Assembly: GCA_020846935.1 (NCBI GenBank)
Contig: JADLCY010000011.1
Span: 1 to 64,000, forward strand
From: Gemmatimonadaceae bacterium
Lineage (GTDB): Bacteria; Gemmatimonadota; Gemmatimonadetes; Gemmatimonadales; Gemmatimonadaceae
DNA length: 64,000 bases
Direction: 5' to 3'
Shown: positions 1 to 64,000 of the stretch, one piece after another
Layout: the number at the start of each line of letters is the position of its first letter
Position numbering within the stretch: the stretch's first letter is position 1
The notes under the pieces: generated by a model
Seen by the model: only the letters and a program-made list of their open reading frames with translations
Databases searched by the model: none
Told to the model about the DNA's origin: nothing
Translations under genes and position numbers: made by a program

Positions 1-166
1 ATGTGCTTGTAGCGGGCCATGGCGCCTCTGCTCGACGGGGGACGGACCACCCTCTAGCTTCTACCACTCGCCCTGCAAAGTCTCTGCCGCTCGCTAGCCG
101 CCGCCGGGTTTTTCTACAGCTTCGTTATACGGTCGGTATGAAGACCGCCGTCTCCCTCCCGGATCG

Positions 167-769
167 GTGGCCCATAGCCGTACGACCGCGGTCGAGCACC
201 ATGCCCGCCAAGCGGGTACCGGGTCGCTCATCGCCATCCTCCCTCGGCTGCCGGGGCGCTCGATCACGGCGTACGGCTGGCGCGACACCTTGCCAGGTGG
301 CACGTGGGAGATCATTGGCGATGGATCACCCGCGATGGCGATGACCCAGCATAACGAGATCCGGTGGCGACGCTGGCGGCTGACGACGGCCGTGGACGGG
401 ATCTTCGGCGTCAGGTATCCTAACGAGGATCAGTACCGCATGGACCGCCTGGGCCTCTCGGACGACGCCGACGGAGGTCTTTCGCGCGCGGCGTCGGTCC
501 AGGCGCAGGCGCCGGTGTACGTGCAAGATGCCGCTTACCTCCGGCTGCGCGAAGTTGCGGTGTCCCTGCCGTTGCGTCGCTCGCCGGGAGGCCCCGAGGT
601 GCACGCCGAGGTCGCGATCCGGAACGCGCTCACCTGGTCACGGTTCGACAACCTTGATCCGACGTCACGACGGTTGGTGACGGCGACTTCGGCGCGCTTC
701 GGCCCGGCCGCGGATGTCCCGATCATGCGCGCCCTCAGCGTCGCGCTGTCGTACGGCTTCAACCCATGA
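167..769 (+). pseudogene. C-terminal remnant of a SusC/RagA-type TonB-dependent receptor
   Basis: The translated tail reads like the end of a SusC/RagA outer-membrane receptor: a YVQDAAYLRLREVAVSL segment, then an AIRNALTWSRFDNLDP strand pair, then a final strand ending in SYGFNP at the very C-terminus, as a barrel should. Only about 150 convincing residues remain of a protein that is normally around 1000 residues long. An in-frame stop at 95-97 closes the frame upstream, so the gene is really truncated and not merely cut by the window edge. The first M at 167 is only the first available start. It sits next to transposase debris (903-1508), which suggests the truncation came from a past insertion or rearrangement. 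Family assignment is from sequence pattern; pseudogene status is inference. Confidence 0.6.
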
Positions 770-902
770 GCTGCGCCTGTGGCGGTGCGCAGGACGAGAC
801 ACGCGTCGCTCGGTTTGTCCCCTTCCCTCGACGATGCGTTCGCCCGCGCGACGCGTAGACAGCATGAGCCGTACCGGGACTCGTGGGCGGAGAGTTAAGC
901 TA

Positions 903-998
903 TTGACGGCAGCCGTTCGAAGTCGATGAGACTGTGTTGCTGAGTGAGGAATGCCTCCGCGTGAGATTGTAGAAGCGTTCGATGCAGTCGAAGGTGTC
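903..998 (-). pseudogene. C-terminal scrap of an IS3-family transposase (OrfB end)
   Basis: About 32 codons on the minus strand read DTFDCIERFYNLTRRHSS followed by a short tail and a stop. The IERFYN..RRHSS pattern is the usual C-terminus of IS3-group OrfB integrases. Nothing of the rest of that transposase lies upstream in the same frame; it joins directly to a different IS3-type transposase at about 1000. It is a non-functional fragment. Confidence 0.6.
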
Positions 999-1003
999 CG
1001 GCG

Positions 1004-1508
1004 ACCGCCTAACGCGTCGGCTGGCGTGACAAAGCCGCTCGCGCTGTGCAGTCGCTGGTGATTGTAATACGTCACGAACGCCGCCACGAGGACCCTTGCC
1101 GCCTCCACCGATGGCGGGCGATGCGGCCGAATCGTGGTGACCCTGAGCGTCTGGCGCCAACGCTCGATCCTCCCATTCGACTGCGGGTAGTACGGCGACG
1201 TCCGTACGTGCGTCATGCTGCGGGTGCGAATCAGCTCTTTGAAGTCGCGAGCGACGGAGGGGGGACCGTTGTCGGAGATGATGCGGGGATGCGCCGGGGG
1301 GTACAGCTCGCGGGCGCGCTGAATCACGATCTCGACCTCTGGCGTCGTCATCTGCGCGGAGTTCCCGGTGCAGGAGGTATCGGCTGGCGCCGTCCAGGAG
1401 CGAGCAGAGGTGGTGGAACGTCCCGGCGGCGTCGACGTAGCTGACGTCGGTGTGCCAGTGGTCGTACGGCAGCGTCGGCTGCTCGAAGCCGTCGCCTTTC
1501 CGCGAGGG
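1004..1508 (-). pseudogene. IS3-family OrfB integrase-core transposase, frameshifted and truncated
   Basis: The minus strand carries an rve-type integrase core in two frames. The first part (1508 to about 1355) gives PPSRKGDGFEQP, HWHTDVSY, GTFHHLCSLLDG and a SRYLLHREL stretch. The second (from 1351) gives MTTPEVEIVIQRARELYP, IISDNGP, TSPYYPQSNGRIERW and GFVTPADALGG. The DDE residues are visible as D in HTDVSY, D in SDNGP and E in GRIERW. The two parts are joined at 1352-1358, where two bases appear to be missing (CGCGCAGATGACG). The C-terminus is lost at about 1004, where another IS3 remnant begins. The open frame of the first part runs on to 1625 without recognisable similarity. I see no terminal inverted repeats or target duplication. 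Confidence 0.75.
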
Positions 1509-1645
1509 CGGCGCCACCGGACCGTCGTGGCAATGGCGCGGAGTCGTGAGAATCCCAGGGGTGACGACCCGTTTGTGCGTCAAGGTGTCCTGCTGCCAAC
1601 CTGTGGGCGCGGGTGCCGGCGTCACTCTCCGCGGAGGTCACGACA

Positions 1646-2488
1646 ATGAAGAAAGGCGGCTTGGCTGTTCTCGCACTCGGCGTCCTCCTGGCTGCCCCGG
1701 CCGGACCGTCCGAAGCCCAGGGGATCCGGGGATTGATCAGGAAGAAAGCGGAAGAGGCGGTGAAGGGTCCGGAGGCCGCAAAGGCGGAGGAGATGCCGGG
1801 AGCGCTCAAGAACCCGGACGTGATCCCGATCAACACGGCGACGATGGAGTACGTCAAGCGTGGCCTGAACGTCGAAATCTCCGAGCGCGCGGCCCTCACG
1901 AAGTTTCTCTCGGGGATCAAGACACAGGAGGAGTACCAGACGTGCAGCAGCGGCGTGGCCATGACGCCGGAGGGCCAGAAGGTCGCCATGCGCATCGGCG
2001 ACCTCCCGGAAAACGCGACCCAGGCGCAGATGCAGGCCGCGATCGCGAAGATGAACGAAGAAATAAGCGCCCTCGTGCTCAAGGCGTGCGGTGAGGATCC
2101 ACGCAAGTACGCGGGCAACTGGCGCGGGCAGCGCCTGCGTGAAATCGAGGAGAAGGCCGCCGCCGCGGCCGGCCCGGACACGGGCGACGACGTCGAGCCC
2201 GTCGCGCCGCAGACCGCTTCCGAAGCGGATGGTGAGGCGCTGCAGATGGGGCCATTCCTGGCGCCGGCGCCTGCAGCGGCTGGAATGACGCCGCGGCAGT
2301 ATGCCATCTACAAGGAACGCCTGGCCGCCTTCTGCACGGCCATCAAGAGCGGGTGGAAGCCCGCCTCCACGCCGATCGTGAAGATGCCCGGCTCGGGCAG
2401 CGCTGTGTGGTACTTCACGCAGGATGAAGTGCAGGACATGCTGAAGAAGTGCGAGGAGATGATGGCGTTGATTGCGCAGGTCACGTGA
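1646..2488 (+). CDS. secreted hypothetical protein, alanine/glutamate-rich
   Basis: An exported protein of 280 residues that I do not recognise. The start at 1646 is chosen because GGAGG at 1633-1637 lies at Shine-Dalgarno distance and because it gives a clean signal peptide: MKKGG, a hydrophobic stretch of about 14 residues, then cleavage near PSEAQ. The mature part is charged, with two single conserved-looking Cys regions (QTCSS at about 102 and KACGE at about 150), a low-complexity Ala/Asp/Glu linker around residues 175-200, and two more Cys (AFCTA and KKCEE) in the C-terminal third. The stop overlaps the GTG start of the next gene by four bases, so the two are translationally coupled and may work together at the cell envelope. 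Confidence 0.75.
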   Translation: MKKGGLAVLALGVLLAAPAGPSEAQGIRGLIRKKAEEAVKGPEAAKAEEMPGALKNPDVIPINTATMEYVKRGLNVEISERAALTKFLSGIKTQEEYQTCSSGVAMTPEGQKVAMRIGDLPENATQAQMQAAIAKMNEEISALVLKACGEDPRKYAGNWRGQRLREIEEKAAAAAGPDTGDDVEPVAPQTASEADGEALQMGPFLAPAPAAAGMTPRQYAIYKERLAAFCTAIKSGWKPASTPIVKMPGSGSAVWYFTQDEVQDMLKKCEEMMALIAQVT

Positions 2489-3282
2489 TCGGGAGCGCCG
2501 TCCTCGCACTGGCGGTGCCCGGGCTGCTGTGGCAACCCGTGCGCCCCGGCGTGTGGGAGCGCGAGATGCCGATGGCGCCTCGTGGTCCGCTGGCCGAGGT
2601 GCGGGTGGTTGCCCTCCGCTTCGACCCGGCGCAGGTGCGCTTCTCCCTGCAGGACGTCACGCGGGACTACGGCCTTCGCGGGGCGTGGAACGTGGACAGC
2701 ATGCCCGGTTCGGCGACCGCCGCGTTCAACGCGGGCCAGTTCATCGGGGGATCCCCCTGGGGCTGGCTGGTGCGCGACGGTGTCGAAGCGCAGGCGCCCG
2801 GGACGGGTTCCCTCGGCATGGCGTTCGTCGTGGACGCGGCGGGCAGGTCCGCCCTCGTGATGCCCGGCGAGCTGGCCGGCGTACGCCCGCGGGCGCACGT
2901 GGCCTTCCAGTCCTACCCCGCCCTGCTGGTGGACGGCAAGCTGCCGTGGGAACTGCGGGCTGCGGGGCGCGGCGTGAACCTCACGCACCGCGACTCCCGG
3001 CTCGCGATCGGCATCATGGCCGACGGGTCGGTAATCGTGGCCCTCACGCGCTTTGACGGCCTGGGCAAGGCGGCGGAGACGCTGCCCTGGGGCCCGACGG
3101 CCACCGAGATGGCAGCGTTCATGAAGTCGTTAGGCTGTGTGCGTGCCATGCTCCTCGACGGCGGCATCTCCAGCCAGATGGCCGTGCGACGCGCCGACGG
3201 CACGCTCGGGCGCTGGAGCAACTGGCGCAACGTGCCGCTGGCGCTCATCGTCTCGCCGCGTGACACCCACGCGAGCCGATAA
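2485..3282 (+). CDS. secreted phosphodiester glycosidase (NAGPA) domain protein
   Basis: A protein of 265 residues matching the NAGPA/DUF2233 fold, whose known members hydrolyse N-acetylglucosamine-1-phosphodiesters or related glycosidic phosphodiesters. The start is the GTG at 2485, giving a GTGA four-base overlap with the upstream gene; an N-terminal hydrophobic stretch (VIGSAVLALAVPGLLW) then acts as signal peptide or anchor. Family features visible are AFNAGQF (the metal/substrate loop that follows the first strands), a SRLAIGIMADG strand and the hallmark AMLLDGGISSQM near the C-terminus. In related proteins the same motif reads LDGGGSS. The substrate here is unknown; capsule, wall or glycolipid phosphodiesters are possible. 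The octamer CGTTAGGC at 3128-3135 lies within the gene and uses a rare TTA Leu codon. Confidence 0.8.
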   Translation: MIGSAVLALAVPGLLWQPVRPGVWEREMPMAPRGPLAEVRVVALRFDPAQVRFSLQDVTRDYGLRGAWNVDSMPGSATAAFNAGQFIGGSPWGWLVRDGVEAQAPGTGSLGMAFVVDAAGRSALVMPGELAGVRPRAHVAFQSYPALLVDGKLPWELRAAGRGVNLTHRDSRLAIGIMADGSVIVALTRFDGLGKAAETLPWGPTATEMAAFMKSLGCVRAMLLDGGISSQMAVRRADGTLGRWSNWRNVPLALIVSPRDTHASR

Positions 3283-3590
3283 CCCTGGCGCGCCACGGGG
3301 AGCGGGCAGCACGACGACCTCGTCGAGCCGTACTCCAGTGCGCCGTGGACACCGCGACGCGGGCAACCGCGCCCGGTACGAGTAGTCCCGCTGGAGCTGC
3401 GCGAGGACGTCGTCCGTAGCGGCGCGAGATCAGATGGAGAACCGGCCGGCGCCCCGCTGATCGATCGGGATGTGGCCGCTCTCGTCGATAAGGAGCCGCC
3501 TGGGCGCGTCAGAACCTTGAGGCGCTCGTCGCATCTGTCCCGGCGCGCCTCATCGCAGAACCTGCCCTTTGCCCTACCGGCCCGATGCCG
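3283..3590. other. intergenic region between convergent genes
   Basis: 308 bases between the plus-strand NAGPA gene and the minus-strand CBS gene. I see no ORF with coding character. A short GC-rich inverted repeat just after the NAGPA stop (around 3285-3300) could be part of a terminator but has no T-tract. Nothing else is identifiable. Confidence 0.5.
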
Positions 3591-4139
3591 CTACTTGACG
3601 AACACCATCTGCCTGACGGTCAGACGGCGCTCCGCCACGGCACGGAGGATGTCGGTGGCGGAGAGGATTCCGACGAACCCGCTCGCGTCCGTAACGATCG
3701 CGCGCTGCACTCCGGCCTCCAGCAAACGTTGCGCCGCGTACGACACTTCGGTGTCGGCAGGAAGGGTGCAGACGGTTTTCGACATGGCTTCGCCGACGGT
3801 GTGGCTGTCGAGGAATCCCATCGCGCGGCCTTCGGCGGCGACGCGCTCAACCACATCCTCGCGCCCGGTCCACAGGTCAGTGAAGTACCTCGAAGACCAC
3901 TCGTCGCCCTCACTCCACTCTTCCACCGGATCCGCTTCGTCCTCCCGGGTTTCATCGCCAACCACGGACTCGAACTCCAGGAGGTCGGGTGCCGAGAGAA
4001 CACCGACAACGCGACCCGCGTCCACGACTGGCGCTCCCTGGATCCGACACGTGACGAGGGTATCGACCGCCTGACGGAGCGTCTGGTTTGGCGCAAGGGT
4101 CACCACATTGGGCGTCATGATCTCCTTGACTCGCAGCAT
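3591..4139 (-). CDS. tandem CBS-domain protein
   Basis: 182 residues made of two CBS domains, the adenosine-nucleotide sensing (Bateman) module. CBS1 spans about residues 5-58 (VKEIMTPNVVTLAPNQTL, GAPVVDAGRVVGVLSAPDLL). CBS2 spans about 115-176 (VGEAMSKTVCTLPADTEV, RAIVTDASGFVGILSATDIL). The linker of some 55 residues is strongly acidic and longer than usual. No catalytic domain is attached, so it is probably a small soluble regulator that acts on a partner. It lies 95 bases downstream of the last cytochrome gene on the same strand and could be co-transcribed with that operon, which would allow energy-charge control of the electron conduit; this is inference. Confidence 0.85.
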   Translation of the reverse strand: MLRVKEIMTPNVVTLAPNQTLRQAVDTLVTCRIQGAPVVDAGRVVGVLSAPDLLEFESVVGDETREDEADPVEEWSEGDEWSSRYFTDLWTGREDVVERVAAEGRAMGFLDSHTVGEAMSKTVCTLPADTEVSYAAQRLLEAGVQRAIVTDASGFVGILSATDILRAVAERRLTVRQMVFVK

Positions 4140-4234
4140 GGGGCCTCCGGCGTGGGTTCACCGGGAGAATACCGCGTACCCCGGCGACCGGGAGTCAGCA
4201 GTCGACGACGCCTCTGTGAGGGAACGGCCGACGC

Positions 4235-5821
4235 CTAACGCCGTCGCGGGTCGGTGATATGGCATCTGGCGCACATGGCCATTGCCTTGCGCCCCAGTCG
4301 ATTGGCGTCGAAGTCCCGACCGTGCGGATTGACCCCCCACCCCGTGGTGGCGTGGCAGCGCAAGCAGGTGGCCTGGGTATGACACGTGGTACAGGTCGCC
4401 AGTTCGAGGCGCGCCGCACGGCCGTGCTGAAGCAACCACTGCGGCTGCGCGTTGTGGTAGGTGGCAGCGTCGCGACCCTCCGCCTGGAGTCCCGAGGCCT
4501 GGTGACAGGCGCGACAGAAGACCTCGGTGTTGTGGCACGAGGCACACTCGCGGTCGCGCGCATAGGTGGACGCTGCATGCCCGGCGGCGTAGTTCGGCGG
4601 GTGAAAGGCGCGCCGCGATTCCCCGGCGTGACAATCCGAGCAGAAGCGCTGGGCGTGACATCCGGCGCACGACGTGAGCCCCGACGATGCGGCACCACGG
4701 TGCGACTCCACGAAGTTCACGGGATGTGGGCGGACCAGGCGCGGCGTGGTGTCAGCACTCCGGCGGACGTCGGTCGCGCGCGGGAGCCATCGTCCTCGGC
4801 CGTCCACCGGAGCGCGTCTCAGCTGAACCCCTCGCGGCGACGACGTGGGCTCCGGAAGAGCGCGCAGGACGGCGCGCGCCCCCAACCCCGTGTGGCAGGT
4901 CGTGCAACTCGAGCGCGCATGACAATTGGCGCAGGTGGCGGCACCGGCGATCGCGGCGGGTCCATGCCCGCGAATGAAATCCTCGCGACGGTGGCTATCC
5001 GGCGTTGGCCACACGGGCGCGCGGGCACGCACGAGTTGCGCCACCCGTGCGTCGGACCCGAGAGTGGCCGCGACCGCCAGTGTGGCCACGTTGAGGTGGC
5101 AGCGCGCGCAGCTCTCGCGCGCGTGACACGTGGCGCACGTCGCGGCCGCGAGCGGCGAACCCGGTGCATGCTGGGAAACAAACATGCGCGCCTCGTGTGT
5201 GGTCGGCTTCGGCAGGGCGCCGACGTCGAGGCCGCGTGCCGCCGTCAGGGGAACGTGGCACGCCTGACACCGATTCGCCGGGTCGAGGTGAGCGGGCGCC
5301 CGGTGGGCGTGGCAGCCCAGGCAGGTCGTGGCCCGGGCCGCCGTCACGTCCATGAATCCCCGGCCGGTGGTGCCGGCGTGACATGTCGTACAGACCCGCG
5401 CCGCGCTATCCCCAACCACAAAGTGCCGCTGGTGTGAGAATGCGAGCAGCCCCTGGGGTGCCGGGCGCGTCGGCGCCCGCCACTCCACGCGACGGACATC
5501 AGCGCCGTTGTGGCAGGCCACACAGGTGGTGGGGTTCGGAAAAAGGGCGGCCGCCGTATTCCCCGTGACATCAGCGTGGCACCCTTCACAGGTGGGAAAG
5601 AGACGCGCGTGCGCCGCATGAGGAAAGTCGCCCGGTGCCCTGAGCCGAACGATGCCGGTTTTCGCGACCGTGCGTGACGCGATCCCCGCAACGGATGGCA
5701 CTGCCTGGGCGGAAAGTCCGAGCGGATGAACGACACGGCAGGTCAGGAGCCCCGCGAACAGAGTCGCCGTCGCGCGGAGCGCCGTCCGCAGCCACCGCTG
5801 CCTAACGCGCCGGCCCCTCAT
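4235..5821 (-). CDS. 16-haem c-type cytochrome, last gene of the porin-cytochrome operon
   Basis: 528 residues with an N-terminal basic plus hydrophobic export signal (RTALRATATLFAGLLTCRVV) and sixteen CXXCH haem c motifs, among them CEGCH, CVACH, CTTCH, CLGCH, CQACH, CATCH, CARCH and CANCH. Many His residues between motifs could be distal ligands. The start at 5821 gives an ATGA overlap with the barrel gene upstream; the open frame goes further but the overlap start fits operon style. Spacing of motifs is irregular, with pairs about 10-12 residues apart near residues 200-215 and 275-290, as in large electron-carrier cytochromes. Likely periplasmic or outer-surface, passing electrons to or from the barrel encoded next to it. 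No known enzymatic signature (nitrite, hydroxylamine or tetrathionate reductase) is obvious. Confidence 0.85.
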   Translation of the reverse strand: MRGRRVRQRWLRTALRATATLFAGLLTCRVVHPLGLSAQAVPSVAGIASRTVAKTGIVRLRAPGDFPHAAHARLFPTCEGCHADVTGNTAAALFPNPTTCVACHNGADVRRVEWRAPTRPAPQGLLAFSHQRHFVVGDSAARVCTTCHAGTTGRGFMDVTAARATTCLGCHAHRAPAHLDPANRCQACHVPLTAARGLDVGALPKPTTHEARMFVSQHAPGSPLAAATCATCHARESCARCHLNVATLAVAATLGSDARVAQLVRARAPVWPTPDSHRREDFIRGHGPAAIAGAATCANCHARSSCTTCHTGLGARAVLRALPEPTSSPRGVQLRRAPVDGRGRWLPRATDVRRSADTTPRLVRPHPVNFVESHRGAASSGLTSCAGCHAQRFCSDCHAGESRRAFHPPNYAAGHAASTYARDRECASCHNTEVFCRACHQASGLQAEGRDAATYHNAQPQWLLQHGRAARLELATCTTCHTQATCLRCHATTGWGVNPHGRDFDANRLGRKAMAMCARCHITDPRRR

Positions 5822-7263
5822 CGGTCCCGCCCCGGGTCCGCGCCCACCGCCCACTCCAGTCGGACGGAGGCTCGACGCTGCGACCAGTCCGGTCCCACCG
5901 CATCGTTGGTCAGTCGATGCCGGTATTGCCCGGCCTCCACCCGCAGGCGCAGGTCGGGGCGGAGCGCCATCGAGGCGTGTGCAAAGCCGCCGAGTACGCG
6001 CCCCGTCCCGACGCGGTACTCGTAGATCGTCTGTCGTGCGCTGAACGATGCGCCAAAGTCCGCCTCACGGGTGGGGCGCCAGAGGAAGCCGGCCAAGCCG
6101 TCGGTCTGCGAGGCACCAACACCCACGTCCGCACCATACGAGGCCACCACAGACCAGGCCTCGCCCGGTTGCCAACTCCCGTCCATCGCGAGGCGCCACC
6201 CATCGGTGCGCAGCGGCACCGACTGCAGCCCCGTCCCGGGGTCGCTGTACCGTCGCCGCGCACTCGATGCACTCACACTGCGACCTCCGTCGGCACTCGT
6301 CCAGGTTCCGGTCACGCGCACCTCGTCGAAGCCAACCGGTGCGAAGGCACCCCAAATGGTCCACAGCTCGAAGAACGGTCGATGACGTCGCACTTCGGCC
6401 GAGAGGTCGAGCCCGCGGGTGATGCGTCGCGCGGCACGGATGCGTGCCTCATTCGCGATCCCGCTCGCCAGGTCGTACGCGAGGGCTGCGTCCATCCGTG
6501 CTCCCAGCCACCGCGTCGACCCATCGAGCGCGACACGGTCGGCGTACACCCCCGACCGATCGTCGGCGATGATGCGCAGGTAGGCCGCCGTCAGTGCCTG
6601 TACACCGCTCGTTGACCGCCACCTGCCCCTCCCCCCCACCAGCCATGCGCCATTGTCGGGCGGCAGGTCATCCACCTGTCCGATCTCTTCGGCGGTGTAG
6701 GCTTCGTTGATCCCCTGCACCAGGGCGCGTCCGCCGAGCACTTCACCGTCGAACGCGCCCCCGCGAATCAGGAGGGATCCGCCATCGTAGCTGTATGCCC
6801 CCAGCCCTCCCAGCGTCCACTGCCTTCCGAGGCGGAGGCGCCCCCGCGTTCGATCCACTTCCACGTACGCATCGAGCAGGTCGAATGGATCCGCCATTCG
6901 CGGCCATGAGGGATCGCCCTCCCCGAGGGGCGTGCGCGCTCGACCGTGCGCGTGAACCGAGATCCCTTCCCCCATGCCCCACCCAGCGACCGAGATATCG
7001 TGCAACACGGGTTGCAACAGGACTCGCGTCGCGGCGGCGAGGAAGGCGCAATACGCGACGCCGTCCGGGCAGCTGACGATGGTACCATCGGGTCCCCGAC
7101 GGATCCCGTTGCTTTCCGTCGTCAGCGAGCGCGCGACGGAGTCGCGACGAAAGGGGCGCAGGTCGATCCCCTGCCACCACGACGACCCCGTGATCCGCAC
7201 GCCCTGCGCTCCGGCGTTCGTGGCGAGGAGGGCCATCCACGTGACGAGATGTGGCCAACGCAT
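5818..7263 (-). CDS. outer-membrane beta-barrel (porin) of the cytochrome operon
   Basis: 481 residues with a signal peptide (MRWPHLVTWMALLATNAGA, cut before Q) and a body of alternating amphipathic strands rich in Arg, Gly, Trp and Tyr, typical of a barrel; for example GRLRLGRQWTLGGLGAYSYD, then many short strand-turn-strand units to a C-terminal VRLEWAVG strand. No haem motif is present, apart from an unrelated CPDGVAYC pair near residue 65. The start at 7263 shares one base with the upstream stop (TGATG). Its position between two multihaem cytochrome genes suggests it plays the MtrB/PioB/OmbB part, a barrel sheathing an electron wire across the outer membrane. Similarity to those families is not visible by eye; the role is inferred from fold and context. 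Confidence 0.7.
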   Translation of the reverse strand: MRWPHLVTWMALLATNAGAQGVRITGSSWWQGIDLRPFRRDSVARSLTTESNGIRRGPDGTIVSCPDGVAYCAFLAAATRVLLQPVLHDISVAGWGMGEGISVHAHGRARTPLGEGDPSWPRMADPFDLLDAYVEVDRTRGRLRLGRQWTLGGLGAYSYDGGSLLIRGGAFDGEVLGGRALVQGINEAYTAEEIGQVDDLPPDNGAWLVGGRGRWRSTSGVQALTAAYLRIIADDRSGVYADRVALDGSTRWLGARMDAALAYDLASGIANEARIRAARRITRGLDLSAEVRRHRPFFELWTIWGAFAPVGFDEVRVTGTWTSADGGRSVSASSARRRYSDPGTGLQSVPLRTDGWRLAMDGSWQPGEAWSVVASYGADVGVGASQTDGLAGFLWRPTREADFGASFSARQTIYEYRVGTGRVLGGFAHASMALRPDLRLRVEAGQYRHRLTNDAVGPDWSQRRASVRLEWAVGADPGRDR

Positions 7264-9236
7264 CACTCCGTTCCCCCCGGCCAGGTCACGAGGTGGCACG
7301 TACCACAGTCAGCTCCGGGCTTATGGTCTCTCTGCTTCGCATGGCAGGCGAGACACACCTGGCGGCTCGGTGGCAACGTTGCGGTGCCGGCCCTCTCGTG
7401 ACACGATCCGCAGGTCACATGCGTGGAGCGCGTATGGACAGCATTCGCGTCCGCGTGACAGGTGCCGCAGACGGCGTTTGCGCGGTGATGGTCGGTGTGG
7501 CACGACGCACAGCTCACCGTTACGGCCTTCGTCACGCCGCCGTCGTGGCACGAACCGCAGGGTACGGCATCGTGCCTGCCGTGCGACATGGGCAAGTCGC
7601 GCTGAACGGGCGTCGCGCGTCGGGTCACACGGATGGGCGTTGGCACGAAGGCCGTCGCCGATAGCTCCGACGGCGTATGACAGGTTGCGCAGGTTCCCGC
7701 GCGCGCGTCCGCCGCGTGATGACATGACTGGCACCCGGCAGGTGCGGTGATGGTCACGGTCCCATGCGCTCGCGCCGTACTGTGGCACGAGGTGCAGGCG
7801 ACCTTCCGGTGCCTGGCATGGTCGAATGTCGTGTCGCGCGCTGGAAGTCGATCCAGCGGCTGCATCGACGCCTGCGAGGCGTCCGAGTCCACATCGCGAG
7901 GCCCGGACCTGCGAGGCACGACGTGCCCCATCGACGGGAGCGAACGCTCCATACCTCCGGAAGGAGCCGGTGAGGCTGCGCGCCGTCGGAGCGGGATGGG
8001 TCCGCGACGATAGATGTCGCGGTGGCAATCAATGCACCTTGTGCCCTGCACCTTCCAGCTGTGCGGCTTGTGGCATGCCCCACACTGGTCGAGCGTGTGT
8101 GCACCAAGACCCCGGTGAAAGGCCGTGAGGGTATCGGCCGACGCGTGACACCCAGCGGTGGCGCACGACGTGAACGCCTTGCCCGCCGTTGACTGATCGT
8201 GCGGGTTGTGGCAGGTACCGCAGGTCGCCTGGTGTGGATCCTTGTCGAGGTCTCGTTCGGCAAGCTTGGCGCGCATCTCATGGCACGAGAAGCACTCCGG
8301 GCGAGCCGGCACCAGCGCCTGACGCGTGGAATCGATCGGGATCTTCTCGTTGACGGATCGGCCAAAGTCGTGGCAGGTCACGCAATGCAGCCCGCTCTGG
8401 CCGGCCATCGCACCGAGGCGCACCTCCGTGTCCTCGTGACACCCTGACGACTGGCACGAGACGTCGGTGGCCCTGAAGGCGTGAACGTCCCGGGCGTGGC
8501 AATCGATGCACATCAGGTCGTTCAGGACCGACGAGTCGCTCCTGAAGTGCACCGCATGTCCGGCGGTTGCGATGACGCGCTTCCAACTGGAGTCTGCCTG
8601 GCTCTGCTCGTGACACTCGGCGCAGATCCGGTTGGGGACCGGGGCGTGTTGCGGGATCTTCTCAGGACGGTCGAGGACCCAGTAGTAGAGTTCCTGCGCA
8701 CTGGCAAAGATCGACTGCTGGTGGCACGCGTGGCACTCGAGCTTATCGTGTTCCGAGACACGGAACCGATTGAAGGCGCTCTTCATGACGTGACAGCTCG
8801 CGCAGAAGTCGTTGTCGTGCATCATGAAGTTCCAGCTCCACGCGCCCGCGCCACCAACCACGCCGATGGTGAAGAGGGTGGTGGCGCCCAGGGCGATCTT
8901 TGCCCCACGCGACCGCGTCACCAGCCACGTCCAGATCCCCGTGCGATGCCGCCAGCTGAACACCAGGGCCGTGACACTGACGACGGCGGCCAGAACGATG
9001 CCCCCGATCTGTATCCACTGCGGGACTTCGTTGAAGAGGAAGCGGAAGAGGGCCGCCGCCCCCCCCGGGAGCGGTGCCTGGTCAAATCGTATGGAGTCGG
9101 CCGAGGTGGAGTCATGCACCCTCGCCACGCCCTGCGCGGCGGCGCGTGTCCACGGCGCGAGGGCCACGCAAACGAGGACGGCGGACACCCGTTCGCAGGT
9201 TGCCCGCCGTTTCGACTCACCGGTGGCGCGTAACAC
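7263..9236 (-). CDS. NapC/NirT-like membrane cytochrome fused to a long multihaem tail (20 haem motifs)
   Basis: 657 residues from a GTG start that directly follows the upstream TAG. There are three hydrophobic stretches: about 16-35 (probable signal peptide, ending AAAQ), 76-95 and 114-133. The third is followed at once by a NapC/NirT-type haem domain (DFCASCH, ECHACHQ, ICAECHE), the family that oxidises membrane quinols. Beyond it comes a tail with further motifs, giving eighteen CXXCH plus two CX4CH (CQSSGCH and CATAGCH). An Arg/Pro/Ser-rich linker without haems separates about residues 405-465. NapC proteins normally have four or five haems and stop there; here the quinol-facing module and a periplasmic wire appear to be one polypeptide. 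It would pass electrons from the quinone pool to the barrel-associated cytochromes. Confidence 0.8.
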   Translation of the reverse strand: MLRATGESKRRATCERVSAVLVCVALAPWTRAAAQGVARVHDSTSADSIRFDQAPLPGGAAALFRFLFNEVPQWIQIGGIVLAAVVSVTALVFSWRHRTGIWTWLVTRSRGAKIALGATTLFTIGVVGGAGAWSWNFMMHDNDFCASCHVMKSAFNRFRVSEHDKLECHACHQQSIFASAQELYYWVLDRPEKIPQHAPVPNRICAECHEQSQADSSWKRVIATAGHAVHFRSDSSVLNDLMCIDCHARDVHAFRATDVSCQSSGCHEDTEVRLGAMAGQSGLHCVTCHDFGRSVNEKIPIDSTRQALVPARPECFSCHEMRAKLAERDLDKDPHQATCGTCHNPHDQSTAGKAFTSCATAGCHASADTLTAFHRGLGAHTLDQCGACHKPHSWKVQGTRCIDCHRDIYRRGPIPLRRRAASPAPSGGMERSLPSMGHVVPRRSGPRDVDSDASQASMQPLDRLPARDTTFDHARHRKVACTSCHSTARAHGTVTITAPAGCQSCHHAADARAGTCATCHTPSELSATAFVPTPIRVTRRATPVQRDLPMSHGRHDAVPCGSCHDGGVTKAVTVSCASCHTDHHRANAVCGTCHADANAVHTRSTHVTCGSCHERAGTATLPPSRQVCLACHAKQRDHKPGADCGTCHLVTWPGGTE

Positions 9237-10772
9237 CTAGTTGCTGGCCTTCCGACCGAGGATGATCTGATCGTACGGCGCGAGCCGCAGCCCCGGCGGC
9301 GCAGCGACGCCGTAGTCCCGGGCTACCTGGGCGATCGACGCGCGGAGGAGCGCCTTCACGAGGAAGGGGTTGTGCGCGTCCGACCCCGGCATCCCCGCCA
9401 GATTGTAGTTGAACAGAGCACCGCGATACGTGGTGAGACCCGATCCCTTCTGCGCGGCAGGAATGAGGGGGCTCTGGAGCATGCCGTTCAGCGCCCCGCG
9501 AAGCAGCGCGATGTCCGCGTCCGCACTGGTGAGCGCCGTCCGGGCACTCGCCTCGGTGTGGCACCCCGACGCCGCACATCCCTTGAACGACCGTTGGGTG
9601 AGCTGCGTGCAGCTCTGGTCTGCGGTCGGTTGTCCGTTGCCGTCGACGCACGGAATGGCGGTGAAGCGGTGTCCGGTGACGGTCACGATGAACTTGTTCG
9701 TCGCCTTGTCGTTCACGGCGTACTTCTGCACGTGACACGTCGCACAGAGCCGCGGGTTCTTCTCGGAGCCGTGCGACGACTCCGTCTCGGTGAATGCAAC
9801 CCCGGGAGGCCACCAGCCGGCGGTGCCGAGGACGAGCGGACCGTGCGGGGCGTGCGGGGCGGTGTTGCTCGACTGGGCAAGGTCGAAGTTGCCGCGTCGG
9901 TTGTGGCACTTGATGCAGAGGTTGTTGTCCGGATCACGTGAGTCGATGGGAAACCGCAGCTGCCTGGGGTTCGCCGAACCATGGGGGTCGTGGCACACCG
10001 CGCAGGTGGTCCCGATCGCCGTGCTGTTGCCCACACAGCGGCCGTTCACCGCCGTGGCGCAGTTGGGCTGCTCGACCTTCTCGGTGTAGTTGGTGTTCAC
10101 CCCCCAGGCCAGGAGCACCTTCTGGCCCACATGGCAACTCTGGCAGGCGGCGCGTACTCCGCCGGCGACTTCACCGGGTGGGAGAGGACTCGTTGGCGTC
10201 GCAGAGTTGAAGACCGTCGTCCGGGCCGTGGCATGACGGGTCTTGCGCCAGTCCTCAACAAACGGTTGATGTGAGCCTGAGTGGCACTCGGAGCATCCCG
10301 TCGTGATCGCGGTGCCGGTGTCCGCCTTGGCCGAGGGGAGCATCTGCCCGCGCGCCGGGACGCCGATGTGCTGCAGGCCAGCGCCATGGCAGCTCTCGCA
10401 CTGCACGTCCTGGTACCGCGGATCCTTTGTCGAACGCCAGGCAACGGCGGTGTCAATGGTCGCGTTCCCCAGATTGCTGACGGTGTGACAGGCCTGGCAG
10501 AACCCCTGCTTTCCCGCATTGGTGTCCAGCGTCTGCCACGCGCCCGCGTGTTTCGTCTCCTTCCACTTGCCTTGCTGGCTGACATGACAATTGCCACACA
10601 CCGTCCGCTTGGCCGCGTGGTCGTCGTAGCCGACGAAACTGGCGGCTGCGGCCGGTGGGGCGGCGAAGTTCGGTCCGTCCCGGTACACAATCTTCTCGTC
10701 CACGCAGCCCGCGAGGAGGAACAACACACCGGCGACTGCCGGCATACGAGCCGACCAATGACCGTCACGCAT
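9237..10772 (-). CDS. multihaem c-type cytochrome lipoprotein (9 haem motifs), first gene of the operon
   Basis: 511 residues from the ATG at 10772, chosen for an upstream GAGGTG at good spacing and for the lipoprotein signal that follows (MPAVAGVLFLLAGC, lipobox LAGC with Cys23). Eight CXXCH motifs (CGNCH, CQACH, CESCH, CSECH, CQSCH, CAVCH, CIKCH, CATCH) and one CX4CH (CAASGCH). The CESCHGAG..H and CAVCHDPHG patterns recall cytochrome c-554-like electron carriers, and no catalytic site is evident. A non-haem C-terminal domain of about 90 residues follows the last motif. As a lipoprotein it is probably anchored to the outer membrane and could be the surface-exposed terminal carrier, the counterpart of MtrC or OmcB, or a periplasmic partner. 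The stop abuts the next gene without a gap. Confidence 0.85.
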   Translation of the reverse strand: MRDGHWSARMPAVAGVLFLLAGCVDEKIVYRDGPNFAAPPAAAASFVGYDDHAAKRTVCGNCHVSQQGKWKETKHAGAWQTLDTNAGKQGFCQACHTVSNLGNATIDTAVAWRSTKDPRYQDVQCESCHGAGLQHIGVPARGQMLPSAKADTGTAITTGCSECHSGSHQPFVEDWRKTRHATARTTVFNSATPTSPLPPGEVAGGVRAACQSCHVGQKVLLAWGVNTNYTEKVEQPNCATAVNGRCVGNSTAIGTTCAVCHDPHGSANPRQLRFPIDSRDPDNNLCIKCHNRRGNFDLAQSSNTAPHAPHGPLVLGTAGWWPPGVAFTETESSHGSEKNPRLCATCHVQKYAVNDKATNKFIVTVTGHRFTAIPCVDGNGQPTADQSCTQLTQRSFKGCAASGCHTEASARTALTSADADIALLRGALNGMLQSPLIPAAQKGSGLTTYRGALFNYNLAGMPGSDAHNPFLVKALLRASIAQVARDYGVAAPPGLRLAPYDQIILGRKASN

Positions 10773-11139
10773 CGACGCACACCTCATCAAGGGTGGTGCC
10801 GTTCCGATGCGTGCTCGACAACGAGGGACCGCGATCTGCGCGATCGTTGAGGGGCACGCAGCGCGCTCCATAATAGATACGTGCGGGACGCGCGCTATCC
10901 GGACGTCCCCTACACGCGTGTGGGATGTCACGCTCCTGCGCGAGGCCTGCGGTCTGCCACCGCCCGATCAGATGGCCACTGGTCGCTGCGGCCAGACGCT
11001 CTGGACGCGCGCCATGTCTGGATCCCCAGGCAAGAGGATGCAGGCGTCAAGGATCTCAGCCGAGTCGGCGAGCGCACTCACGCACCCGTGTGCTCAGCGC
11101 GCTCTGGGCAGAAGGCAACAGATCCGCGATGGCCGGGGC
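10773..11139. other. upstream region of the cytochrome operon
   Basis: 367 bases without a credible gene, between the membrane-protein gene stop and the first cytochrome gene; it must hold the operon's promoter unless transcription runs through from upstream. On the minus strand a TATTAT hexamer at 10875-10870 could be a -10 element, but no convincing -35 is seen. A six-base inverted repeat (GGGACG ... CGTCCC) lies just upstream of it, at about 10895-10918. Confidence 0.3.
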
Positions 11140-11730
11140 CTACGGCCGCAACGCGGCGCCGAGCGCCCACTGCTCCAGGGCATGTCGCATCGATCCGAGG
11201 ATCGCGTCGAACGCGACCGGCGCCATGATCTCGACCAGGCCCGCGGCGGTGAGGGCTGCGCCGAATGTGACGCCAAGCATCCCGCCAATGCGATTCCCCA
11301 TCGTCCTTGCGAGTGGCGAAGTTGGAGCGTGCGTGAGCCGCCAGCCGTACCAGCGCGCGACGCCGCTGCAGAGGGTGCTCACCCCGACCGGAATCAGCGC
11401 CATCCCCGGGCGACGCAGCACGAGCACCATCAGCTGACGCTCGACGCCGGCATACCAGGTCCAGGCCACCACAAGCAGGACCATCCCCAGCGTGATGAGC
11501 CAAACGCTCCCCCACACCGCGGCCGTGCCGTGGTACGTCGCGTAGCGCAGGGTCGCATCCACAACGGCCTGGCGGCGGTGCAGCATGCCGTCGATGCCGG
11601 CAATGACGCCGGCGGCGGCAAACGCGGCGATCGCCGCCGCCTGCCACCGCCGTTGGGGATCGATCGCCGACAGGAGCCCGAAACCGATACCGATGGCTCC
11701 GCTGGCGAGCACCGCTCGATGCCACTTCAT
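11140..11730 (-). CDS. integral membrane protein of unknown function
   Basis: 196 residues with about five hydrophobic segments (roughly 7-23, 31-47, 68-90, 105-121 and 145-168) separated by short basic or charged loops such as DPQRRWQ, HRRQAV and LRRPG. I recognise no family motif. The start at 11730 gives the first transmembrane segment directly after MKWHR. It lies 94 bases downstream of the RCC1 lipoprotein gene on the same strand and may be the last gene of the sigma factor-kinase-RCC1 transcription unit. Confidence 0.65.
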   Translation of the reverse strand: MKWHRAVLASGAIGIGFGLLSAIDPQRRWQAAAIAAFAAAGVIAGIDGMLHRRQAVVDATLRYATYHGTAAVWGSVWLITLGMVLLVVAWTWYAGVERQLMVLVLRRPGMALIPVGVSTLCSGVARWYGWRLTHAPTSPLARTMGNRIGGMLGVTFGAALTAAGLVEIMAPVAFDAILGSMRHALEQWALGAALRP

Positions 11731-11824
11731 TCGACACCTCGGAATCTTCCGGCCGATTGTGCGCGACGAACTCGCGCACGGCGCGCGCGGCCCCTTGCCC
11801 GCGACTGGCCGTCGCCCTCTTCGA

Positions 11825-13933
11825 TTACTGCACGATGCGTGTTGGCGTCGCGCGGCTCACCATCGAGCCGTTGCCCAGTGCGTGGTTGCCGCCCTCTCCC
11901 CAGCAGTACACACCGCTACCGGACAGGCTCAAGGCGCAGATGTTCATCCCACCCGCGCTGATCTGCCGGAATCCGCCGGCGGGCATCGTGACGGCGGTCG
12001 GCACATTCCGATTGTCCCAGAGACCATTTCCGATCTCGCCATCATTTCCGCGCCCCCAGCACCAGGCGGTATCGGTGGTGTCGAGCGCGCACGTGGTGTT
12101 AGCCCGGGCCGACACGGTGCGAAAGCTGACGCCCGCCGCAACAGGCACGGCCGTGGGCACCATGACGCTGCTCGGCTGCCCGCCGCCGATGCCGAGGTAC
12201 CCGCCGCTGTTGCTCCCCCAGCAGTAGATGCGTTCGATCGTCAGTCCCGTCGTAACGGCGCACACGCGAGATCCACCAGCCGCAATGCTGCTGAACGTCA
12301 GCGGAGCAACACCCGATCCGACGACCTGGACCGGCGTCGATCGGTGCACCTGCTGCCCGTCCCCAAGCGCCCCCTGGAACCCCGCCCCCCAACACCAGGC
12401 CGCGCGCACCTGCGTCACGCCGCACGTGATGTTGCCCCCGGCGCTCACCTGAACAAAGTCCAACGGGGCCATGCCCGTTCCGGAGACCTTCGTCGGCGTC
12501 GCCTGCACCGTTGACGTTGTCCCATTTCCCACCTGCCCATAGATGTTCTCTCCCCAGCAATACACCGCGCGCACAACAATCCCGCAGGTGTGGTTCTCGC
12601 CGGAATGAATCGATGAATACACTCTCCCGCCACCCGGACCGGAAGCGGACACCAGGACGGGCGCCGTGCTGCTGGTCGACGCGCCATTCCCAAGCTGTCC
12701 GCTCTGCCCATCGCCCCAGCACCAGACCTCGCCAACGGTCGTCAAGCCGCACGCATGCGCTCTACCAGTGGTCACCTGCACGAATGGGTATGCTGCATTC
12801 ACCAGGAAGGGGACGGGCTCGCGGGGGTCCGCGCGGACGGAACCGAGTTGCCCATCGAAGTTCGCTCCCCAGCAGTACGTACCACCCGGAGCAATGCCGC
12901 AACTGAATCCCGATCCCGACGAGTTCGTGCCCCCGGTGGAGACCGCGCTGAAACTGATGCGCACGTCGAACGGAGCGCTCTGCCCGACAATCGTCCCCAC
13001 GTATGCTTCCAGCCGATACCCACTGCCTGGGCGATCCACCGTGAGTCCGGGAAAGTCAGCCGTGCCGGCTGGCGCCAGCTGCGTGAGAGTTCCTCCCAGC
13101 TGCGTGCGCGGCCACGGGGCGTTCGCCAGCCGGAGGGAGACGGTCTGGTTCGCGACGACGTTGTCGAGGCTGTCGCGCGCCTCAATGCGCACCGAAGGGA
13201 CCATCCGCAGGTTCCCCTCGACATTCGGAGGTGGCTGCGTGACAAAGACCAGCTTGCCCAACGGGCCGGCAATGACGTCGAACGGCGCCGTCGGAGGAGA
13301 CGTCAGCGTCCCGGACGTGGCCACCAGAGCATAGCCTGTTCCCGCCCTGGCGATCTTCACACCGACAAACTGCGCCAAGCCGCCGGCGGCGTTCATCGAT
13401 ACCGTCCCGCCTACCGTCGCGTTGCCGGGGTTGGGCGCCAGACTCAGGGTCACCGCTCCGGTGAACGACGTCACCCGCGCTCCACCGCCGTCCTCGGCGG
13501 TCACGGCCACTCCAAACGGTTCTCCGGCCTTCCGGTCTCCCGACACACCCGATGAAAGGAGCGCGGCGCGAAGGCGGGCGACCTGTTGTGCCACGTTCAC
13601 CACGGCCTGGCCGACTTTGCCGTCCACCGTCGCGCTGATCGTGGCGCTGCCGTTTCCGACTGCGGTCACCACACCTGATGGGTCAACGATTGCCACGGCG
13701 GACGACGACGACGACCAGACCGGCGTCTTTCCGCCAAGGACTGTCCCCCTTCCGTCCTTCACCACCGCCGAGAACGTCTGTGTTGCGCCAAGCGTTGCCA
13801 GGGAGACCGAGGTCGGCGTGACGTCCACGCTCGCCGTGACTCCCGCGGGGGGGCCCGACGGAGCCTCGGTTCCCTTGCTGCAGCCCACCGCCGCCAGGAG
13901 AGCCGCCACTGCGGCCACCAGGATCAATCGCAT
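11825..13933 (-). CDS. secreted lipoprotein with Ig-like domains and a seven-bladed RCC1 propeller
   Basis: 702 residues from the ATG at 13933, preceded by GGAGG at eight bases; this start gives a lipoprotein signal (LLAAVGC, Cys18). Residues of about 35-115 form a BIG2/Ig-like domain (VDVTPTSVSLATLGATQTF, VTAVGNGSATISA). Two further Ig-like segments follow to about 370. The C-terminal half holds seven RCC1-type repeats, each with a Y/WCWG core followed by G.LG or a close variant, and each with a second Cys nine to fourteen residues before the core (for example CGIAPGGTYCWG). The paired Cys probably form one disulfide per blade, suiting an exported propeller. Blades usually bind proteins; the ligand is unknown. 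It follows the kinase gene by 147 bases on the same strand. Confidence 0.85.
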   Translation of the reverse strand: MRLILVAAVAALLAAVGCSKGTEAPSGPPAGVTASVDVTPTSVSLATLGATQTFSAVVKDGRGTVLGGKTPVWSSSSSAVAIVDPSGVVTAVGNGSATISATVDGKVGQAVVNVAQQVARLRAALLSSGVSGDRKAGEPFGVAVTAEDGGGARVTSFTGAVTLSLAPNPGNATVGGTVSMNAAGGLAQFVGVKIARAGTGYALVATSGTLTSPPTAPFDVIAGPLGKLVFVTQPPPNVEGNLRMVPSVRIEARDSLDNVVANQTVSLRLANAPWPRTQLGGTLTQLAPAGTADFPGLTVDRPGSGYRLEAYVGTIVGQSAPFDVRISFSAVSTGGTNSSGSGFSCGIAPGGTYCWGANFDGQLGSVRADPREPVPFLVNAAYPFVQVTTGRAHACGLTTVGEVWCWGDGQSGQLGNGASTSSTAPVLVSASGPGGGRVYSSIHSGENHTCGIVVRAVYCWGENIYGQVGNGTTSTVQATPTKVSGTGMAPLDFVQVSAGGNITCGVTQVRAAWCWGAGFQGALGDGQQVHRSTPVQVVGSGVAPLTFSSIAAGGSRVCAVTTGLTIERIYCWGSNSGGYLGIGGGQPSSVMVPTAVPVAAGVSFRTVSARANTTCALDTTDTAWCWGRGNDGEIGNGLWDNRNVPTAVTMPAGGFRQISAGGMNICALSLSGSGVYCWGEGGNHALGNGSMVSRATPTRIVQ

Positions 13934-14080
13934 GAGAGGTTCCTCCAGTTCGACTCGCCAGAGCCTTCCATACAACAGAACGCAAACCAGTGCCAATCGG
14001 GGCCATCGGCCTGCCCGGCCAGACTCCCAGACTCCGGACGGCGACGCGGCCCGACCGGCGCGCCTGCTGGTGGGCAACAG

Positions 14081-17011
14081 CTACCGCGGAGCTGGTCCCT
14101 GCCTCGAATCCCGTCGCGGACGGCGCACGCGCTCCAGGTCGACGAGCACCGCGGCGGCTCTGGAACGGTGACCGGGGAAGCGACGATAGACCTCAGCACT
14201 CTCCATCAGCAAAGATTCGGCCGCCGCCCACTCCCGTAGCCGGACCTTTGCCCGCGCCAGCAGATGCGCGGTCTCGGCGCGCCGATAGTCGAAACCCGGA
14301 AGCTGCGATTCCTGGATGGCGCGTGCGGCCCGAAGTACAGAATCCGCTTCCGAGACGCGCCCGGTGTGCAACAGCACCTCCCCGAGCGTCGACTGCGCCT
14401 CGGCCAACCGTGGGTGGTCCGACAGCAAGGCGACGCCGAAGATCGTGATCGCTTCGCGCACCTGTTGTTCGGCCTCGGCGTTCCTCCCAGTTCGCCCGAG
14501 GATCATCGCCAGGTTCCGCCTCGAGGCACCCACATCGACGGCCGAATCGCCAAGCGCGGCCCGGCGCAGCGCCAGCGCATCGCGCACCAGGCGCTCCGCC
14601 TCCCGGAGATCTCCGGCGTAGGCCCGCGCCACCCCAAGGTTGTTGATGGCCGTCGCTGTCCGTGGATCGCGTGGGCCATAGATCACACTCCAGCGTTCCA
14701 CGATCTCACGAAAGACCGTGGCGGCACTGTCGAACGCACCGATGCGCACGAGCAGAACGGCCAGATTGTTTGCCGTCTGCAACGTCACGGGATGGTCGGC
14801 GCCGAGCACCTTTCGTCGGATCGCGAGCGCTTCGCGACCGAGCGGCTCGGCCTCCGTCAGTCTCCCCTGATCCTCGAGGTTGCTGGCGAGCGAGTGGAGC
14901 GAGTACGCCACATCGGGGTGCCCCGGCGGAAGGACGCGTCGACGGCGAGCGAGCACTTCACGATTGAGCGACTCCGCCTGTGCCACGCGACCGAGCTTGC
15001 CCCAGGTGACGGCCATGTTCCCCAGCAGGGTGAGAACCCGCGGGTGATCCGACGGGAGCGCCGCCTGTCGAATGGCAAGAGCACGGCGATACACCGAGTC
15101 GGCTCCGTGATCCTGATTGAGCTGGTCGAGCGTGACGCCGAGGTTGGCCAGATCGGTGGCAACGCTCAGACTCTGCGCACCGAAACGCGCCTCATCGAGC
15201 GCGAGCACTTCGCGATGCAGCGACTCGGCGCGCGTCCAGTCCCCCATGTCCTCCAGGTTGTTGGCCACTTCGGAGAGCGTCGCGACGTGGCCAGGAGATT
15301 GGCGGAGCTTGGCGCTTCCCTGCTGTATGGAAAGGGCACGCCGGAGCAGCGAGTCCGCGCCTGCGTAGTCGCCAGCGAGGTTGAGCACCGTCGCGAGGTC
15401 GGTGAGCCTGGCCGCAAGTTCTTCCGCGCCGCGCCGACCTCGGGATTTCTCGGCGATCGTCACGGCGCGACGCAGTGCCGCCGTTGCCTCCGGGATCATG
15501 CCAAGCTCGCGATACGTGACCCCAAGTACCCCCAGCAGTTCCTGCTGCACGCCAGGCTGATTGCCAAGTGAGGAATCCACGCGGCGCAGCCCGCGGTCAA
15601 TCAGGTCACGGGCAAGGGTCTCCCGCCCAACGGACTCGTCGGGATTGGCACTCCGGAAGAGGCCAATGACGAAGTCACGCGTCTCGCGCGCCTTGACTGC
15701 CTCGTCTCGCGCCACGCGCGCCTGCCACAGGGTTCCCGCGAGGCCCGCCACGAGCGCAACCACCACGACCGCGGTCGCGGAGACCGTCACAACATTGCGC
15801 CTCACGAACTTGCGCAGCCGGTACCGAAGCGAATCGCGGCGGGCCAGGACCGGCAGTCCGCCACGGTAGCGGTGGAGATCCTCCAGGAATGCCTCGACGG
15901 ACGAGTAGCGCTGTGCGGGATCCTTGTGCAGGGCGCGCGAGAGAATCGTGTCGAGATCACCGGCGAGCAACCGCTGCAGACGGCCTGGATGGCTGGCGCG
16001 ACGCCTGGCAATCTCCCCGGCCCCCACCGTCTCGGCAGAACCGCGCACGACGGGCTGGCCAGCGGCGACGCTCGCCCGCGGTGGCTCCACATGGCAGATC
16101 ACGCGTTCCAGCTCACCGGGCGTCAGCCGCTCGAACTCGTGCGCGCGATGTCCGCACAGCAGTTCGTAGAGAACCGCGCCCAGCGCATAGATGTCCGTGG
16201 CTGTGGTGATCGTCTCCCCGCGGACCTGCTCGGGTGCCGCGTAGTCCGGCGTCAGCATCCAGAGTCCGGTAACCGTCTGTCCCGCTCCGGCCATTTCGTG
16301 GCCGGCCAGCACCTTGGCGATGCCGAAGTCCAGGAGCTTCGCCGTGCCGTCGGCGGTGACCAGGATGTTCGAGGGCTTGATATCCCGATGGACCACGAGG
16401 TTCTGGTGCGCGTACTGCACCGCGCCCGCCACCTGTTCGAAAATCGTTAGGCGCTGGCGAACACCCAGTTGGCGTTCGTCACACCACGTGGTAATGGGGA
16501 CGCCGTCGACATATTCCATGCCGAACCACGGCGCGCCATCGGCCAGCGCTCCGCCATCAACGAGGCGTGCGAGGTTGGGGTGCTGCAGGCCCGCGAGAAT
16601 CTGCCGCTCGGCGATGAAGCGCGACATGATGTCCGCGGACTGCGCCGCGTTGCGCACCAGCTTGAGCGCCACCCGCTGCCGAAACCCGCCGTCGGCGCGC
16701 TCGGCCAGGTACACGACACCCATGCCGCCGCGTCCGATCTCGCGCTCCACCCGCCATGGCCCCACCAGGGCTCCGAGGAGACTCGTGTCGCGGGACGCGG
16801 GAGCCGCGATGCCGAGGACTCGCCCCGCTGGTTCGTCCATGAAGTCGGCGGCTCGATGCAAGGCCACGACCAATGCCTGCACTTCGGACCGGAGGGACGG
16901 GTCGCCCTCGCATGCCTGGTCCAGGGCCGCATCGCGAGCTTCCGGCGCGACGTCGAGTGCCAGGTCCAGGAGTTCCTCCAGCCGCCTGGCGCGCGAGGAG
17001 GCCCCGCTCAT
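14081..17011 (-). CDS. transmembrane Ser/Thr protein kinase with TPR (kinesin-light-chain type) sensor domain
   Basis: 976 residues. Kinase domain at about 85-370: glycine loop GRGGMGVVYLAE, VALKLV lysine, catalytic HRDIKPSN, DFGIAK and the PEQ variant of the APE motif. A transmembrane helix at about 413-433 (VSATAVVVVALVAGLAGTLW) leads to an outside domain of ten or so tetratricopeptide repeats of the kind with long Leu/Ala helices (SVATDLANLGVTLDQL, VAYSLHSLASNLEDQG, HPRLAEAQSTLGEVLL). This is the Hanks-type architecture common in Gemmatimonadota, Acidobacteriota and Planctomycetota. The start codon directly follows the stop of the sigma factor gene (TAG then ATG), so the two are an operon and the kinase may sense a ligand or protein and control the sigma factor or a shared target. 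Confidence 0.92.
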   Translation of the reverse strand: MSGASSRARRLEELLDLALDVAPEARDAALDQACEGDPSLRSEVQALVVALHRAADFMDEPAGRVLGIAAPASRDTSLLGALVGPWRVEREIGRGGMGVVYLAERADGGFRQRVALKLVRNAAQSADIMSRFIAERQILAGLQHPNLARLVDGGALADGAPWFGMEYVDGVPITTWCDERQLGVRQRLTIFEQVAGAVQYAHQNLVVHRDIKPSNILVTADGTAKLLDFGIAKVLAGHEMAGAGQTVTGLWMLTPDYAAPEQVRGETITTATDIYALGAVLYELLCGHRAHEFERLTPGELERVICHVEPPRASVAAGQPVVRGSAETVGAGEIARRRASHPGRLQRLLAGDLDTILSRALHKDPAQRYSSVEAFLEDLHRYRGGLPVLARRDSLRYRLRKFVRRNVVTVSATAVVVVALVAGLAGTLWQARVARDEAVKARETRDFVIGLFRSANPDESVGRETLARDLIDRGLRRVDSSLGNQPGVQQELLGVLGVTYRELGMIPEATAALRRAVTIAEKSRGRRGAEELAARLTDLATVLNLAGDYAGADSLLRRALSIQQGSAKLRQSPGHVATLSEVANNLEDMGDWTRAESLHREVLALDEARFGAQSLSVATDLANLGVTLDQLNQDHGADSVYRRALAIRQAALPSDHPRVLTLLGNMAVTWGKLGRVAQAESLNREVLARRRRVLPPGHPDVAYSLHSLASNLEDQGRLTEAEPLGREALAIRRKVLGADHPVTLQTANNLAVLLVRIGAFDSAATVFREIVERWSVIYGPRDPRTATAINNLGVARAYAGDLREAERLVRDALALRRAALGDSAVDVGASRRNLAMILGRTGRNAEAEQQVREAITIFGVALLSDHPRLAEAQSTLGEVLLHTGRVSEADSVLRAARAIQESQLPGFDYRRAETAHLLARAKVRLREWAAAESLLMESAEVYRRFPGHRSRAAAVLVDLERVRRPRRDSRQGPAPR

Positions 17012-17599
17012 CTAACCCTCCATGTCGAGCCCGGCGCCCTCGGCATGCAAGGCGCGGTACAGGAAGGCACGTGCCTTCTGCCATTCGCGCTTTACCGTGC
17101 GTGGCGACAGGTCCATGACCTCCGCAGTCTCTTCCACCGAGAGGCCCACGAAATACCGGAGCTCGACCACGCGAGCCAGACGTTCGTGCTCCTCGCCTAA
17201 CGCGGTGAGCGCTTCATCAATCGCGACAATCTCGGCACCAGGGTCCGGAGCGGCCACGTCGAGTCCGTCCAGCGACTGCCCTTTCAGGCCCTGTCCGCGC
17301 TTGGCAGCCCCCCGCTGCCGCGCGTGGTCCACGATGATCTGCCGCATCGCAGTCGCGGCCACGGCATAGAAGTGCTGGCGATCGGCGTATCCCGCGCGAT
17401 TGGCGTTCACCAGACGCAGATAGGCCTCGTGCACCAGTGCGGTCGTGACCAGCGTCTCGCCATGGCGAAACCGCGCGAGCTCCCGATGAGCCAACTGATG
17501 CAGCTCATGGTAGACCAGCGAGAACACCTGCTGCAGCGCCTCGCGGTCACCATGCCTCGCCGAAGCCAGCAGGGTCGTGATCGCCTCGGAAACCGACAT
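17012..17599 (-). CDS. ECF-family RNA polymerase sigma factor
   Basis: 195 residues from the ATG at 17599; the frame is open further upstream, to 17914, but that part lacks sigma character. Sigma region 2 is seen at about 20-85 (LVYHELHQLAHRELARFR, LVHEAYLRLVN, RQHFYAVAATAMRQIIVDHA) and region 4 at about 130-185 (LARVVELRYFVGLSVEETAE, LSPRTVKREWQKARAFLYR). The LVHEAYLRL and MRQIIVDHAR patterns belong to the ECF subgroup often found beside Ser/Thr kinase genes and lacking a classical anti-sigma factor. No anti-sigma gene is present here; the adjacent kinase is the obvious regulator. A TTA Leu codon within GCCTAACG (17195-17202) is part of the recurrent octamer. Confidence 0.92.
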   Translation of the reverse strand: MSVSEAITTLLASARHGDREALQQVFSLVYHELHQLAHRELARFRHGETLVTTALVHEAYLRLVNANRAGYADRQHFYAVAATAMRQIIVDHARQRGAAKRGQGLKGQSLDGLDVAAPDPGAEIVAIDEALTALGEEHERLARVVELRYFVGLSVEETAEVMDLSPRTVKREWQKARAFLYRALHAEGAGLDMEG

Positions 17600-18054
17600 C
17601 GATGGAGGGGGGAGGCCATACGTGCTGATCCGTGACCGAACATATGAGCGCATCCCGTCACCAGCAAGCCATCGCTCCGCGTCTCTTGCGGATGCCTCGA
17701 GCCTCCCCGTGCCGAGCCCGGTGAGAGAGGCGTAGCGGCCCACGCGGTCGCATTCCGCGGGGCGTCGTGTGATGCGGCAAAGGCGCCAGGCGGTGACCCG
17801 AGACGGGTGGAGGCTGCGGCCGCGCCCCCCGATGACAGCAGGTGGGTTGACGGCTACGATCGTCAAGCGGCAGCTGCGCCACCGCGCTTGCGGAGTGCCC
17901 GCGGCACAGCCCAACGTTAGCCGGCGACAACAGGACTGAAGCGGCTTGGACCTTCTGCGGATCGGAATGCCTATTCACATTGACCTTCTCGTCAATCAAC
18001 GACGTTGCCCAGCCCTCAGCGCGGCATTGCGCTGCACGCGGAACGGCGAAGCGA
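17600..18054. other. divergent intergenic region between two kinase loci
   Basis: 455 bases between the minus-strand sigma factor gene and the plus-strand PD40 kinase gene, so promoters for both directions should lie here. The only clear structure is the inverted repeat at 17979-17996. No gene is apparent. Confidence 0.4.
17979..17996. promoter_or_regulatory. inverted repeat upstream of the PD40 kinase gene
   Basis: ATTGAC and GTCAAT, a perfect six-base inverted repeat with a six-base spacer, 59 bases before the preferred TTG start. It is AT-richer than its surroundings and could be an operator, or a -35-like TTGAC box with chance symmetry. Confidence 0.3.
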
Positions 18055-20835
18055 TTGACTGACATCACGGCGCACCTCTCCGCGGCGCTCGCCGACCGCT
18101 ACCGCATCGAGCGGCGACTCGGCGAAGGCGGGATGGCGACCGTCTACCTCGCCGAGGATCTCAAGCACGACCGCAAGGTGGCGCTGAAGGTGCTGAGGCC
18201 CGACCTCGCCGCCGTGCTCGGCGCCGACCGGTTCGTGCAGGAGATCAAGACCACGGCACAACTCCAGCACCCGCACATTCTGCCGCTCTATGACAGCGGC
18301 AGCACGGCAGCGGCACACGGCGGCAGCATGGAGTTCCTGTACTACGTCATGCCGTACATACAGGGGGAAACGCTCAGGGAGAAGCTCGATCGGGAGCACC
18401 AACTCGGGATCGACGAGGCGGTGAACATTGCCACCGAAGTCGCGGCCGCATTGCAGTACGCGCATGGGCGAGGAGTCATTCACCGCGACATCAAGCCTGA
18501 GAACATTCTCTTGAGCGACGGACGCGCGATCGTCGCGGACTTTGGAATCGCGCTGGCGGTAAGCGCGGCGGCCGGCGGCCGGATGACGGAGACAGGGGTG
18601 ACGCTGGGCACACCGCACTACATGTCGCCGGAGCAGGCGACGGCGGACAAGCACATCACCAACCGCTCGGACATCTACTCACTCGGCTCCGTGCTGTACG
18701 AAGCCTTGACCGGTGAGCCCCCGCACACTGGCTCGTCGGCGCAGATGGTCATCATGAAGATCGTGACGGACGTGGCGCGACCGGTCAGTGAGCTGCGCAA
18801 GGCAGTGCCGCCGCACGTCGCGACCGCAGTGGCGATTTCCCTGGAGAAGCTCCCGGCGGATCGGTTCGAAAGCGCGACAGCGTTCGCCGAAGCGCTTCAC
18901 TCTCCCGCCTTCATCTCGCCCGTCGCGATTGACACAAAGGTCGGCGCCGCACGCCCGGCGTCTCGGCGCGTCGCCCTGCCCGCCTTGATGGCGGCTACCC
19001 TGCTGATCGGCGTGCTCGCCATGTGGGGATGGATGCGCCCGAGTCGAACACCTTCGGTCGCCCGGTATCCGACCACCCTGGGCACGTCCGATGCCTTCGA
19101 TGGAATGACCTTCGCCGTCGAGGCCGCGCTCTCACCCGACGGAGCATCATTGGTGTTTCGTAGTCCGCCGACGGGACCCGGCCAGCTCTTCGTCAAGCGC
19201 CGTGACGAAGTGGTCGCGCAGCCGCTGGCGGGTACGGAAGGTGGCTCTGGACCCTTCTTCTCCTCCGATGGTGCGTGGATCGGATTCGTCGCTCACGGAC
19301 AACTGCGACGGATCCCGAGCAAGGGCGGAGCGTCCCTCAAGCTCGCGGACTCCGTCGACGCGACCTTCAACCGCGGAGCGTGGCTCGAAGACGGTTCGAT
19401 TGTTTATTACGACTCACCGACCAGCTCGCTCCGCCTTCTCCGTGCAGGAGGCGCCTCGTGGAGGGCCATCGTCTCGCCCACGACGATCGACGGGCGTTTC
19501 CCGTGGCTGCCAACGCCGCTTCCGTCTTCGCGCGGCATCCTGTTTACCGCCCATCACACAAACTGCGTGGGGGTGGTCAGCTGTCGCCCGAGCCGCGCGT
19601 ACGTGTACGACGCACGCCGGGATACCGTTCGCGCGCTCTTCGACGACGCCATCGGTGCATGGCACGTGGCCACCGGACACGTGTTGTATTTGACCAGCTC
19701 CGGCACTCTCATGGCCGTGCCGTGGGACAACGCCGCTCTTGCCCCGAGGGGGCGGCCGGTGCCGGTTCTCGACGGCATTCAGGCTCCGGGATTCCTCGTT
19801 TCGAACGAGGGGACCGCGTACTACTTGCTCGGACGTCCGGAATTCGCGCGGGGCCCAGTGCCGAATGCCATCGTCGTGTGGGTGAATCGAAGCGGGCGGG
19901 CGGAGCCCGTGGATTCTTCGTGGCAGGTTAACACGGGGGGCAGGTACAATGGATCGGCGGAGACCGATTGGGGACTCGCACTGTCGCCGGACGGACGGCG
20001 CATCGCGCTCACGCAGCTTACCGATCTTGGCACCGATATCTGGATCAAGGAGCTACCCACTGGGCCGGTGTCCCGGCACACGCTCTACGCGGGTGAGGAC
20101 CGCTCTCCCGCGTGGGCGGCCGGCGGGCGTGCCATCACGTTTCTCTCGGACCGGCCGACTTCTGCCGACACGACTCAGTCCGCGAATCGGTTCAACGTCT
20201 GGGAGCAGGCTACTGACGGCACGGGTGAACCCAGGCTCCTCTGGGGAAAGGATGGTCCGACTTACGCGTTCCGGAGTCTTGACGGCCGGTGGCTCGTGTT
20301 CGGCGCAGCCAGGTCGACCGGGGCTGCCGCGCAGGCGGACATTCTCGCGGCGCAGCTGGGAGTGGACAGCATGGCGCGCGAGATCGTGGCGACGGGATAC
20401 AACGAGGGTGGCGCCGCGCTGTCGCCGGATTCCCGCTGGCTTGCGTACGTCTCCAATGAGCAGGGCGCGAACGAGGTGTTCGTGCGCCCGTTTCCGAATG
20501 TGAACGGTGGCAAGTGGCAAGTCTCACGCGGCGGCGGCAGTGCTCCGGTTTGGGCGCACAACGGGCGCTCGCTGTTCTACGTCGCGGATGGAACGATGAA
20601 TGAAGTGAAAGTCCATCCGGGTCCGCCGTTCTCGACGGAACCACCGCGTGCCCTCTTCGCGATACCAAGCGGAGTCCGCGCGGGATCCCTGGAGCGGGGC
20701 ACGTTTGCGATTTCGCCGGACGATCAGCGGTTTCTCATGGTGCGAGACAACGACTGGCGGGACATGGCAGGAGCGCCTACCCTCGTGGTGGTGCAGAGCT
20801 TCTTCGACGAGCTACGGGCGAAGCTGAGAAGGTGA
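18055..20835 (+). CDS. Ser/Thr protein kinase with C-terminal PD40/TolB-like propeller
   Basis: 926 residues from the TTG at 18055, which matches the usual N-terminus of this family (TDITAHLSAALADRYRIERR); an ATG at 17980 would add 25 uncharacteristic residues. Kinase at about 14-285: GEGGMATVYLAED, VALKVL, HRDIKPEN, DFGIAL, then SPEQ. A transmembrane helix lies at about 313-331 (LPALMAATLLIGVLAMWGW). The remainder is a beta-propeller of WD40/TolB-type repeats (LSPDGASLVFRS, ALSPDGRRIALTQ, AGGRAITFLSD, LSPDSRWLAYVSN, ISPDDQRFLMV). This exact architecture is very common in Gemmatimonadota, where many paralogues exist per genome. The outer propeller presumably senses an envelope ligand. It is transcribed away from the sigma-TPR kinase pair. 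Confidence 0.93.
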   Translation: MTDITAHLSAALADRYRIERRLGEGGMATVYLAEDLKHDRKVALKVLRPDLAAVLGADRFVQEIKTTAQLQHPHILPLYDSGSTAAAHGGSMEFLYYVMPYIQGETLREKLDREHQLGIDEAVNIATEVAAALQYAHGRGVIHRDIKPENILLSDGRAIVADFGIALAVSAAAGGRMTETGVTLGTPHYMSPEQATADKHITNRSDIYSLGSVLYEALTGEPPHTGSSAQMVIMKIVTDVARPVSELRKAVPPHVATAVAISLEKLPADRFESATAFAEALHSPAFISPVAIDTKVGAARPASRRVALPALMAATLLIGVLAMWGWMRPSRTPSVARYPTTLGTSDAFDGMTFAVEAALSPDGASLVFRSPPTGPGQLFVKRRDEVVAQPLAGTEGGSGPFFSSDGAWIGFVAHGQLRRIPSKGGASLKLADSVDATFNRGAWLEDGSIVYYDSPTSSLRLLRAGGASWRAIVSPTTIDGRFPWLPTPLPSSRGILFTAHHTNCVGVVSCRPSRAYVYDARRDTVRALFDDAIGAWHVATGHVLYLTSSGTLMAVPWDNAALAPRGRPVPVLDGIQAPGFLVSNEGTAYYLLGRPEFARGPVPNAIVVWVNRSGRAEPVDSSWQVNTGGRYNGSAETDWGLALSPDGRRIALTQLTDLGTDIWIKELPTGPVSRHTLYAGEDRSPAWAAGGRAITFLSDRPTSADTTQSANRFNVWEQATDGTGEPRLLWGKDGPTYAFRSLDGRWLVFGAARSTGAAAQADILAAQLGVDSMAREIVATGYNEGGAALSPDSRWLAYVSNEQGANEVFVRPFPNVNGGKWQVSRGGGSAPVWAHNGRSLFYVADGTMNEVKVHPGPPFSTEPPRALFAIPSGVRAGSLERGTFAISPDDQRFLMVRDNDWRDMAGAPTLVVVQSFFDELRAKLRR

Positions 20836-20930
20836 TCGCGTGCAGCATTCAGCCGGTGGGGTCTGCCTGCTTCGCTCGCTGCTATGTGTCGGCGGCAGCT
20901 GACGCTCAACGTGGGCCAGAGGCCAACAGC

Positions 20931-21317
20931 ATGGCGATTCGCAAACCCTCGAAGACGAAGCGTGCTCCGCGCTCCACACTCTCGGACCTCCAGCTCGCGC
21001 GGGTGCGCACGCTGTTCGATCCGCGCTGCACACCGCATCCGGATCCGAGGATCGCGAGTCAGCTGCGCCATGCGTATCGTCTCGAAGGGCCCGCCGTCAT
21101 CTACTTCGAGAGCCGGCCGGACTGGCGCGGAGGTCCCGAGTGGATGGTGCATGATATCGCGAAGTTTCGCTTCACGAAGAGCACCGGGCAGTGGTCGCTC
21201 TACTGCCAGTTCCGCGACCTGAAGTGGCACGGGTATGAGCCGCTGCCGCACCACGCGAGCCTGGCCGTCCTTCTCGCCGAAGTCGAGCGCGATCCGACGT
21301 GCATCTTCTTCGGGTGA
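20931..21317 (+). CDS. DUF3024 family protein
   Basis: 128 residues from the ATG at 20931. The family pattern is clear: YFESRPDWRG..EWMVHDIAKFRF, then GQWSLYCQFRDLKWHGYEPLP, then a C-terminal VERDPTCIFFG. DUF3024 proteins are small, soluble and of unknown function, and their conserved Trp/Tyr/His-rich core suggests nucleic-acid or nucleotide binding, though this is not shown. The N-terminal 20 residues are basic (RKPSKTKRAPRS). It follows the PD40 kinase gene by 95 bases; no functional link is evident. Confidence 0.8.
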   Translation: MAIRKPSKTKRAPRSTLSDLQLARVRTLFDPRCTPHPDPRIASQLRHAYRLEGPAVIYFESRPDWRGGPEWMVHDIAKFRFTKSTGQWSLYCQFRDLKWHGYEPLPHHASLAVLLAEVERDPTCIFFG

Positions 21318-21461
21318 CGGCTCCAGGCAGCGCTTGCGCCGGCGCCACCTAACGGGCGTTGGTGCATAGGGCGGGTTGGCAGCCCCGGCCGCATCGGACG
21401 TGATGGTCGGGCGGGGCCGCCAACGCGCAGCGATGGAATCGGCCGACGCACAACGTGCGGA

Positions 21462-21992
21462 CTATCCCCACCCCTTGCGCGCTCGCAGCCGAGCGATGTG
21501 CGCGACGTGGTGGGGCCCATGCCAGGCGTAGAGCGCCAACATGTAGTCGAGGGAGTTGCGCCCCTGCTCCGGATGCGTGTACTCGCGCGCGTAGTCGGCG
21601 GCGGTCATGGCCTGGAGCAGCCGCACCCAGCGCTCGTGCAGCGCGTCGAGCATGGTGAGCGACACGTCGATCGGCGTCGAGCGGGAATCCTCCAACTCCG
21701 CCCATCGGGCCTCGTCGTACGTCTTCACGAGCGGCGCATCTTCGGTGAGCGCGAGCTTGAAGCGCACGTAGGCATTGGCGTGGCTGTCCGGGACGTGGTG
21801 CACCACCTGCCGCACGGTCCAGCCGCCGGGCCGATAGGGTTCGTTGAGCTGTGAGTCGTCGAGCCCCGCTACGGCGGCACGCAGCGCCGCCGGCGTGGCG
21901 GCGATGGCGGCGATGTACTCGGCACGTGCGTCCTGGGTGTAGCTGCTCGGGCGCGAAAAGCGGCCGATCGGGAATCGAAGGTCGTCAGACAT
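21462..21992 (-). CDS. DinB/YfiT-like metal-dependent transferase (BstA family)
   Basis: 176 residues from the ATG at 21992 (MSDDLRFPIGRFSRP). The N-terminal PIGRF and the body QLNEPYRPGGWTVRQVVHHVPDSHAN with a C-terminal WHGPHHVAHI place it in the YfiT/BstA branch of the DinB superfamily, a four-helix bundle that binds a metal through three His, here in HHVPDSH and WHGPHH. In Bacillus, BstA conjugates bacillithiol to electrophiles; other members are called putative metal-dependent hydrolases. The natural thiol in this organism is unknown. The frame is open upstream to 22136 but overlaps the divergent M55 gene. No partner gene is close. Confidence 0.85.
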   Translation of the reverse strand: MSDDLRFPIGRFSRPSSYTQDARAEYIAAIAATPAALRAAVAGLDDSQLNEPYRPGGWTVRQVVHHVPDSHANAYVRFKLALTEDAPLVKTYDEARWAELEDSRSTPIDVSLTMLDALHERWVRLLQAMTAADYAREYTHPEQGRNSLDYMLALYAWHGPHHVAHIARLRARKGWG

Positions 21993-22126
21993 GGTGAGAC
22001 CGTGGGGAGGCGCGCGATGACAATCTATCGCGTCCTCGCCCACGGTCCGTTGTGATGTCGGCGCCCGCGCCGCACCGTTCTGTCGCAAGCATGCTCGCAT
22101 CCAACCGTCACCCAACCACCCGGCCA

Positions 22127-23023
22127 ATGACGCCATACAAGTACCTTGCGATCCCGGCCCTCCTCGCCGTCACGGCCACGGCCGCCGCACAGCGCCCGCT
22201 CAAGGTGTACATCTCCGTCGACATGGAGGGGATCGGCGGCGTCGTCACGAATGAGCAACTCGGACCGACGGGGTTCGAGTACCAGCGCGCCCGTCAGTTC
22301 ATGACCGATGAGGTGAACGCCGCCATCCAGGGCGCGCGCGAGGCCGGTGCGACGCAGATCCTCGTCTCCGACTCGCACGGCAATGGCCAGAACATCCTGA
22401 TCGATCAGCTGCCCGCCGACGTGACGGTGATCCGGGCATGGCCACGCCCCCTCATGATGATGGAGGGCATCGACTCCACGTTCGATGCGGCGATCTTTCT
22501 GGGGTATCACGCGGGCACGTCCAACGTGAACGGCGTCCGGGCCCACACCATGTCCAGCGCCACGCTGACCGGTGTCGCCCTGAACGGGACTCAGGTTCCC
22601 GAAGGGGGCATCAACGCCGCGATTGCCGGCCATTTCGGGGTTCCGGTGGTGATGGTGTCGGGAGATGACGCCGCCATCGAGGAAGTGCGCCGATTCACCG
22701 GGCAGATCGAGGCAGCACAGGTGAAGCGCGCCATCTCGTTCCACTCGGCGGCCACGCTCACTCCCAAGGCCGCGCAGGAACTTGTCCGACAGGCTGCCAA
22801 GGCCGGCGTGGAGCGTCGGGGATCGTTCCGGCCGCTCCGGCTGGCGCCGGGCATCGCTCTCGAAGTGTCGTTCAAGCACTACCGTGCCGCCGAGATCGTG
22901 GCGTACCTGCCGAACGTCGTCCGCGCCAACGCCCACACGATCCGTTTCATCGGACGCGACATCCTCGAGGTGTCACGCTTCCTCGAGTTTCTCAACACCT
23001 ACCAGCCGGACCTTTCGCCGTAG
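22127..23023 (+). CDS. secreted M55-family D-aminopeptidase (DppA-like)
   Basis: 298 residues from ATG 22127, giving a signal peptide (LAIPALLAVTATAAAQ); in-frame ATGs at 22052 and 22091 are alternatives. The mature part starts VYISVDMEGIGGVV, the metal-binding SxDxEG motif of M55 zinc peptidases, with further metal or active-site elements SDSHGNG, FLGYHAG and HTMSSATL. The Bacillus enzyme DppA cleaves D-Ala-D-Ala dipeptides. An exported copy would act on cell-wall D-amino-acid peptides in the periplasm or outside, for nutrition or recycling. It is followed by a TerC gene 104 bases on. Confidence 0.88.
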   Translation: MTPYKYLAIPALLAVTATAAAQRPLKVYISVDMEGIGGVVTNEQLGPTGFEYQRARQFMTDEVNAAIQGAREAGATQILVSDSHGNGQNILIDQLPADVTVIRAWPRPLMMMEGIDSTFDAAIFLGYHAGTSNVNGVRAHTMSSATLTGVALNGTQVPEGGINAAIAGHFGVPVVMVSGDDAAIEEVRRFTGQIEAAQVKRAISFHSAATLTPKAAQELVRQAAKAGVERRGSFRPLRLAPGIALEVSFKHYRAAEIVAYLPNVVRANAHTIRFIGRDILEVSRFLEFLNTYQPDLSP

Positions 23024-23127
23024 GGGCGCCGGGCTGGCGCTGCCGCTCCCGCGCCCGACGCCCTTAGTTTTCTGCGCCGCGCCCGCTATCCCGGGCCGGC
23101 GCAGTCCCTCGCGGAGGACAGAACGAC

Positions 23128-23892
23128 ATGGAGTGGATCAGCGAACCCGGCGCCTGGATCGGCCTGCTCACCCTCACGGTGCTGGAGGTCGTGCTCGGGA
23201 TCGACAACATCATTTTCATCTCGATCCTGTCGGGCAAGCTCCCGAAAGCCGAGCAACCGAGGGCCCGGCGTCTGGGCCTGATGGGGGCGTTCGTCACCCG
23301 CATCCTGCTGCTGCTGTCGATCGCGTGGATCGTCCGCTTGACGCGCCCGCTGTTTACGCTGTTCGACGTGGAGTTCAGCGGTCGCGCAATCATCCTGCTG
23401 GTGGGCGGGCTGTTCCTGATTGCCAAGGCGACCTATGAGATCCACGACAAACTCGAGGGTGAGAGCGCTCATGAAAGGACCGATCGCGTGGCCCGATCGC
23501 TGGCTGCGGTCGTCGCGCAGATCATGGTCGTGGACATCGTCTTCTCGCTCGACTCGGTGATCACCGCGGTCGGCATGGTCCAGCACGTAACGATCATGAT
23601 CGCGGCCAACGTCATCGCGCTTGGCGTGATGCTCATGGCGGCCGGCCCGATCTCGGACTTCGTGGACCGCCACCCCACCATCAAGATCCTGGCGCTGGCG
23701 TTCCTCGTACTCATCGGCACGAACCTGATGGCCGAGGGCCTCGGCCAGCATCTGCCCAAGGGCTACACGTACTTCGCGATGGCCTTTTCGGTGGCCGTCG
23801 AGATGATCAACCTGCGGATACGCCGGAAGTCAGAGCCAGTCGCGCTGCGCGACACGCCACGACTCGACGACGCGGAGCTCCCGCGGGCGTGA
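23128..23892 (+). CDS. TerC-family integral membrane protein
   Basis: 254 residues with about seven hydrophobic helices. The family marks are LEVVLGIDNIIFISIL in the first helix and MVVDIVFSLDSVITAVGM in the fifth, with the acidic residues inside the membrane that define TerC/YgdQ proteins. These are manganese or calcium exporters; some load metal onto secreted enzymes. The start at 23128 follows GGAGG at 23112-23116. A strong terminator follows the gene, facing the large DUF4175 operon. Confidence 0.9.
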   Translation: MEWISEPGAWIGLLTLTVLEVVLGIDNIIFISILSGKLPKAEQPRARRLGLMGAFVTRILLLLSIAWIVRLTRPLFTLFDVEFSGRAIILLVGGLFLIAKATYEIHDKLEGESAHERTDRVARSLAAVVAQIMVVDIVFSLDSVITAVGMVQHVTIMIAANVIALGVMLMAAGPISDFVDRHPTIKILALAFLVLIGTNLMAEGLGQHLPKGYTYFAMAFSVAVEMINLRIRRKSEPVALRDTPRLDDAELPRA

Positions 23893-23896
23893 GGCT

Positions 23897-23934
23897 GCCG
23901 CGTCGGCTCAGGCATCGCCTGCTGCCGACGCGGC
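23897..23934. terminator. bidirectional hairpin between convergent genes
   Basis: GCCGCGTCGGC pairs with GCCGACGCGGC (11 bp), with an inner AGGC/GCCT stem. It lies between the TerC stop and the stop of the DUF4175 operon and can serve both strands. There is no T-tract on either side, as is often so in high-GC genomes. Confidence 0.7.
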
Positions 23935-23943
23935 TAGGAGTCA

Positions 23944-26900
23944 TCACGGCTTCTTCGCGCCAGGCCGCCGCGACAGCGACCGGAAGTACTCGTTGACCAT
24001 GTCGCGATAGGCCTGCGGCACATCGTCGGATCCGCCGAGCACCGGTCCCTCGCGCTCCTTGCCGGCGAGTTGTCGCCGCAGGCCAAACTCGAACTCGCGG
24101 AAGCCTTCGAGCACCGATCCGCGGAGGCGCTCCAGCTCCTCCGGATCGTTGAACGCCCGCCCTGCCTCGAGCTCGCGCAGGCGCGCAATCAGGCGATCGA
24201 GATCGGCCGTCGGAGTGCCAGAGCCGGCCAGGGTGTTTCGCAGGTCCTGCGCGGCCTCACGCTGCGACCGAAGCTCGCGCGAGAACTGTCGCGCGTCTTC
24301 CGCGGTGAAGCCAGCACCCGGGCCTCCCTGTCCGCTGCCACCAGCGCGGCCACCGGGCTGACGTTCGCCACTCGGCATCCCACCCCCCTGCTGCTGCGAC
24401 GGAGCAAGTCCGCGCCGAGCACCCGCCCCCTGGCCCTGCTGCTGGCCACCGCCCTGACCCTGGCCTTGTTGTCCCTGACCTTGGCCCTGTCCCTGACCCT
24501 GACCTTGGCCTTGGCCTTGTCCCTGACCCTGGCCTTGTCCCTGACCCTGGCCTTGTCCCTGACCCTGGCCTTGGCCCTGTCCCTGCTGTCCTTGAGCCTG
24601 ACCTTGGCTCTGACCTTGGCCTTGGCCCTGTTGGCCCTGCCCCTGTCCTTGTTGACCTTGGCCTTGTTGACCCTGGCCTTGTTGACCCTGGCCTTGCTGA
24701 CCTTGCCCTTGCTGACCTTGCCCTTGCTGACCCTGACCCTGTTGCCCTTGCTGGCCCGTTTGCCCCCGCGCACCCTGCTGCTCGCCGTTGCGCGCGGCGC
24801 CCTGGCTCGAATCCGTCGCGCGGCGGTTGAGTCGCTCGCGCATCCGGTCGTCGATCGAGGTGAGACCGCGCACCAGATCGCGCGCCTGTGCGAGCGAACG
24901 CTGTGAACGCTGCGCGCTGTCACTGCCCGCGCGGGCACCTCCGGCCACGCGCGCGAGGCGGGAACTCAGCGAGTCCAGGTCCGACTGGATCTGCTTCTCG
25001 AAGTTGTTGGCGTATTCACGCGACGGAGACGTCATGGTCCGTCGTGAGTAGTTGATGCGATCTTCGATGCGCCCACGACGGATTGCGTCGGCGGCTTCGC
25101 GCAGACCCGACGCGGCACCGGACTGCTGGGACTGAGCGCCGCGCGCCAGGCGATCGAGGTCGCGCTCGAGCGCGGACACCTCCTCCGCCATCGTCGCCTT
25201 GCGCTCGTCGGTCTGTTGCGCGCGCGCTCCACTCGTGCCCTGGCCCATCTGACTCACGTCCCGCGCCACATCGCGCTGTCGTTCGGAGAGCTCCTGCGCA
25301 CGCCTGGCAGCATCCTGTGCGCCATTTGCCGAAGCAGACTGACGCGTCTCTTCGAGCAGTCGGCGTGCCTGTTCGAGTTGCTGTGAGGCGGCCGCACCGC
25401 CGCTGCCCTGCGACGTGCTTCCGCCCGACTGCGCAGCCGAACGCCGCATCTGATTGGCGGCGTCCTGAAGACGCCGCGCCGTCTCCTGCATCTCCTGCGA
25501 GCGTTGTTCGCGGGCCAGCCGCTCCAGTTGACGGGACAGATTCTCCGTTTCATCGGCGAGCTGCCGCTGCGACGACCCGCCACCACCACCGCCGCTCCCC
25601 TGCTGTCCGCGCTGGCGCTGTGCGTCGTTCTCCTGCTGTTGACGCGCGGCGAGTCGCTTGAGTCGCTCGAGGGTCTCGTCGACCTGCTGCTGAGCCTGTT
25701 CCTGCTGCCCGCGCTGCACCTGCTCGTACTGGTTGCGCAACTTGTCGTTCTCGAGCTCCAGCAGATCCGCGAGGTCCGACGCGTTCGCATCCTGACCGCC
25801 ACCACCGCCGCCACCACCACCCTGCTGCATGCTGACGCTCACCTCACGGAACACGGCCTCCGCGCGCTCGAGCCATTGAAGGGCACGCTGTTCCGGCGGC
25901 AGCGCATCAGAGAGTTCGACCTTGGCCAGACGCTCCTCGGCGCCCTGCATTTCCTTTTTGGCTTCCGGCATGAGTTCCAGCAACTTCCGGAACCCGCTGT
26001 CGGCCGCCTGCACCGCGGGACGGCGCAGCCGCTCGATCAGTTCGTCGACGCGCTCGCGCAACCGGCCCTGAGCCAGATGAATCGTCGCGACGTCTTCGCG
26101 CAGCGTCACCACCGCGGTTCCGACTGAATCACGCTGGGCCTTGAAGGTTGCCGAAATGATCTCGCGCTGCTGTTGCACGAGGGCGCCCGGGTTCATCTCC
26201 TGTTGTCCGCCACCACCGCCACCGCCGCCCTGCTGGTTCTGCCGGAAGTCACGCCCGAACGGCCGCACCGTCAGGAAGTAGATGTCGCTCGCGGCCTTGT
26301 TGCCCGTCACACCCGGAGGCGAGCCCGGGCGCTGAACGCCGCTGTTGTCCCACGCCCGGGCGTAGTACGCAATCACGTCCCCCGCCTCGAGCGACAGCTC
26401 TTCGAGGAACAGGGTGTGTGCCGCCGTCATGTCGCGCAGCCGTCGGCCCTGACCGTCGGTGAGCGGCACCACCTTCTCCTCGCCGCCGTTCACGCGATAC
26501 ACCAGCTCCAACCGTCCGATGCCATAGTCGTCGGACGCCTGAGCCTCGATCAGCACCTCGTCGACGGTGCTCGGCCGAGTGTCGCGACCGGGTTTCGTGA
26601 TCGTGACGGTCGGCGGACCATCTTCGAGCGCATCGACCACGTACTCCACCGAACCCGGCACCCGCGTCCCATCCTCGGCGTCGAGTTCCACTCGATAGAA
26701 TCCGTCGTGATTCACCACGATGGTGGTGGCGAGCGTCGTGTCGTCCACCGGCTTGAGTTCGATGCGCGTCTTGCCGTCGTCGAGCACCAGGCGTCCGCCA
26801 CGCACGGCGCGCGATGCGCGCACGCGGATCGTGGCACGCGTTCCGGTGAGCGCCGCGATGTCCCCACCATCCGGAATGGTCTCCACGGGGAGCCCGGTAT

Positions 26901-27810
26901 ACGCCGGGTAGCGAAGCGTCACGGACATGCCGCTGACCGCAGGCAAGTCGCGCACGGTGAGCTTGCCGACGTCCGACCGCACGCCGCTCGCCTCCACGAA
27001 GTACTCGGCGTCTTCGGCCACATCGAACAGGCGCGCCCTGAAGCTCACCGAGTCGGGCCCTGGACCCATCGGAATGCGTTCCCACTCGGTGCCCTGCCCT
27101 CGCCGGACGACGACTTCCACCAGTTCCGCCGAGAATCCGGAGAGGGACGCATCGATCTGGACATCGCTGCCGCGCGCCACCGTGGCGTCGCCCGGCTCCA
27201 CGAAGACGGCGTACACGGGCGTGGAGGCCGGATTGCTCCAGGGCGTGAACATCAGCCGCGCACCCTGTCGGATGTACGACGGCCCGATGATCAGCAGGCT
27301 CGCCAGCGCGAGCAGCAGCAGCCCGGCGATCGTCAATCCACGGACGGTCAGGCCGCGCTCGAGTTGCGCAATCTCGTGCGCGCCGCGCATGCGACGCACG
27401 GCGTCGGCCACGAGGCCGCGCTCCAGCAGCGCGGAGCGCGACTCCTCAGCCGCGGGCCGCTGTTGGACTTCGACCGCTGAAAGCACCGCGCCGTCGAGCG
27501 ACGGCACTCGCTCCTCGAGGTAGAGTGCCAGACGATCATCTGTGATGCGGCGCAGCAGCGGGTAGAGCACCCAGCGCACCCCCACCACCGCCGTCACGAG
27601 TCCGAGCAGTATCCGCGCCCACACCACGCTGGTCGGTGTGAACCGGAGTTGCTCCATCACCGCAGACGTCGCCCAGATGGTGACTCCAAGAGCCGCGATG
27701 ACGACGGCAAGACCGATCGCGAGATGACGTACCCGCCATCTCCGTCGGGCTTCCGTCAGGGCGGCGCCGAGTTCCGACACCGGGTTCGTCCGTTCAGCGA
27801 GCATTCGCAT
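23944..27810 (-). CDS. DUF4175-type large membrane protein with Gln/Gly repeat tail
   Basis: 1288 residues from the ATG at 27810, preceded by AGGAG that overlaps the stop of the BatA gene. The N-terminus has three transmembrane helices (about 30-50, 62-80 and 155-175). Ig-like beta domains follow to about 520 (VPGSVEYVVDALEDGPP, DDYGIGRLELVYRVNGG). A long Gln/Glu/Arg-rich helical and probably coiled-coil region runs from 560 to about 1010, then an extreme Gln/Gly tract, then a short globular end (RQFSRELRSQREAAQDL). This is the TIGR02302/DUF4175 layout found as the last gene of MoxR/DUF58/VWA operons. The outer part is likely periplasmic. It presumably serves the same envelope complex as the genes before it; the biochemical role is unknown. 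Confidence 0.85.
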   Translation of the reverse strand: MRMLAERTNPVSELGAALTEARRRWRVRHLAIGLAVVIAALGVTIWATSAVMEQLRFTPTSVVWARILLGLVTAVVGVRWVLYPLLRRITDDRLALYLEERVPSLDGAVLSAVEVQQRPAAEESRSALLERGLVADAVRRMRGAHEIAQLERGLTVRGLTIAGLLLLALASLLIIGPSYIRQGARLMFTPWSNPASTPVYAVFVEPGDATVARGSDVQIDASLSGFSAELVEVVVRRGQGTEWERIPMGPGPDSVSFRARLFDVAEDAEYFVEASGVRSDVGKLTVRDLPAVSGMSVTLRYPAYTGLPVETIPDGGDIAALTGTRATIRVRASRAVRGGRLVLDDGKTRIELKPVDDTTLATTIVVNHDGFYRVELDAEDGTRVPGSVEYVVDALEDGPPTVTITKPGRDTRPSTVDEVLIEAQASDDYGIGRLELVYRVNGGEEKVVPLTDGQGRRLRDMTAAHTLFLEELSLEAGDVIAYYARAWDNSGVQRPGSPPGVTGNKAASDIYFLTVRPFGRDFRQNQQGGGGGGGGQQEMNPGALVQQQREIISATFKAQRDSVGTAVVTLREDVATIHLAQGRLRERVDELIERLRRPAVQAADSGFRKLLELMPEAKKEMQGAEERLAKVELSDALPPEQRALQWLERAEAVFREVSVSMQQGGGGGGGGGQDANASDLADLLELENDKLRNQYEQVQRGQQEQAQQQVDETLERLKRLAARQQQENDAQRQRGQQGSGGGGGGSSQRQLADETENLSRQLERLAREQRSQEMQETARRLQDAANQMRRSAAQSGGSTSQGSGGAAASQQLEQARRLLEETRQSASANGAQDAARRAQELSERQRDVARDVSQMGQGTSGARAQQTDERKATMAEEVSALERDLDRLARGAQSQQSGAASGLREAADAIRRGRIEDRINYSRRTMTSPSREYANNFEKQIQSDLDSLSSRLARVAGGARAGSDSAQRSQRSLAQARDLVRGLTSIDDRMRERLNRRATDSSQGAARNGEQQGARGQTGQQGQQGQGQQGQGQQGQGQQGQGQQGQGQQGQGQQGQGQGQQGQGQGQSQGQAQGQQGQGQGQGQGQGQGQGQGQGQGQGQGQGQGQGQGQGQGQQGQGQGGGQQQGQGAGARRGLAPSQQQGGGMPSGERQPGGRAGGSGQGGPGAGFTAEDARQFSRELRSQREAAQDLRNTLAGSGTPTADLDRLIARLRELEAGRAFNDPEELERLRGSVLEGFREFEFGLRRQLAGKEREGPVLGGSDDVPQAYRDMVNEYFRSLSRRPGAKKP
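24440..24757 (-). repeat. in-frame Gln/Gly tandem repeats with 15- and 18-base periods
   Basis: Inside the DUF4175 gene the minus strand encodes a tract of about 100 residues made almost only of Q and G. Two sub-arrays are visible. From about 24650 to 24740 the unit is 15 bases (QGQQG), and from about 24495 to 24575 it is 18 bases (units of QG pairs). All units are multiples of three, so copy-number change would keep the frame. Confidence 0.85.
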
Positions 27811-27818
27811 GGGCGCTC

Positions 27819-29891
27819 CTAGACCGGTTCGAGACGGTTGGTGCTCGCGCGGCGGGCCACGATCCCCTCGACGAGGAAGATCACAGCGACCACCGCAAGA
27901 ATGTACCACCACAGGGACTGCCGCTGCTCGCGTTCCTGGAGCTGGAGCATGGGATCTGCCACCTGACTACTCGCGGGCTGCGTGGCGGGTGCGAGCGCGT
28001 TGGTGAGGCGCAACACATCGAATGTGGCAAAGTCGAGCTCCGCTGGCGCGACGTTCACGGCGAGGAGCCTCGGCTCGGCGTTCGGCGTCCCGGACGGGCG
28101 AATCTGATACACGCCGGCTTCACGAAGTTCGAGTGCGGCGGGCGCGTCCTTGCCGCCGACAGCCAGTCGCGTACCTCGCGGCGAGATCACGCTCCATCGC
28201 GATGCGCCGGCGGTGCTGCTCCCTTCGAGATCCTCTGGACGCACAGCTTCGCCCACGGCATAGGCGCGCTTGCGATCCCGGTACGCCGCCGCGTAGCGCA
28301 CGAGCTGATGCACGAACGGCAGGAACACGGGTTGCCGCGCGAGGTCATTCCAGTACCCGTCGAAGCTCGACCCCCAGGTGAGTACGCGCCCGCTGCCAAG
28401 ATGATGTTCCACCAGGGCGGGCGCGCCGTCGTCGAATCGCGCGAGCACGCCGTCGGTGGTATCGATCGCCCGGTACCGGAAGAAGCGCGCCGACGAGAGA
28501 TCGCCGCTGCGCGCGCCGCTGAACACGGACAGCGCCTGATGCCCGCGATCGATGACGCCGAGGACGGCGCCACGTTCACCGAGTCGATCCGACGGCGTCG
28601 CGATCTGCCCCGGCATCAGCGCTCTGGCCGCCGCCGGCCACTCGCGCGCCGAAGTCCGCTCGCCGAGGACGGTGAGCATGCCACCGCCCGCACGCACAAA
28701 CGCCTCGACGCGTGCGGCGCCGAGTCCCGCCGGGAACCCGGCGTCGTTGAGAATGAGGACGCGGCGTCCCGCGAGGTCCGCCGGTGTCACCTGGTCGCTG
28801 CGGCGAACGAGCAGGTCGAACCCGGGAGCATCCCCGATCTCGAGCGCACGCGTGAGAAAGATGTTGCGCTCTGGCGGACTGTCCCGATGATCGACCACCA
28901 GCACCGGCACCGTCGGTGGACGAGAGAGCATGAAGTGGAACTCGTCGTCGCCGGCGAGGTCGTCGCTGTCGATCACCACGCGCGCCGGCACCGGTCGGTT
29001 TGGCACAGCAACGGAACCAAAGCTCACCGTAGCGCCGCCGTCCCCCGGGAGGTCAGCGGTTCCCCGAGCGACCTCGCGCCCACCGACTTCGAGCCGCGCG
29101 CGCACGGCCCGCTCCGCCGGACCGAGCCGCGCGAGTCGCGCCGTCACGTTGACGCGATTCACGTCGCCGTCGGGATCCCTCCGCACGTCGACACCTCGGA
29201 CCGACCGGTCGACGACCGGACCGCTCACGTCGATGGGCTTCACTTCGGTGCCGGGCGGAACGGTGATCTCATCGGTGAGATCCCAGCTGGTGCGCTGGAA
29301 ATCGCTGACCACAACGAGGCGCAACCGCGGCAGCTCGCTCGACGAAAGGACGCGGCCGGCGAGCGTGACGGCCGGTGCGAGGCGCGTGCCTTCGTCTCCG
29401 GGCGCAATCGAGTCGAACGCCGCCCGAAGCTGGGCCTTGTCGCCGCTCGGTTCGTTCACGGCGGTCGCATGTCGGTCAAAGGGAATGACCGTCAGCCGGT
29501 CGGCCGGGTCGATCGCGTCGATGACACGTCGCGCCTCGACCTGCGCGCGCGACCATCGATCGCCGTATTTCATGGAGAACGATCGATCGACAAGGAGCAC
29601 GATCTCGGTGCCCCTCCGCGAATCGCCGGCCGCCGCACCACGCCGCGCGAAGACAGGCCGAGCGAACGCGAGCGCCGCGAGCGCGACGATGGCACACCGC
29701 GCAAGAAAGAGCAGCCAGTCCCGGATCCGCTGCCGCGCCGAAAACGGATACGGCGTCCGGCGGATGAACATGAGCGACGGGAACGCCACCGCGTCCTTCT
29801 TCTCCTTGTGCACGAGATGCACGAGGAGTGGCACCACGACCGCGGCGGCCGCCGCGATGAAGATCGGCGCGAGGAGTGCGAGCGGGATCAT
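27819..29891 (-). CDS. BatA-type VWA membrane protein
   Basis: 690 residues. It starts with the BatA/aerotolerance N-terminal domain (MIPLALLAPIFIAAAAAVVV, LLVHLVHKEKKDAVAFPSL), two transmembrane helices (about 7-25 and 62-80), then a VWA domain at 98-250 with the MIDAS motif DRSFS (VLLVDRSFSMKYGDRWS) and the second acidic loop SDFQ. A glutamine-amidotransferase-like segment follows at about 330-540 (RVLILNDAGFPAGLGAARVE, GRVLTWGSSFDGYWNDLARQ). A last transmembrane helix lies at about 660-680. It is paired with MoxR and DUF58 genes as in Bat operons, where MoxR AAA ATPases are thought to act as chaperones for VWA proteins. ATGA overlap with the DUF58 gene. Confidence 0.88.
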   Translation of the reverse strand: MIPLALLAPIFIAAAAAVVVPLLVHLVHKEKKDAVAFPSLMFIRRTPYPFSARQRIRDWLLFLARCAIVALAALAFARPVFARRGAAAGDSRRGTEIVLLVDRSFSMKYGDRWSRAQVEARRVIDAIDPADRLTVIPFDRHATAVNEPSGDKAQLRAAFDSIAPGDEGTRLAPAVTLAGRVLSSSELPRLRLVVVSDFQRTSWDLTDEITVPPGTEVKPIDVSGPVVDRSVRGVDVRRDPDGDVNRVNVTARLARLGPAERAVRARLEVGGREVARGTADLPGDGGATVSFGSVAVPNRPVPARVVIDSDDLAGDDEFHFMLSRPPTVPVLVVDHRDSPPERNIFLTRALEIGDAPGFDLLVRRSDQVTPADLAGRRVLILNDAGFPAGLGAARVEAFVRAGGGMLTVLGERTSAREWPAAARALMPGQIATPSDRLGERGAVLGVIDRGHQALSVFSGARSGDLSSARFFRYRAIDTTDGVLARFDDGAPALVEHHLGSGRVLTWGSSFDGYWNDLARQPVFLPFVHQLVRYAAAYRDRKRAYAVGEAVRPEDLEGSSTAGASRWSVISPRGTRLAVGGKDAPAALELREAGVYQIRPSGTPNAEPRLLAVNVAPAELDFATFDVLRLTNALAPATQPASSQVADPMLQLQEREQRQSLWWYILAVVAVIFLVEGIVARRASTNRLEPV

Positions 29892-30826
29892 CGCACCGTG
29901 CGCATGCGTTCGCGCTTTACCAGGTACTCGAACAACATGCGATCGAGCGGTTGGGACGTATCGACGAGCGCGTAGTCGACCTGGTTCTCTCCAAGCACCT
30001 TGGCCATGCGCGCCACATGGCTCCCGATCGCTTCGAGATACTCCTCACGAAGCTTGCCGGGAATGACCGGAACGCGCATGCCGGTCTCGACATCACGAAA
30101 GGTCGTGGCATCCGTATACGGCAGGGTACGCTCGGCGCTATCAAGGATGTGGAACACGATCACGTCGTGGCCGCCGTCGCGCAGCGGCGCGAGGGCCTTC
30201 ACCACCACCTCGGGCGCCTCGTACAGATCGGACAAGAGCAGAAAGATGCCGCGCCGCGTCTGGTTCTCGGCGACGCGCTGGAGCGGCGCGGTGAGGCCTC
30301 CCTTGCCGCGGGCTTCCGCGCGGTCGAGCGCATGCAGTACGTGACTCAGGTGTCGCGCCGACGGCGGCACAATCTCGCGCACGGCCTCGTCAAAGGTGAC
30401 CAACCCGACGCGATCGCGCTGACGGTGCGAGAAATACGTCAGGCACGCGCCGAGGAACTTGGCGTACTCGAGCTTCGTGAGTCGCTCGTGCCGAAAGCCC
30501 ATCGACGCCGAGGTGTCGAGGAGCACCGTGAAGTTGGTGTTCGTATCGGCTTCGAAGGTCTTGAGGTAGTAGCGCTCCGTGCGTGCATACACCCGCCAGT
30601 CGATTCGGCGGATGTCGTCGCCCGGCATGTACGCCCGATGCTGCGCGAAATCCGTGGAGAACCCGAGGTGCGGCGATCGGTGCAGACCGGAGATGAAGCC
30701 CTCCACCACCCAGCGGGCGACAAGCTCCAGGTCACCGATGCGGCCCAGGATGGCCGGATCGATGAACTGCGCTCCGGGCATGCCGGCGTCGCGGTCCGTA
30801 CTGGTCGGTGGATGCGGGGTGGTCAC
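29888..30826 (-). CDS. DUF58 domain protein of the MoxR operon
   Basis: 312 residues, with the DUF58 core GDDIRRIDWRVYARTERYYL and a VWA-like fold carrying a MIDAS-type DTSASM (VLLDTSASMGFRHERLTKLE). No transmembrane helix is apparent. The listed start is a GTG at 30826 without a clear Shine-Dalgarno; an ATG at 30781 (MPGAQFIDPAILGRI) is an equally possible start and gives the usual N-terminus. DUF58 proteins always accompany MoxR ATPases and BatA-type VWA proteins and are presumed partners in one membrane-associated complex. The C-terminal stop overlaps the BatA gene start by four bases. Confidence 0.9.
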   Translation of the reverse strand: MTTPHPPTSTDRDAGMPGAQFIDPAILGRIGDLELVARWVVEGFISGLHRSPHLGFSTDFAQHRAYMPGDDIRRIDWRVYARTERYYLKTFEADTNTNFTVLLDTSASMGFRHERLTKLEYAKFLGACLTYFSHRQRDRVGLVTFDEAVREIVPPSARHLSHVLHALDRAEARGKGGLTAPLQRVAENQTRRGIFLLLSDLYEAPEVVVKALAPLRDGGHDVIVFHILDSAERTLPYTDATTFRDVETGMRVPVIPGKLREEYLEAIGSHVARMAKVLGENQVDYALVDTSQPLDRMLFEYLVKRERMRTVR

Positions 30827-30872
30827 GATGAGGAGGTGCGCGCGAGCAAGGGAGTCGACCGAAATGAGCAGG

Positions 30873-31910
30873 CTACAAATGCGCCTTGGGACGTGGCACC
30901 GCTTCGATCAGTCGGCCGATCAGAGAGTCGGTGGTCACGCGCTCGGACTGTGCATGGAAGTTCGTGAGGATGCGGTGACGAAGCACGGGCGGTGCCAGGG
31001 CGGCGATGTCCTCGAATGACACGTGGTAGCGCCCGTGCATCAGCGCACGCGCCTTGCCGCCGAGGACCAGATACTGCGCGGCACGCACCGACGCGCCGTA
31101 GGTGACGTACTGTTTGATGAAATCGGGAGCCGTTCCGCTCGCTGGGCGGGTGGCGCGCACGAGGTGCACGGCATACCGGGCGACGGACTCGGCCACCGGC
31201 ACCCGCCTGACGAGTCGCTGGAACGCCACGATGTCCTTCCCCGTGATGGCGTGCTGGAACTTGTGCGACTGGATCGCGGTCGTGGACTGCACGACCTGCA
31301 GCTCCTCGTTCTCCGTAAGGTACTCGATCACGACCTGGAACATGAAGCGATCGAGCTGCGCCTCGGGGAGTGGGTACGTCCCTTCCAGCTCGATGGGGTT
31401 CTGCGTCGCAAAGACGAAGAACGGCGGCTCCAGCTGGTAGGTGCGCCCCTGCACCGTCACGCGGTGCTCCTGCATGGCCTCCAGCATCGCGGACTGCGTC
31501 TTGGGTGGCGTGCGGTTGATCTCGTCGGCCAGCACGATGTTGGCAAAGACCGGCCCCGGCACGAAGGCCATGCGACGCCGCCCCGACTCCGGATCCTCCT
31601 GGATGATGTCGGTGCCCGTGATGTCCGACGGCATGAGGTCGGGCGTGAACTGGATGCGCGAGAACTTGAGGTCGAGCACCTGCGCCATCGTGTGAATCAG
31701 CAGCGTCTTGGCCAGGCCGGGCACGCCCACGATCAGGCAGTTGCCTCCCGCAAACAGCGCGATCAGCGCCTGTTCGATCACCGGCTCCTGGCCGACGATG
31801 AGCTTGCGCAGCTCGGTCATGATCGCCGCGCGTCCGTCGCGCAGGCGATCGGCGAGGGCAATGTCATCGGGCGCCTCGAGCGCCACGCCGTCCTGTGTGG
31901 TGGTGTTCAC
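30873..31910 (-). CDS. MoxR-family AAA+ ATPase
   Basis: 345 residues from a GTG start. Walker A is GVPGLAKT, Walker B VLADEINRTPPKTQSA, and the sensor is FVFATQNPIELEGTYPLPEA, all in the usual MoxR order; the C-terminal lid includes GASVRAAQYLVLGGKARAL. MoxR ATPases act as chaperones that assemble or activate metal-binding VWA protein complexes. It lies 46 bases upstream of the DUF58 gene and 13 bases downstream of the DUF4159 gene, in the middle of the eight-gene unit, so its likely clients are the VWA proteins encoded at 27819-29891 and 36325-38613. Confidence 0.95.
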   Translation of the reverse strand: MNTTTQDGVALEAPDDIALADRLRDGRAAIMTELRKLIVGQEPVIEQALIALFAGGNCLIVGVPGLAKTLLIHTMAQVLDLKFSRIQFTPDLMPSDITGTDIIQEDPESGRRRMAFVPGPVFANIVLADEINRTPPKTQSAMLEAMQEHRVTVQGRTYQLEPPFFVFATQNPIELEGTYPLPEAQLDRFMFQVVIEYLTENEELQVVQSTTAIQSHKFQHAITGKDIVAFQRLVRRVPVAESVARYAVHLVRATRPASGTAPDFIKQYVTYGASVRAAQYLVLGGKARALMHGRYHVSFEDIAALAPPVLRHRILTNFHAQSERVTTDSLIGRLIEAVPRPKAHL

Positions 31911-31923
31911 TCGTCTCTCGGGG

Positions 31924-32676
31924 TCAGTGGGTCATCGCGTAGATCACGTAGTTCACGGCCAGCTTGTACGCCTCGTTGGTCAGCGAAATCGGCAGGAAGC
32001 CTTCGTCCGAAAACTCCATGTAGTCGCCGATGTCGTTGTTGTAGTTGGCAATCATCACCAGGCGTTTGGTCGGATCGTTGTCCTCGTAGGCACCGAGGAA
32101 CTGGGAGGGCACGCCCTGCATGGGGTGGGTCATCTCCAGCGACTCGATGTGGAAGAAGGAGTCGAAGATCTGGTTCCCGAGTTCGAGCGGCACGATCTTG
32201 AGCGACGGGAACGCCTCGCGCCACCGGGCCTCGAAGTTGTACCAGTGCTCTCCGGCAAAATCGTCGAAGATGATGAAGCCGCCCTTGGCCACGTAGTCGC
32301 GCACGCCCTGCAGTTCGGTCGGCGACATCGTCCAGAAGCCGGGCTCCGACACGTAGGCCACGGGGTACTTGAAGAGCTCCGGATCGTCGAACGGCAGGAT
32401 GTTGCTGCCATCCATGCGCGGCCGCACCCCGGTGACTTCCTGCAGGATCTTCATGAAGTGCGACTCGGCCCGCGGATAGTCGTGGTCCCACTTGAGGTCC
32501 CACGAACCGCCCAGTGGCTCGAAGCGTACGCGCACGAACGTGAATCGCCCGTCGTAGGTGACGTTGGGGTTCGGGTTGTTGCCCGGCGACCCGCGAAAGC
32601 GCCGCTGCGCCGCCAGGGTAAGGGGCAGGACCACGGCAAGCACGATCCCGATGCGAAGCCAACGCCTGGTCATCAT
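31924..32676 (-). CDS. secreted DUF4159 protein
   Basis: 250 residues with a signal peptide (MTRRWLRIGIVLAVVLPLTLAAQ). The DUF4159 pattern is visible: NVTYDGRFTFVRVRFEP, WDHDYPRAESHFMKIL, a KGGFIIFDDFAGEHWYNFE segment and YDAM-like end replaced by YKLAVNYVIYAMTH. DUF4159 folds like a class I glutamine amidotransferase but without its catalytic residues; members are nearly always found in MoxR/BatA operons of Gemmatimonadota, Bacteroidota and Planctomycetota. Two ATG codons in a row at the start (32676 and 32673) overlap the stop of the upstream gene. Confidence 0.88.
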   Translation of the reverse strand: MMTRRWLRIGIVLAVVLPLTLAAQRRFRGSPGNNPNPNVTYDGRFTFVRVRFEPLGGSWDLKWDHDYPRAESHFMKILQEVTGVRPRMDGSNILPFDDPELFKYPVAYVSEPGFWTMSPTELQGVRDYVAKGGFIIFDDFAGEHWYNFEARWREAFPSLKIVPLELGNQIFDSFFHIESLEMTHPMQGVPSQFLGAYEDNDPTKRLVMIANYNNDIGDYMEFSDEGFLPISLTNEAYKLAVNYVIYAMTH

Positions 32677-35318
32677 GGTGCCTCCGGCTTGCGGAGAGTG
32701 AGCAGCAGTTCCTGGGCCTTTTCGTAGTTTGGCGCAAGATCGAGCGCGCGCAGGACCTCGCGCCGTGCCGACGCCACATCACCGGCGGCCGCGTACGCCA
32801 CCGCCAGCTGGTAGAGCGCGCCCGCACGATCCGAGGGCTGCAGGGCTACGATGGCGCGTCGCGACCGGATCGCGACCTGGTGCTGCTGCGTGGCCCCCGC
32901 CAGCACGGCGAGCGAGTCGTGCACCGACACGTCGAACGGCGTGATGAACACGCTCCGCTCGAGGGCGGCCAGGGCCCCACGCGCGTCACCCGTCGCCCGA
33001 CGGAGTCGCGCGAGCTGCAGGTTCTCGGCAAAGGCCGACTCGTTGCGATCACTGATCGCCGACAGTTCGGCGATCGCCTGAGCCGTATCGCCCCGCTTGA
33101 GCTGGATCGAAGCCAACATGTGGTATGCGCTTCCCTCGTCGGCCCACCCGGGAAAGAGACGCTTGGCTGTCGTGAGGTAGGTGATCGCCTCGTCCATTTT
33201 GTCGTCAGCCGCCGCGCGCGCGGCGCTCCGCATGGTCTCCGCGAGCGGCCCCTCCCACGGCACACCCTCTTCGTCGATGGCGCGGCGGGCTTGTCCACCC
33301 GGGGCCGACTTGCCCTCCACCGCGCGGAACTCCGCCGCAAAGCGCTGCCGGAACCAGGTATCGAATCGTCGGTCGAACTCTTCCGCGTTCGTGCCCACCA
33401 CCGCGCTGAAGGCCTCGGCGCTGGTGCGACCCTGCTTGTACCCCTCGAGCAACCGACGAATGCCCGCGATCCCGTGCGTCTGTTCGATCATCTCGCACAC
33501 GTAAGACGCCAGCGAGTACGAAAGCGGCACCTCCATCGCGAAGCGCGGGCGCATGAAGCCGTCGTTCAGCCGCGAGACCGGCTGCAGCAGGCCTCCCTTG
33601 TACGCCGCGATCAGTGATGGCGACACGTCACTGCCCCACCCCGCGCGCGCCCGCCGCTCCTCGTGAACAGAGAGCCCCTCGGACAGCCAGCGCGGGATCC
33701 GGTTGTCCGTGGCCCCGAGCGTCACCGTGTGCGCCAGTTCGTGCCACAGCGTGGATCCCCAGTTGAACTCTCCCACCTTGCGCGCGGCGGGTGAGTCCAT
33801 CGCGACGACGCTGCCGAAGCTCACACCCAGTGCGCCGAGCCCGGCGAGGCCAACGGTACGCACCGAGAAGTCCGCGTGACTCCGAAAGAGCTCGACGCGT
33901 ACGGGCGTCGCCGGCCGGTAGCCATAGCGCGCCGACAGCGAGTCGTACGCCATCTCGGCCAAGGGCCCGACGAAGAGTTCGAGAATCGGGGCATCCCGGG
34001 TCTCGACCGCGAGGACGAACCGCGGCGTCTTGACCTCCGTGTAGTCCTTGAACGTGTCGATGAGGTCGAGCGTGTTCTTTACCCACACGTCGTACGGATC
34101 CAGCGCAAACGCGCGCTGGAGCGTGGCGCCGCCTTCGCTCACCTGGCCGAGCCGCATCTGGTTGATGCCGAGCAGGGCCAGTGCGCGCGCCGACTTCGGA
34201 TCCCGATCGACGCCGGCCCGGGCAAAGATCGTCGCCTCGCGATACAACCGATTGCGTGCCGCAACGTCCGCCAGTACCACCTCGGCGTCGGCCGAGCCGA
34301 CGAGCCGACCGTGCGCGCGCTCGAGGGCGGCCTGGTGGCCGGCGCGGTCGCCCGCGAGATAGCGTGCGGCGGCGAGGACGATGAGGGGCGCGGGGGCCGT
34401 GGAGTCGACGACGAGTCCCTTGCGCGCCTCGTCGCTCGCATCAGCGTAGCGCTCCACATCGATCAGCTGCATCGCGGCGCGCGCACGTGCTTCGGGCGAT
34501 TGCCCATTCACCGCGAGACTCCGCGCCACCAGCTCCGCCCCGTTGCCGCGGCCGTCAAACGCCATGAGCTCGGCCTTGGCCAGGAGGGCGCGAGGGTGGT
34601 TCGGGTTCACGGCCAGGACGGCGTCGATCGCCTGCTGCGCGTCCTGGCCATTGAACTTGTCGAGGAACATCTCGCCGAGCTGGACGAGCCCTTCGAGTTC
34701 CAGCGTGTCGCGCGCGTTGGCCTCGTCAAACGCGCGCAGCGCGTCCTTGAAAAGTTGCGGGTCGTTGCGCCCAAGCATGCGACACGCCATCGCCACGGCT
34801 CGCAGGTCCGAACCGGTGAGCGTGGCCCGGTGCGCGTTATAGATGTCAATGAAGCGGTCGAACTGCTGCTCGGCCGCGGCATGTTCGCCGCGCTCGAATG
34901 CGAGCAGCGCGACCTCATAGCGCGCGAGCAGGGAGTCGGGCCCCTGGAAGGCGGACTGAAACGCGCGCTCGGCCTCCGCCAGCCGTCCACGTGCCTTGAG
35001 CGCGTAGCCACCTGGCAGGCCCACGCGAGGCGCCAGTGCGGCGCGTGCGCTCAAGCGAGCGCCCACCTGCACCGCCTCGTCCACGCGACCGACGTCGACC
35101 AGCGCACGGAGCAGGGTGACCGCAGCGACCGCATCTCCGCTGTCGGCGGCGAGGCGCTGCTGAGCGGCCTCGATCGCGTCGGCATATTTGCCCGTGCGGT
35201 AGAGCGCCGACGCTGATGCGAGCGCAGGCGACCCCGCACCTTCCTGGCCGCACGCGGCCAGAGGCGCGAGCACAGCGCCGGGCAGCAAGGCACAAGCGAT
35301 CCGCAGCGAGCGCATCAT
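32673..35318 (-). CDS. lipoprotein with TPR repeats and a peptidase-MA-like metalloprotease domain
   Basis: 881 residues with a lipoprotein signal (LLPGAVLAPLAAC, Cys23). Tetratricopeptide repeats occupy about 25-400 and again 690-881. Between them is a gluzincin-type protease domain of the peptidase-MA kind: WHELAHTVTLG (HExxH, about residues 526-530), then PRWLSEGLSVHEE supplying the third zinc ligand, Glu. The zinc ligands and catalytic Glu are all present, so it may be active. It is likely to be anchored in the periplasm or on the surface. Embedded in the MoxR operon with ATGA overlaps at both ends, it may process envelope proteins handled by the VWA complex; that is inference. Confidence 0.85.
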   Translation of the reverse strand: MMRSLRIACALLPGAVLAPLAACGQEGAGSPALASASALYRTGKYADAIEAAQQRLAADSGDAVAAVTLLRALVDVGRVDEAVQVGARLSARAALAPRVGLPGGYALKARGRLAEAERAFQSAFQGPDSLLARYEVALLAFERGEHAAAEQQFDRFIDIYNAHRATLTGSDLRAVAMACRMLGRNDPQLFKDALRAFDEANARDTLELEGLVQLGEMFLDKFNGQDAQQAIDAVLAVNPNHPRALLAKAELMAFDGRGNGAELVARSLAVNGQSPEARARAAMQLIDVERYADASDEARKGLVVDSTAPAPLIVLAAARYLAGDRAGHQAALERAHGRLVGSADAEVVLADVAARNRLYREATIFARAGVDRDPKSARALALLGINQMRLGQVSEGGATLQRAFALDPYDVWVKNTLDLIDTFKDYTEVKTPRFVLAVETRDAPILELFVGPLAEMAYDSLSARYGYRPATPVRVELFRSHADFSVRTVGLAGLGALGVSFGSVVAMDSPAARKVGEFNWGSTLWHELAHTVTLGATDNRIPRWLSEGLSVHEERRARAGWGSDVSPSLIAAYKGGLLQPVSRLNDGFMRPRFAMEVPLSYSLASYVCEMIEQTHGIAGIRRLLEGYKQGRTSAEAFSAVVGTNAEEFDRRFDTWFRQRFAAEFRAVEGKSAPGGQARRAIDEEGVPWEGPLAETMRSAARAAADDKMDEAITYLTTAKRLFPGWADEGSAYHMLASIQLKRGDTAQAIAELSAISDRNESAFAENLQLARLRRATGDARGALAALERSVFITPFDVSVHDSLAVLAGATQQHQVAIRSRRAIVALQPSDRAGALYQLAVAYAAAGDVASARREVLRALDLAPNYEKAQELLLTLRKPEAP

Positions 35319-36328
35319 GGCTTGCGGGGCTCCAGCGCCCGAATGGCGCGCGTCGTCTCCGCGAGTTCGACCAGCAACGGTTCGAGAGCCTTCTGGTACG
35401 CGTCTTCGGTCATTTCGGTGCGGCGGCCACGCAGGGCGTCGATGCGGGCCTCGATGGCACTCCGCTTCGCGACGAGCGGGGCCGCGCGCGGGTCGGCCGC
35501 GAGCGCGGCGCCGCCAAGTGGCGCCAGGTGCATCGACCTCGCGAGTCGTCCGTCCGGGCCCTTGTCGCCGGCATCCGCGTGCCCCGTTCCGTCGCCGTCG
35601 TCATCGAGCAACGGATGTTCTGTGGCCAGAAGTCCGCTGCTCTCGAAGCGCTTCTCCACTTCCCGCCGAGCGAACGTGAACGCTTCGAGCAGCGAGACGC
35701 GGCCGTCCTTGTCGGTGTCACCCGCGTCACTGGTCAGCGCACGCACGAAATGGCCGGGGAAGAACGTCTCGTTCTGCTCGCGCGCACTCCTGGTCGCCGT
35801 GATCACCACACGCCGAGGACCGCTCAGCGCCTTCACGAAGTCACCACTCGCGCTCGCGGTATTGATGAAGGCAATGGTGGCCAGACTCGGCCCGAGGATG
35901 CGTGCGAAGTCACCGGGCGTCATATCGGGCCCGGGCAGGTTGAAGCGCACCTCCTGCCCCTGCGCGCTCCCGTGCCCGAGCAATACCACGAACAGCCGGT
36001 CGCCCTCTCGCGCCGTCGCCACAATGCGCTGCAGCGTGGCCTCGATCGTGGCTTTCGATGAGCGACCCCTGATCCGGCGAGCATCGCGCGTCGAATCCTC
36101 GGCGAGGTAGTACGTCATCGAGTCGGGGATGCCGAATCGGGCGCCCGCAGCATTCACGAGGAGTGTTCCCCACTGGGCAAAACTGTCGGCAAATCGCTTC
36201 TCACCGCTCACGCCGGACACCACCACGAACCACGTGCGCGCCAGCGGCTGTTCCCGCACGAGCGCGCCGGGTTCCTGTCCAACGCTCAGCCCGAGCACGG
36301 CCGTCAGCAGCATCGTCAGCCGCATCAT
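35315..36328 (-). CDS. secreted caspase/C13-like protein lacking the catalytic Cys, with EF-hand motifs
   Basis: 337 residues with a signal peptide (MMRLTMLLTAVLGLSVGQ). The fold pattern is that of C13/C14 (CD clan) peptidases: FVVVSGV, a FVVLLGHGSAQG strand with the His at 119, NLPGPDMTPGDFARIL, then TIAFINTASASGDFVKALSG, where clan members have A-C-x-S-G. Ser or Ala stands at the Cys position, so hydrolase activity is not expected, unless a Ser nucleophile is used. ATRSAREQNETFFPGHFVRAL follows as in active relatives. Residues 204-216 (DTDKDGRVSLLEA) and 242-252 (DDDGDGTGHAD) look like calcium-binding EF-hand loops. The C-terminus is helical. It overlaps neighbours at both ends by four bases. 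Confidence 0.7.
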   Translation of the reverse strand: MMRLTMLLTAVLGLSVGQEPGALVREQPLARTWFVVVSGVSGEKRFADSFAQWGTLLVNAAGARFGIPDSMTYYLAEDSTRDARRIRGRSSKATIEATLQRIVATAREGDRLFVVLLGHGSAQGQEVRFNLPGPDMTPGDFARILGPSLATIAFINTASASGDFVKALSGPRRVVITATRSAREQNETFFPGHFVRALTSDAGDTDKDGRVSLLEAFTFARREVEKRFESSGLLATEHPLLDDDGDGTGHADAGDKGPDGRLARSMHLAPLGGAALAADPRAAPLVAKRSAIEARIDALRGRRTEMTEDAYQKALEPLLVELAETTRAIRALEPRKP

Positions 36329-38613
36329 GCGAGCCCGCGCCTCCGCCGCAGCACCCACTCGCCCCCAAGGGCCAGCAGCAGCAGGATGAGGACGAGCGGC
36401 ATGTCCCACAGGTCGTTCTGTTTCACGACCGTGGATCCGCTTGGGCTGTAGACGATATCGCGTGCGATGTCGCCCGCCGTGGCCGGCGTGTAGTAGCCTC
36501 CGCCAGTCTCCGAGGCCACCTGCCGCAGCAGGGTCGCACGCAGTTCGGCGCCGAAGTGCTCGTCCGTCGGTTCTGCGACCCTGACGTAGCCCGCGCGGCT
36601 GGCCGTGGTATCGCCCCTGGCGACCGACCGCAGCGTCACCTCGTGCACCCCCTGTCGATCCGGCACGAACGACGCGCTGTACTCGCCGTCGCGGTCCACC
36701 ATCCAGTCGAACGCCATGTGGGACGTCGTGCCACCGGGGCCGGCGACATCGCCGCTCACCGACGCTCCGTTCGATCGGAGGAAGGCCTTGTCACTCACGA
36801 GCGCCTCCACGCGCACCGCCTCGCCGGGCCCCGATTCCTCGGGCACGGCGACCTCCACGCGATCGGGAACATCGCTCACCAACCAGCACAGCATCTGCCG
36901 CCAGAGCGTTTCGTGCGTCGAGTCACTGACCGCCACCGAGGCGTGCATCTGCCAGAGCCACGTGTCCTGGGCCGCGAGGCCGAGCACGCGCCCGCGCCCG
37001 AATCGCTGCACCGCGAGCAGGGGCCGCGTCGTGCGGCCGTCGGCCATCAGGCCGTTGAGCAGCACGGTCGCGCCAGGCTTGGTCCGCAGCAGCGTGTTGA
37101 CGGTGGTGAGCGGTGGAAGTGAGTCCCAGACCGCCGCCATCACCGAGTCGTTAGGCCCGATCTGCAGGGCCGGGTGCAGCGAGCCAAGCGGTGTTGGTCG
37201 CGCCCGAATCTCGCGCGCCAGCGTGTCGGGCGTGCCGAGGCCGAGTTCGAACGGAAACGCGTCGGAGAGCGGCGTCCCGGCGTAGCCGCCTTCGGTGAAG
37301 GACGAACGCCCTCCAAGAAAGAGCAGCCCGCCCCCGCGCTCGCTCACGAAGTCCGACAGCATGCGCAGCTGATCGGCCGTGAAGAAGCTCGCCTCGATGC
37401 TGCCAAGCACGATGCCACGGTACGCAAACAACGCGTCTCGCGTCGTGGGAAAGCCGGCCGCGAGTTCCAGCGAATCGTCCACACCAAGCCGCAGGAACTT
37501 GTCCTTCGCCGAGCGCAGCAGCGACACGAGCTGCACGTTGGGGTCCCCGCTCACGGCGCGACGCGCAAAGGACAGTTCGAATCGCGGCTCCCCTTCGAGG
37601 TACAGGATCTTCTCCTTGCGATCGCGCACCACGAGCAACGTGCGCCGCTCGTTGTTCTCCTTCACCATCTCGCCGGATTGAACCGGCACGTGGACGCGGA
37701 GCAGGCGCGCGCCCGTTTCGGTCGCCGGAACCCGGACACGCACCTGCACCGCCTCGCCGTCTTTAGGCATGGTGACCGTCGCCGACCCCACGATGCGCCC
37801 GGAATCCTCCACCACCACCGGCAGCGCCGTGCCTCCCAGGCCTCGCTGCACCACCACCACGTTCAGGAGCACCGTTGAGTTCTTGAGCACGCTCCGCGGC
37901 GCGTCGATCCGCGCGATCTCCACATCGCGCTCGAAGCGGGGCGATCCGATCCCCACGGCGTAGACGGGAACGCCACGCGACCGCAGCGTCAGCATCTGCT
38001 CGGTGAGACCCGCGCCGGAGCCGGAGGTCGTGGAGTTATCGGCGCCATCGGACAGCACGACGATGCCGGCGAGCGGGGCGCCCGCGAGTTCGTCCTGCAC
38101 ACGAAGCATCGACCCCATCAGCCGCGTGCGAGTGCCATCGTAGGCGAGGGCGGCGGGGTCGCTCACTCGCCCCGACGATGAAACGCGGTACACCCGGGTC
38201 TGATAGCGAGGCGCCAGGGCCTTCAGCAGGCTCGAATCCGCTGAGCCCACGAGCCGATTGACCACCGTGGAGCGCGGCGCCCCATCGACGTCCGCGATCC
38301 GCATGCTGCGCGAGTCGTCGATCAGCACCGCGACGATGTTGCGCTGGGCGACGCTTTCCGCGATGACCAGCACCGGCCGGGCGAGTGAAAACCCGAGCGC
38401 GGCCACCGCGACGATTCGCAGGGCCCCCAGGATCACGCGGTCGCTGCGACTCAGGAACTCGGCTCGGCGGGCATATTGCGCCACGGCCATCGCCGCGACG
38501 GCGGCCACGAGGAGCCAGACGATCCACACCGGAATCGGCGGAGCAAACGCCAGGCTCCCGCGGGCGAACGCGGCAGGACGGTACTTCAGCAGGAACTCGA
38601 CCAGACCCTCCAA
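36325..38613 (-). CDS. VWA membrane protein with glutamine-amidotransferase-like domain (first gene of the MoxR operon)
   Basis: 762 residues from a TTG start with GGAG seven bases before it. Two N-terminal transmembrane helices (about 27-46 and 62-84) are followed by a VWA domain (VLIDDSRSMRIADVDG, MIDAS DxSxS) to about 260. Ig-like strands come next, then a GATase-1-like domain at about 395-560 (GIVLGSIEASFFTADQLRML, ERGGGLLFLGGRSSFTEGG, RFGRGRVLGLAAQDTWLW). A last transmembrane helix lies at about 738-756, ahead of a basic RRRRG tail. It resembles BatA/DUF4159-linked membrane proteins and is a second VWA client of the MoxR ATPase in this operon. The C-terminal stop overlaps the caspase-like gene start. 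Confidence 0.85.
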   Translation of the reverse strand: MEGLVEFLLKYRPAAFARGSLAFAPPIPVWIVWLLVAAVAAMAVAQYARRAEFLSRSDRVILGALRIVAVAALGFSLARPVLVIAESVAQRNIVAVLIDDSRSMRIADVDGAPRSTVVNRLVGSADSSLLKALAPRYQTRVYRVSSSGRVSDPAALAYDGTRTRLMGSMLRVQDELAGAPLAGIVVLSDGADNSTTSGSGAGLTEQMLTLRSRGVPVYAVGIGSPRFERDVEIARIDAPRSVLKNSTVLLNVVVVQRGLGGTALPVVVEDSGRIVGSATVTMPKDGEAVQVRVRVPATETGARLLRVHVPVQSGEMVKENNERRTLLVVRDRKEKILYLEGEPRFELSFARRAVSGDPNVQLVSLLRSAKDKFLRLGVDDSLELAAGFPTTRDALFAYRGIVLGSIEASFFTADQLRMLSDFVSERGGGLLFLGGRSSFTEGGYAGTPLSDAFPFELGLGTPDTLAREIRARPTPLGSLHPALQIGPNDSVMAAVWDSLPPLTTVNTLLRTKPGATVLLNGLMADGRTTRPLLAVQRFGRGRVLGLAAQDTWLWQMHASVAVSDSTHETLWRQMLCWLVSDVPDRVEVAVPEESGPGEAVRVEALVSDKAFLRSNGASVSGDVAGPGGTTSHMAFDWMVDRDGEYSASFVPDRQGVHEVTLRSVARGDTTASRAGYVRVAEPTDEHFGAELRATLLRQVASETGGGYYTPATAGDIARDIVYSPSGSTVVKQNDLWDMPLVLILLLLALGGEWVLRRRRGLA

Positions 38614-39268
38614 CCTTCAACTCCCGCGCCGTGGGTGGCTCGTGGGCTGACGACGTCGCGTATGGTGCGTCGGTCGCGGCCGAGACGCGAGTTGTCGCTT
38701 CGCCAAGGTGTCGCCGAGGCACGGCCGGCGCCCCACGGCAGGGACGAGGCGCGCGATCGGCGTTGTGGATCCCCCACCCGAGCCGGAGGGGCCCGGGCGC
38801 TCGTCGTTAGGCGTCCGGGACCGGCCCGCGATCGGCCGCCCGGGGGCCATCACCCGTCGAGGTAGGCGCGCGACCTCAGCCACGACGGATCGGCGACCCT
38901 CGCACCGCAAACGGAAGCTGTTGGCACGTCATCTCCGTTGATGGTGATACCGGGACCGTCCCCCCGGAAGCGATCCCGATGAATCCGTCCCGCCTCCCCC
39001 GATCGATCCCGGCTCAGGATCCCGCAGGCCGACTCATCGGCGGGACACGAGAGAAGGATCGAGGTTGGCGTCTCGCTCGGCTTGCTACCCATGCCCGGTC
39101 ACACGTTGTGGGCCGCCATGCCGCGGCGATGTTGACACGGCGTCAACGACCCTGATACCCGACAGCGCGCGCCGCCGACCCTCGTTCGGCGCCGCGGTGG
39201 CTTGAAACAGATCGCCGCGCCCCGGTGTGCGGGTGCGCGGCGAGTCTGACGCTGCCTTGCCTGAAGTG
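38614..39268. other. intergenic region upstream of the MoxR operon
   Basis: 655 bases with no convincing gene. Short ORFs in it have no recognisable product. It must contain the promoter of the MoxR operon (minus strand). One copy of CGTTAGGC is at 38805-38812. Several runs of short direct and inverted GC-rich words occur but no clear operator. Confidence 0.45.
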
Positions 39269-39763
39269 TTAACCGAGGCGCGACGCGACGTCGATGTGCG
39301 CGTCGCCCGCCTGCTTTCGATACGCCGAAAGCGCGTGCTGCAGGGCGAGCAAGGCAGAGGCTTCGAGGTCGTACTCCATGGCCAGGGACTTGAGTTCCGC
39401 CGGGCTCGCCGAGCCAACACGCCGCGTGGAGGCGTCCGTCGCCGTATGTCGCCGCTCGTAGTCCCGGCTGGCCTGCCACAAGGTAATGGCCTTGCGATAC
39501 CACTCCTCTTCCTTGGAAGCCCCATTGATCGGCGCCTTCTCGTAGGCCTCAATGGTCTCCTGCAGGAGCGTATCGCACAGGCTGGCGACCTTGAGCGCGG
39601 CTCGCTGCTCCTCCTCGGCGGTCCCCGCCTCGACCAGCGCGCCGTATCGCTGCCGCTGGCGAACGCACTCCGCGGCGGCGCGGTAAAGGCGATCCGCCAC
39701 GGCTCTGGGGCCGGCGATGATGGGGTTGTCCGACGTGATCGGCGTGTACTTGGAACGAGGCAT
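39269..39763 (-). CDS. small helical protein of unknown function
   Basis: 164 residues, predicted almost wholly alpha-helical, without signal peptide or membrane segment. I recognise no family. It starts MPRSKYTPITSDNPIIAG at 39763 and has long heptad-like stretches (AADRLYRAAAECVRQRQRYG-like, LCDTLLQETIEAYEKAP, WYRKAITLWQASRDYERR). It is transcribed divergently from the Ycf46-like ATPase gene 135 bases away, so the two may share a control region. Confidence 0.65.
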   Translation of the reverse strand: MPRSKYTPITSDNPIIAGPRAVADRLYRAAAECVRQRQRYGALVEAGTAEEEQRAALKVASLCDTLLQETIEAYEKAPINGASKEEEWYRKAITLWQASRDYERRHTATDASTRRVGSASPAELKSLAMEYDLEASALLALQHALSAYRKQAGDAHIDVASRLG

Positions 39764-39898
39764 GAGACCGCCAAGGCGGGATCCGGGGACGGGAAGTCTA
39801 GGCCGGTCACGGTACTGGCGAAAGCGCCCTGGCTGGGCCAGGGAGCCGTGACTGAGGCTCTGGGGAGCCGTCATTCTTGGGACCCTTTGATCCCGACG

Positions 39899-41422
39899 AT
39901 GGACTTTCCTGGCTTCATAGAAGAGCTCGAACTGTTGGTACGATCCAGGTACGCCCTGGTGGTCATCGACACCTGGGAGATCGATCGCGCCGCCGAGGCA
40001 GTGCGCCACGTCGCCGCTCGACTCTCCCTGCACCATCACGAATGGTCGCGGAGCCGTGGAGTCTCCCGCGGCACCGGCGTGGGGGCGCCCATGATTGACG
40101 AAACGGCCGCCCCCATAGACGCGCTCCGCCACATCGAGCGAGAGGGGTCCGGCCTGTTTCATCTCCCGCTCCTTGGTGCCTTTCTCGATGCGCCCGAGGT
40201 GGTGGCGTGGGTTCACGAGGTCCTGGAGCGGTTCCGCATGCGGCGAGGGGCTTTGGTGATTTCCGGCCGGGACGTGCGACTCCCGGAGTCGCTGCGCCAA
40301 CATGCCATTGTGGTTCGCCTGCCGGCTCCCAGCGCGGAGGAGTACCGCGATCTCCTCGAACGCGTGATTCGCGAGCACACCGCGCGCATGCCGGTGCGCG
40401 TTGAGCTCGAGCACGAGTCACGTGCCCGTCTGCTCCACAACCTGTTCGGATTGTCTCTCATCGAGGCCGAGAAGATCCTTACGCGCCTCCTTATGGCTGA
40501 CGGCGTCTTGAGCGAGGCGGATATCGCGCGCATCGCCATCGCCAAGCGTCAGGCCGTCGAGCAGGACGGGTTGCTCGAGTACTGGACGACGGGCGAGGGG
40601 TTGTCACAGGTTGCTGGCCTGGACGGGCTCAAGCGCTGGCTGGGCAAGCGAAGGGCAAGTGTGTCCAACCCCGATCGCGCCGCCGCCTTTGGCCTGCCGT
40701 TTCCCAAGGGCATCTTGCTCACGGGGGTTCCCGGATGCGGCAAGAGCCTGTCGGCCAAGGCCGTGGCGCATGAGTGGCAGCTACCCCTGCTGCGGCTGGA
40801 CCCGGGCGCGCTGTTCAACAAGTACGTGGGCGATACGGAGAAGAACTTCCGGCGGGCGCTCGCCACGGCGGAGCGCATGGCGCCCATCGTGCTCTGGATT
40901 GACGAGCTGGAAAAGGCGTTCGCCTCCTCAGGGGACCAGGATGGTGGCGTGTCGCAGCGTGTCCTCGGCGGTTTCCTGTCGTGGCTCCAGGAGCGACGGG
41001 GGGACGTGTTCGTGGTCGCCACGAGCAATGACGTGACCAGGCTCCCGCCGGAGTTCATCCGAAAGGGTCGGTTCGACGAGGTATTCTTCGTGGATCTGCC
41101 TAACGTGGACGCGCGGAGGGCGCTGTTCGAGCTGCACCTCCGGCGGCGGCGGCAGGACCCAGGCGCGTTCGACCTGGCAGCGCTGGCCAGGTCGTCCAGC
41201 GGATTCAGCGGCGCCGAAGTCGAGCAGGTCATCGTCTCCGCGCTGTTCGAGGCGTTTGCGCGAGGCGCACCGTTGTCGAGCGACCTCCTCCGTGCGGAAT
41301 TGGGGACCACGCGACCGCTGTCCGAGACCATGGCGGAGCGCCTCGCCGCGCTGCGCGAATGGGCGAGTGAGCGCACGGTGAACGCCGATGGTCCCGTGTC
41401 ACGGGCACGGAGTGTGGCCTGA
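39899..41422 (+). CDS. Ycf46-like AAA ATPase
   Basis: 507 residues from the ATG at 39899. Residues 1-250 resemble a degenerate P-loop domain (MDFPGFIEELELLVRSRYAL, LVVIDTWEIDRAAEAVR, FRMRRGALVISGRDVRLP) without a Walker A motif. The C-terminal AAA module is complete: Walker A GVPGCGKS at about 277-284, Walker B VLWIDELEKA at about 331-340, sensor ATSND, arginine finger in the IRKGRFDEVF region and an FSGAEVEQVI lid motif. This two-part arrangement is that of Ycf46, a chloroplast/cyanobacterial protein linked to carbon-dioxide use in cyanobacteria; relatives occur widely, function unknown. Sequence upstream in the same frame to 39227 is probably not translated. Confidence 0.85.
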   Translation: MDFPGFIEELELLVRSRYALVVIDTWEIDRAAEAVRHVAARLSLHHHEWSRSRGVSRGTGVGAPMIDETAAPIDALRHIEREGSGLFHLPLLGAFLDAPEVVAWVHEVLERFRMRRGALVISGRDVRLPESLRQHAIVVRLPAPSAEEYRDLLERVIREHTARMPVRVELEHESRARLLHNLFGLSLIEAEKILTRLLMADGVLSEADIARIAIAKRQAVEQDGLLEYWTTGEGLSQVAGLDGLKRWLGKRRASVSNPDRAAAFGLPFPKGILLTGVPGCGKSLSAKAVAHEWQLPLLRLDPGALFNKYVGDTEKNFRRALATAERMAPIVLWIDELEKAFASSGDQDGGVSQRVLGGFLSWLQERRGDVFVVATSNDVTRLPPEFIRKGRFDEVFFVDLPNVDARRALFELHLRRRRQDPGAFDLAALARSSSGFSGAEVEQVIVSALFEAFARGAPLSSDLLRAELGTTRPLSETMAERLAALREWASERTVNADGPVSRARSVA

Positions 41423-41622
41423 CCGCAGCGCCGGAGTGTGATGCAGGTCGCATTTTCAGTCATCGGGTGCGCAGATGAATGCTCGGTGGTGCATCTGCGC
41501 GAACTCCCTGTGGACAGAATCGCCCGTCGTTCCTACTTTCGTGGCGCATTCCCGGGCACCCTGCCGCGAGTCGTTAGGCGGTGGACCCCGTGTTGGAGAT
41601 CCCCCCCTTCGGAGGCGTCGTG

Positions 41623-43092
41623 GTGAAAAAGATCGCACAGCTTGCAACGCTGGGCCTGGTGGCCGCTGCCTGTTCGGACGGCGCGGCGCCGGTAGGACCG
41701 AGTCGGCTGGCCCCGTACATCGAGCCCTCGGGTGACCTCACGGCCCAGCTGGTACCCGGTGAGTACATCGTGGTGCTGAACGACAACGTCGCGGATGTGG
41801 CAGGTGCGGCCGCGGCCTCCGGAGCCAACGTGATCGCCCGATGGGAGAAGGCCCTCAAGGGTTACGCGTTCCGCGGGAACGCCGAGCAGGTGCGCCTCGT
41901 GCGCGCCGACCCGCGCGTGAAGTCGGTGGAGCCCAACGGTCGGGCGACGATCGTCGCCACGCAGTCGCCCACGCCTTCATGGGGCCTGGACCGCATCGAC
42001 CAGGCGAACCTTCCGCTCAACAACAGCTACACGTACCCCAACACCGCGTCGAACGTGCACGCGTACACGATCGACACCGGCATCATGGGCTCGCACAACG
42101 ACTTCGGCGGCCGAGTGAGCACCACCAGCCGGTTCGACGCCATTACGCCGGGCGGCACCGCGAATGACTGCCACGGGCACGGCACGCACGTCTCCGGCAC
42201 CATCGGCGGCACGGCCTACGGCGTCGCCAAGGGCGTCACGCTGCACGCCGTACGCGTGCTCGACTGCTCGGGCTCCGGCACGTGGCAGCAGGTCATCAGC
42301 GGCATCAACTGGGTGGCCGCCAACCGTGTTCTCCCGGCCGTCGCCAACATGTCCCTCGGCGGCAGCCTCAATACAGCGGTGAACCAGGCCACGGCCGGCC
42401 TCGTGGCCGCGGGCGTCTTTACGGCGGTCGCGTCCGGCAACAGCTCGGCCAATGCCTGCAACTACTCCCCGGCCAGCGAGCCGACCGCGACGACGGTGAA
42501 CTCCAGCACCAACACCGACGCCCGCTCCAGCTTCTCCAACTTCGGCACCTGCACCGACATCTTCGCGCCGGGCAGCAACATCACCTCGGCATGGATCGGC
42601 GGCAACAACGCGACCAATACGATCTCCGGTACTTCGATGGCCACGCCGCACGTGGCCGGCGCCGGCGCGCTCTACCTGAGCGCAAACCCGAGCGCTACGC
42701 CGGCTCAGGTCGACGCCGCTCTCAAGGGCGGCGCCACGCTCAACAAGATCACGAACCCGGGCACTGGCAGCCCCAACCGCCTGCTCAACATCAGCTTCAT
42801 CGGCGGCAATCCGCCCCCCAACAACAAGCCGCCGGTCGCCGACTTCACCATCACCTGCGTGACGACCAATCCGCACAAGTGCACGCTGAACGCGGCGCCC
42901 TCGACGGATGACGGTGGCTTCGGCAACCTTACGTTCACGTGGACCAATACGGTCGGCCGCCCCGCCAAGACCGGCACCAAGGTCAGCTACCTCACTTCCG
43001 TGCACTACGCGAATTCCTTCGACGTCACACTGACGGCGAAGGATTCGGGGAACCTGACGCACTCCGTGACCAAGACGGTGACCATCCCGTAG
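41623..43092 (+). CDS. secreted subtilisin-family (S8) serine protease, copy 1
   Basis: 489 residues from a GTG at 41623 with GGAGG seven bases upstream; a GTG at 41620 is adjacent. The signal peptide is MKKIAQLATLGLVAAAC, probably a lipoprotein with a weak lipobox. An I9-type propeptide follows (VPGEYIVVLND, RADPRVKSVEPNG). The S8 domain has Asp in YTIDTGI, His in HGHGTHVSG and Ser in SGTSMATPHVAG. A linker NPPPNNKPP leads to a C-terminal Ig/PKD-like domain of about 90 residues with a Cys pair (FTITCVTTNPHKC). Such enzymes digest extracellular protein or mature envelope proteins. The next gene is a close paralogue. Confidence 0.93.
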   Translation: MKKIAQLATLGLVAAACSDGAAPVGPSRLAPYIEPSGDLTAQLVPGEYIVVLNDNVADVAGAAAASGANVIARWEKALKGYAFRGNAEQVRLVRADPRVKSVEPNGRATIVATQSPTPSWGLDRIDQANLPLNNSYTYPNTASNVHAYTIDTGIMGSHNDFGGRVSTTSRFDAITPGGTANDCHGHGTHVSGTIGGTAYGVAKGVTLHAVRVLDCSGSGTWQQVISGINWVAANRVLPAVANMSLGGSLNTAVNQATAGLVAAGVFTAVASGNSSANACNYSPASEPTATTVNSSTNTDARSSFSNFGTCTDIFAPGSNITSAWIGGNNATNTISGTSMATPHVAGAGALYLSANPSATPAQVDAALKGGATLNKITNPGTGSPNRLLNISFIGGNPPPNNKPPVADFTITCVTTNPHKCTLNAAPSTDDGGFGNLTFTWTNTVGRPAKTGTKVSYLTSVHYANSFDVTLTAKDSGNLTHSVTKTVTIP

Positions 43093-43114
43093 TCACACGC
43101 GTCGATTCGACGCA

Positions 43115-43151
43115 GGCAATGGGCGGTCCGGTCTCCGGGCCGCCCATTGCC
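43115..43151 (+). terminator. strong hairpin between the two subtilase genes
   Basis: GGCAATGGGCGG pairs perfectly with CCGCCCATTGCC (12 bp) and the interior CCGG/CCGG extends the stem to about 17 bp. It begins 22 bases after the first protease stop. There is no T-tract after it, so termination is probable but not certain; it could also protect the transcript end. Confidence 0.65.
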
Positions 43152-43215
43152 ATGCCCGCCTTGACCCGGGCGCCGCGCCCCCTCTCCGGCGCTCGACCAC
43201 CACTTGGAGTCCTTG

Positions 43216-44712
43216 TTGAAGACGACAGTCCTGGCGCTTGGCGCCATGGTCGCCCTCGGTGCGTGCGCCGACGCGGTGGCCCCTGCTGGTCCCGCTCGAC
43301 TCGCACCCCTGCTCCAGCCAGTGGGTGACCTCACCACCACCATCGTCCCCGGCGAATACATCGCTGTCATGGACGACCGCACCCCCGACGTGGCCGGCGC
43401 CTCGACCGAAGCCACGCAGGAAGGCGCCGCCATCATGGCCAAGTGGAGCGACGCCCTGCACGGGTTTGCGTTCCGCGGCGGCCCCGATGCCTTGCGGCGC
43501 GTTCGCGCCAACCGCCACGTCCGGTTCGTCGAGCCCAATCTCGTCGTTCGCACCAACGCAACAGCCCTGTCGTGGGGCCTCGATCGCATCGATCAGCCGG
43601 CGTTCCCGCTGAACAGTTCCTTCAACGCGCCAAACTCCGGCGCCGGCGTCCACATCTACATCATCGATACCGGCATCTTCCTGACACATACCGAGTTCAC
43701 CGGTCGGCTGGGCAATGGGTTCGACGCCATCACCCCGGGTGGCAACGCCAACGACTGCCACGGCCACGGTACGCACGTCGCCGGCACCGCGGGCGGTACG
43801 AGCTACGGCGTCGCTCGTCAGGCAACGCTGCATCCCGTGCGCGTCATCGACTGCACGGGGAACGGCACCGACGCCCAGGTCATCTCCGGCATCAACTGGG
43901 TGGCCAGCCATCGGGTCGCACCCGCCGTCGCCAACATCAGCCTCGGTGGCTCGTACAGCGCGGCCATCAACCAGGCCACCAACGCGCTGATCAGCGCCGG
44001 TGTCACCACCGCTGTCGCCGCGGGGAACAGCGCGGTCAACGCGTGCTCCGAGTCGCCGGCGAGCACGCCCGCGGCGCTCACGGTGGCTGCCTTGAACCTC
44101 AAGGGCAACCACGCCGTCTTTTCCAACTCCGGTGCGTGCGTCGACCTCTACGCGCCCGGTGTCGACATCCGCTCGGCCTGGAATTGGAGCGCGACCGCGA
44201 CGACGCTGGCCACGGGCACCTCGATGGCGAGTCCACACGTGGCGGGCGCGGCCGCGCTCTACCTGAGCGCCAACCCAGGCGCGTCCCCGGCCACGGTCGC
44301 GAGCGCTCTGCTCGCGCTTACGGTCTCCGGTCAGGTGGGCAAGCTGCCGGTGGGAACGCCTAATCGGCTGCTGCAGGTGCAGGCGATCAAGGGCGGTGGG
44401 TCACCGCCGCCTCCTCCTCCGCCTCCGCCGCCCACGAACGCCGCGCCCGTTGCGAACTTCACGATCTCGTGCGTGAAGACCACGCGCACCAGCAAGTGCG
44501 TGCTCGACGCAGCGGCATCGACAGATGACGGCGGGACGGCGAACCTCACCTTCGCGTGGTCGAACACGGTCGGCCGACCGGCCAAGACCGGCTCGATCGC
44601 CGTGTATTTCATCTCGTCGGGCGAGTACCCGGACACCTTCGACGTTACGCTGACGGCCACTGACAAGGGCGGCCTCTCGCACGCCGTGATCAAACGGATC
44701 GCCATTCCCTGA
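43216..44712 (+). CDS. secreted subtilisin-family (S8) serine protease, copy 2
   Basis: 498 residues from the TTG at 43216, preceded by GGAG at five bases. Lipoprotein signal MKTTVLALGAMVALGAC (lipobox LGAC). The I9 propeptide has VPGEYIAVMDD; the triad lies in IIDTGI (Asp), HGHGTHVAG (His) and GTSMASPHVAG (Ser). The C-terminal Ig/PKD-like domain is joined by a proline run (PPPPPPPPP) and again has a spaced Cys pair (FTISCVKTTRTSKC). It is similar over its full length to the upstream gene, the result of a tandem duplication. The linker differs the most, and small substitutions in substrate-binding loops hint at different specificity. Confidence 0.93.
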   Translation: MKTTVLALGAMVALGACADAVAPAGPARLAPLLQPVGDLTTTIVPGEYIAVMDDRTPDVAGASTEATQEGAAIMAKWSDALHGFAFRGGPDALRRVRANRHVRFVEPNLVVRTNATALSWGLDRIDQPAFPLNSSFNAPNSGAGVHIYIIDTGIFLTHTEFTGRLGNGFDAITPGGNANDCHGHGTHVAGTAGGTSYGVARQATLHPVRVIDCTGNGTDAQVISGINWVASHRVAPAVANISLGGSYSAAINQATNALISAGVTTAVAAGNSAVNACSESPASTPAALTVAALNLKGNHAVFSNSGACVDLYAPGVDIRSAWNWSATATTLATGTSMASPHVAGAAALYLSANPGASPATVASALLALTVSGQVGKLPVGTPNRLLQVQAIKGGGSPPPPPPPPPPTNAAPVANFTISCVKTTRTSKCVLDAAASTDDGGTANLTFAWSNTVGRPAKTGSIAVYFISSGEYPDTFDVTLTATDKGGLSHAVIKRIAIP

Positions 44713-44735
44713 ACACGCTTTACATCTGTTTCGAA

Positions 44736-44760
44736 CGGCCGCCCACACACTGGGCGGCCG
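44736..44760. terminator. hairpin terminator between convergent subtilase and idi genes
   Basis: CGGCCGCCCA and TGGGCGGCCG form a perfect 10-bp stem around CACAC. CTTCGTCTT follows on the plus strand, a weak T-tract. The idi stop is seven bases further on, so the hairpin can serve both directions. Confidence 0.75.
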
Positions 44761-44767
44761 CTTCGTC

Positions 44768-45325
44768 TTACGCCCCCGGTGCCGCACGAGATGCGATCGC
44801 ACGCCACGCCGCGACGTCGCGGATCAGCAGCCGAAACCAGGGCGTCCAGGATTCCGGGTGCTGCACGGCCGCCTCGATCACGGCCTCCAGCGAGACGAAG
44901 TCCACGGCCTCGACCTCGCCGAGCGCCGGACGCGCTGCGTCCCGAACTTCGGCGATGAATACATGGTCGAGCTCGTGTTCGACCAGGCCATCGCCAACCG
45001 TCGCGCGATAGGTGAACGACCACGCATGCTGCAGCGCGTGCAGCTCGATTCCGAGTTCCTCGCGCGCGCCACGACGCGCGGCGCCTTCGAGCGACTCTCC
45101 GATGCGCGGGTGCGTGCACGCCGTATTGGACCACTGGCCACCCGAGTGATACTTCGCGCGAGCGCGCTGCTGCACGAGCAGGCGACCGTCCGGTGCGAAG
45201 GCAAACACCGAGACGGCGCGATGAAGCAATCCACGTCGGTGCGCGTCGAGCTTTTCGCACACCCCGATCGGGCGATCGTCCGCGTCCACGAGGATGACCT
45301 CGAGCGCTTCCGTTGGGTCAGACAT
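44768..45325 (-). CDS. idi: isopentenyl-diphosphate delta-isomerase, type I
   Basis: 185 residues, a Nudix-fold enzyme that converts isopentenyl diphosphate to dimethylallyl diphosphate for isoprenoid synthesis. The type I marks are HRAVSVFAFAPDG, the QWSNTACTHPRIGE active-site Cys region, the Nudix-type helix ARRGAREELGIE and EHELDHVF with its acid residues. Metal ligands His and Glu are in place. It stands alone with no other isoprenoid gene nearby. Cytoplasmic. Confidence 0.95.
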   Translation of the reverse strand: MSDPTEALEVILVDADDRPIGVCEKLDAHRRGLLHRAVSVFAFAPDGRLLVQQRARAKYHSGGQWSNTACTHPRIGESLEGAARRGAREELGIELHALQHAWSFTYRATVGDGLVEHELDHVFIAEVRDAARPALGEVEAVDFVSLEAVIEAAVQHPESWTPWFRLLIRDVAAWRAIASRAAPGA

Positions 45326-45398
45326 CGCACGCCCGGTCGACGAGGATCACCGCGAGCGCGTCCGTTGCTTCAGGCATCACGCGCCGAGGCAATGTGGG

Positions 45399-47612
45399 TC
45401 AACGAACCACGCTGGTGCTGCCGCCATTGCTGAACGCCAGCTGCAGGCGGCGCGGGGCTGCCGGCAGGTCGAGGCGACCGCCCTGACCGAAGGCCAACAG
45501 TTCGCCAGTACTCCCGTCGCGCACCAGCACGTGCGAGGCCTCGCGCGCGTCCCAGCGAACATGCGTGCCGCGTTGGTCGCGCTCCATGCGCACCACGGGC
45601 GCGCCGCCGGCGTCGATTCGTCGCTCCGCGGTGAGGCCGCGCGCCGCCACGCGCACACGAAGCGCTTCATTGCCAGCGTTCACCGGCACGACGGCGACAA
45701 ACGACGGGGGCCCACCGTGGTCTGGCTGCAGGAGCGCCGCGCGCTGTGTGCCCACGACCACGCCGCGCGCATCGATCACTTCGATGACGATACTCTCCGC
45801 GGCTGGCGGCCTCGGCTGGGGTGTCGGCACCGATTCCAGGCGGAAGAGCGGGTCGATCAGCGCTTCGTTGCGGCCAAGTTCACCGCGTACCAGCAGCGCC
45901 GGACCGGCGGGCACGGCGAGCGCACCGGCGAGGGCCTGACGCCCGGCAATCATGCGGCGGTACGTGTAGTCGCTGATCCAGATCGGGCGGCAATAGCTCA
46001 TCAGATCGCGGGCATCACCCCCGATCGCTCGCACCCTGCCCCCCGCAAGCGCGCCCGAATACACGTCCCAGCCGTGTGCACCGATCTGGGCGTCCACGTA
46101 CGGGAACAAGGGATCGGGACCCGCAGGGTTTCCGCAGGGTGCATGCGGTCGGCCGAAGTTGTGCCCCAGCTCGTGGGCGACAGTCTCCCGCGCCTGAGGT
46201 TCTCGATTGAACCACCCGACCTGGATGCTGAGCGCCGTCCAACCCGAGATGAAGCCGAATCCACCAAACGTCACGTTGGTGACGCCGGCGCCGGGTCGCA
46301 CCACGCCGTAGTAGTGACCGCGAAAACCATCAACGACGCGCTTCCCTTCCAGCTCACGCAGCATCGAGCGCCACGCGGCATCACCGCCGTTCGCGAACAC
46401 CGTGTTGGTGGTGAAGGGTTGCCCGACGCGCGCGTTGATGCGGCCCAGCGGGAGCAGTTGCCTCGCGGTGATGAGGTACTGATCGAGGTTCGCCGCGGTC
46501 ACGTTGCCGATCGTTCCGCCGTCGCCGGCGAGCACGACGGGCACGAAGGTGACCTCCAGCGGCGGCACGTCGAGCGTGATGACCGGACTCGCCCCCGTGC
46601 GCGGAAAGCGATTGTTGGCCCGCAGCGTATCAGGGACCAACTGCTCCGCGTCGACCTCGGCATGACACTGGAAGGTCGGAGTCAGCCGCGCGTTGGGCAT
46701 CACCAGCTGCGCGGCGGGCGCGTCGCCGGTCGCGATCGACGGCAGCGCCGCGTCGACGCGCGCACTGTCTTCCCAGCGCACCGCTGCCCCCTCACCGCAC
46801 CGCACCCGCACCCACGCGTCTGGCGCAATCGCGGCGTCCGCCGTGAGGTAGACGTTCACGGCCACGGGCAGGCCGCCGTTGCGAATGATGGGTACCGTGT
46901 TCGAATCGTTCTGCACGACCTGCACGAACGAGAGTCCGGTCACGGCGAGGTCCAGAGCACCCGCAACCCGCAACGTCTGGGATGCGGTGAGCGTGTCCAC
47001 GCGCACGCGTATGGTGGTCGACCCCGCGCGCAGCGCCGTCACGCGGCCGGTGGCGTCAACCGTTGCAATCGAGGGATCGTCCGTGCTCCACGTGCGCGTC
47101 CAGCCCGCGGCCTCGGCGCCGAGCGAGTCCAGCGCGGTGATCCTGAACGTCGACTGGCGGCCCAGAAGCAGCTCGGCCACGCTTCCCGAGAACACGATGC
47201 GGGAGACCGGAACGAGCGCGACATCGACTGCAATGATCGCGGTGGTGGTGCCGGCGCTTGCGCTGATCACCGCCTGACCAGCGCCGACCGCCGTCACCAC
47301 GCCACTCGCGCTGACGCCGGCCACCGTGGCGTCGGACGATTGCCAGGCAACGGCGACCCCAGGCAGCACATTGCCTCGCGCGTCAAGGGCGCGCGCTTGC
47401 ACGGGCTGTGACCCACCCACCCGTAGCGCGAGCATGGTCGTGCTCAGTTCGATGCGCGCCACGGAAGGTGGCGGCGTCGGACCGTCGCCCGAGCACGCGA
47501 CCACGCCGAGCCATGCCAGCGGAATGGCGCGGCGCCGTAGCCAGCGGGTGAGTGCGGAAGCGATCACGAGGCGCGGTTCAGGACGGCGATACGGAAAACG
47601 TGTGACTCGCAT
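45399..47612 (-). CDS. lipoprotein with two BIG2 domains and a zincin metalloprotease domain
   Basis: 737 residues from the ATG at 47612 (upstream M codons are possible). The lipoprotein signal is LAWLGVVACSGDG. Two BIG2 Ig-like domains follow (MLALRVGGSQPVQARALDA, VTAVGAGQAVISASAGTT; then VTALRAGSTTIRVRVD). The middle carries the zinc motif VAHELGHNFGRPHAPCG (HExxHxxGxxH), typical of metzincin/M66-like zincins, with a later MSYCRP resembling a Met-turn. The C-terminus is beta-rich. It is probably an extracellular protease held on the outer membrane. Downstream toward idi there is a gap of 73 bases. Confidence 0.85.
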   Translation of the reverse strand: MRVTRFPYRRPEPRLVIASALTRWLRRRAIPLAWLGVVACSGDGPTPPPSVARIELSTTMLALRVGGSQPVQARALDARGNVLPGVAVAWQSSDATVAGVSASGVVTAVGAGQAVISASAGTTTAIIAVDVALVPVSRIVFSGSVAELLLGRQSTFRITALDSLGAEAAGWTRTWSTDDPSIATVDATGRVTALRAGSTTIRVRVDTLTASQTLRVAGALDLAVTGLSFVQVVQNDSNTVPIIRNGGLPVAVNVYLTADAAIAPDAWVRVRCGEGAAVRWEDSARVDAALPSIATGDAPAAQLVMPNARLTPTFQCHAEVDAEQLVPDTLRANNRFPRTGASPVITLDVPPLEVTFVPVVLAGDGGTIGNVTAANLDQYLITARQLLPLGRINARVGQPFTTNTVFANGGDAAWRSMLRELEGKRVVDGFRGHYYGVVRPGAGVTNVTFGGFGFISGWTALSIQVGWFNREPQARETVAHELGHNFGRPHAPCGNPAGPDPLFPYVDAQIGAHGWDVYSGALAGGRVRAIGGDARDLMSYCRPIWISDYTYRRMIAGRQALAGALAVPAGPALLVRGELGRNEALIDPLFRLESVPTPQPRPPAAESIVIEVIDARGVVVGTQRAALLQPDHGGPPSFVAVVPVNAGNEALRVRVAARGLTAERRIDAGGAPVVRMERDQRGTHVRWDAREASHVLVRDGSTGELLAFGQGGRLDLPAAPRRLQLAFSNGGSTSVVR

Positions 47613-47792
47613 CGCACCCGATCGACACGGGGCCATCGAGCCTACCCCAGCCATTCTCGCGACCCGATCGCTGGCAGTATCGGCTATTCGATACGCCTGC
47701 CTGAGCCACGGCCCGCGGCACGACAAGCGCTTCGAAATGCCGTGCGATGATGATCGTCTAGTCCCCGGTCACGTTCGAGCCGCGAACAACAG

Positions 47793-47823
47793 GGGCGCCG
47801 CAACAGTTCCTGTCGCAGCGCCC
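47793..47823 (-). terminator. terminator downstream of tRNA-Met
   Basis: On the minus strand GGGCGC...GCGCCC enclose GCGACAG/CTGTTGC with a GAA loop, starting six bases after the tRNA 3' end, followed by CTGTTGTTC. A long, stable stem. Confidence 0.7.
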
Positions 47824-47828
47824 GATAA

Positions 47829-47902
47829 TAGCTGGGGTGGGACTCGAACCCACGACCCCGGCATTATGAGTGCCGTGCTCTAACCACCTGAGCTACCCAG
47901 CC
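47829..47902 (-). tRNA. tRNA-Met (CAU), elongator
   Basis: A 74-base cloverleaf on the minus strand: acceptor GGCTGGG, D-arm GCTC/GAGC, anticodon arm CGGCA-CTCATAA-TGCCG (anticodon CAT), T-arm GTGGG-TTCGAGT-CCCAC and discriminator A; the first pair is G-U. CCA is not encoded. The CAT anticodon could also be isoleucine-2 tRNA (lysidine-modified), but the body, with its GGGGTC variable region, matches elongator Met better. Confidence 0.85.
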
Positions 47903-47986
47903 AAACGCCCCCGAGGGGAGTCGAACATTAGTCAGCTTCTCCCGTCAGGCCTAGTCCCGCACACCCGTCGCACCTCGCTCCACCCA

Positions 47987-48487
47987 ATGCATCCCCCGGA
48001 GTCTCGGTCCGCAAACTCCCCAGCCCCGCGCACGGAACACGTGGTGCAGTCGCTGGTGAGCGAGTTCGCGGAGGAAAAGCGAAAGGAACGGGAGCGGGAG
48101 CGGGCGCAACGCGTTGTCGACCCACGACGACGCCGGGTGATTCAGGCCGTTGGGGTCGCGCTGTGCGTGGCCACCTGGGTCGTACCCGTTCCACGTCCGG
48201 GGGACGACGTTGGCGTGCCGACTGCTGAGCGCCGGGCAACGAGCGCCCGCCTGACGCTCCTGCTCGCCTCGCGCCGCGTCGAGTCATTTCGCCAGCAGTA
48301 TCACCGCCTGCCCACCACTCTCCTCGACGCCGGTGTCTCGGAGCCGTCCATGATGTACTCCACCGCTGGTGACACGTTCGAGCTGCGGCTCTCCGTCGAT
48401 TCCAGCCAGCTCACGTTCCGGAGTGGCGACGCGGCGCCGGTCGCTCCCGGAAGCGACTCCGCGCAGACCCGAGGGATCGTCCCGTGA
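47987..48487 (+). CDS. single-pass membrane protein encoded with a pilin
   Basis: 166 residues from the ATG at 47987. A basic and acidic cytoplasmic N-terminus (EFAEEKRKERERERAQR) leads to one transmembrane segment at about 57-74 (VIQAVGVALCVATWVVPVP). The outside part has a RLTLLLASRRVESFRQQYHR helix, then short strands (DTFELRLSVDSSQLTFRSGD). The topology and the YHRLP segment after a long helix recall minor pilin-like or pilus-assembly proteins, but no G|xxxxE prepilin site exists. The stop overlaps the GTG start of the pilin gene (GTGA), so both are made together. Confidence 0.7.
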   Translation: MHPPESRSANSPAPRTEHVVQSLVSEFAEEKRKERERERAQRVVDPRRRRVIQAVGVALCVATWVVPVPRPGDDVGVPTAERRATSARLTLLLASRRVESFRQQYHRLPTTLLDAGVSEPSMMYSTAGDTFELRLSVDSSQLTFRSGDAAPVAPGSDSAQTRGIVP

Positions 48488-48954
48488 AGCCTCGCCGCGG
48501 TTTCTCGTTCGTCGAGCTGCTCACCGTCATCATCGTCCTTGGCCTGTTGGTCCGGATCGCGTTGCCGAGGTACAACCACATCCGGAAGAAGGCGCAGGCA
48601 CGTTCCGCATTGGCTGACGTGCGGGTCGTGCGCGACGCCGTGCTCAACTTCCGACAGGATCGCGGTGCCTGGCCGACGGAGACCGGTGTCGGTCAGGTGC
48701 CTACGGGCCTCGCGCAGTACCTGCCGCAGAACTTCGACTTCGCGCGCGCCGGCTACGTGCTCGACTACGAGATGTGGCCGGGCGGAGCTCCGGGCTCGAC
48801 GGACCCGGGGAACAACGTCGTCGGTCTGGCCGTGGACACGACGGACCCCGTGCTCGCCGTGGAGATCCTCAAGATGGGCACCGGCGGACTGCCGCATTTC
48901 GCGTCAGGGACCAAGACGACGTTCGTGTACGAGGGCCTTGGCGGCATCTCGTGA
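48484..48954 (+). CDS. type IV pilin-like / type II secretion pseudopilin
   Basis: 156 residues from a GTG at 48484. The prepilin peptide is very short: MKPRRG followed by FSFVELLTVIIVLGLLVRIA, with cleavage after Gly and the conserved Glu5 of mature pilins. The helix continues to about residue 50 (KKAQARSALADVRVVRDAVL), as in GspG/GspH-type pseudopilins. The globular domain ends with TKTTFVYEGLGG. It is too short a context to say whether it belongs to a pilus or to a secretion system; no pilus assembly gene is nearby. The locus sits between two tRNA-Met genes on the opposite strand. Confidence 0.88.
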   Translation: MKPRRGFSFVELLTVIIVLGLLVRIALPRYNHIRKKAQARSALADVRVVRDAVLNFRQDRGAWPTETGVGQVPTGLAQYLPQNFDFARAGYVLDYEMWPGGAPGSTDPGNNVVGLAVDTTDPVLAVEILKMGTGGLPHFASGTKTTFVYEGLGGIS

Positions 48955-49067
48955 TCCGCAGCGAACGCCCCGGTTCGAGGATCCGTAGCGCGACATCCTC
49001 ATCGAGCGCGGCAGGGCTCAAGAAGAAGCGGCGTATGCCGTTTCGCTCCAGTCGCAAGGGAAGCAAA

Positions 49068-49099
49068 AAGCAGCCGGCGATCTGCATCGCCGGCTGCTT
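49068..49099 (-). terminator. intrinsic terminator downstream of tRNA-fMet
   Basis: A perfect 14-bp stem (AAGCAGCCGGCGAT / ATCGCCGGCTGCTT, loop of four bases) followed on the minus strand by TTTTTGC. This is the clearest factor-independent terminator in the window, 18 bases after the initiator tRNA. Confidence 0.9.
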
Positions 49100-49117
49100 G
49101 ATTGTGACGAACTTGAG

Positions 49118-49191
<74 letters not shown>

Positions 49192-49227
49192 TCAGGAGCG
49201 CGGAATCTACCGGGCGCCCTCTCGAAG

Positions 49228-50804
<1,577 letters not shown>

Positions 50805-51611
50805 TCAGGTGGACTGATGGGTGAGGGGCCGCGCCGTGTCGGGCGGCAATGGGACGATGTCGGACGAATCGAGCGCCGGGCCCGGCGCGGTCGAGCGCAC
50901 GCCGTGCAACGACTCCATCGCCGCCGCCATGCGATCCCACGTGAGGCGGGCGACGCGATCGCGGTCGTCGTAGGAGAGCCCCGCCGTGGGCACTGGATCC
51001 AGAAAGTGCAGATGAACCACGCCGGAGCGGATGAAGAAACTCCCCGCAGCCTGCACCTCGCGCGTCCCGTGGACGATCGTCGGAACCACCGGGGCGCCGG
51101 CGGCGATCGCGAGCACGAACGGTCCCTTCTTGAACGGGCGCAACGCGTAGCTCGCGCCGCGTGTCCCTTCGGGATACACGATCACCGAGAATCCGTCACG
51201 CATCCGATCGGCGGCCGCCTCATAGCCTGCGAAGGCCGCCTTGCGATTGTTCCGGTCGATGAAGATGAAGCCGGCCGCGCGCACCGCACGCCCGAAGATC
51301 GGAATGCGCTCGAGTTCCGCCTTGGCAATGAACTTGTAGTGGCGCAGCGCCGCTGCCATCACGAACACATCGAACCAGCTCACGTGGTTCGCGGCGAAGA
51401 CGTTCGCCTCGCGACCCGCGATCCGATCTTCGCCATGCACCACCACGCGCACGCCGGCCGCCTTGAGGATCAACCACGCCCACGCGCGCGGCACCCGGTC
51501 AAACAGTCCCCCCGGACGATCGGGGAGCCTCATCAGGGCACCCACGATGACGCTCGCCCCAAGCAGCGGCGTAGCCACGGCGATCGTGAGCAGTGTGAAC
51601 AGCGTGCGCAT
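50805..51611 (-). CDS. 1-acyl-sn-glycerol-3-phosphate acyltransferase (PlsC-like)
   Basis: 268 residues with an N-terminal hydrophobic helix and the acyltransferase motifs NHVSWFDVF (HX4D), a FIDRNNRKA block, VIVYPEGTRG and VVPTIVHG. It should acylate lysophosphatidic acid to phosphatidic acid in phospholipid synthesis, at the inner membrane. A start at the ATG 51611 (TGATG with thiL) is preferred; a GTG at 51614 is adjacent. Some family members act on other lysolipids, so the exact substrate is inferred. Confidence 0.9.
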   Translation of the reverse strand: MRTLFTLLTIAVATPLLGASVIVGALMRLPDRPGGLFDRVPRAWAWLILKAAGVRVVVHGEDRIAGREANVFAANHVSWFDVFVMAAALRHYKFIAKAELERIPIFGRAVRAAGFIFIDRNNRKAAFAGYEAAADRMRDGFSVIVYPEGTRGASYALRPFKKGPFVLAIAAGAPVVPTIVHGTREVQAAGSFFIRSGVVHLHFLDPVPTAGLSYDDRDRVARLTWDRMAAAMESLHGVRSTAPGPALDSSDIVPLPPDTARPLTHQST

Positions 51612-52561
51612 CACGTCGAAAAGTGGTCGTGGCCTCGGGCGAGGTCAACGCGCACCCCACCGTGCGTCGCCACGACCATCGCGCTCTCCGCCTGGCGCAC
51701 GTGGCCGATGGCCGTGATCGGGATGCCGAATGTCCGCGCAAACGCGTCGACGTCGACCTCACGTGGCATCGCCACGAGCAGTTCGTACTCCTCACCGCTT
51801 TCGAGTGCTTCGCGCCACGACCCGCCATCGCCACATGGTATGCGGTCCACGTCAACGCGAAGCTCGAACCGGCCGGCGCTTGCCAGGTGTTCGAGTTCCG
51901 AAGCCAGACCGTCGGAGATGTCGATCATCGCGTGGGCACCGCGCGCAGCGAGCCATCGCGCCTCGCGCAGGCGCGCCCGCGGTCGCGCAAACCGATCGCG
52001 GCACCATGCGGAGGGTGGCGTTCCGCGCTCCCACGCGCGAACCGCGCGCAGCGGCCCGCTCAGGGCGCCGGTCACGTACAGCTGGTCCATGGGCTGAGCG
52101 CCAGCGCGTCCCAGCGGCGCGCTGGCCGCACCGAGGACGGTAACCGTAATGGAGAGCGACGACCCGCTGGTCAAATCGCCGCCACGGATCGTCGCACCCG
52201 TTTCGTGCGCGGCCTGGCCAATGCCCGAAGCGAGGGCCGGCAGTTCAGCATGCCAGGCTCGCGGGAGCGTAAGCGCCACAACGAACCCCAGCGGAGATGC
52301 TGCCATCGCCGCCAGATCGCTCAGCGCAGCCTGCGTGGCCCGGTAGCCGATTTCCTCCGGGGCGAGCCAGCGCCGTCGGAAGTGCACGTCTTCCACCGAA
52401 CTATCCGTGCTCACGACCAGTTGCTGGCCCGCAGGGACCTCGACGATGGCGGCGTCATCGCCGATCCCCGCCGCCATCGGCCCCCAGATCTCGAGCATCG
52501 CGCGGATCAGGTCGAACTCGCGACCGGGCCCCAGCGTCGTGGTGCGCGTCAGGTGGGCCAT
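51611..52561 (-). CDS. thiL: thiamine-monophosphate kinase
   Basis: 316 residues from the ATG at 52561, just after the nnr stop. It phosphorylates thiamine monophosphate to thiamine diphosphate. The AIR-synthase-like fold is recognisable: GIGDDAAIVEVPAG, STDSSVEDVHFRRRW, ALSDLAAMAASPLGF, GATIRGGDLTSG, MIDISDGLASELEHLA and EYELLVAMP. Full-length. It is encoded with nnr and plsC-like genes, a common housekeeping arrangement in this region and not a thiamine operon. Confidence 0.95.
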   Translation of the reverse strand: MAHLTRTTTLGPGREFDLIRAMLEIWGPMAAGIGDDAAIVEVPAGQQLVVSTDSSVEDVHFRRRWLAPEEIGYRATQAALSDLAAMAASPLGFVVALTLPRAWHAELPALASGIGQAAHETGATIRGGDLTSGSSLSITVTVLGAASAPLGRAGAQPMDQLYVTGALSGPLRAVRAWERGTPPSAWCRDRFARPRARLREARWLAARGAHAMIDISDGLASELEHLASAGRFELRVDVDRIPCGDGGSWREALESGEEYELLVAMPREVDVDAFARTFGIPITAIGHVRQAESAMVVATHGGVRVDLARGHDHFST

Positions 52562-52562
52562 G

Positions 52563-54125
52563 TCAGTCCTCGCCGACCTGGGGGAGAACCGCCAACTCAT
52601 GATCGCCGAGGCGATCGGGCACGAGGCGCCACGCCTCCGGAATCGAATGGATCACGTCCTCAAGCGTAACGCCACGCACGGGTCGGCCTACCCCGGCAAT
52701 CTCGGCCGCACGACCGTGCACAAACGCTCCGGCAGCAGCCGATTCCTGCGGGGGCACGCCCTGCGCAAGGAGCGTGGCGATGACGCCGGCAAGCACATCG
52801 CCACTCCCTCCGGTCCCCAGGGCTGGAGTGCCGCGAGCGACCACCAGGCATGGGCGATCCGGAGCCGCGACGAGTGTGGGCACGCCTTTGAGCAGGACGG
52901 TTGCCTGCAGCTGGGTGGCGAGTTGCTCCGCGACGTGCCATGGATCGGCAAGGACGGCGCCCGTCGTCACGCCGAGCAGGCGTCCGGCTTCGGCGACGTG
53001 CGGCGTCGCAACCGCGGGGCGGCCGGACAGCAGCGAGGCCAACGTACCCGTGTCTCCGGCGAAGGCGGTGAACACGTCGGCGTCCACCACTACCGGTCCG
53101 CGCCACGCCTCGAGCCAGCGCTCGGCGCGTTCGCGGGCGTCGCGGTCGACGCCGAATCCCGGCCCGATCAGGAGTCCGTGTGGCCAGCTCAGGGCGGCGG
53201 TCGTGTGCTCGATTCGGGTTGGCCACGGGATGACGACGCCTTCGGGACAGGCGGCCTGTAGCGCCACATGACTCGACGGGTGGGCGCAGAAGCGAATCAT
53301 GCCGATGCCGCTGCGCAGGGCCGCGCGTGCGGCCAGCACGCTGGCCCCGGCCATGCCCTCGGCACCCCCCACGATCAGGAGACGCCGGCGCGCGCCCTTG
53401 TGATCGAGCGCGCCGATGCGCGGCACCATGTGTTGGACCGCGTCCGCATCCACGAACAACGCCTCGGGCACGGCTGGGGTTTGACCGGTCGACCCGTGGA
53501 CGGCATCGCTGCCGTCGACGTAGCGACGGAGTCCGATGTCGATGAGGACCAGGGCACCAGTGCGGTCGCGGCGGGCCAGCACACCACGTTTCCAGTGGCC
53601 AAGGCACACCGTGAGGTCGGCGCCGACGGCGACTTCGCACTGTCCTGTCGTGGCGTCGATACCGGTGGGCACATCGATGGACGCGACGCGCGCCCCACCG
53701 GCGCGCAGGGCCGCGATCTGCGCAATGGCCTCGTTCACCTCGGGCCGCGGCGTGCCGCGGGCGCCGGTTCCAAGGATCGCGTCCACCACGAGTCCCGGTG
53801 CGACGATGGGCTGAAGGGTCGCCAGGTCCACCTCCGCCATCGCACGGCGCGCATCGCCGGTGACCGGCGGGGCGACGATCACGACGGACACGCGAAAGCC
53901 TCGCCCGAGAAATTCGCGGGCGATGACCCATCCATCTCCACCATTGTTGCCAGCGCCCACGAAGATGCAGATGCCGCGGGCACACTCGGGAAGGAAACGT
54001 TCGACCAGCGTGTTGGCTGCGCGTTGACCTGCGCGCCGCATCAGCTCGAACGAAGGGGTTCCGGCTTCGATCTCCAGGCGGTCACGAGCCGCGGACTGCA
54101 CGGCCGTCAGGACCGAGACCTGCAT
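52563..54125 (-). CDS. nnr: bifunctional NAD(P)H-hydrate epimerase / ADP-dependent dehydratase
   Basis: 520 residues with two domains. The N-terminal epimerase (about 1-215) has the YjeF_N loop GAGNNGGDGWVIAREFL, VVDAILGTGARGTPR and VASIDVPTGIDATTGQ. The C-terminal dehydratase (about 225-510) shows VGGAEGMAGASVLAARAALR, VVDADVFTAF, TPHVAEAGRLLGV and LGTGGSGDVLAGVIATLLAQG. The pair repairs NADHX and NADPHX, the hydrated damage products of NAD(P)H. Cytoplasmic. Followed directly by thiL. Confidence 0.95.
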   Translation of the reverse strand: MQVSVLTAVQSAARDRLEIEAGTPSFELMRRAGQRAANTLVERFLPECARGICIFVGAGNNGGDGWVIAREFLGRGFRVSVVIVAPPVTGDARRAMAEVDLATLQPIVAPGLVVDAILGTGARGTPRPEVNEAIAQIAALRAGGARVASIDVPTGIDATTGQCEVAVGADLTVCLGHWKRGVLARRDRTGALVLIDIGLRRYVDGSDAVHGSTGQTPAVPEALFVDADAVQHMVPRIGALDHKGARRRLLIVGGAEGMAGASVLAARAALRSGIGMIRFCAHPSSHVALQAACPEGVVIPWPTRIEHTTAALSWPHGLLIGPGFGVDRDARERAERWLEAWRGPVVVDADVFTAFAGDTGTLASLLSGRPAVATPHVAEAGRLLGVTTGAVLADPWHVAEQLATQLQATVLLKGVPTLVAAPDRPCLVVARGTPALGTGGSGDVLAGVIATLLAQGVPPQESAAAGAFVHGRAAEIAGVGRPVRGVTLEDVIHSIPEAWRLVPDRLGDHELAVLPQVGED

Positions 54126-54142
54126 GGCGATACGGGGCGGGA

Positions 54143-54162
54143 CCGGCCGCCAGGGCGGCCGG
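54143..54162 (-). terminator. compact GC hairpin before nnr
   Basis: CCGGCCGCC/GGCGGCCGG, a perfect stem with almost no loop, 17 bases before the nnr start and 11 bases after the zinc-ribbon gene stop. With no T-tract it may be a weak terminator or attenuator reducing read-through into nnr. Confidence 0.5.
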
Positions 54163-54173
54163 CGGTGGTGGCG

Positions 54174-54362
54174 TTACTTCTGCGACTGGCCGACGGTGCG
54201 GCCAAACGAGATCTCCCCGTTGTCGATGCGGATGTTGAACCCGCACTCGGGATTGCTGCAGACCCACGCCTTGTAAGTGATCGGGGCGCCATCGCGTCCG
54301 TAGTCGCTCAGTGGCAGAAGCACGCCCTTGCCACACTTGATGCATGAGGTGAGTTCGTTCAT
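54174..54362 (-). CDS. small Cys4 zinc-ribbon protein
   Basis: 62 residues. Two Cys pairs (SCIKCGKG near the start and VCSNPECGF around 34-42) make a compact zinc ribbon; otherwise it is beta-rich with a final polar tail. Cytoplasmic, with no recognised partner. It lies between the Minf_1886-family gene (40 bases upstream) and nnr. The product resembles the small ribbon proteins seen beside translation or repair genes, but no function can be assigned. Confidence 0.75.
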   Translation of the reverse strand: MNELTSCIKCGKGVLLPLSDYGRDGAPITYKAWVCSNPECGFNIRIDNGEISFGRTVGQSQK

Positions 54363-54402
54363 TGCGTTGTGCGCGCCTCCCGGCGCGGGAATGGGGAGTC
54401 GC

Positions 54403-54894
54403 CTACGCGCCGCTCAGGTGCGCGGCGCTCCAGGGGTAGGAGGATTCGAAGGCGGTGTCGAAGGCAAACACGTCGGCGAAATCGGAACGCGTGTCGGACG
54501 GCTGGCTCATCAGGAGGCCCAGCTCGACCATGGTGAACACGATGTCGCCGACATCGCTCGTGGTGGTGACGCCCCAGTGCTCGAGCACCAGGCGGGCCGT
54601 CACGCCGAAGCGCTCGATGGCGAGGTCCCGAACCGCCGAGGACAGCTCGCGGCCGTTGATGTGACGTCGCTCTGGCAGGCGGGACTGCTGGAACTCCAGG
54701 GCGGCAAGCACAAACAGATACGCGCGTTCGTGAAAACGGGTCTCACGCACGCGAATCTGGTCCCACACACCTTCCCGAAAGGCAAGTTCGGGCACGATTT
54801 CGACGAGTTCCTTTCGTGAAGAGAAAGTGACCAGCCGCCGCCCCGCCCGGCTCCGAACGCGGGGTAAGATGGGCGTTCCGTCACGACGGCACAA
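54403..54894 (-). CDS. Minf_1886 family protein
   Basis: 163 residues at most; the N-terminal 20 (CRRDGTPILPRVRSRAGRR) look untypical, so the true start may lie later, but no good alternative codon is seen. The body matches a conserved family of unknown function: RFHERAYLFVLAALEFQQ, RHINGRELSSAVRDLAIERF, VLEHWGVTTTSDVGDIVFTM, LGLLMSQPSDTRSDFADVF. It is a small helical cytoplasmic protein. Members often stand near ribosome, NAD or cell-division genes in diverse phyla. Here it is the first gene before the zinc ribbon-nnr-thiL-plsC-eno-ftsB series. Confidence 0.75.
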   Translation of the reverse strand: MCRRDGTPILPRVRSRAGRRLVTFSSRKELVEIVPELAFREGVWDQIRVRETRFHERAYLFVLAALEFQQSRLPERRHINGRELSSAVRDLAIERFGVTARLVLEHWGVTTTSDVGDIVFTMVELGLLMSQPSDTRSDFADVFAFDTAFESSYPWSAAHLSGA

Positions 54895-55027
54895 CCCACG
54901 AGGCGCTGCGATCTCCTGAGTGTCGGCGCCACGTGCATCGCGCTTGACGTCGCCGCGCGACCGAGGGAGACTCCGGGGTTCAGCGATCCCCGGGTCCGGG
55001 GCGCTACCTCACTCTCTGGCCACGCCG

Positions 55028-55787
55028 ATGCAAGCAGCCCGATACGCGCTCGCGGCCCTCCTCTGCCTTTCCGCGTTCGTCGTTAGGCCCGCCGGGGCCC
55101 AGGTCACCGTGGCAACGCCGTGGCCGCCGGTGGCCACCTTTTCGATCCTTGGCTTCGACCCGGCGACCGGCGAGGTGGGTGGCGCGGCAGTCGCGCGTAT
55201 TTTCGGTCGGCAATGGCGTGCTGTGGGCCGAGGCCGGCGTCGGCGTCGTCGCGACGCAGGCCATCGTGGACGTGAGCTACGGCCCACAGGCGTTGACCCT
55301 GCTGCGCCAAGGGGTGAAGCCCGCCGATGTCGTCAAGCGCGTTTGGACGGCGGACCCCGATCCGATCCCCGATCGCTGGACCAAGGAGGGGCGCCAGTTC
55401 TCGGTCATGAATGCGCAGGGCGAGGTCGCGACCTACACGGGCCCGCGGGCCAGCGCCTGGGCCGGACACGCCTACGGCAAGTTTGCCTCGGCGCAGGGGA
55501 ACATCCTCGCGGGCGAGGCGGTGGTGCGCGACATGGTGACAGCATTCGAGCGCACGGAGGGGCATCTGTCGCTGCGACTGCTGGCCGCCCTCGAGGCCGG
55601 ACAGGCCGCCGGTGGAGACACGCGCGGCATGCAATCCGCCGCCATGCTCATCGTGAAGAAGGACGGCGGAGTCTGGCTGCACAACGACGTGGTGCTTCGG
55701 CTGCAGGTCGACGACAACCCCGAGCCGATCCGGGAACTGCGCCGGCTCGTGGAAAAGGCCGCGGCACAGCGGAGACCGCGGCCGTAA
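55028..55787 (+). pseudogene. secreted DUF1028 protein interrupted by a frameshift
   Basis: The N-terminus, from the ATG at 55028, has a signal peptide (YALAALLCLSAFVVRPAGAQ) and the family start VATFSILGFDPATGEVGGA. At about 55190-55195 the reading shifts. The rest continues in another frame as QSRVFSVGNGVLWAEAGVG, VVATQAIVDVSYGPQAL and on to the stop at 55785-55787. Alignment to the family implies two bases missing (GCGGCAG where GCGGTGCAG-like sequence is expected). DUF1028 belongs to the Ntn-hydrolase superfamily and is often exported. Either the gene is broken or there is a sequence error. Confidence 0.75.
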
Positions 55788-55895
55788 GGGCGAGTCGGCG
55801 CTGGCGCGCGGCCGACGCGGCGGAGGCCAGTCGCGCACACACGCACGCCGCACATGACCAGGCCTGCTTGCGGCGCGCCCGGTGGGGCCTCAGGT

Positions 55896-55914
55896 TAGTT
55901 AGCCAAGCTAACTA
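55896..55914. promoter_or_regulatory. palindromic operator upstream of the VOC gene
   Basis: TAGTTAGC-CAA-GCTAACTA, a perfect eight-base inverted repeat with a three-base spacer, AT-rich in a GC-rich setting and ending four bases before the GGAGG of the VOC gene. This size and composition suit a dimeric winged-helix repressor of the MarR or PadR kind. No such regulator gene lies nearby. Confidence 0.6.
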
Positions 55915-55929
55915 TCGTGGAGGCGACAG

Positions 55930-56316
55930 ATGCCGAGTGACCTCTCGATCGGCCCCATCGGCCAGGTCGCCATTCGCGCGACCGATGTGCCGCGCGCGTG
56001 TGCCTTCTATCGCGACGTGCTCGGCTTTCAGCACCTGTTCGACGCCGGCCCCACGCTCTCGTTCCTCGCGTGTGGCGGCGTCCGCCTCATGCTCTCGACC
56101 GCCGAGTCGGGCCAGTTCGATCACCCGGCGTCGGTGCTCTACTACAAGGTGCCGGACATCCAGCACGCGTTCCGAACGCTCGAGGAGCGCGGCGCGGAGT
56201 TCATTGACACGCCGCATCTCATCGCGAGGCTTCCGGACCACGAGCTGTGGATGGTGTTTCTCCGTGACACCGAGGGCAACGTCCTGGCCCTGATGAGCGA
56301 GGTCCGCGCCGCGTGA
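55930..56316 (+). CDS. VOC-family (glyoxalase/bleomycin-resistance fold) protein
   Basis: 128 residues with GGAGG six bases before the start. The VOC fold is clear: IGQVAIRATDVPRACAFYRD, VLGFQHLFDAGPTL, VRLMLSTAESG, VLYYKVPDIQHAFRTLEERG and MVFLRDTEGNVLALMS. Potential metal ligands are the His/Glu-type positions at the usual sites (DxxG..LAL end). Such proteins are lyases, isomerases or resistance proteins; the substrate cannot be read. The palindromic operator directly before it suggests induction by a small molecule. Confidence 0.9.
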   Translation: MPSDLSIGPIGQVAIRATDVPRACAFYRDVLGFQHLFDAGPTLSFLACGGVRLMLSTAESGQFDHPASVLYYKVPDIQHAFRTLEERGAEFIDTPHLIARLPDHELWMVFLRDTEGNVLALMSEVRAA

Positions 56317-56352
56317 TACCGCCTGTCGCTGGAGACCTTCGACCGCGACCGT

Positions 56353-56379
56353 GGGTAGTGGGCAACTGACCCACTACCC
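56353..56379. terminator. hairpin downstream of the VOC gene
   Basis: GGGTAGTGGG and CCCACTACCC, a perfect 10-bp stem with a seven-base loop, 37 bases after the VOC stop. No T-tract follows. Confidence 0.6.
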
Positions 56380-56493
56380 GACCGTGGCGCGCAGTGCGTA
56401 CGAGTCGCCCGCGCCGCCTTGCCGGAACGCCATCCGCGCGAAATCATGGATTGGTTCGACGGACGTTCAACCGCCCGTACGGTGGAGCGCAGC

Positions 56494-57033
56494 ATGAACG
56501 GTCATTGGTGGCTCGGGCTCGCCGGCCTGGCCCTGCTCGCGACGGCAGGGCCGATCTCCGCGCAGAACTCCCGGATGCGCATCGCGCTACCGGCCTTTGG
56601 CGCGCAGATTGTGATGGACACGATCGGCGACGTGCAGCGCGTTCAGGCGCCGCCCCACAGAGTGTTCGTCGCCGCCTCGCTGGTGCTGAACAACCTGCGG
56701 ATCCCGATCGACGTGAGTGATTCGGTCGCCGGGCTGGTGGGTGCGGTGAAGTTGATGCGCAATCGCAACCTTGCCGGCACCGCGCTGTCCCGGTACCTCG
56801 AATGTGGCCAGTCGATGACCGGCCCCCGGGCAGACTCGCATCGCGTGCACATGCCGCTCCTGCTCATGCTCGCTCCGGCGCCTGACCACACCACCGACCT
56901 GCGGATCGCACTGGTCGCGAGCGCGCAGGACAACGCGGGAACGTCAAACACACCGGTCCAGTGCGGGAGCAGCGGGCTGCTGGAGAGCCAGCTGCGCAAG
57001 GCCATCAACGAACAACTGAAGGTCCTGCCGTGA
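56494..57033 (+). CDS. secreted hypothetical protein
   Basis: 179 residues from the ATG at 56494, preceded by GGAG; a signal peptide (MNGHWWLGLAGLALLATAGPISAQ) is clear. The mature part is a mix of strands and helices with two Cys (YLECGQ at about 110 and VQCGSS at about 157) that may form a disulfide. I recognise no family. Neighbours are the VOC gene upstream and proline dehydrogenase downstream, each in its own transcription unit. Confidence 0.7.
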   Translation: MNGHWWLGLAGLALLATAGPISAQNSRMRIALPAFGAQIVMDTIGDVQRVQAPPHRVFVAASLVLNNLRIPIDVSDSVAGLVGAVKLMRNRNLAGTALSRYLECGQSMTGPRADSHRVHMPLLLMLAPAPDHTTDLRIALVASAQDNAGTSNTPVQCGSSGLLESQLRKAINEQLKVLP

Positions 57034-57179
57034 CGGGCGCCGTCGACCGGTGACGCCGCGCCGCCACATCACGCTCGCCCTCGACGAACGGACGAGCAGC
57101 CACGACCGCGAGCCCACCACACCTCGCGGGCTCAGGACACCGCGTTAGCTTCTCGCGCGTCCCTTCTCGCCTCAAGCCC

Positions 57180-58106
57180 ATGTCGCTCGCCCGCACTGCC
57201 CTCCTCCGCGCATCCCGCAGCCAGTGGCTCGCCCGGCAACTCACGCAGCGCCGATTCGCACGGCAGGCGGTGAAGAAGTTCATGCCCGGCGAGGAACTCA
57301 CTGACGCCCTGGGCGCTGCAGACACACTCGCACGCTCCAGCATCGGGACCATCATCACGCGGCTCGGCGAATCGCTCACCGGCGAGCGAAACACCGATGA
57401 GGTGCGCGATCACTACATCGCCGCGCTCGCCGCGATTGCTGCCCGCGGGCTTCCGACGGTTCTGTCCATCAAGCCCACGCAGCTGGGGCTGGACACGAGC
57501 GTAAAGGAATGCGTGCGCCAGGTGGGCGCCATCGCGCAGGCCGCGGCCGCGCATGGCACCTTCATCTGGATCGACATGGAAGACTCGTCCTATGTCGATC
57601 GCACGCTCGAGGTCTACGAACACATCAAGTCGAGCCACCCCGGCACCGGGCTCGCCCTGCAGGCCTACCTGTATCGCACGCCGAAGGATCTGGAGCGCCT
57701 GCTCCCGCTCAAGCCGATCATCCGCCTGGTGAAGGGCGCGTACGCCGAGCCTCCCCAGGTGGCCTTTCCGGCCAAGCGGGATACCGACGCCGCGTTTGTT
57801 TCGCTCGGCGAGACGATGCTGGACGCGTCCAGCCGCGGCGAGGCGCTGCCCATCTTCGGGACGCACGACATGAACATCGTGAACCGGCTCGTCGGCCGCG
57901 CGCGTTCCATGCAGCTGACGAAGGATCGCTTCGAGGTGCACATGCTCTACGGGATCCGGTCAGCCGAGCAGCGCAGCCTCGCCGCGAGCGGTGTCGGCGT
58001 GCGCTGCCTGATCAGCTACGGCGCCAACTGGTTTCCGTGGTACATGCGTCGACTCGCCGAACGGCCCGCCAACGTCTGGTTCGTAGTGAAGACCGCGCTG
58101 ACGTGA
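57180..58106 (+). CDS. proline dehydrogenase
   Basis: 308 residues, the monofunctional PRODH type that oxidises proline to delta-1-pyrroline-5-carboxylate with FAD, feeding electrons to quinone. Motifs: IDMEDSSYVDRTL, ALQAYLYRTPKDLERLL, RLVKGAYAEP and FEVHMLYGIRSAEQR, with the catalytic Lys and Arg residues at their usual places. The C-terminus (WFPWYMRRLAERPANVWFVV) matches the family's substrate-binding helix. It is soluble but membrane-associated at work. It overlaps the start of a small lipoprotein gene (TGATG). Confidence 0.92.
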   Translation: MSLARTALLRASRSQWLARQLTQRRFARQAVKKFMPGEELTDALGAADTLARSSIGTIITRLGESLTGERNTDEVRDHYIAALAAIAARGLPTVLSIKPTQLGLDTSVKECVRQVGAIAQAAAAHGTFIWIDMEDSSYVDRTLEVYEHIKSSHPGTGLALQAYLYRTPKDLERLLPLKPIIRLVKGAYAEPPQVAFPAKRDTDAAFVSLGETMLDASSRGEALPIFGTHDMNIVNRLVGRARSMQLTKDRFEVHMLYGIRSAEQRSLAASGVGVRCLISYGANWFPWYMRRLAERPANVWFVVKTALT

Positions 58107-58642
58107 TGCATCGGCTGCTCGTTCTCGCCGCGCTGGCCGCCTGTCAGGCGCCGGCCGATCGACCCGACACCTCGCGATCGAACGGCCTGCCGGTCGCCGG
58201 ACTCAGTGTGGCAGAGGAAGTGGCCGTGTACGACGCGGCGATCCGGGCGGCGTTCGACGTGGGGCCTGACCTCTTCCTGGTGACGCATCCGCAGCTCCTT
58301 CCCGCCGGCGCAGGTCTCGACGGCGGCGACGCGATGCCTGAGTCGTTAGGCGCGGCTCTGCAACGGGCCGGCCTCACGCACGGCTCGTGTACACCGCAGC
58401 GCAGTTCGGCGCAGCGCGCCCCGCTCTGCCCGGTGGAACGGAGCGGCTACCTGATCCGCGCGACGCCCATCTACCGCGGCACCGGCGACACGCTGCGCAT
58501 GAACCTTCGTTCCGAGCTGTACGCGGCATCGACGGGATCCGGGCAGGAGCCGTTTGCGTTCGAGATGGCCTACAAGCTCGTGCCGCGCTCCGGTAGCGGC
58601 TGGCGCGTCGTCGCCGAGGGGCGTGTCAGGGAAAAGGAGTAG
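58106..58642 (+). CDS. small lipoprotein coupled to proline dehydrogenase
   Basis: 178 residues from the ATG at 58106, sharing a base with the stop of the proline dehydrogenase gene. Lipoprotein signal MHRLLVLAALAAC. The mature part starts with Ala/Pro/Asp and has a helix (VAEEVAVYDAAIRAAFD), then mixed strands ending in VPRSGSGWRVVAEGRVREKE. No recognised family. A TTA Leu codon lies in CGTTAGGC at 58344-58351. Confidence 0.7.
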   Translation: MHRLLVLAALAACQAPADRPDTSRSNGLPVAGLSVAEEVAVYDAAIRAAFDVGPDLFLVTHPQLLPAGAGLDGGDAMPESLGAALQRAGLTHGSCTPQRSSAQRAPLCPVERSGYLIRATPIYRGTGDTLRMNLRSELYAASTGSGQEPFAFEMAYKLVPRSGSGWRVVAEGRVREKE

Positions 58643-58825
58643 CCGCCGACGGCCGCGAGCCCGTCGCCTCGCGCACTGACCCCTGGCGATCAGGGCCAGT
58701 GCCGTCGCCGCAGCTCGCCCTGACGCCTTGCGGCCCCGGCATTAACCTTCCCTCGGTGGTGGAAGCGGCATCCGCGGGCTGAGCCGCGCGGTGCAGCGAA
58801 CGAACCCGTTGCAGCGGTGACTCGT

Positions 58826-60061
58826 ATGCGTTGGCCCCTGCTCTCCCAGACTCTCCTCGCGAGTGCTGCGGCAGCCGGACTGATCGCCCTGACGCCAGAA
58901 CACTCCACGGCGCAGCGCGCGCGGTCGACACCTCCGGCTGTGTCCAGGCCAAAGGAGCTGCCACCCGCGCCGCCCGGAAGTAGCGCCCCGACGGCGGACT
59001 ACTTCGCCTACGTCGGCGCCGAGTCCGCGGACATGATCTACCGCATCCGGTTCGGACCGGACGGTGCGCATGTGGAGAAGGCGATCCCGATCGGCATCGA
59101 GGCGACGGAGATGGAGGGCCCGCACGGGCTGCAGATCTCTCCCGACGGAAAGTGGCTCTTCATGACCACCGGCCACGGCACGCCCGACGGAAAGTTCTGG
59201 AAGTACGCGCTCGGCCCGGATACGCTGGTCGGCCCGCCAACGGTGCTGGGCTATTTCCCCGCCTCGATCGACGTGACGCCCGACGGCCTGTACACGTTCT
59301 CCGCGAACTTCAACCTGCACGGGGAGATGGTGCCGTCGTCGATCTCGGTGGTCTACACCCCGACCAACACCGAGGTCGCCCAAACGACGACGTGCGTCAT
59401 GCCTCACGGCAGCCGGTTCAACCACGCCGGCACCAGGCACTACTCGGGGTGCATGATGGACGACATGCTCGTCGAGCTCGACACGCGCACCTACGAAGTG
59501 TCGGCGATGTTTTCGCTGGCCAAGGGCAAGGAAGGCCTGGTGAAGGCGCCGGAGCACGCCGGACATGCGATGGCCGCGACGGACAACCGCGAGGGGCACG
59601 GGGCGTCGATGACGGCCACGTGTTCGCCGACGTGGGCGCAGCCTGCGGCCACCGGCTCGCTCGTCTACGTGGCCTGCAACAAGGCCGACCAGATCCTCGA
59701 AGTGGACGCTGCCTCGTGGCGTGTGGTGCGGCGGTTCCAGACCGGTGTGGGGCCCTACAACCTCGCCGTAACGCCTGACGGCAAGTTCCTGCTCGCGACC
59801 CTGAAGAAGGGCGCCGGCTTCGAGATGATCGACCTTGCCACCGGGCAGAGCGTGTACCGCGACAAGCTCAGCACGACGATCGGGCACGGCGTGGCCGTGA
59901 GTCCCGATTCGCGCTACGCGTTTGTCAGCTCGGAAGGCGTGGGCGCGGCTCCGGGCAAGGTCGATGTGTTCGACCTCGTGGCCAAGCAACGCGTGGGCAC
60001 GGTGGACGTGGGACAGCAGGCGAGCGGCATCGCGTTCTGGAAGATGGTCCCGCGGCCGTAG
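58826..60061 (+). CDS. secreted YncE-like seven-bladed beta-propeller protein
   Basis: 411 residues from the ATG at 58826; a GTG at 58817 is in frame three codons earlier. Signal peptide to about LTPEHSTAQ. The body consists of repeated strands of the YncE/lactonase type: HGLQISPDGKWLFMTTG, YFPASIDVTPDGLYTFSANF, VVRRFQTGVGPYNLAVTPDG, VSPDSRYAFVSSEGVG. A His/Cys-rich zone (CVMPHGSRFNHAGTRHYSGC) is unusual and could bind a metal or form a disulfide. Function unknown; such propellers bind DNA or proteins or act as lactonase-like enzymes. Confidence 0.8.
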   Translation: MRWPLLSQTLLASAAAAGLIALTPEHSTAQRARSTPPAVSRPKELPPAPPGSSAPTADYFAYVGAESADMIYRIRFGPDGAHVEKAIPIGIEATEMEGPHGLQISPDGKWLFMTTGHGTPDGKFWKYALGPDTLVGPPTVLGYFPASIDVTPDGLYTFSANFNLHGEMVPSSISVVYTPTNTEVAQTTTCVMPHGSRFNHAGTRHYSGCMMDDMLVELDTRTYEVSAMFSLAKGKEGLVKAPEHAGHAMAATDNREGHGASMTATCSPTWAQPAATGSLVYVACNKADQILEVDAASWRVVRRFQTGVGPYNLAVTPDGKFLLATLKKGAGFEMIDLATGQSVYRDKLSTTIGHGVAVSPDSRYAFVSSEGVGAAPGKVDVFDLVAKQRVGTVDVGQQASGIAFWKMVPRP

Positions 60062-60109
60062 CCGCCCAGGTTCGCCCCGCGCCGGTCCCACCGCTCGGGA
60101 ACATCACCG

Positions 60110-60169
60110 CCGTACGCCGCCCGTCCGCCTCGCCCCGATGTCGGGCTGCGGGGGACGGGCGTGGTACGG
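60110..60169. terminator. long hairpin between convergent genes
   Basis: CCGTACGCCGCCCGTCC and GGACGGGCGTGGTACGG pair over 17 positions with two mismatches, around a GC-rich loop. It sits between the propeller stop (60061) and the glyA stop (60170) and can serve both. Confidence 0.6.
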
Positions 60170-61438
60170 TCAGCGATAGAGCGGGAACGCGCGCGTGAGC
60201 TCCATCACGCCCTCACGCACCTTCGCGTGCACGGCGGCGTCCTCCGGCGCCATGAGCACCGTGTCGATCAGCTCCGCGATGCGCTGCATGGCCGGTTCCT
60301 GCATGCCACGGGTTGTCACCGCCGGCGTGCCGATGCGAATGCCGCTCGTCACGAAGGGCGACTGGGTCTCCTTCGGCACGGTGTTCTTGTTGACCGTGAT
60401 GCCCGCCTTGTCCAGCGCCTGCTCCGCCGCCTTGCCGGTGAGCCCCTTGTTGCGCAGATCGACCAGCATCAGGTGGTTGTCCGTGCCACCCGATACGAGC
60501 TGGTATCCGCGCGCCATCAGCGCCGCCGCCAGAGCGCGAGCGTTGGCGACCACCTGGCCGCAGTACACTCCAAACGACGGCGCCAGCGCTTCCCTGAAAG
60601 CCACCGCCTTGGCCGCAATGACGTGTTCGAGCGGGCCGCCCTGCAGGCCGGGGAAGACCGCCTTGTCGATCGCCTTGGCGTGGCGCGCGGTGCTGAGGAT
60701 CAGCCCTCCACGCGGACCGCGCAGCGTCTTGTGCGTGGTCGAGGTGACGACATCGGCGTGCGGGATGGGCGAGGGATGGTGGCCGGTCGCCACGAGGCCG
60801 GCAATGTGTGCCATGTCGACCATGAGGATGGCCCCGACCTCGCGCGAGACCTCGGCAAACTTCGCAAAGTCGATGGTGCGGGCATAGGCGCTGGCGCCCG
60901 CGATGATCATGCGCGGCTTTTCGCGGCGTGCAACATCGCGCAACATGTCGTAGTCGATGTATCCCCGATCGTCGAGGCCGTAGTGGACCGCACGATAGGT
61001 CTTGCCCGAGTAGTTGACCGGGGATCCGTGCGTGAGGTGACCACCCTGCGAGAGATCCTGCCCGAGGATGGTCTCGCCAGGCTCGAGGAAGGCAAACGCG
61101 ACGGCGGCGTTCGCCGAAGCCCCCGAGTGCGGCTGCACGTTGGCGTGTTCGGCTCCAAAGAGCTGTTTGGCACGTTCGATCGCGAGCGTTTCCACCTTGT
61201 CCACCACCTCGCAGCCCCCATAGTAGCGCTTTCCGGGCAGGCCTTCGGCGTACTTGTTGGTGAGCGGAGAGCCCATGGCTTCGAGCACCGCCGGGGACAC
61301 GAAGTTCTCGCTGGCGATGAGTTCCAGACCGTGCGACTGGCGGTCGGTCTCTTCGGCAATGAGTGCCGCGATGTCGGGGTCGGTGGCCTGCAGCGCGCGG
61401 CCGGGGGGACACCGATCCCACGTGTGCCAGTCGTTCAT
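60170..61438 (-). CDS. glyA: serine hydroxymethyltransferase
   Basis: 422 residues from the ATG at 61438, overlapping the rpiB stop by four bases. It interconverts serine and glycine with tetrahydrofolate using PLP. Motifs: [40 protein letters not shown], the PLP lysine in [15 protein letters not shown] and [16 protein letters not shown]. Full-length and apparently intact. Cytoplasmic. Confidence 0.97.
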
Positions 61439-61884
61439 TCCGAAGCCTCCTTGAGTTCGATCTTCTCGATGCGGGGGACGTGCCGCCCTCCCTCGAACGG
61501 CGTGTTGAGCCATGCGTCGACGATGCGTTCTGCCTCGCCCTCCGACACGAAGCGCGAGGGCAGGACCAGCACGTTGGCGTCGTTGTGCCGGCGGGAAAGC
61601 TCGGCGATCTCGGGCGACCAGGCGACCGCCGCGCGCACATGTGCGTGACGATTGGCGGCGTACGACATGCCGAGCCCGGTGCCGCACAGCAGGATGCCGC
61701 GCTTCACTCCACCGGATGCGACTTCTTCGGCGACCGGATGCGCATAGTCGGCGTAGTCCGTCGACGCCGGCGAATTGGTGCCGTGGTCTTCGACCTCGAA
61801 GCCTAACGACCTGAGATGCGCGGCGACCCTTGCCTTCATCTCGTAGCCGGCGTGGTCGGATGCAATCGGGATCTTCTCGGACAT
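61435..61884 (-). CDS. rpiB: ribose-5-phosphate isomerase B
   Basis: 149 residues from the ATG at 61884. RpiB interconverts ribose-5-phosphate and ribulose-5-phosphate. The family loops [11 protein letters not shown] and [15 protein letters not shown] hold the catalytic Cys, and [15 protein letters not shown] the next conserved stretch. It overlaps glyA by four bases (ATGA), a pairing found in many bacteria. CGTTAGGC at 61801-61808 encodes part of RSLGFEV, with a TTA codon. Confidence 0.95.
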
Positions 61885-61996
61885 CGGAAGTCGGGTGGTC
61901 GAGTGGAAGGCGGGACGACCGGACCGGTGGCGCGGGGTTCCGTGCGTTCGGAACCTACTTCGCGCCACCGCGCTGAGCGACGGCAGGGGCGCCGGT

Positions 61997-63070
61997 CTAG
62001 CTCTTCCTCGGCCATTGCGGCCAGGTGCGCACCAGGCCGCCCACGGCCTGCAGCCGGCGTTCGGCCAATCGATCGGCAGCCTCGTACGTCGGGATCCCGT
62101 GCTCCCGCGCAATCTCGAACACGCCGAGTGTGGTGTCGTAGATCTCGTCGGCCTTGCGGAGCGCGCGTTGCGACGTCCATCCGGCGAGTTCGCTGTACAC
62201 GTTGATCACGCCACCGGCGTTGGCCACGAAATCCGGCGCGTAGAGGATGCCGCGCTTCTCGATCTCGACGCCGTGGCGCTCCTCGAGCAGCTGGTTGTTG
62301 GCCGCACCGGCGACGATTTCCACCTTGAGCGCGGGGATGGTGTCGTCGTTCAGAATGCCGCCAAGTGCGCAGGGGGCGAAGATGTCGGCCTGCACGCTGT
62401 AGATCTGGTCGAGCTCGACGACGGCAGCGCCGAACTCCTCGACGGCGCGTTTGACGCGGTTGGGATCGATGTCGGTGACGACGAGCTTCGCGCCCTGGGC
62501 GTGCAGCTCGCGGCACAGGTAGGTCCCGACGTGGCCAAGGCCCTGCACCGCGACGGTGCGGCCCGCGACTTCGTCGGATCCCCAGCGCTGACGCGCCGCG
62601 GCCTGGATGGCGCGGAACACGCCGCGCGCGGTGACCGGCGACGGATCGCCCGACCGCGTGGCAAGACCGGCGACGTAGTCGGTCTCCATGTGCACGAAGT
62701 CCATGTCGGCGGTGCTCGTCCCGACGTCCTCCGCAGTCACATAGCGGCCGCCAAGCGACTCCACGAACCGGCCGTGGGCGCGAAAGATCATCTCGCGCTT
62801 CACCGTGCGATTGTCACCGATGATGACGGCCTTGCCCCCACCGAGATTGAGGCCGGCCACGGCGTTCTTGTACGTCATGCCGCGCGAAAGACGCAGTGCG
62901 TCGACGATCGCGTCGTTGTCGCTCTGGTACTGCCAGAACCGCGTGCCGCCGAGCGCCGGGCCGAGGGTGGTATCGTGGATCGCGATGATACCGCGGTATC
63001 CGCTGGCCTTGTCGTGGCAGAGCACGAGCTGTTCGTGCCCCATGTCGGCAATGATGTCGAAGGACTTCAC
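61997..63070 (-). CDS. leucine (branched-chain amino acid) dehydrogenase
   Basis: 357 residues, a member of the Glu/Leu/Phe/Val dehydrogenase family; it oxidatively deaminates a branched-chain amino acid with NAD. Seen: the [12 protein letters not shown] substrate segment, [19 protein letters not shown] with the catalytic Lys, the [18 protein letters not shown] block and the NAD-binding [15 protein letters not shown] fold, then [14 protein letters not shown]. The length and GGGK region match leucine dehydrogenase better than glutamate dehydrogenase. It lies next to an acyl-CoA dehydrogenase gene, which fits branched-chain amino-acid breakdown. Confidence 0.92.
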
Positions 63071-63116
63071 GATCTTCGGGTTGAAGGTGGGTGGTGCGTA
63101 CCGAGCGTGCGGGCGC

Positions 63117-64000
<884 letters not shown>

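Follow-up and report, generated by a model that had tools for sequence, protein, structure and literature searches.

A four-gene porin-cytochrome operon, g1-g2-g3-g4, was found on the minus strand of the window, the whole 64,000-nucleotide stretch of DNA analysed (Table 1). Its genes abut or overlap at each junction (TAG/GTG between g1 and g2, TGATG between g2 and g3, and ATGA between g3 and g4), as the original prediction had described. Counted in the correct frames, the operon carries 45 haem motifs (g1 9, g2 20, g3 0 and g4 16), in agreement with the predicted total and its division among a 9-haem lipoprotein, a 20-haem and a 16-haem cytochrome. Composition-preserving shuffles contained a mean of 0.18 CxxCH motifs for g2 and 0.13 for g4, with a maximum of 3 for each, and g1, g2 and g4 were the only frames in the window with at least two CxxCH motifs. 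A sigma-70 scan, which does not cover promoters of Gemmatimonadota, gave no convincing promoter for the operon.

Table 1. Features of the porin-cytochrome operon, with window coordinates.
Feature	Coordinates	Strand	Basis
Four-gene porin-cytochrome operon g1-g2-g3-g4	4235-10772	minus	sequence and translations
g1: lipoprotein of 511 aa with nine haem motifs, a candidate for the terminal or surface cytochrome	9237..10772	-	motif count, lipobox, profile matches
g2: 657-aa, 20-haem inner-membrane cytochrome	7263..9236	-	translation, motif count
g2 N-module: NapC/NrfH-like quinol dehydrogenase candidate, 11 haems	7974..9236	-	profile matches, segments, separate gene in some relatives
g2 C-module: 9-haem class III/c7-like periplasmic domain (stop codon included)	7263..7871	-	profile matches, separate gene in some relatives
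g3: 481-aa outer-membrane beta-barrel, ~22 strands, no plug domain	5818..7263	-	AlphaFold2, fold matches, 63-member alignment
g4: secreted 16-haem cytochrome, candidate barrel-embedded wire	4235..5821	-	motif count, signals, position after barrel in relatives

The g1 gene starts at an ATG with a ribosome-binding-like site (GAGGTG), and its haem motifs comprise eight CxxCH and one CX4CH (CAASGCH). The lipobox reads LLAGC, and its Cys is invariant in all 41 relatives. Among solved cytochromes, the g1 profile matched 6qvm, the cytochrome cf of Carboxydothermus (1.3e-20), 6i5b, which we take to be OcwA (2.7e-16), and MtrA of 6r2q (4.2e-06). OcwA is a surface reductase (PMC6703420). Weak matches to eight-haem nitrite reductases and hydroxylamine oxidoreductases were also obtained (E about 5e-5 to 2e-4). 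The MtrA/DmsE family model TIGR03508 weakly matched g1 in 41 of 41 members (49.6 bits, with the cut-off at 192.2), and the ExtKL model of NCBIfam weakly matched six of the 41 (best 5.1e-5). The OmcA/MtrC family model TIGR03507 stayed below its cut-off, with matches in 4 of 41 members (best 2.6e-6) and none for the window protein. All of the operon cytochromes missed the curated NCBIfam equivalog cut-offs, and none contains the CxxCK active-site haem motif. Selenocysteine was considered for g1 relatives on the basis of in-frame stops and NCBIfam seleno-protein names among the weak matches, and was dropped; in both cases compared (L069 and L093) the alignment merely ran beyond the normal stop.

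The g2 gene, with a GTG start, encodes 18 CxxCH and two CX4CH motifs. In its N-terminal module, a signal-like segment and TM-like helices at residues 75-93 and 114-132 precede the haems (nine CxxCH and both CX4CH), the first of which is CASCH, of CxxCHxM type. Scored alone, this module passed the Pfam NapC/NirT cut-off (PF03264, 29.0 bits against 24.1), while whole g2 fell below it (21.0); PF03264 was found in 21 of 28 relatives at E up to 0.001. A whole-genome Pfam search for NapC in the organism's own genome returned nothing at E 0.001 because the long fused frame was scored. The family profile of the module aligned to NrfH (2j7a, E 2.8e-10) with the CxxCHxM first-haem region in common, which is consistent with predicted quinol oxidation by g2; the NrfH equivalog TIGR03153 scored 38.9 bits for the module alone, below its cut-off of 134.2. 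Profile matches of the C-terminal module were to the sixteen-haem cytochrome 1z1n, the twelve-haem 3ov0 and nine-haem cytochromes, and a class III/c7 haem arrangement is common to this module and g4. Some relatives encode the parts separately, the N-module as its own gene in L014 and L016, and the 9-haem module as its own gene just before the barrel in L011, L014, L016, L066, L067 and L070. In g2, an 11-haem module resembling quinol dehydrogenases is fused to one with 9 haems. The NapC-like label originally given to the 20-haem protein was apt for its N-module, and the two-module fusion had been overlooked.

The g3 gene starts with ATG. Its AlphaFold2 model, of high confidence (pLDDT 88.0, pTM 0.81), is a transmembrane barrel of ~22 strands, as predicted, rather than some other fold. 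The best structural matches were TonB-dependent receptor barrels (Z 19.8, rmsd 4.0, 357 aligned), in which a plug fills the lumen; g3 has no plug of its own. Foldseek also matched g3 to MtrB of the Mtr complex (9e-8). Cys 65 and Cys 72 are invariant in the alignment. The window protein matched no Pfam family, the matches of its own family included no MtrB model, the MtrB/PioB model TIGR03509 matched one of 63 members (E 0.045), and a sequence search against solved structures gave no match for g3. By these sequence criteria, g3 is outside the MtrB family.

The start of g4 is most likely the ATG at 5821, which overlaps the g3 stop; the mechanical ORF begins at GTG 5854. All 16 motifs are CxxCH, with one haem every 29 residues. 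The protein has a cleavable signal, and a lipobox is absent in 49 of 50 family members. TIGR03508 matched three of the 50, below its cut-off (best E 2e-4), and an MtrC/MtrF domain II/IV model matched the C-terminus in 33. An AlphaFold2 model built with 50 relatives was weak (pLDDT 69.8), and fold searches with it gave no match. In the family alignments, conserved His residues outside the motifs numbered 16 for the 16 haems of g4, 9 for the 9 of g1 and 10 for the 9 of the g2 C-module, and the g2 N-module has 12 His and 3 Met as conserved ligand candidates for its 11 haems. A conserved candidate second axial ligand is available to nearly every haem, which matches the expectation for wires.

A multihaem cytochrome gene lies directly after the barrel gene in 59 of 59 non-redundant loci, and the order g1-fused g2-g3-g4 is intact in 29 loci, down to about 25-30% barrel identity. 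Among about 296 genomes of the phylum, g1 and g3 occur together in 76, g3 only in 8 and g1 only in 4. The full four-gene set is not obligatory, since in some relatives the barrel has no g1 or no NapC module nearby. In Krumholzibacteriota, the gene after the barrel encodes a cytochrome like g4 (E 1e-12 to 5e-38; at least 12 haems where the gene is complete) at all seven of the weak barrel matches fetched (E 1e-7 to 1e-12); these loci were picked by the barrel search, which could not select for such a neighbour. A plasmid search gave no barrel relatives. The conserved order, the co-occurrence within the phylum and the pairing in Krumholzibacteriota support the operon as a functional unit. That it forms a unit had been proposed; how widespread it is had been missed.

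No second copy of the operon was found in the organism's own genome, making it the sole candidate conduit there. The genome has four haem-copper oxidase matches, is otherwise that of an aerobe, and encodes an ActA-like pentahaem protein. NrfA was considered as a partner of the NrfH-like module, and none scored over the cut-off in this genome; the only match lies within a TPR cytochrome of 875 aa.

Our search of the literature found no description of this operon. Like MtrCAB, MtoAB and PioAB, it combines an outer-membrane barrel with a dense multihaem cytochrome, and like Mtr it includes a lipoprotein cytochrome, at the surface in Mtr and probably so here; in contrast to these systems, g3 is not of the MtrB/PioB family, g4 has 16 haems rather than 10 and is not MtrA/DmsE, the candidate quinol dehydrogenase lies within the operon, and the gene order differs. 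The OmbB-OmaB-OmcB and Ext conduits of Geobacter, with ImcH or CbcL, likewise comprise a barrel with cytochromes of the periplasmic and the lipoprotein kind. The quinol oxidase ImcH, which is related to NapC, has three N-terminal TM helices, an atypical haem motif beside them (CX3CH) and 6-10 haems, unfused to a 9-haem module (PMC6295460), whereas the g2 N-module has two TM-like segments, CASCH as its first haem motif, 11 haems and its two CX4CH motifs further along; the g2 N-module thus differs from ImcH in these published features. PCC3 and PCC4, reported mostly in Proteobacteria, are operons of a barrel, multihaem cytochromes and an inner-membrane redox partner that are proposed to form a cell-wall-spanning conduit (He et al. 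2017, PMC5566968). Their inner-membrane protein is five-helix and cytochrome b-like with two HX13H motifs (PMC5566968), whereas here that part is a NapC/NrfH-like c-type cytochrome that has 20 haems and two TM-like segments. In a 2026 report on karst MAGs (PMC13264449), porin-cytochrome Group 2 combines a barrel and decahaem cytochromes with inner-membrane cytochromes that are ImcH or NapC/NirT-like. Barrels there have 25-36 predicted strands, and most assignments in the text are to Gammaproteobacteria and Acidobacteriota; the text names neither a 16-haem cytochrome like g4 nor an 11+9 fusion. HmcA and wires of c7/c3 type (2e84, 3ov0) have the class III/c7 haem arrangement in common with g4 and the g2 C-module; however, these proteins and NrfH are soluble or enzyme-bound, lack an outer-membrane barrel, and have curated cut-offs above the scores obtained here.

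The operon probably encodes a distinct kind of porin-cytochrome conduit that has a quinone-side entry of its own. The prediction of a quinone-pool-to-surface conduit in one operon is supported by the g3 model, the conserved unit and the barrel-cytochrome pairing in Krumholzibacteriota. Points against it are the weak g4 model, the relatives with an incomplete set, and a genome that otherwise looks like an aerobe's and has this one conduit only. We infer that g2 would be anchored in the inner membrane and exchange electrons with quinol via its NapC/NrfH-like first haems, and that electrons would then pass through its fused 9-haem module to g4, which would run as a dense wire through the plugless g3. 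Lipoproteins by default sit on the inner leaflet; g1 is most likely a terminal cytochrome on the outer face of the outer membrane, where it would trade electrons with a metal oxide, a humic, an electrode or another cell. A tentative extension, possible yet doubtful, is that g2 spans the periplasm and docks directly on g4 with no diffusing shuttle, the four-part wire being an ancestral respiratory or electron-release module of Gemmatimonadota.

The roles within such a conduit might be swapped, with g4 outside the cell and g1 as a lipoprotein in the periplasm that feeds the barrel, or with the g2 C-module entering it. The MtrC/MtrF-like C-terminus of g4, the weak MtrA/DmsE likeness of g1 and the 9-haem gene directly before the barrel in split loci would fit this arrangement. 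We consider it unlikely, given that g4 has wire-like haem density and almost never a lipobox, that g1 is always a lipoprotein, and that conservation is highest for the g3-g4 pair, as would be the case for a barrel and its plug. Outward flow is favoured only by analogy with quinol oxidation by NrfH, CymA and ImcH. Electrons could instead enter from Fe(II) or some other donor outside the cell and reach quinone, or Alternative Complex III and oxidases, as in MtoAB and PioAB; the oxidase matches and the ActA-like protein make oxygen respiration possible, and MtrAB homologues run inward in Fe(II) oxidisers (PMC8805035). This direction appears rather improbable, as the quinone-side module belongs to the quinol-oxidising NrfH/NapC type, ImcH-type proteins have been reported in Fe(III) reducers only (Zhong and Shi, PMC6295460), and a surface lipoprotein cytochrome is usually absent from the inward systems MtoAB, PioAB and PCC4 (PMC5566968).

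The resemblance of the g2 N-module to NrfH, together with the weak likeness of g1 to eight-haem nitrite reductases and hydroxylamine oxidoreductases, could also point to a periplasmic respiratory enzyme in which g1 is an NrfA- or octahaem-reductase-like protein acting on nitrite, hydroxylamine or a sulfur compound, g2 its donor, g4 an extra carrier and g3 a substrate porin. That is quite improbable: CxxCK is absent, the nine conserved His of g1 leave no evidently vacant site, and g1 matches surface cytochromes 10 orders more strongly. Neither the plugless barrel nor its strict pairing with a 16- or 12-haem g4, kept in Krumholzibacteriota, would be explained. The likeness to a known soluble enzyme system that would have counted against a conduit is absent, with no NrfA over cut-off and the equivalog cut-offs missed.

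Soils and sediments harbour abundant Gemmatimonadota, which to our knowledge are not regarded as metal-respiring. About a quarter of the sampled genomes of the phylum carry the operon, often in single copy, so that one of the major phyla of soil can be tested directly for extracellular electron transfer. Searches based on MtrAB would miss this conduit family, for which the g3-g4 pair provides a sequence marker, and the fusion of a quinol dehydrogenase-like module with a 9-haem module bears on whether shuttles or direct contact carry electrons across the periplasm.

Translation and motif counting placed the four genes of the operon on the minus strand where the original prediction had put them, with 9 + 20 + 0 + 16 = 45 haem motifs, and the gene junctions were found to abut or overlap as it had described. 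A GAGGTG motif lies upstream of g1. When g2 and g4 were shuffled such haem motifs hardly ever arose, and across all frames of the 64-kb window none besides those of the operon held two or more CxxCH motifs. The two-CBS-domain protein encoded directly downstream of g4 is a possible regulator, and the broken ORFs near the operon are probably an insertion-sequence remnant.

Operon genes and other features of the window, with coordinates, strand and number of haem motifs.
Feature	Position	Strand	Haem motifs
g1, lipoprotein cytochrome	10772-9237	minus	9
g2, fused membrane cytochrome	9236-7263	minus	20
g3, barrel	7263-5818	minus	0
g4, cytochrome	5821-4235	minus	16
Two-CBS-domain protein	3591-4139	minus	
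Broken ORFs, integrase-core-like sequence (WHTDVSYVDAAGTFHHLCSLLDGASRYLL)	665-2307	minus	
Protein with RCC1 repeats and bacterial Ig-like domain	11825-14077	minus	
Row of MoxR ATPase, DUF58, BatA/VWA and DUF4175 proteins	23944-36409	minus	

A pattern scan detected relatives of the barrel in 23 GTDB species, and of the 298 genomes sampled from the phylum, 84 contained such relatives. In the neighbourhood survey a multihaem cytochrome gene lay directly downstream of the barrel in all 59 non-redundant loci; it was g4-like in 58, and the exception, cut by the contig end, still gave a weak g4 match. The full order g1, fused g2, g3, g4 on one strand was present in 29 of the 59 (an apparent difference in order at one locus, L055, arose solely from overlapping stop-to-stop frames). 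The g1 profile matched 80 of 296 genomes, of which 76 also had g3, while 8 had g3 only and 4 had g1 only (odds ratio 494, Fisher p = 7e-56, with genomes treated as independent and kinship ignored). Two different barrel-g4 pairs occur together in some Gemmatimonadota contigs or genomes (L011, L057); those of L011 (4523-7557 and 11317-14117) are on opposite strands within 8 kb.

Among Krumholzibacteriota, the operon was complete in one genome, and weak barrel matches came from 8 of the 77 others; in all 7 of the loci examined, the gene next after the barrel encoded a g4-like cytochrome. Because the query was the barrel alone, this result tests the pairing independently. These loci (L116-L122) combine a distant barrel with a 12-haem cytochrome, L122 having a 26-haem neighbour as well, and probably represent a wider, unnamed conduit family. 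In distant Gemmatimonadota loci (L069, L085, L089, L092) partners with 19-25 haem motifs replace g1 and g2. Overall, in the distant variants g4 has 9-12 haems and further large cytochromes, of 19-26 haems, are encoded close by, which argues that barrel and g4 form the core and the remainder is modular.

No Pfam or NCBIfam family matched g3. AlphaFold2, given an alignment of 63 relatives (identity from 22% up), returned a confident model of the predicted beta-barrel (pLDDT 88.0, pTM 0.81); the model includes a signal helix and about 22 transmembrane strands, counted from its strand list. TonB-dependent receptors, whose barrels have 22 strands, gave the top structural alignments (Z 19.8, rmsd 4.0 A, with 357 residues aligned). 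These alignments cover the receptors' barrels alone, and a plug domain is absent from g3. The Foldseek matches also included MtrB from the Mtr complex (9e-8). Because many outer-membrane barrels match one another, these matches indicate a wide barrel and not descent from either group.

g1 is a lipoprotein, its lipobox cysteine being conserved without exception in 41 relatives out of 41. Its profile matched the solved cytochromes 6qvm (1.3e-20) and 6i5b (2.7e-16), which we take to be OmhA-type and OcwA, respectively, both Gram-positive surface cytochromes; MtrA and octahaem reductases gave weaker matches. OcwA is described in PMC6703420. The secreted g4 lacks a lipobox in 49 of 50 relatives, has a haem density of one per 29 residues and shows a distant relationship to HmcA; its C-terminal part scored barely above the cut-off of the MtrC/MtrF domain II/IV model.

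Two modules make up g2. The N-module, spanning residues 1 to about 420, contains 11 haems and two TM-like segments; its first haem is a CxxCHxM that aligns to NrfH. Scanned alone, the module exceeded the Pfam NapC/NirT cut-off, which bears out the predicted NapC-like character. The C-module, at about 456-657, forms a class III/c7-like domain with 9 haems, and its profile resembles those of cytochromes with sixteen, twelve and nine haems. Several loci encode the 9-haem module on its own, in a gene that precedes the barrel; the 11-haem NapC-like module is separate in L014 and L016, where its gene lies downstream. On the barrel tree, fused loci fall on both sides of the root, with at least 6 changes between 35 fused and 11 split loci (a quick, midpoint-rooted tree with hand-assigned labels, 2-3 split ones from contig-limited loci); the fusion is thus either old and repeatedly split or repeatedly made.

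Conserved non-motif histidines number 9 per 9 haems in g1, 12 (plus 3 Met) per 11 in the g2 N-module, 10 per 9 in its C-module and 16 per 16 in g4, and none of the three cytochromes contains CxxCK. These counts, which assign no ligands, look like those of bis-His electron wires.

The operon is probably a trans-outer-membrane electron conduit. Quinol would reduce the N-module of g2, which would pass electrons to the C-module, then to g4 inside g3, and on through g1 to an external partner; outward flow is the likelier direction. Sequence and modelling show the components, their signals, the barrel fold, the ligand counts and the conservation, and from these we infer the contacts, how g1 is oriented, which way electrons flow and what the partner is. 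That the fused g2 wires directly across the periplasm is a tentative and rather unlikely proposal.

Judged from genes and models, the operon would work like the Mtr, Omb-Oma-Omc and PCC3/4 conduits. However, g3 falls outside the MtrB family and g4 outside the MtrA family, and g2 is neither the b-type inner-membrane protein of PCC3/PCC4 nor a standard ImcH. In the papers covered, Gemmatimonadetes have been reported with one MtrCAB (PMC8805035), two ImcH homologues and one CbcL homologue (PMC6295460), and Cyc2-like genes (PMC9769843); the two ImcH homologues might be g2-type proteins. A 2026 karst study describes clusters that unite decahaem cytochromes, a barrel and proteins of ImcH or NapC-like type, and judged by its text the g1-g4 operon is not among them. 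No published description was found in the literature searched, whose journal coverage is incomplete.

The host genome yielded no second copy of the operon and no NrfA above the cut-off. The sole other large multihaem cytochrome seen there (L106:3121-6382, contig C15) is 875 aa long, with 8 haem motifs and TPR-like repeats at its C-terminus; it is encoded next to a dihaem c-type protein and weakly resembles NrfA and octahaem enzymes. Four haem-copper oxidases exceeded the cut-off, and an ActA-like pentahaem protein (L105:3880-4566, contig C6) suggests that the main quinol oxidase is Alternative Complex III. Its gene content marks the host as a bacterium that respires oxygen and has just one conduit.
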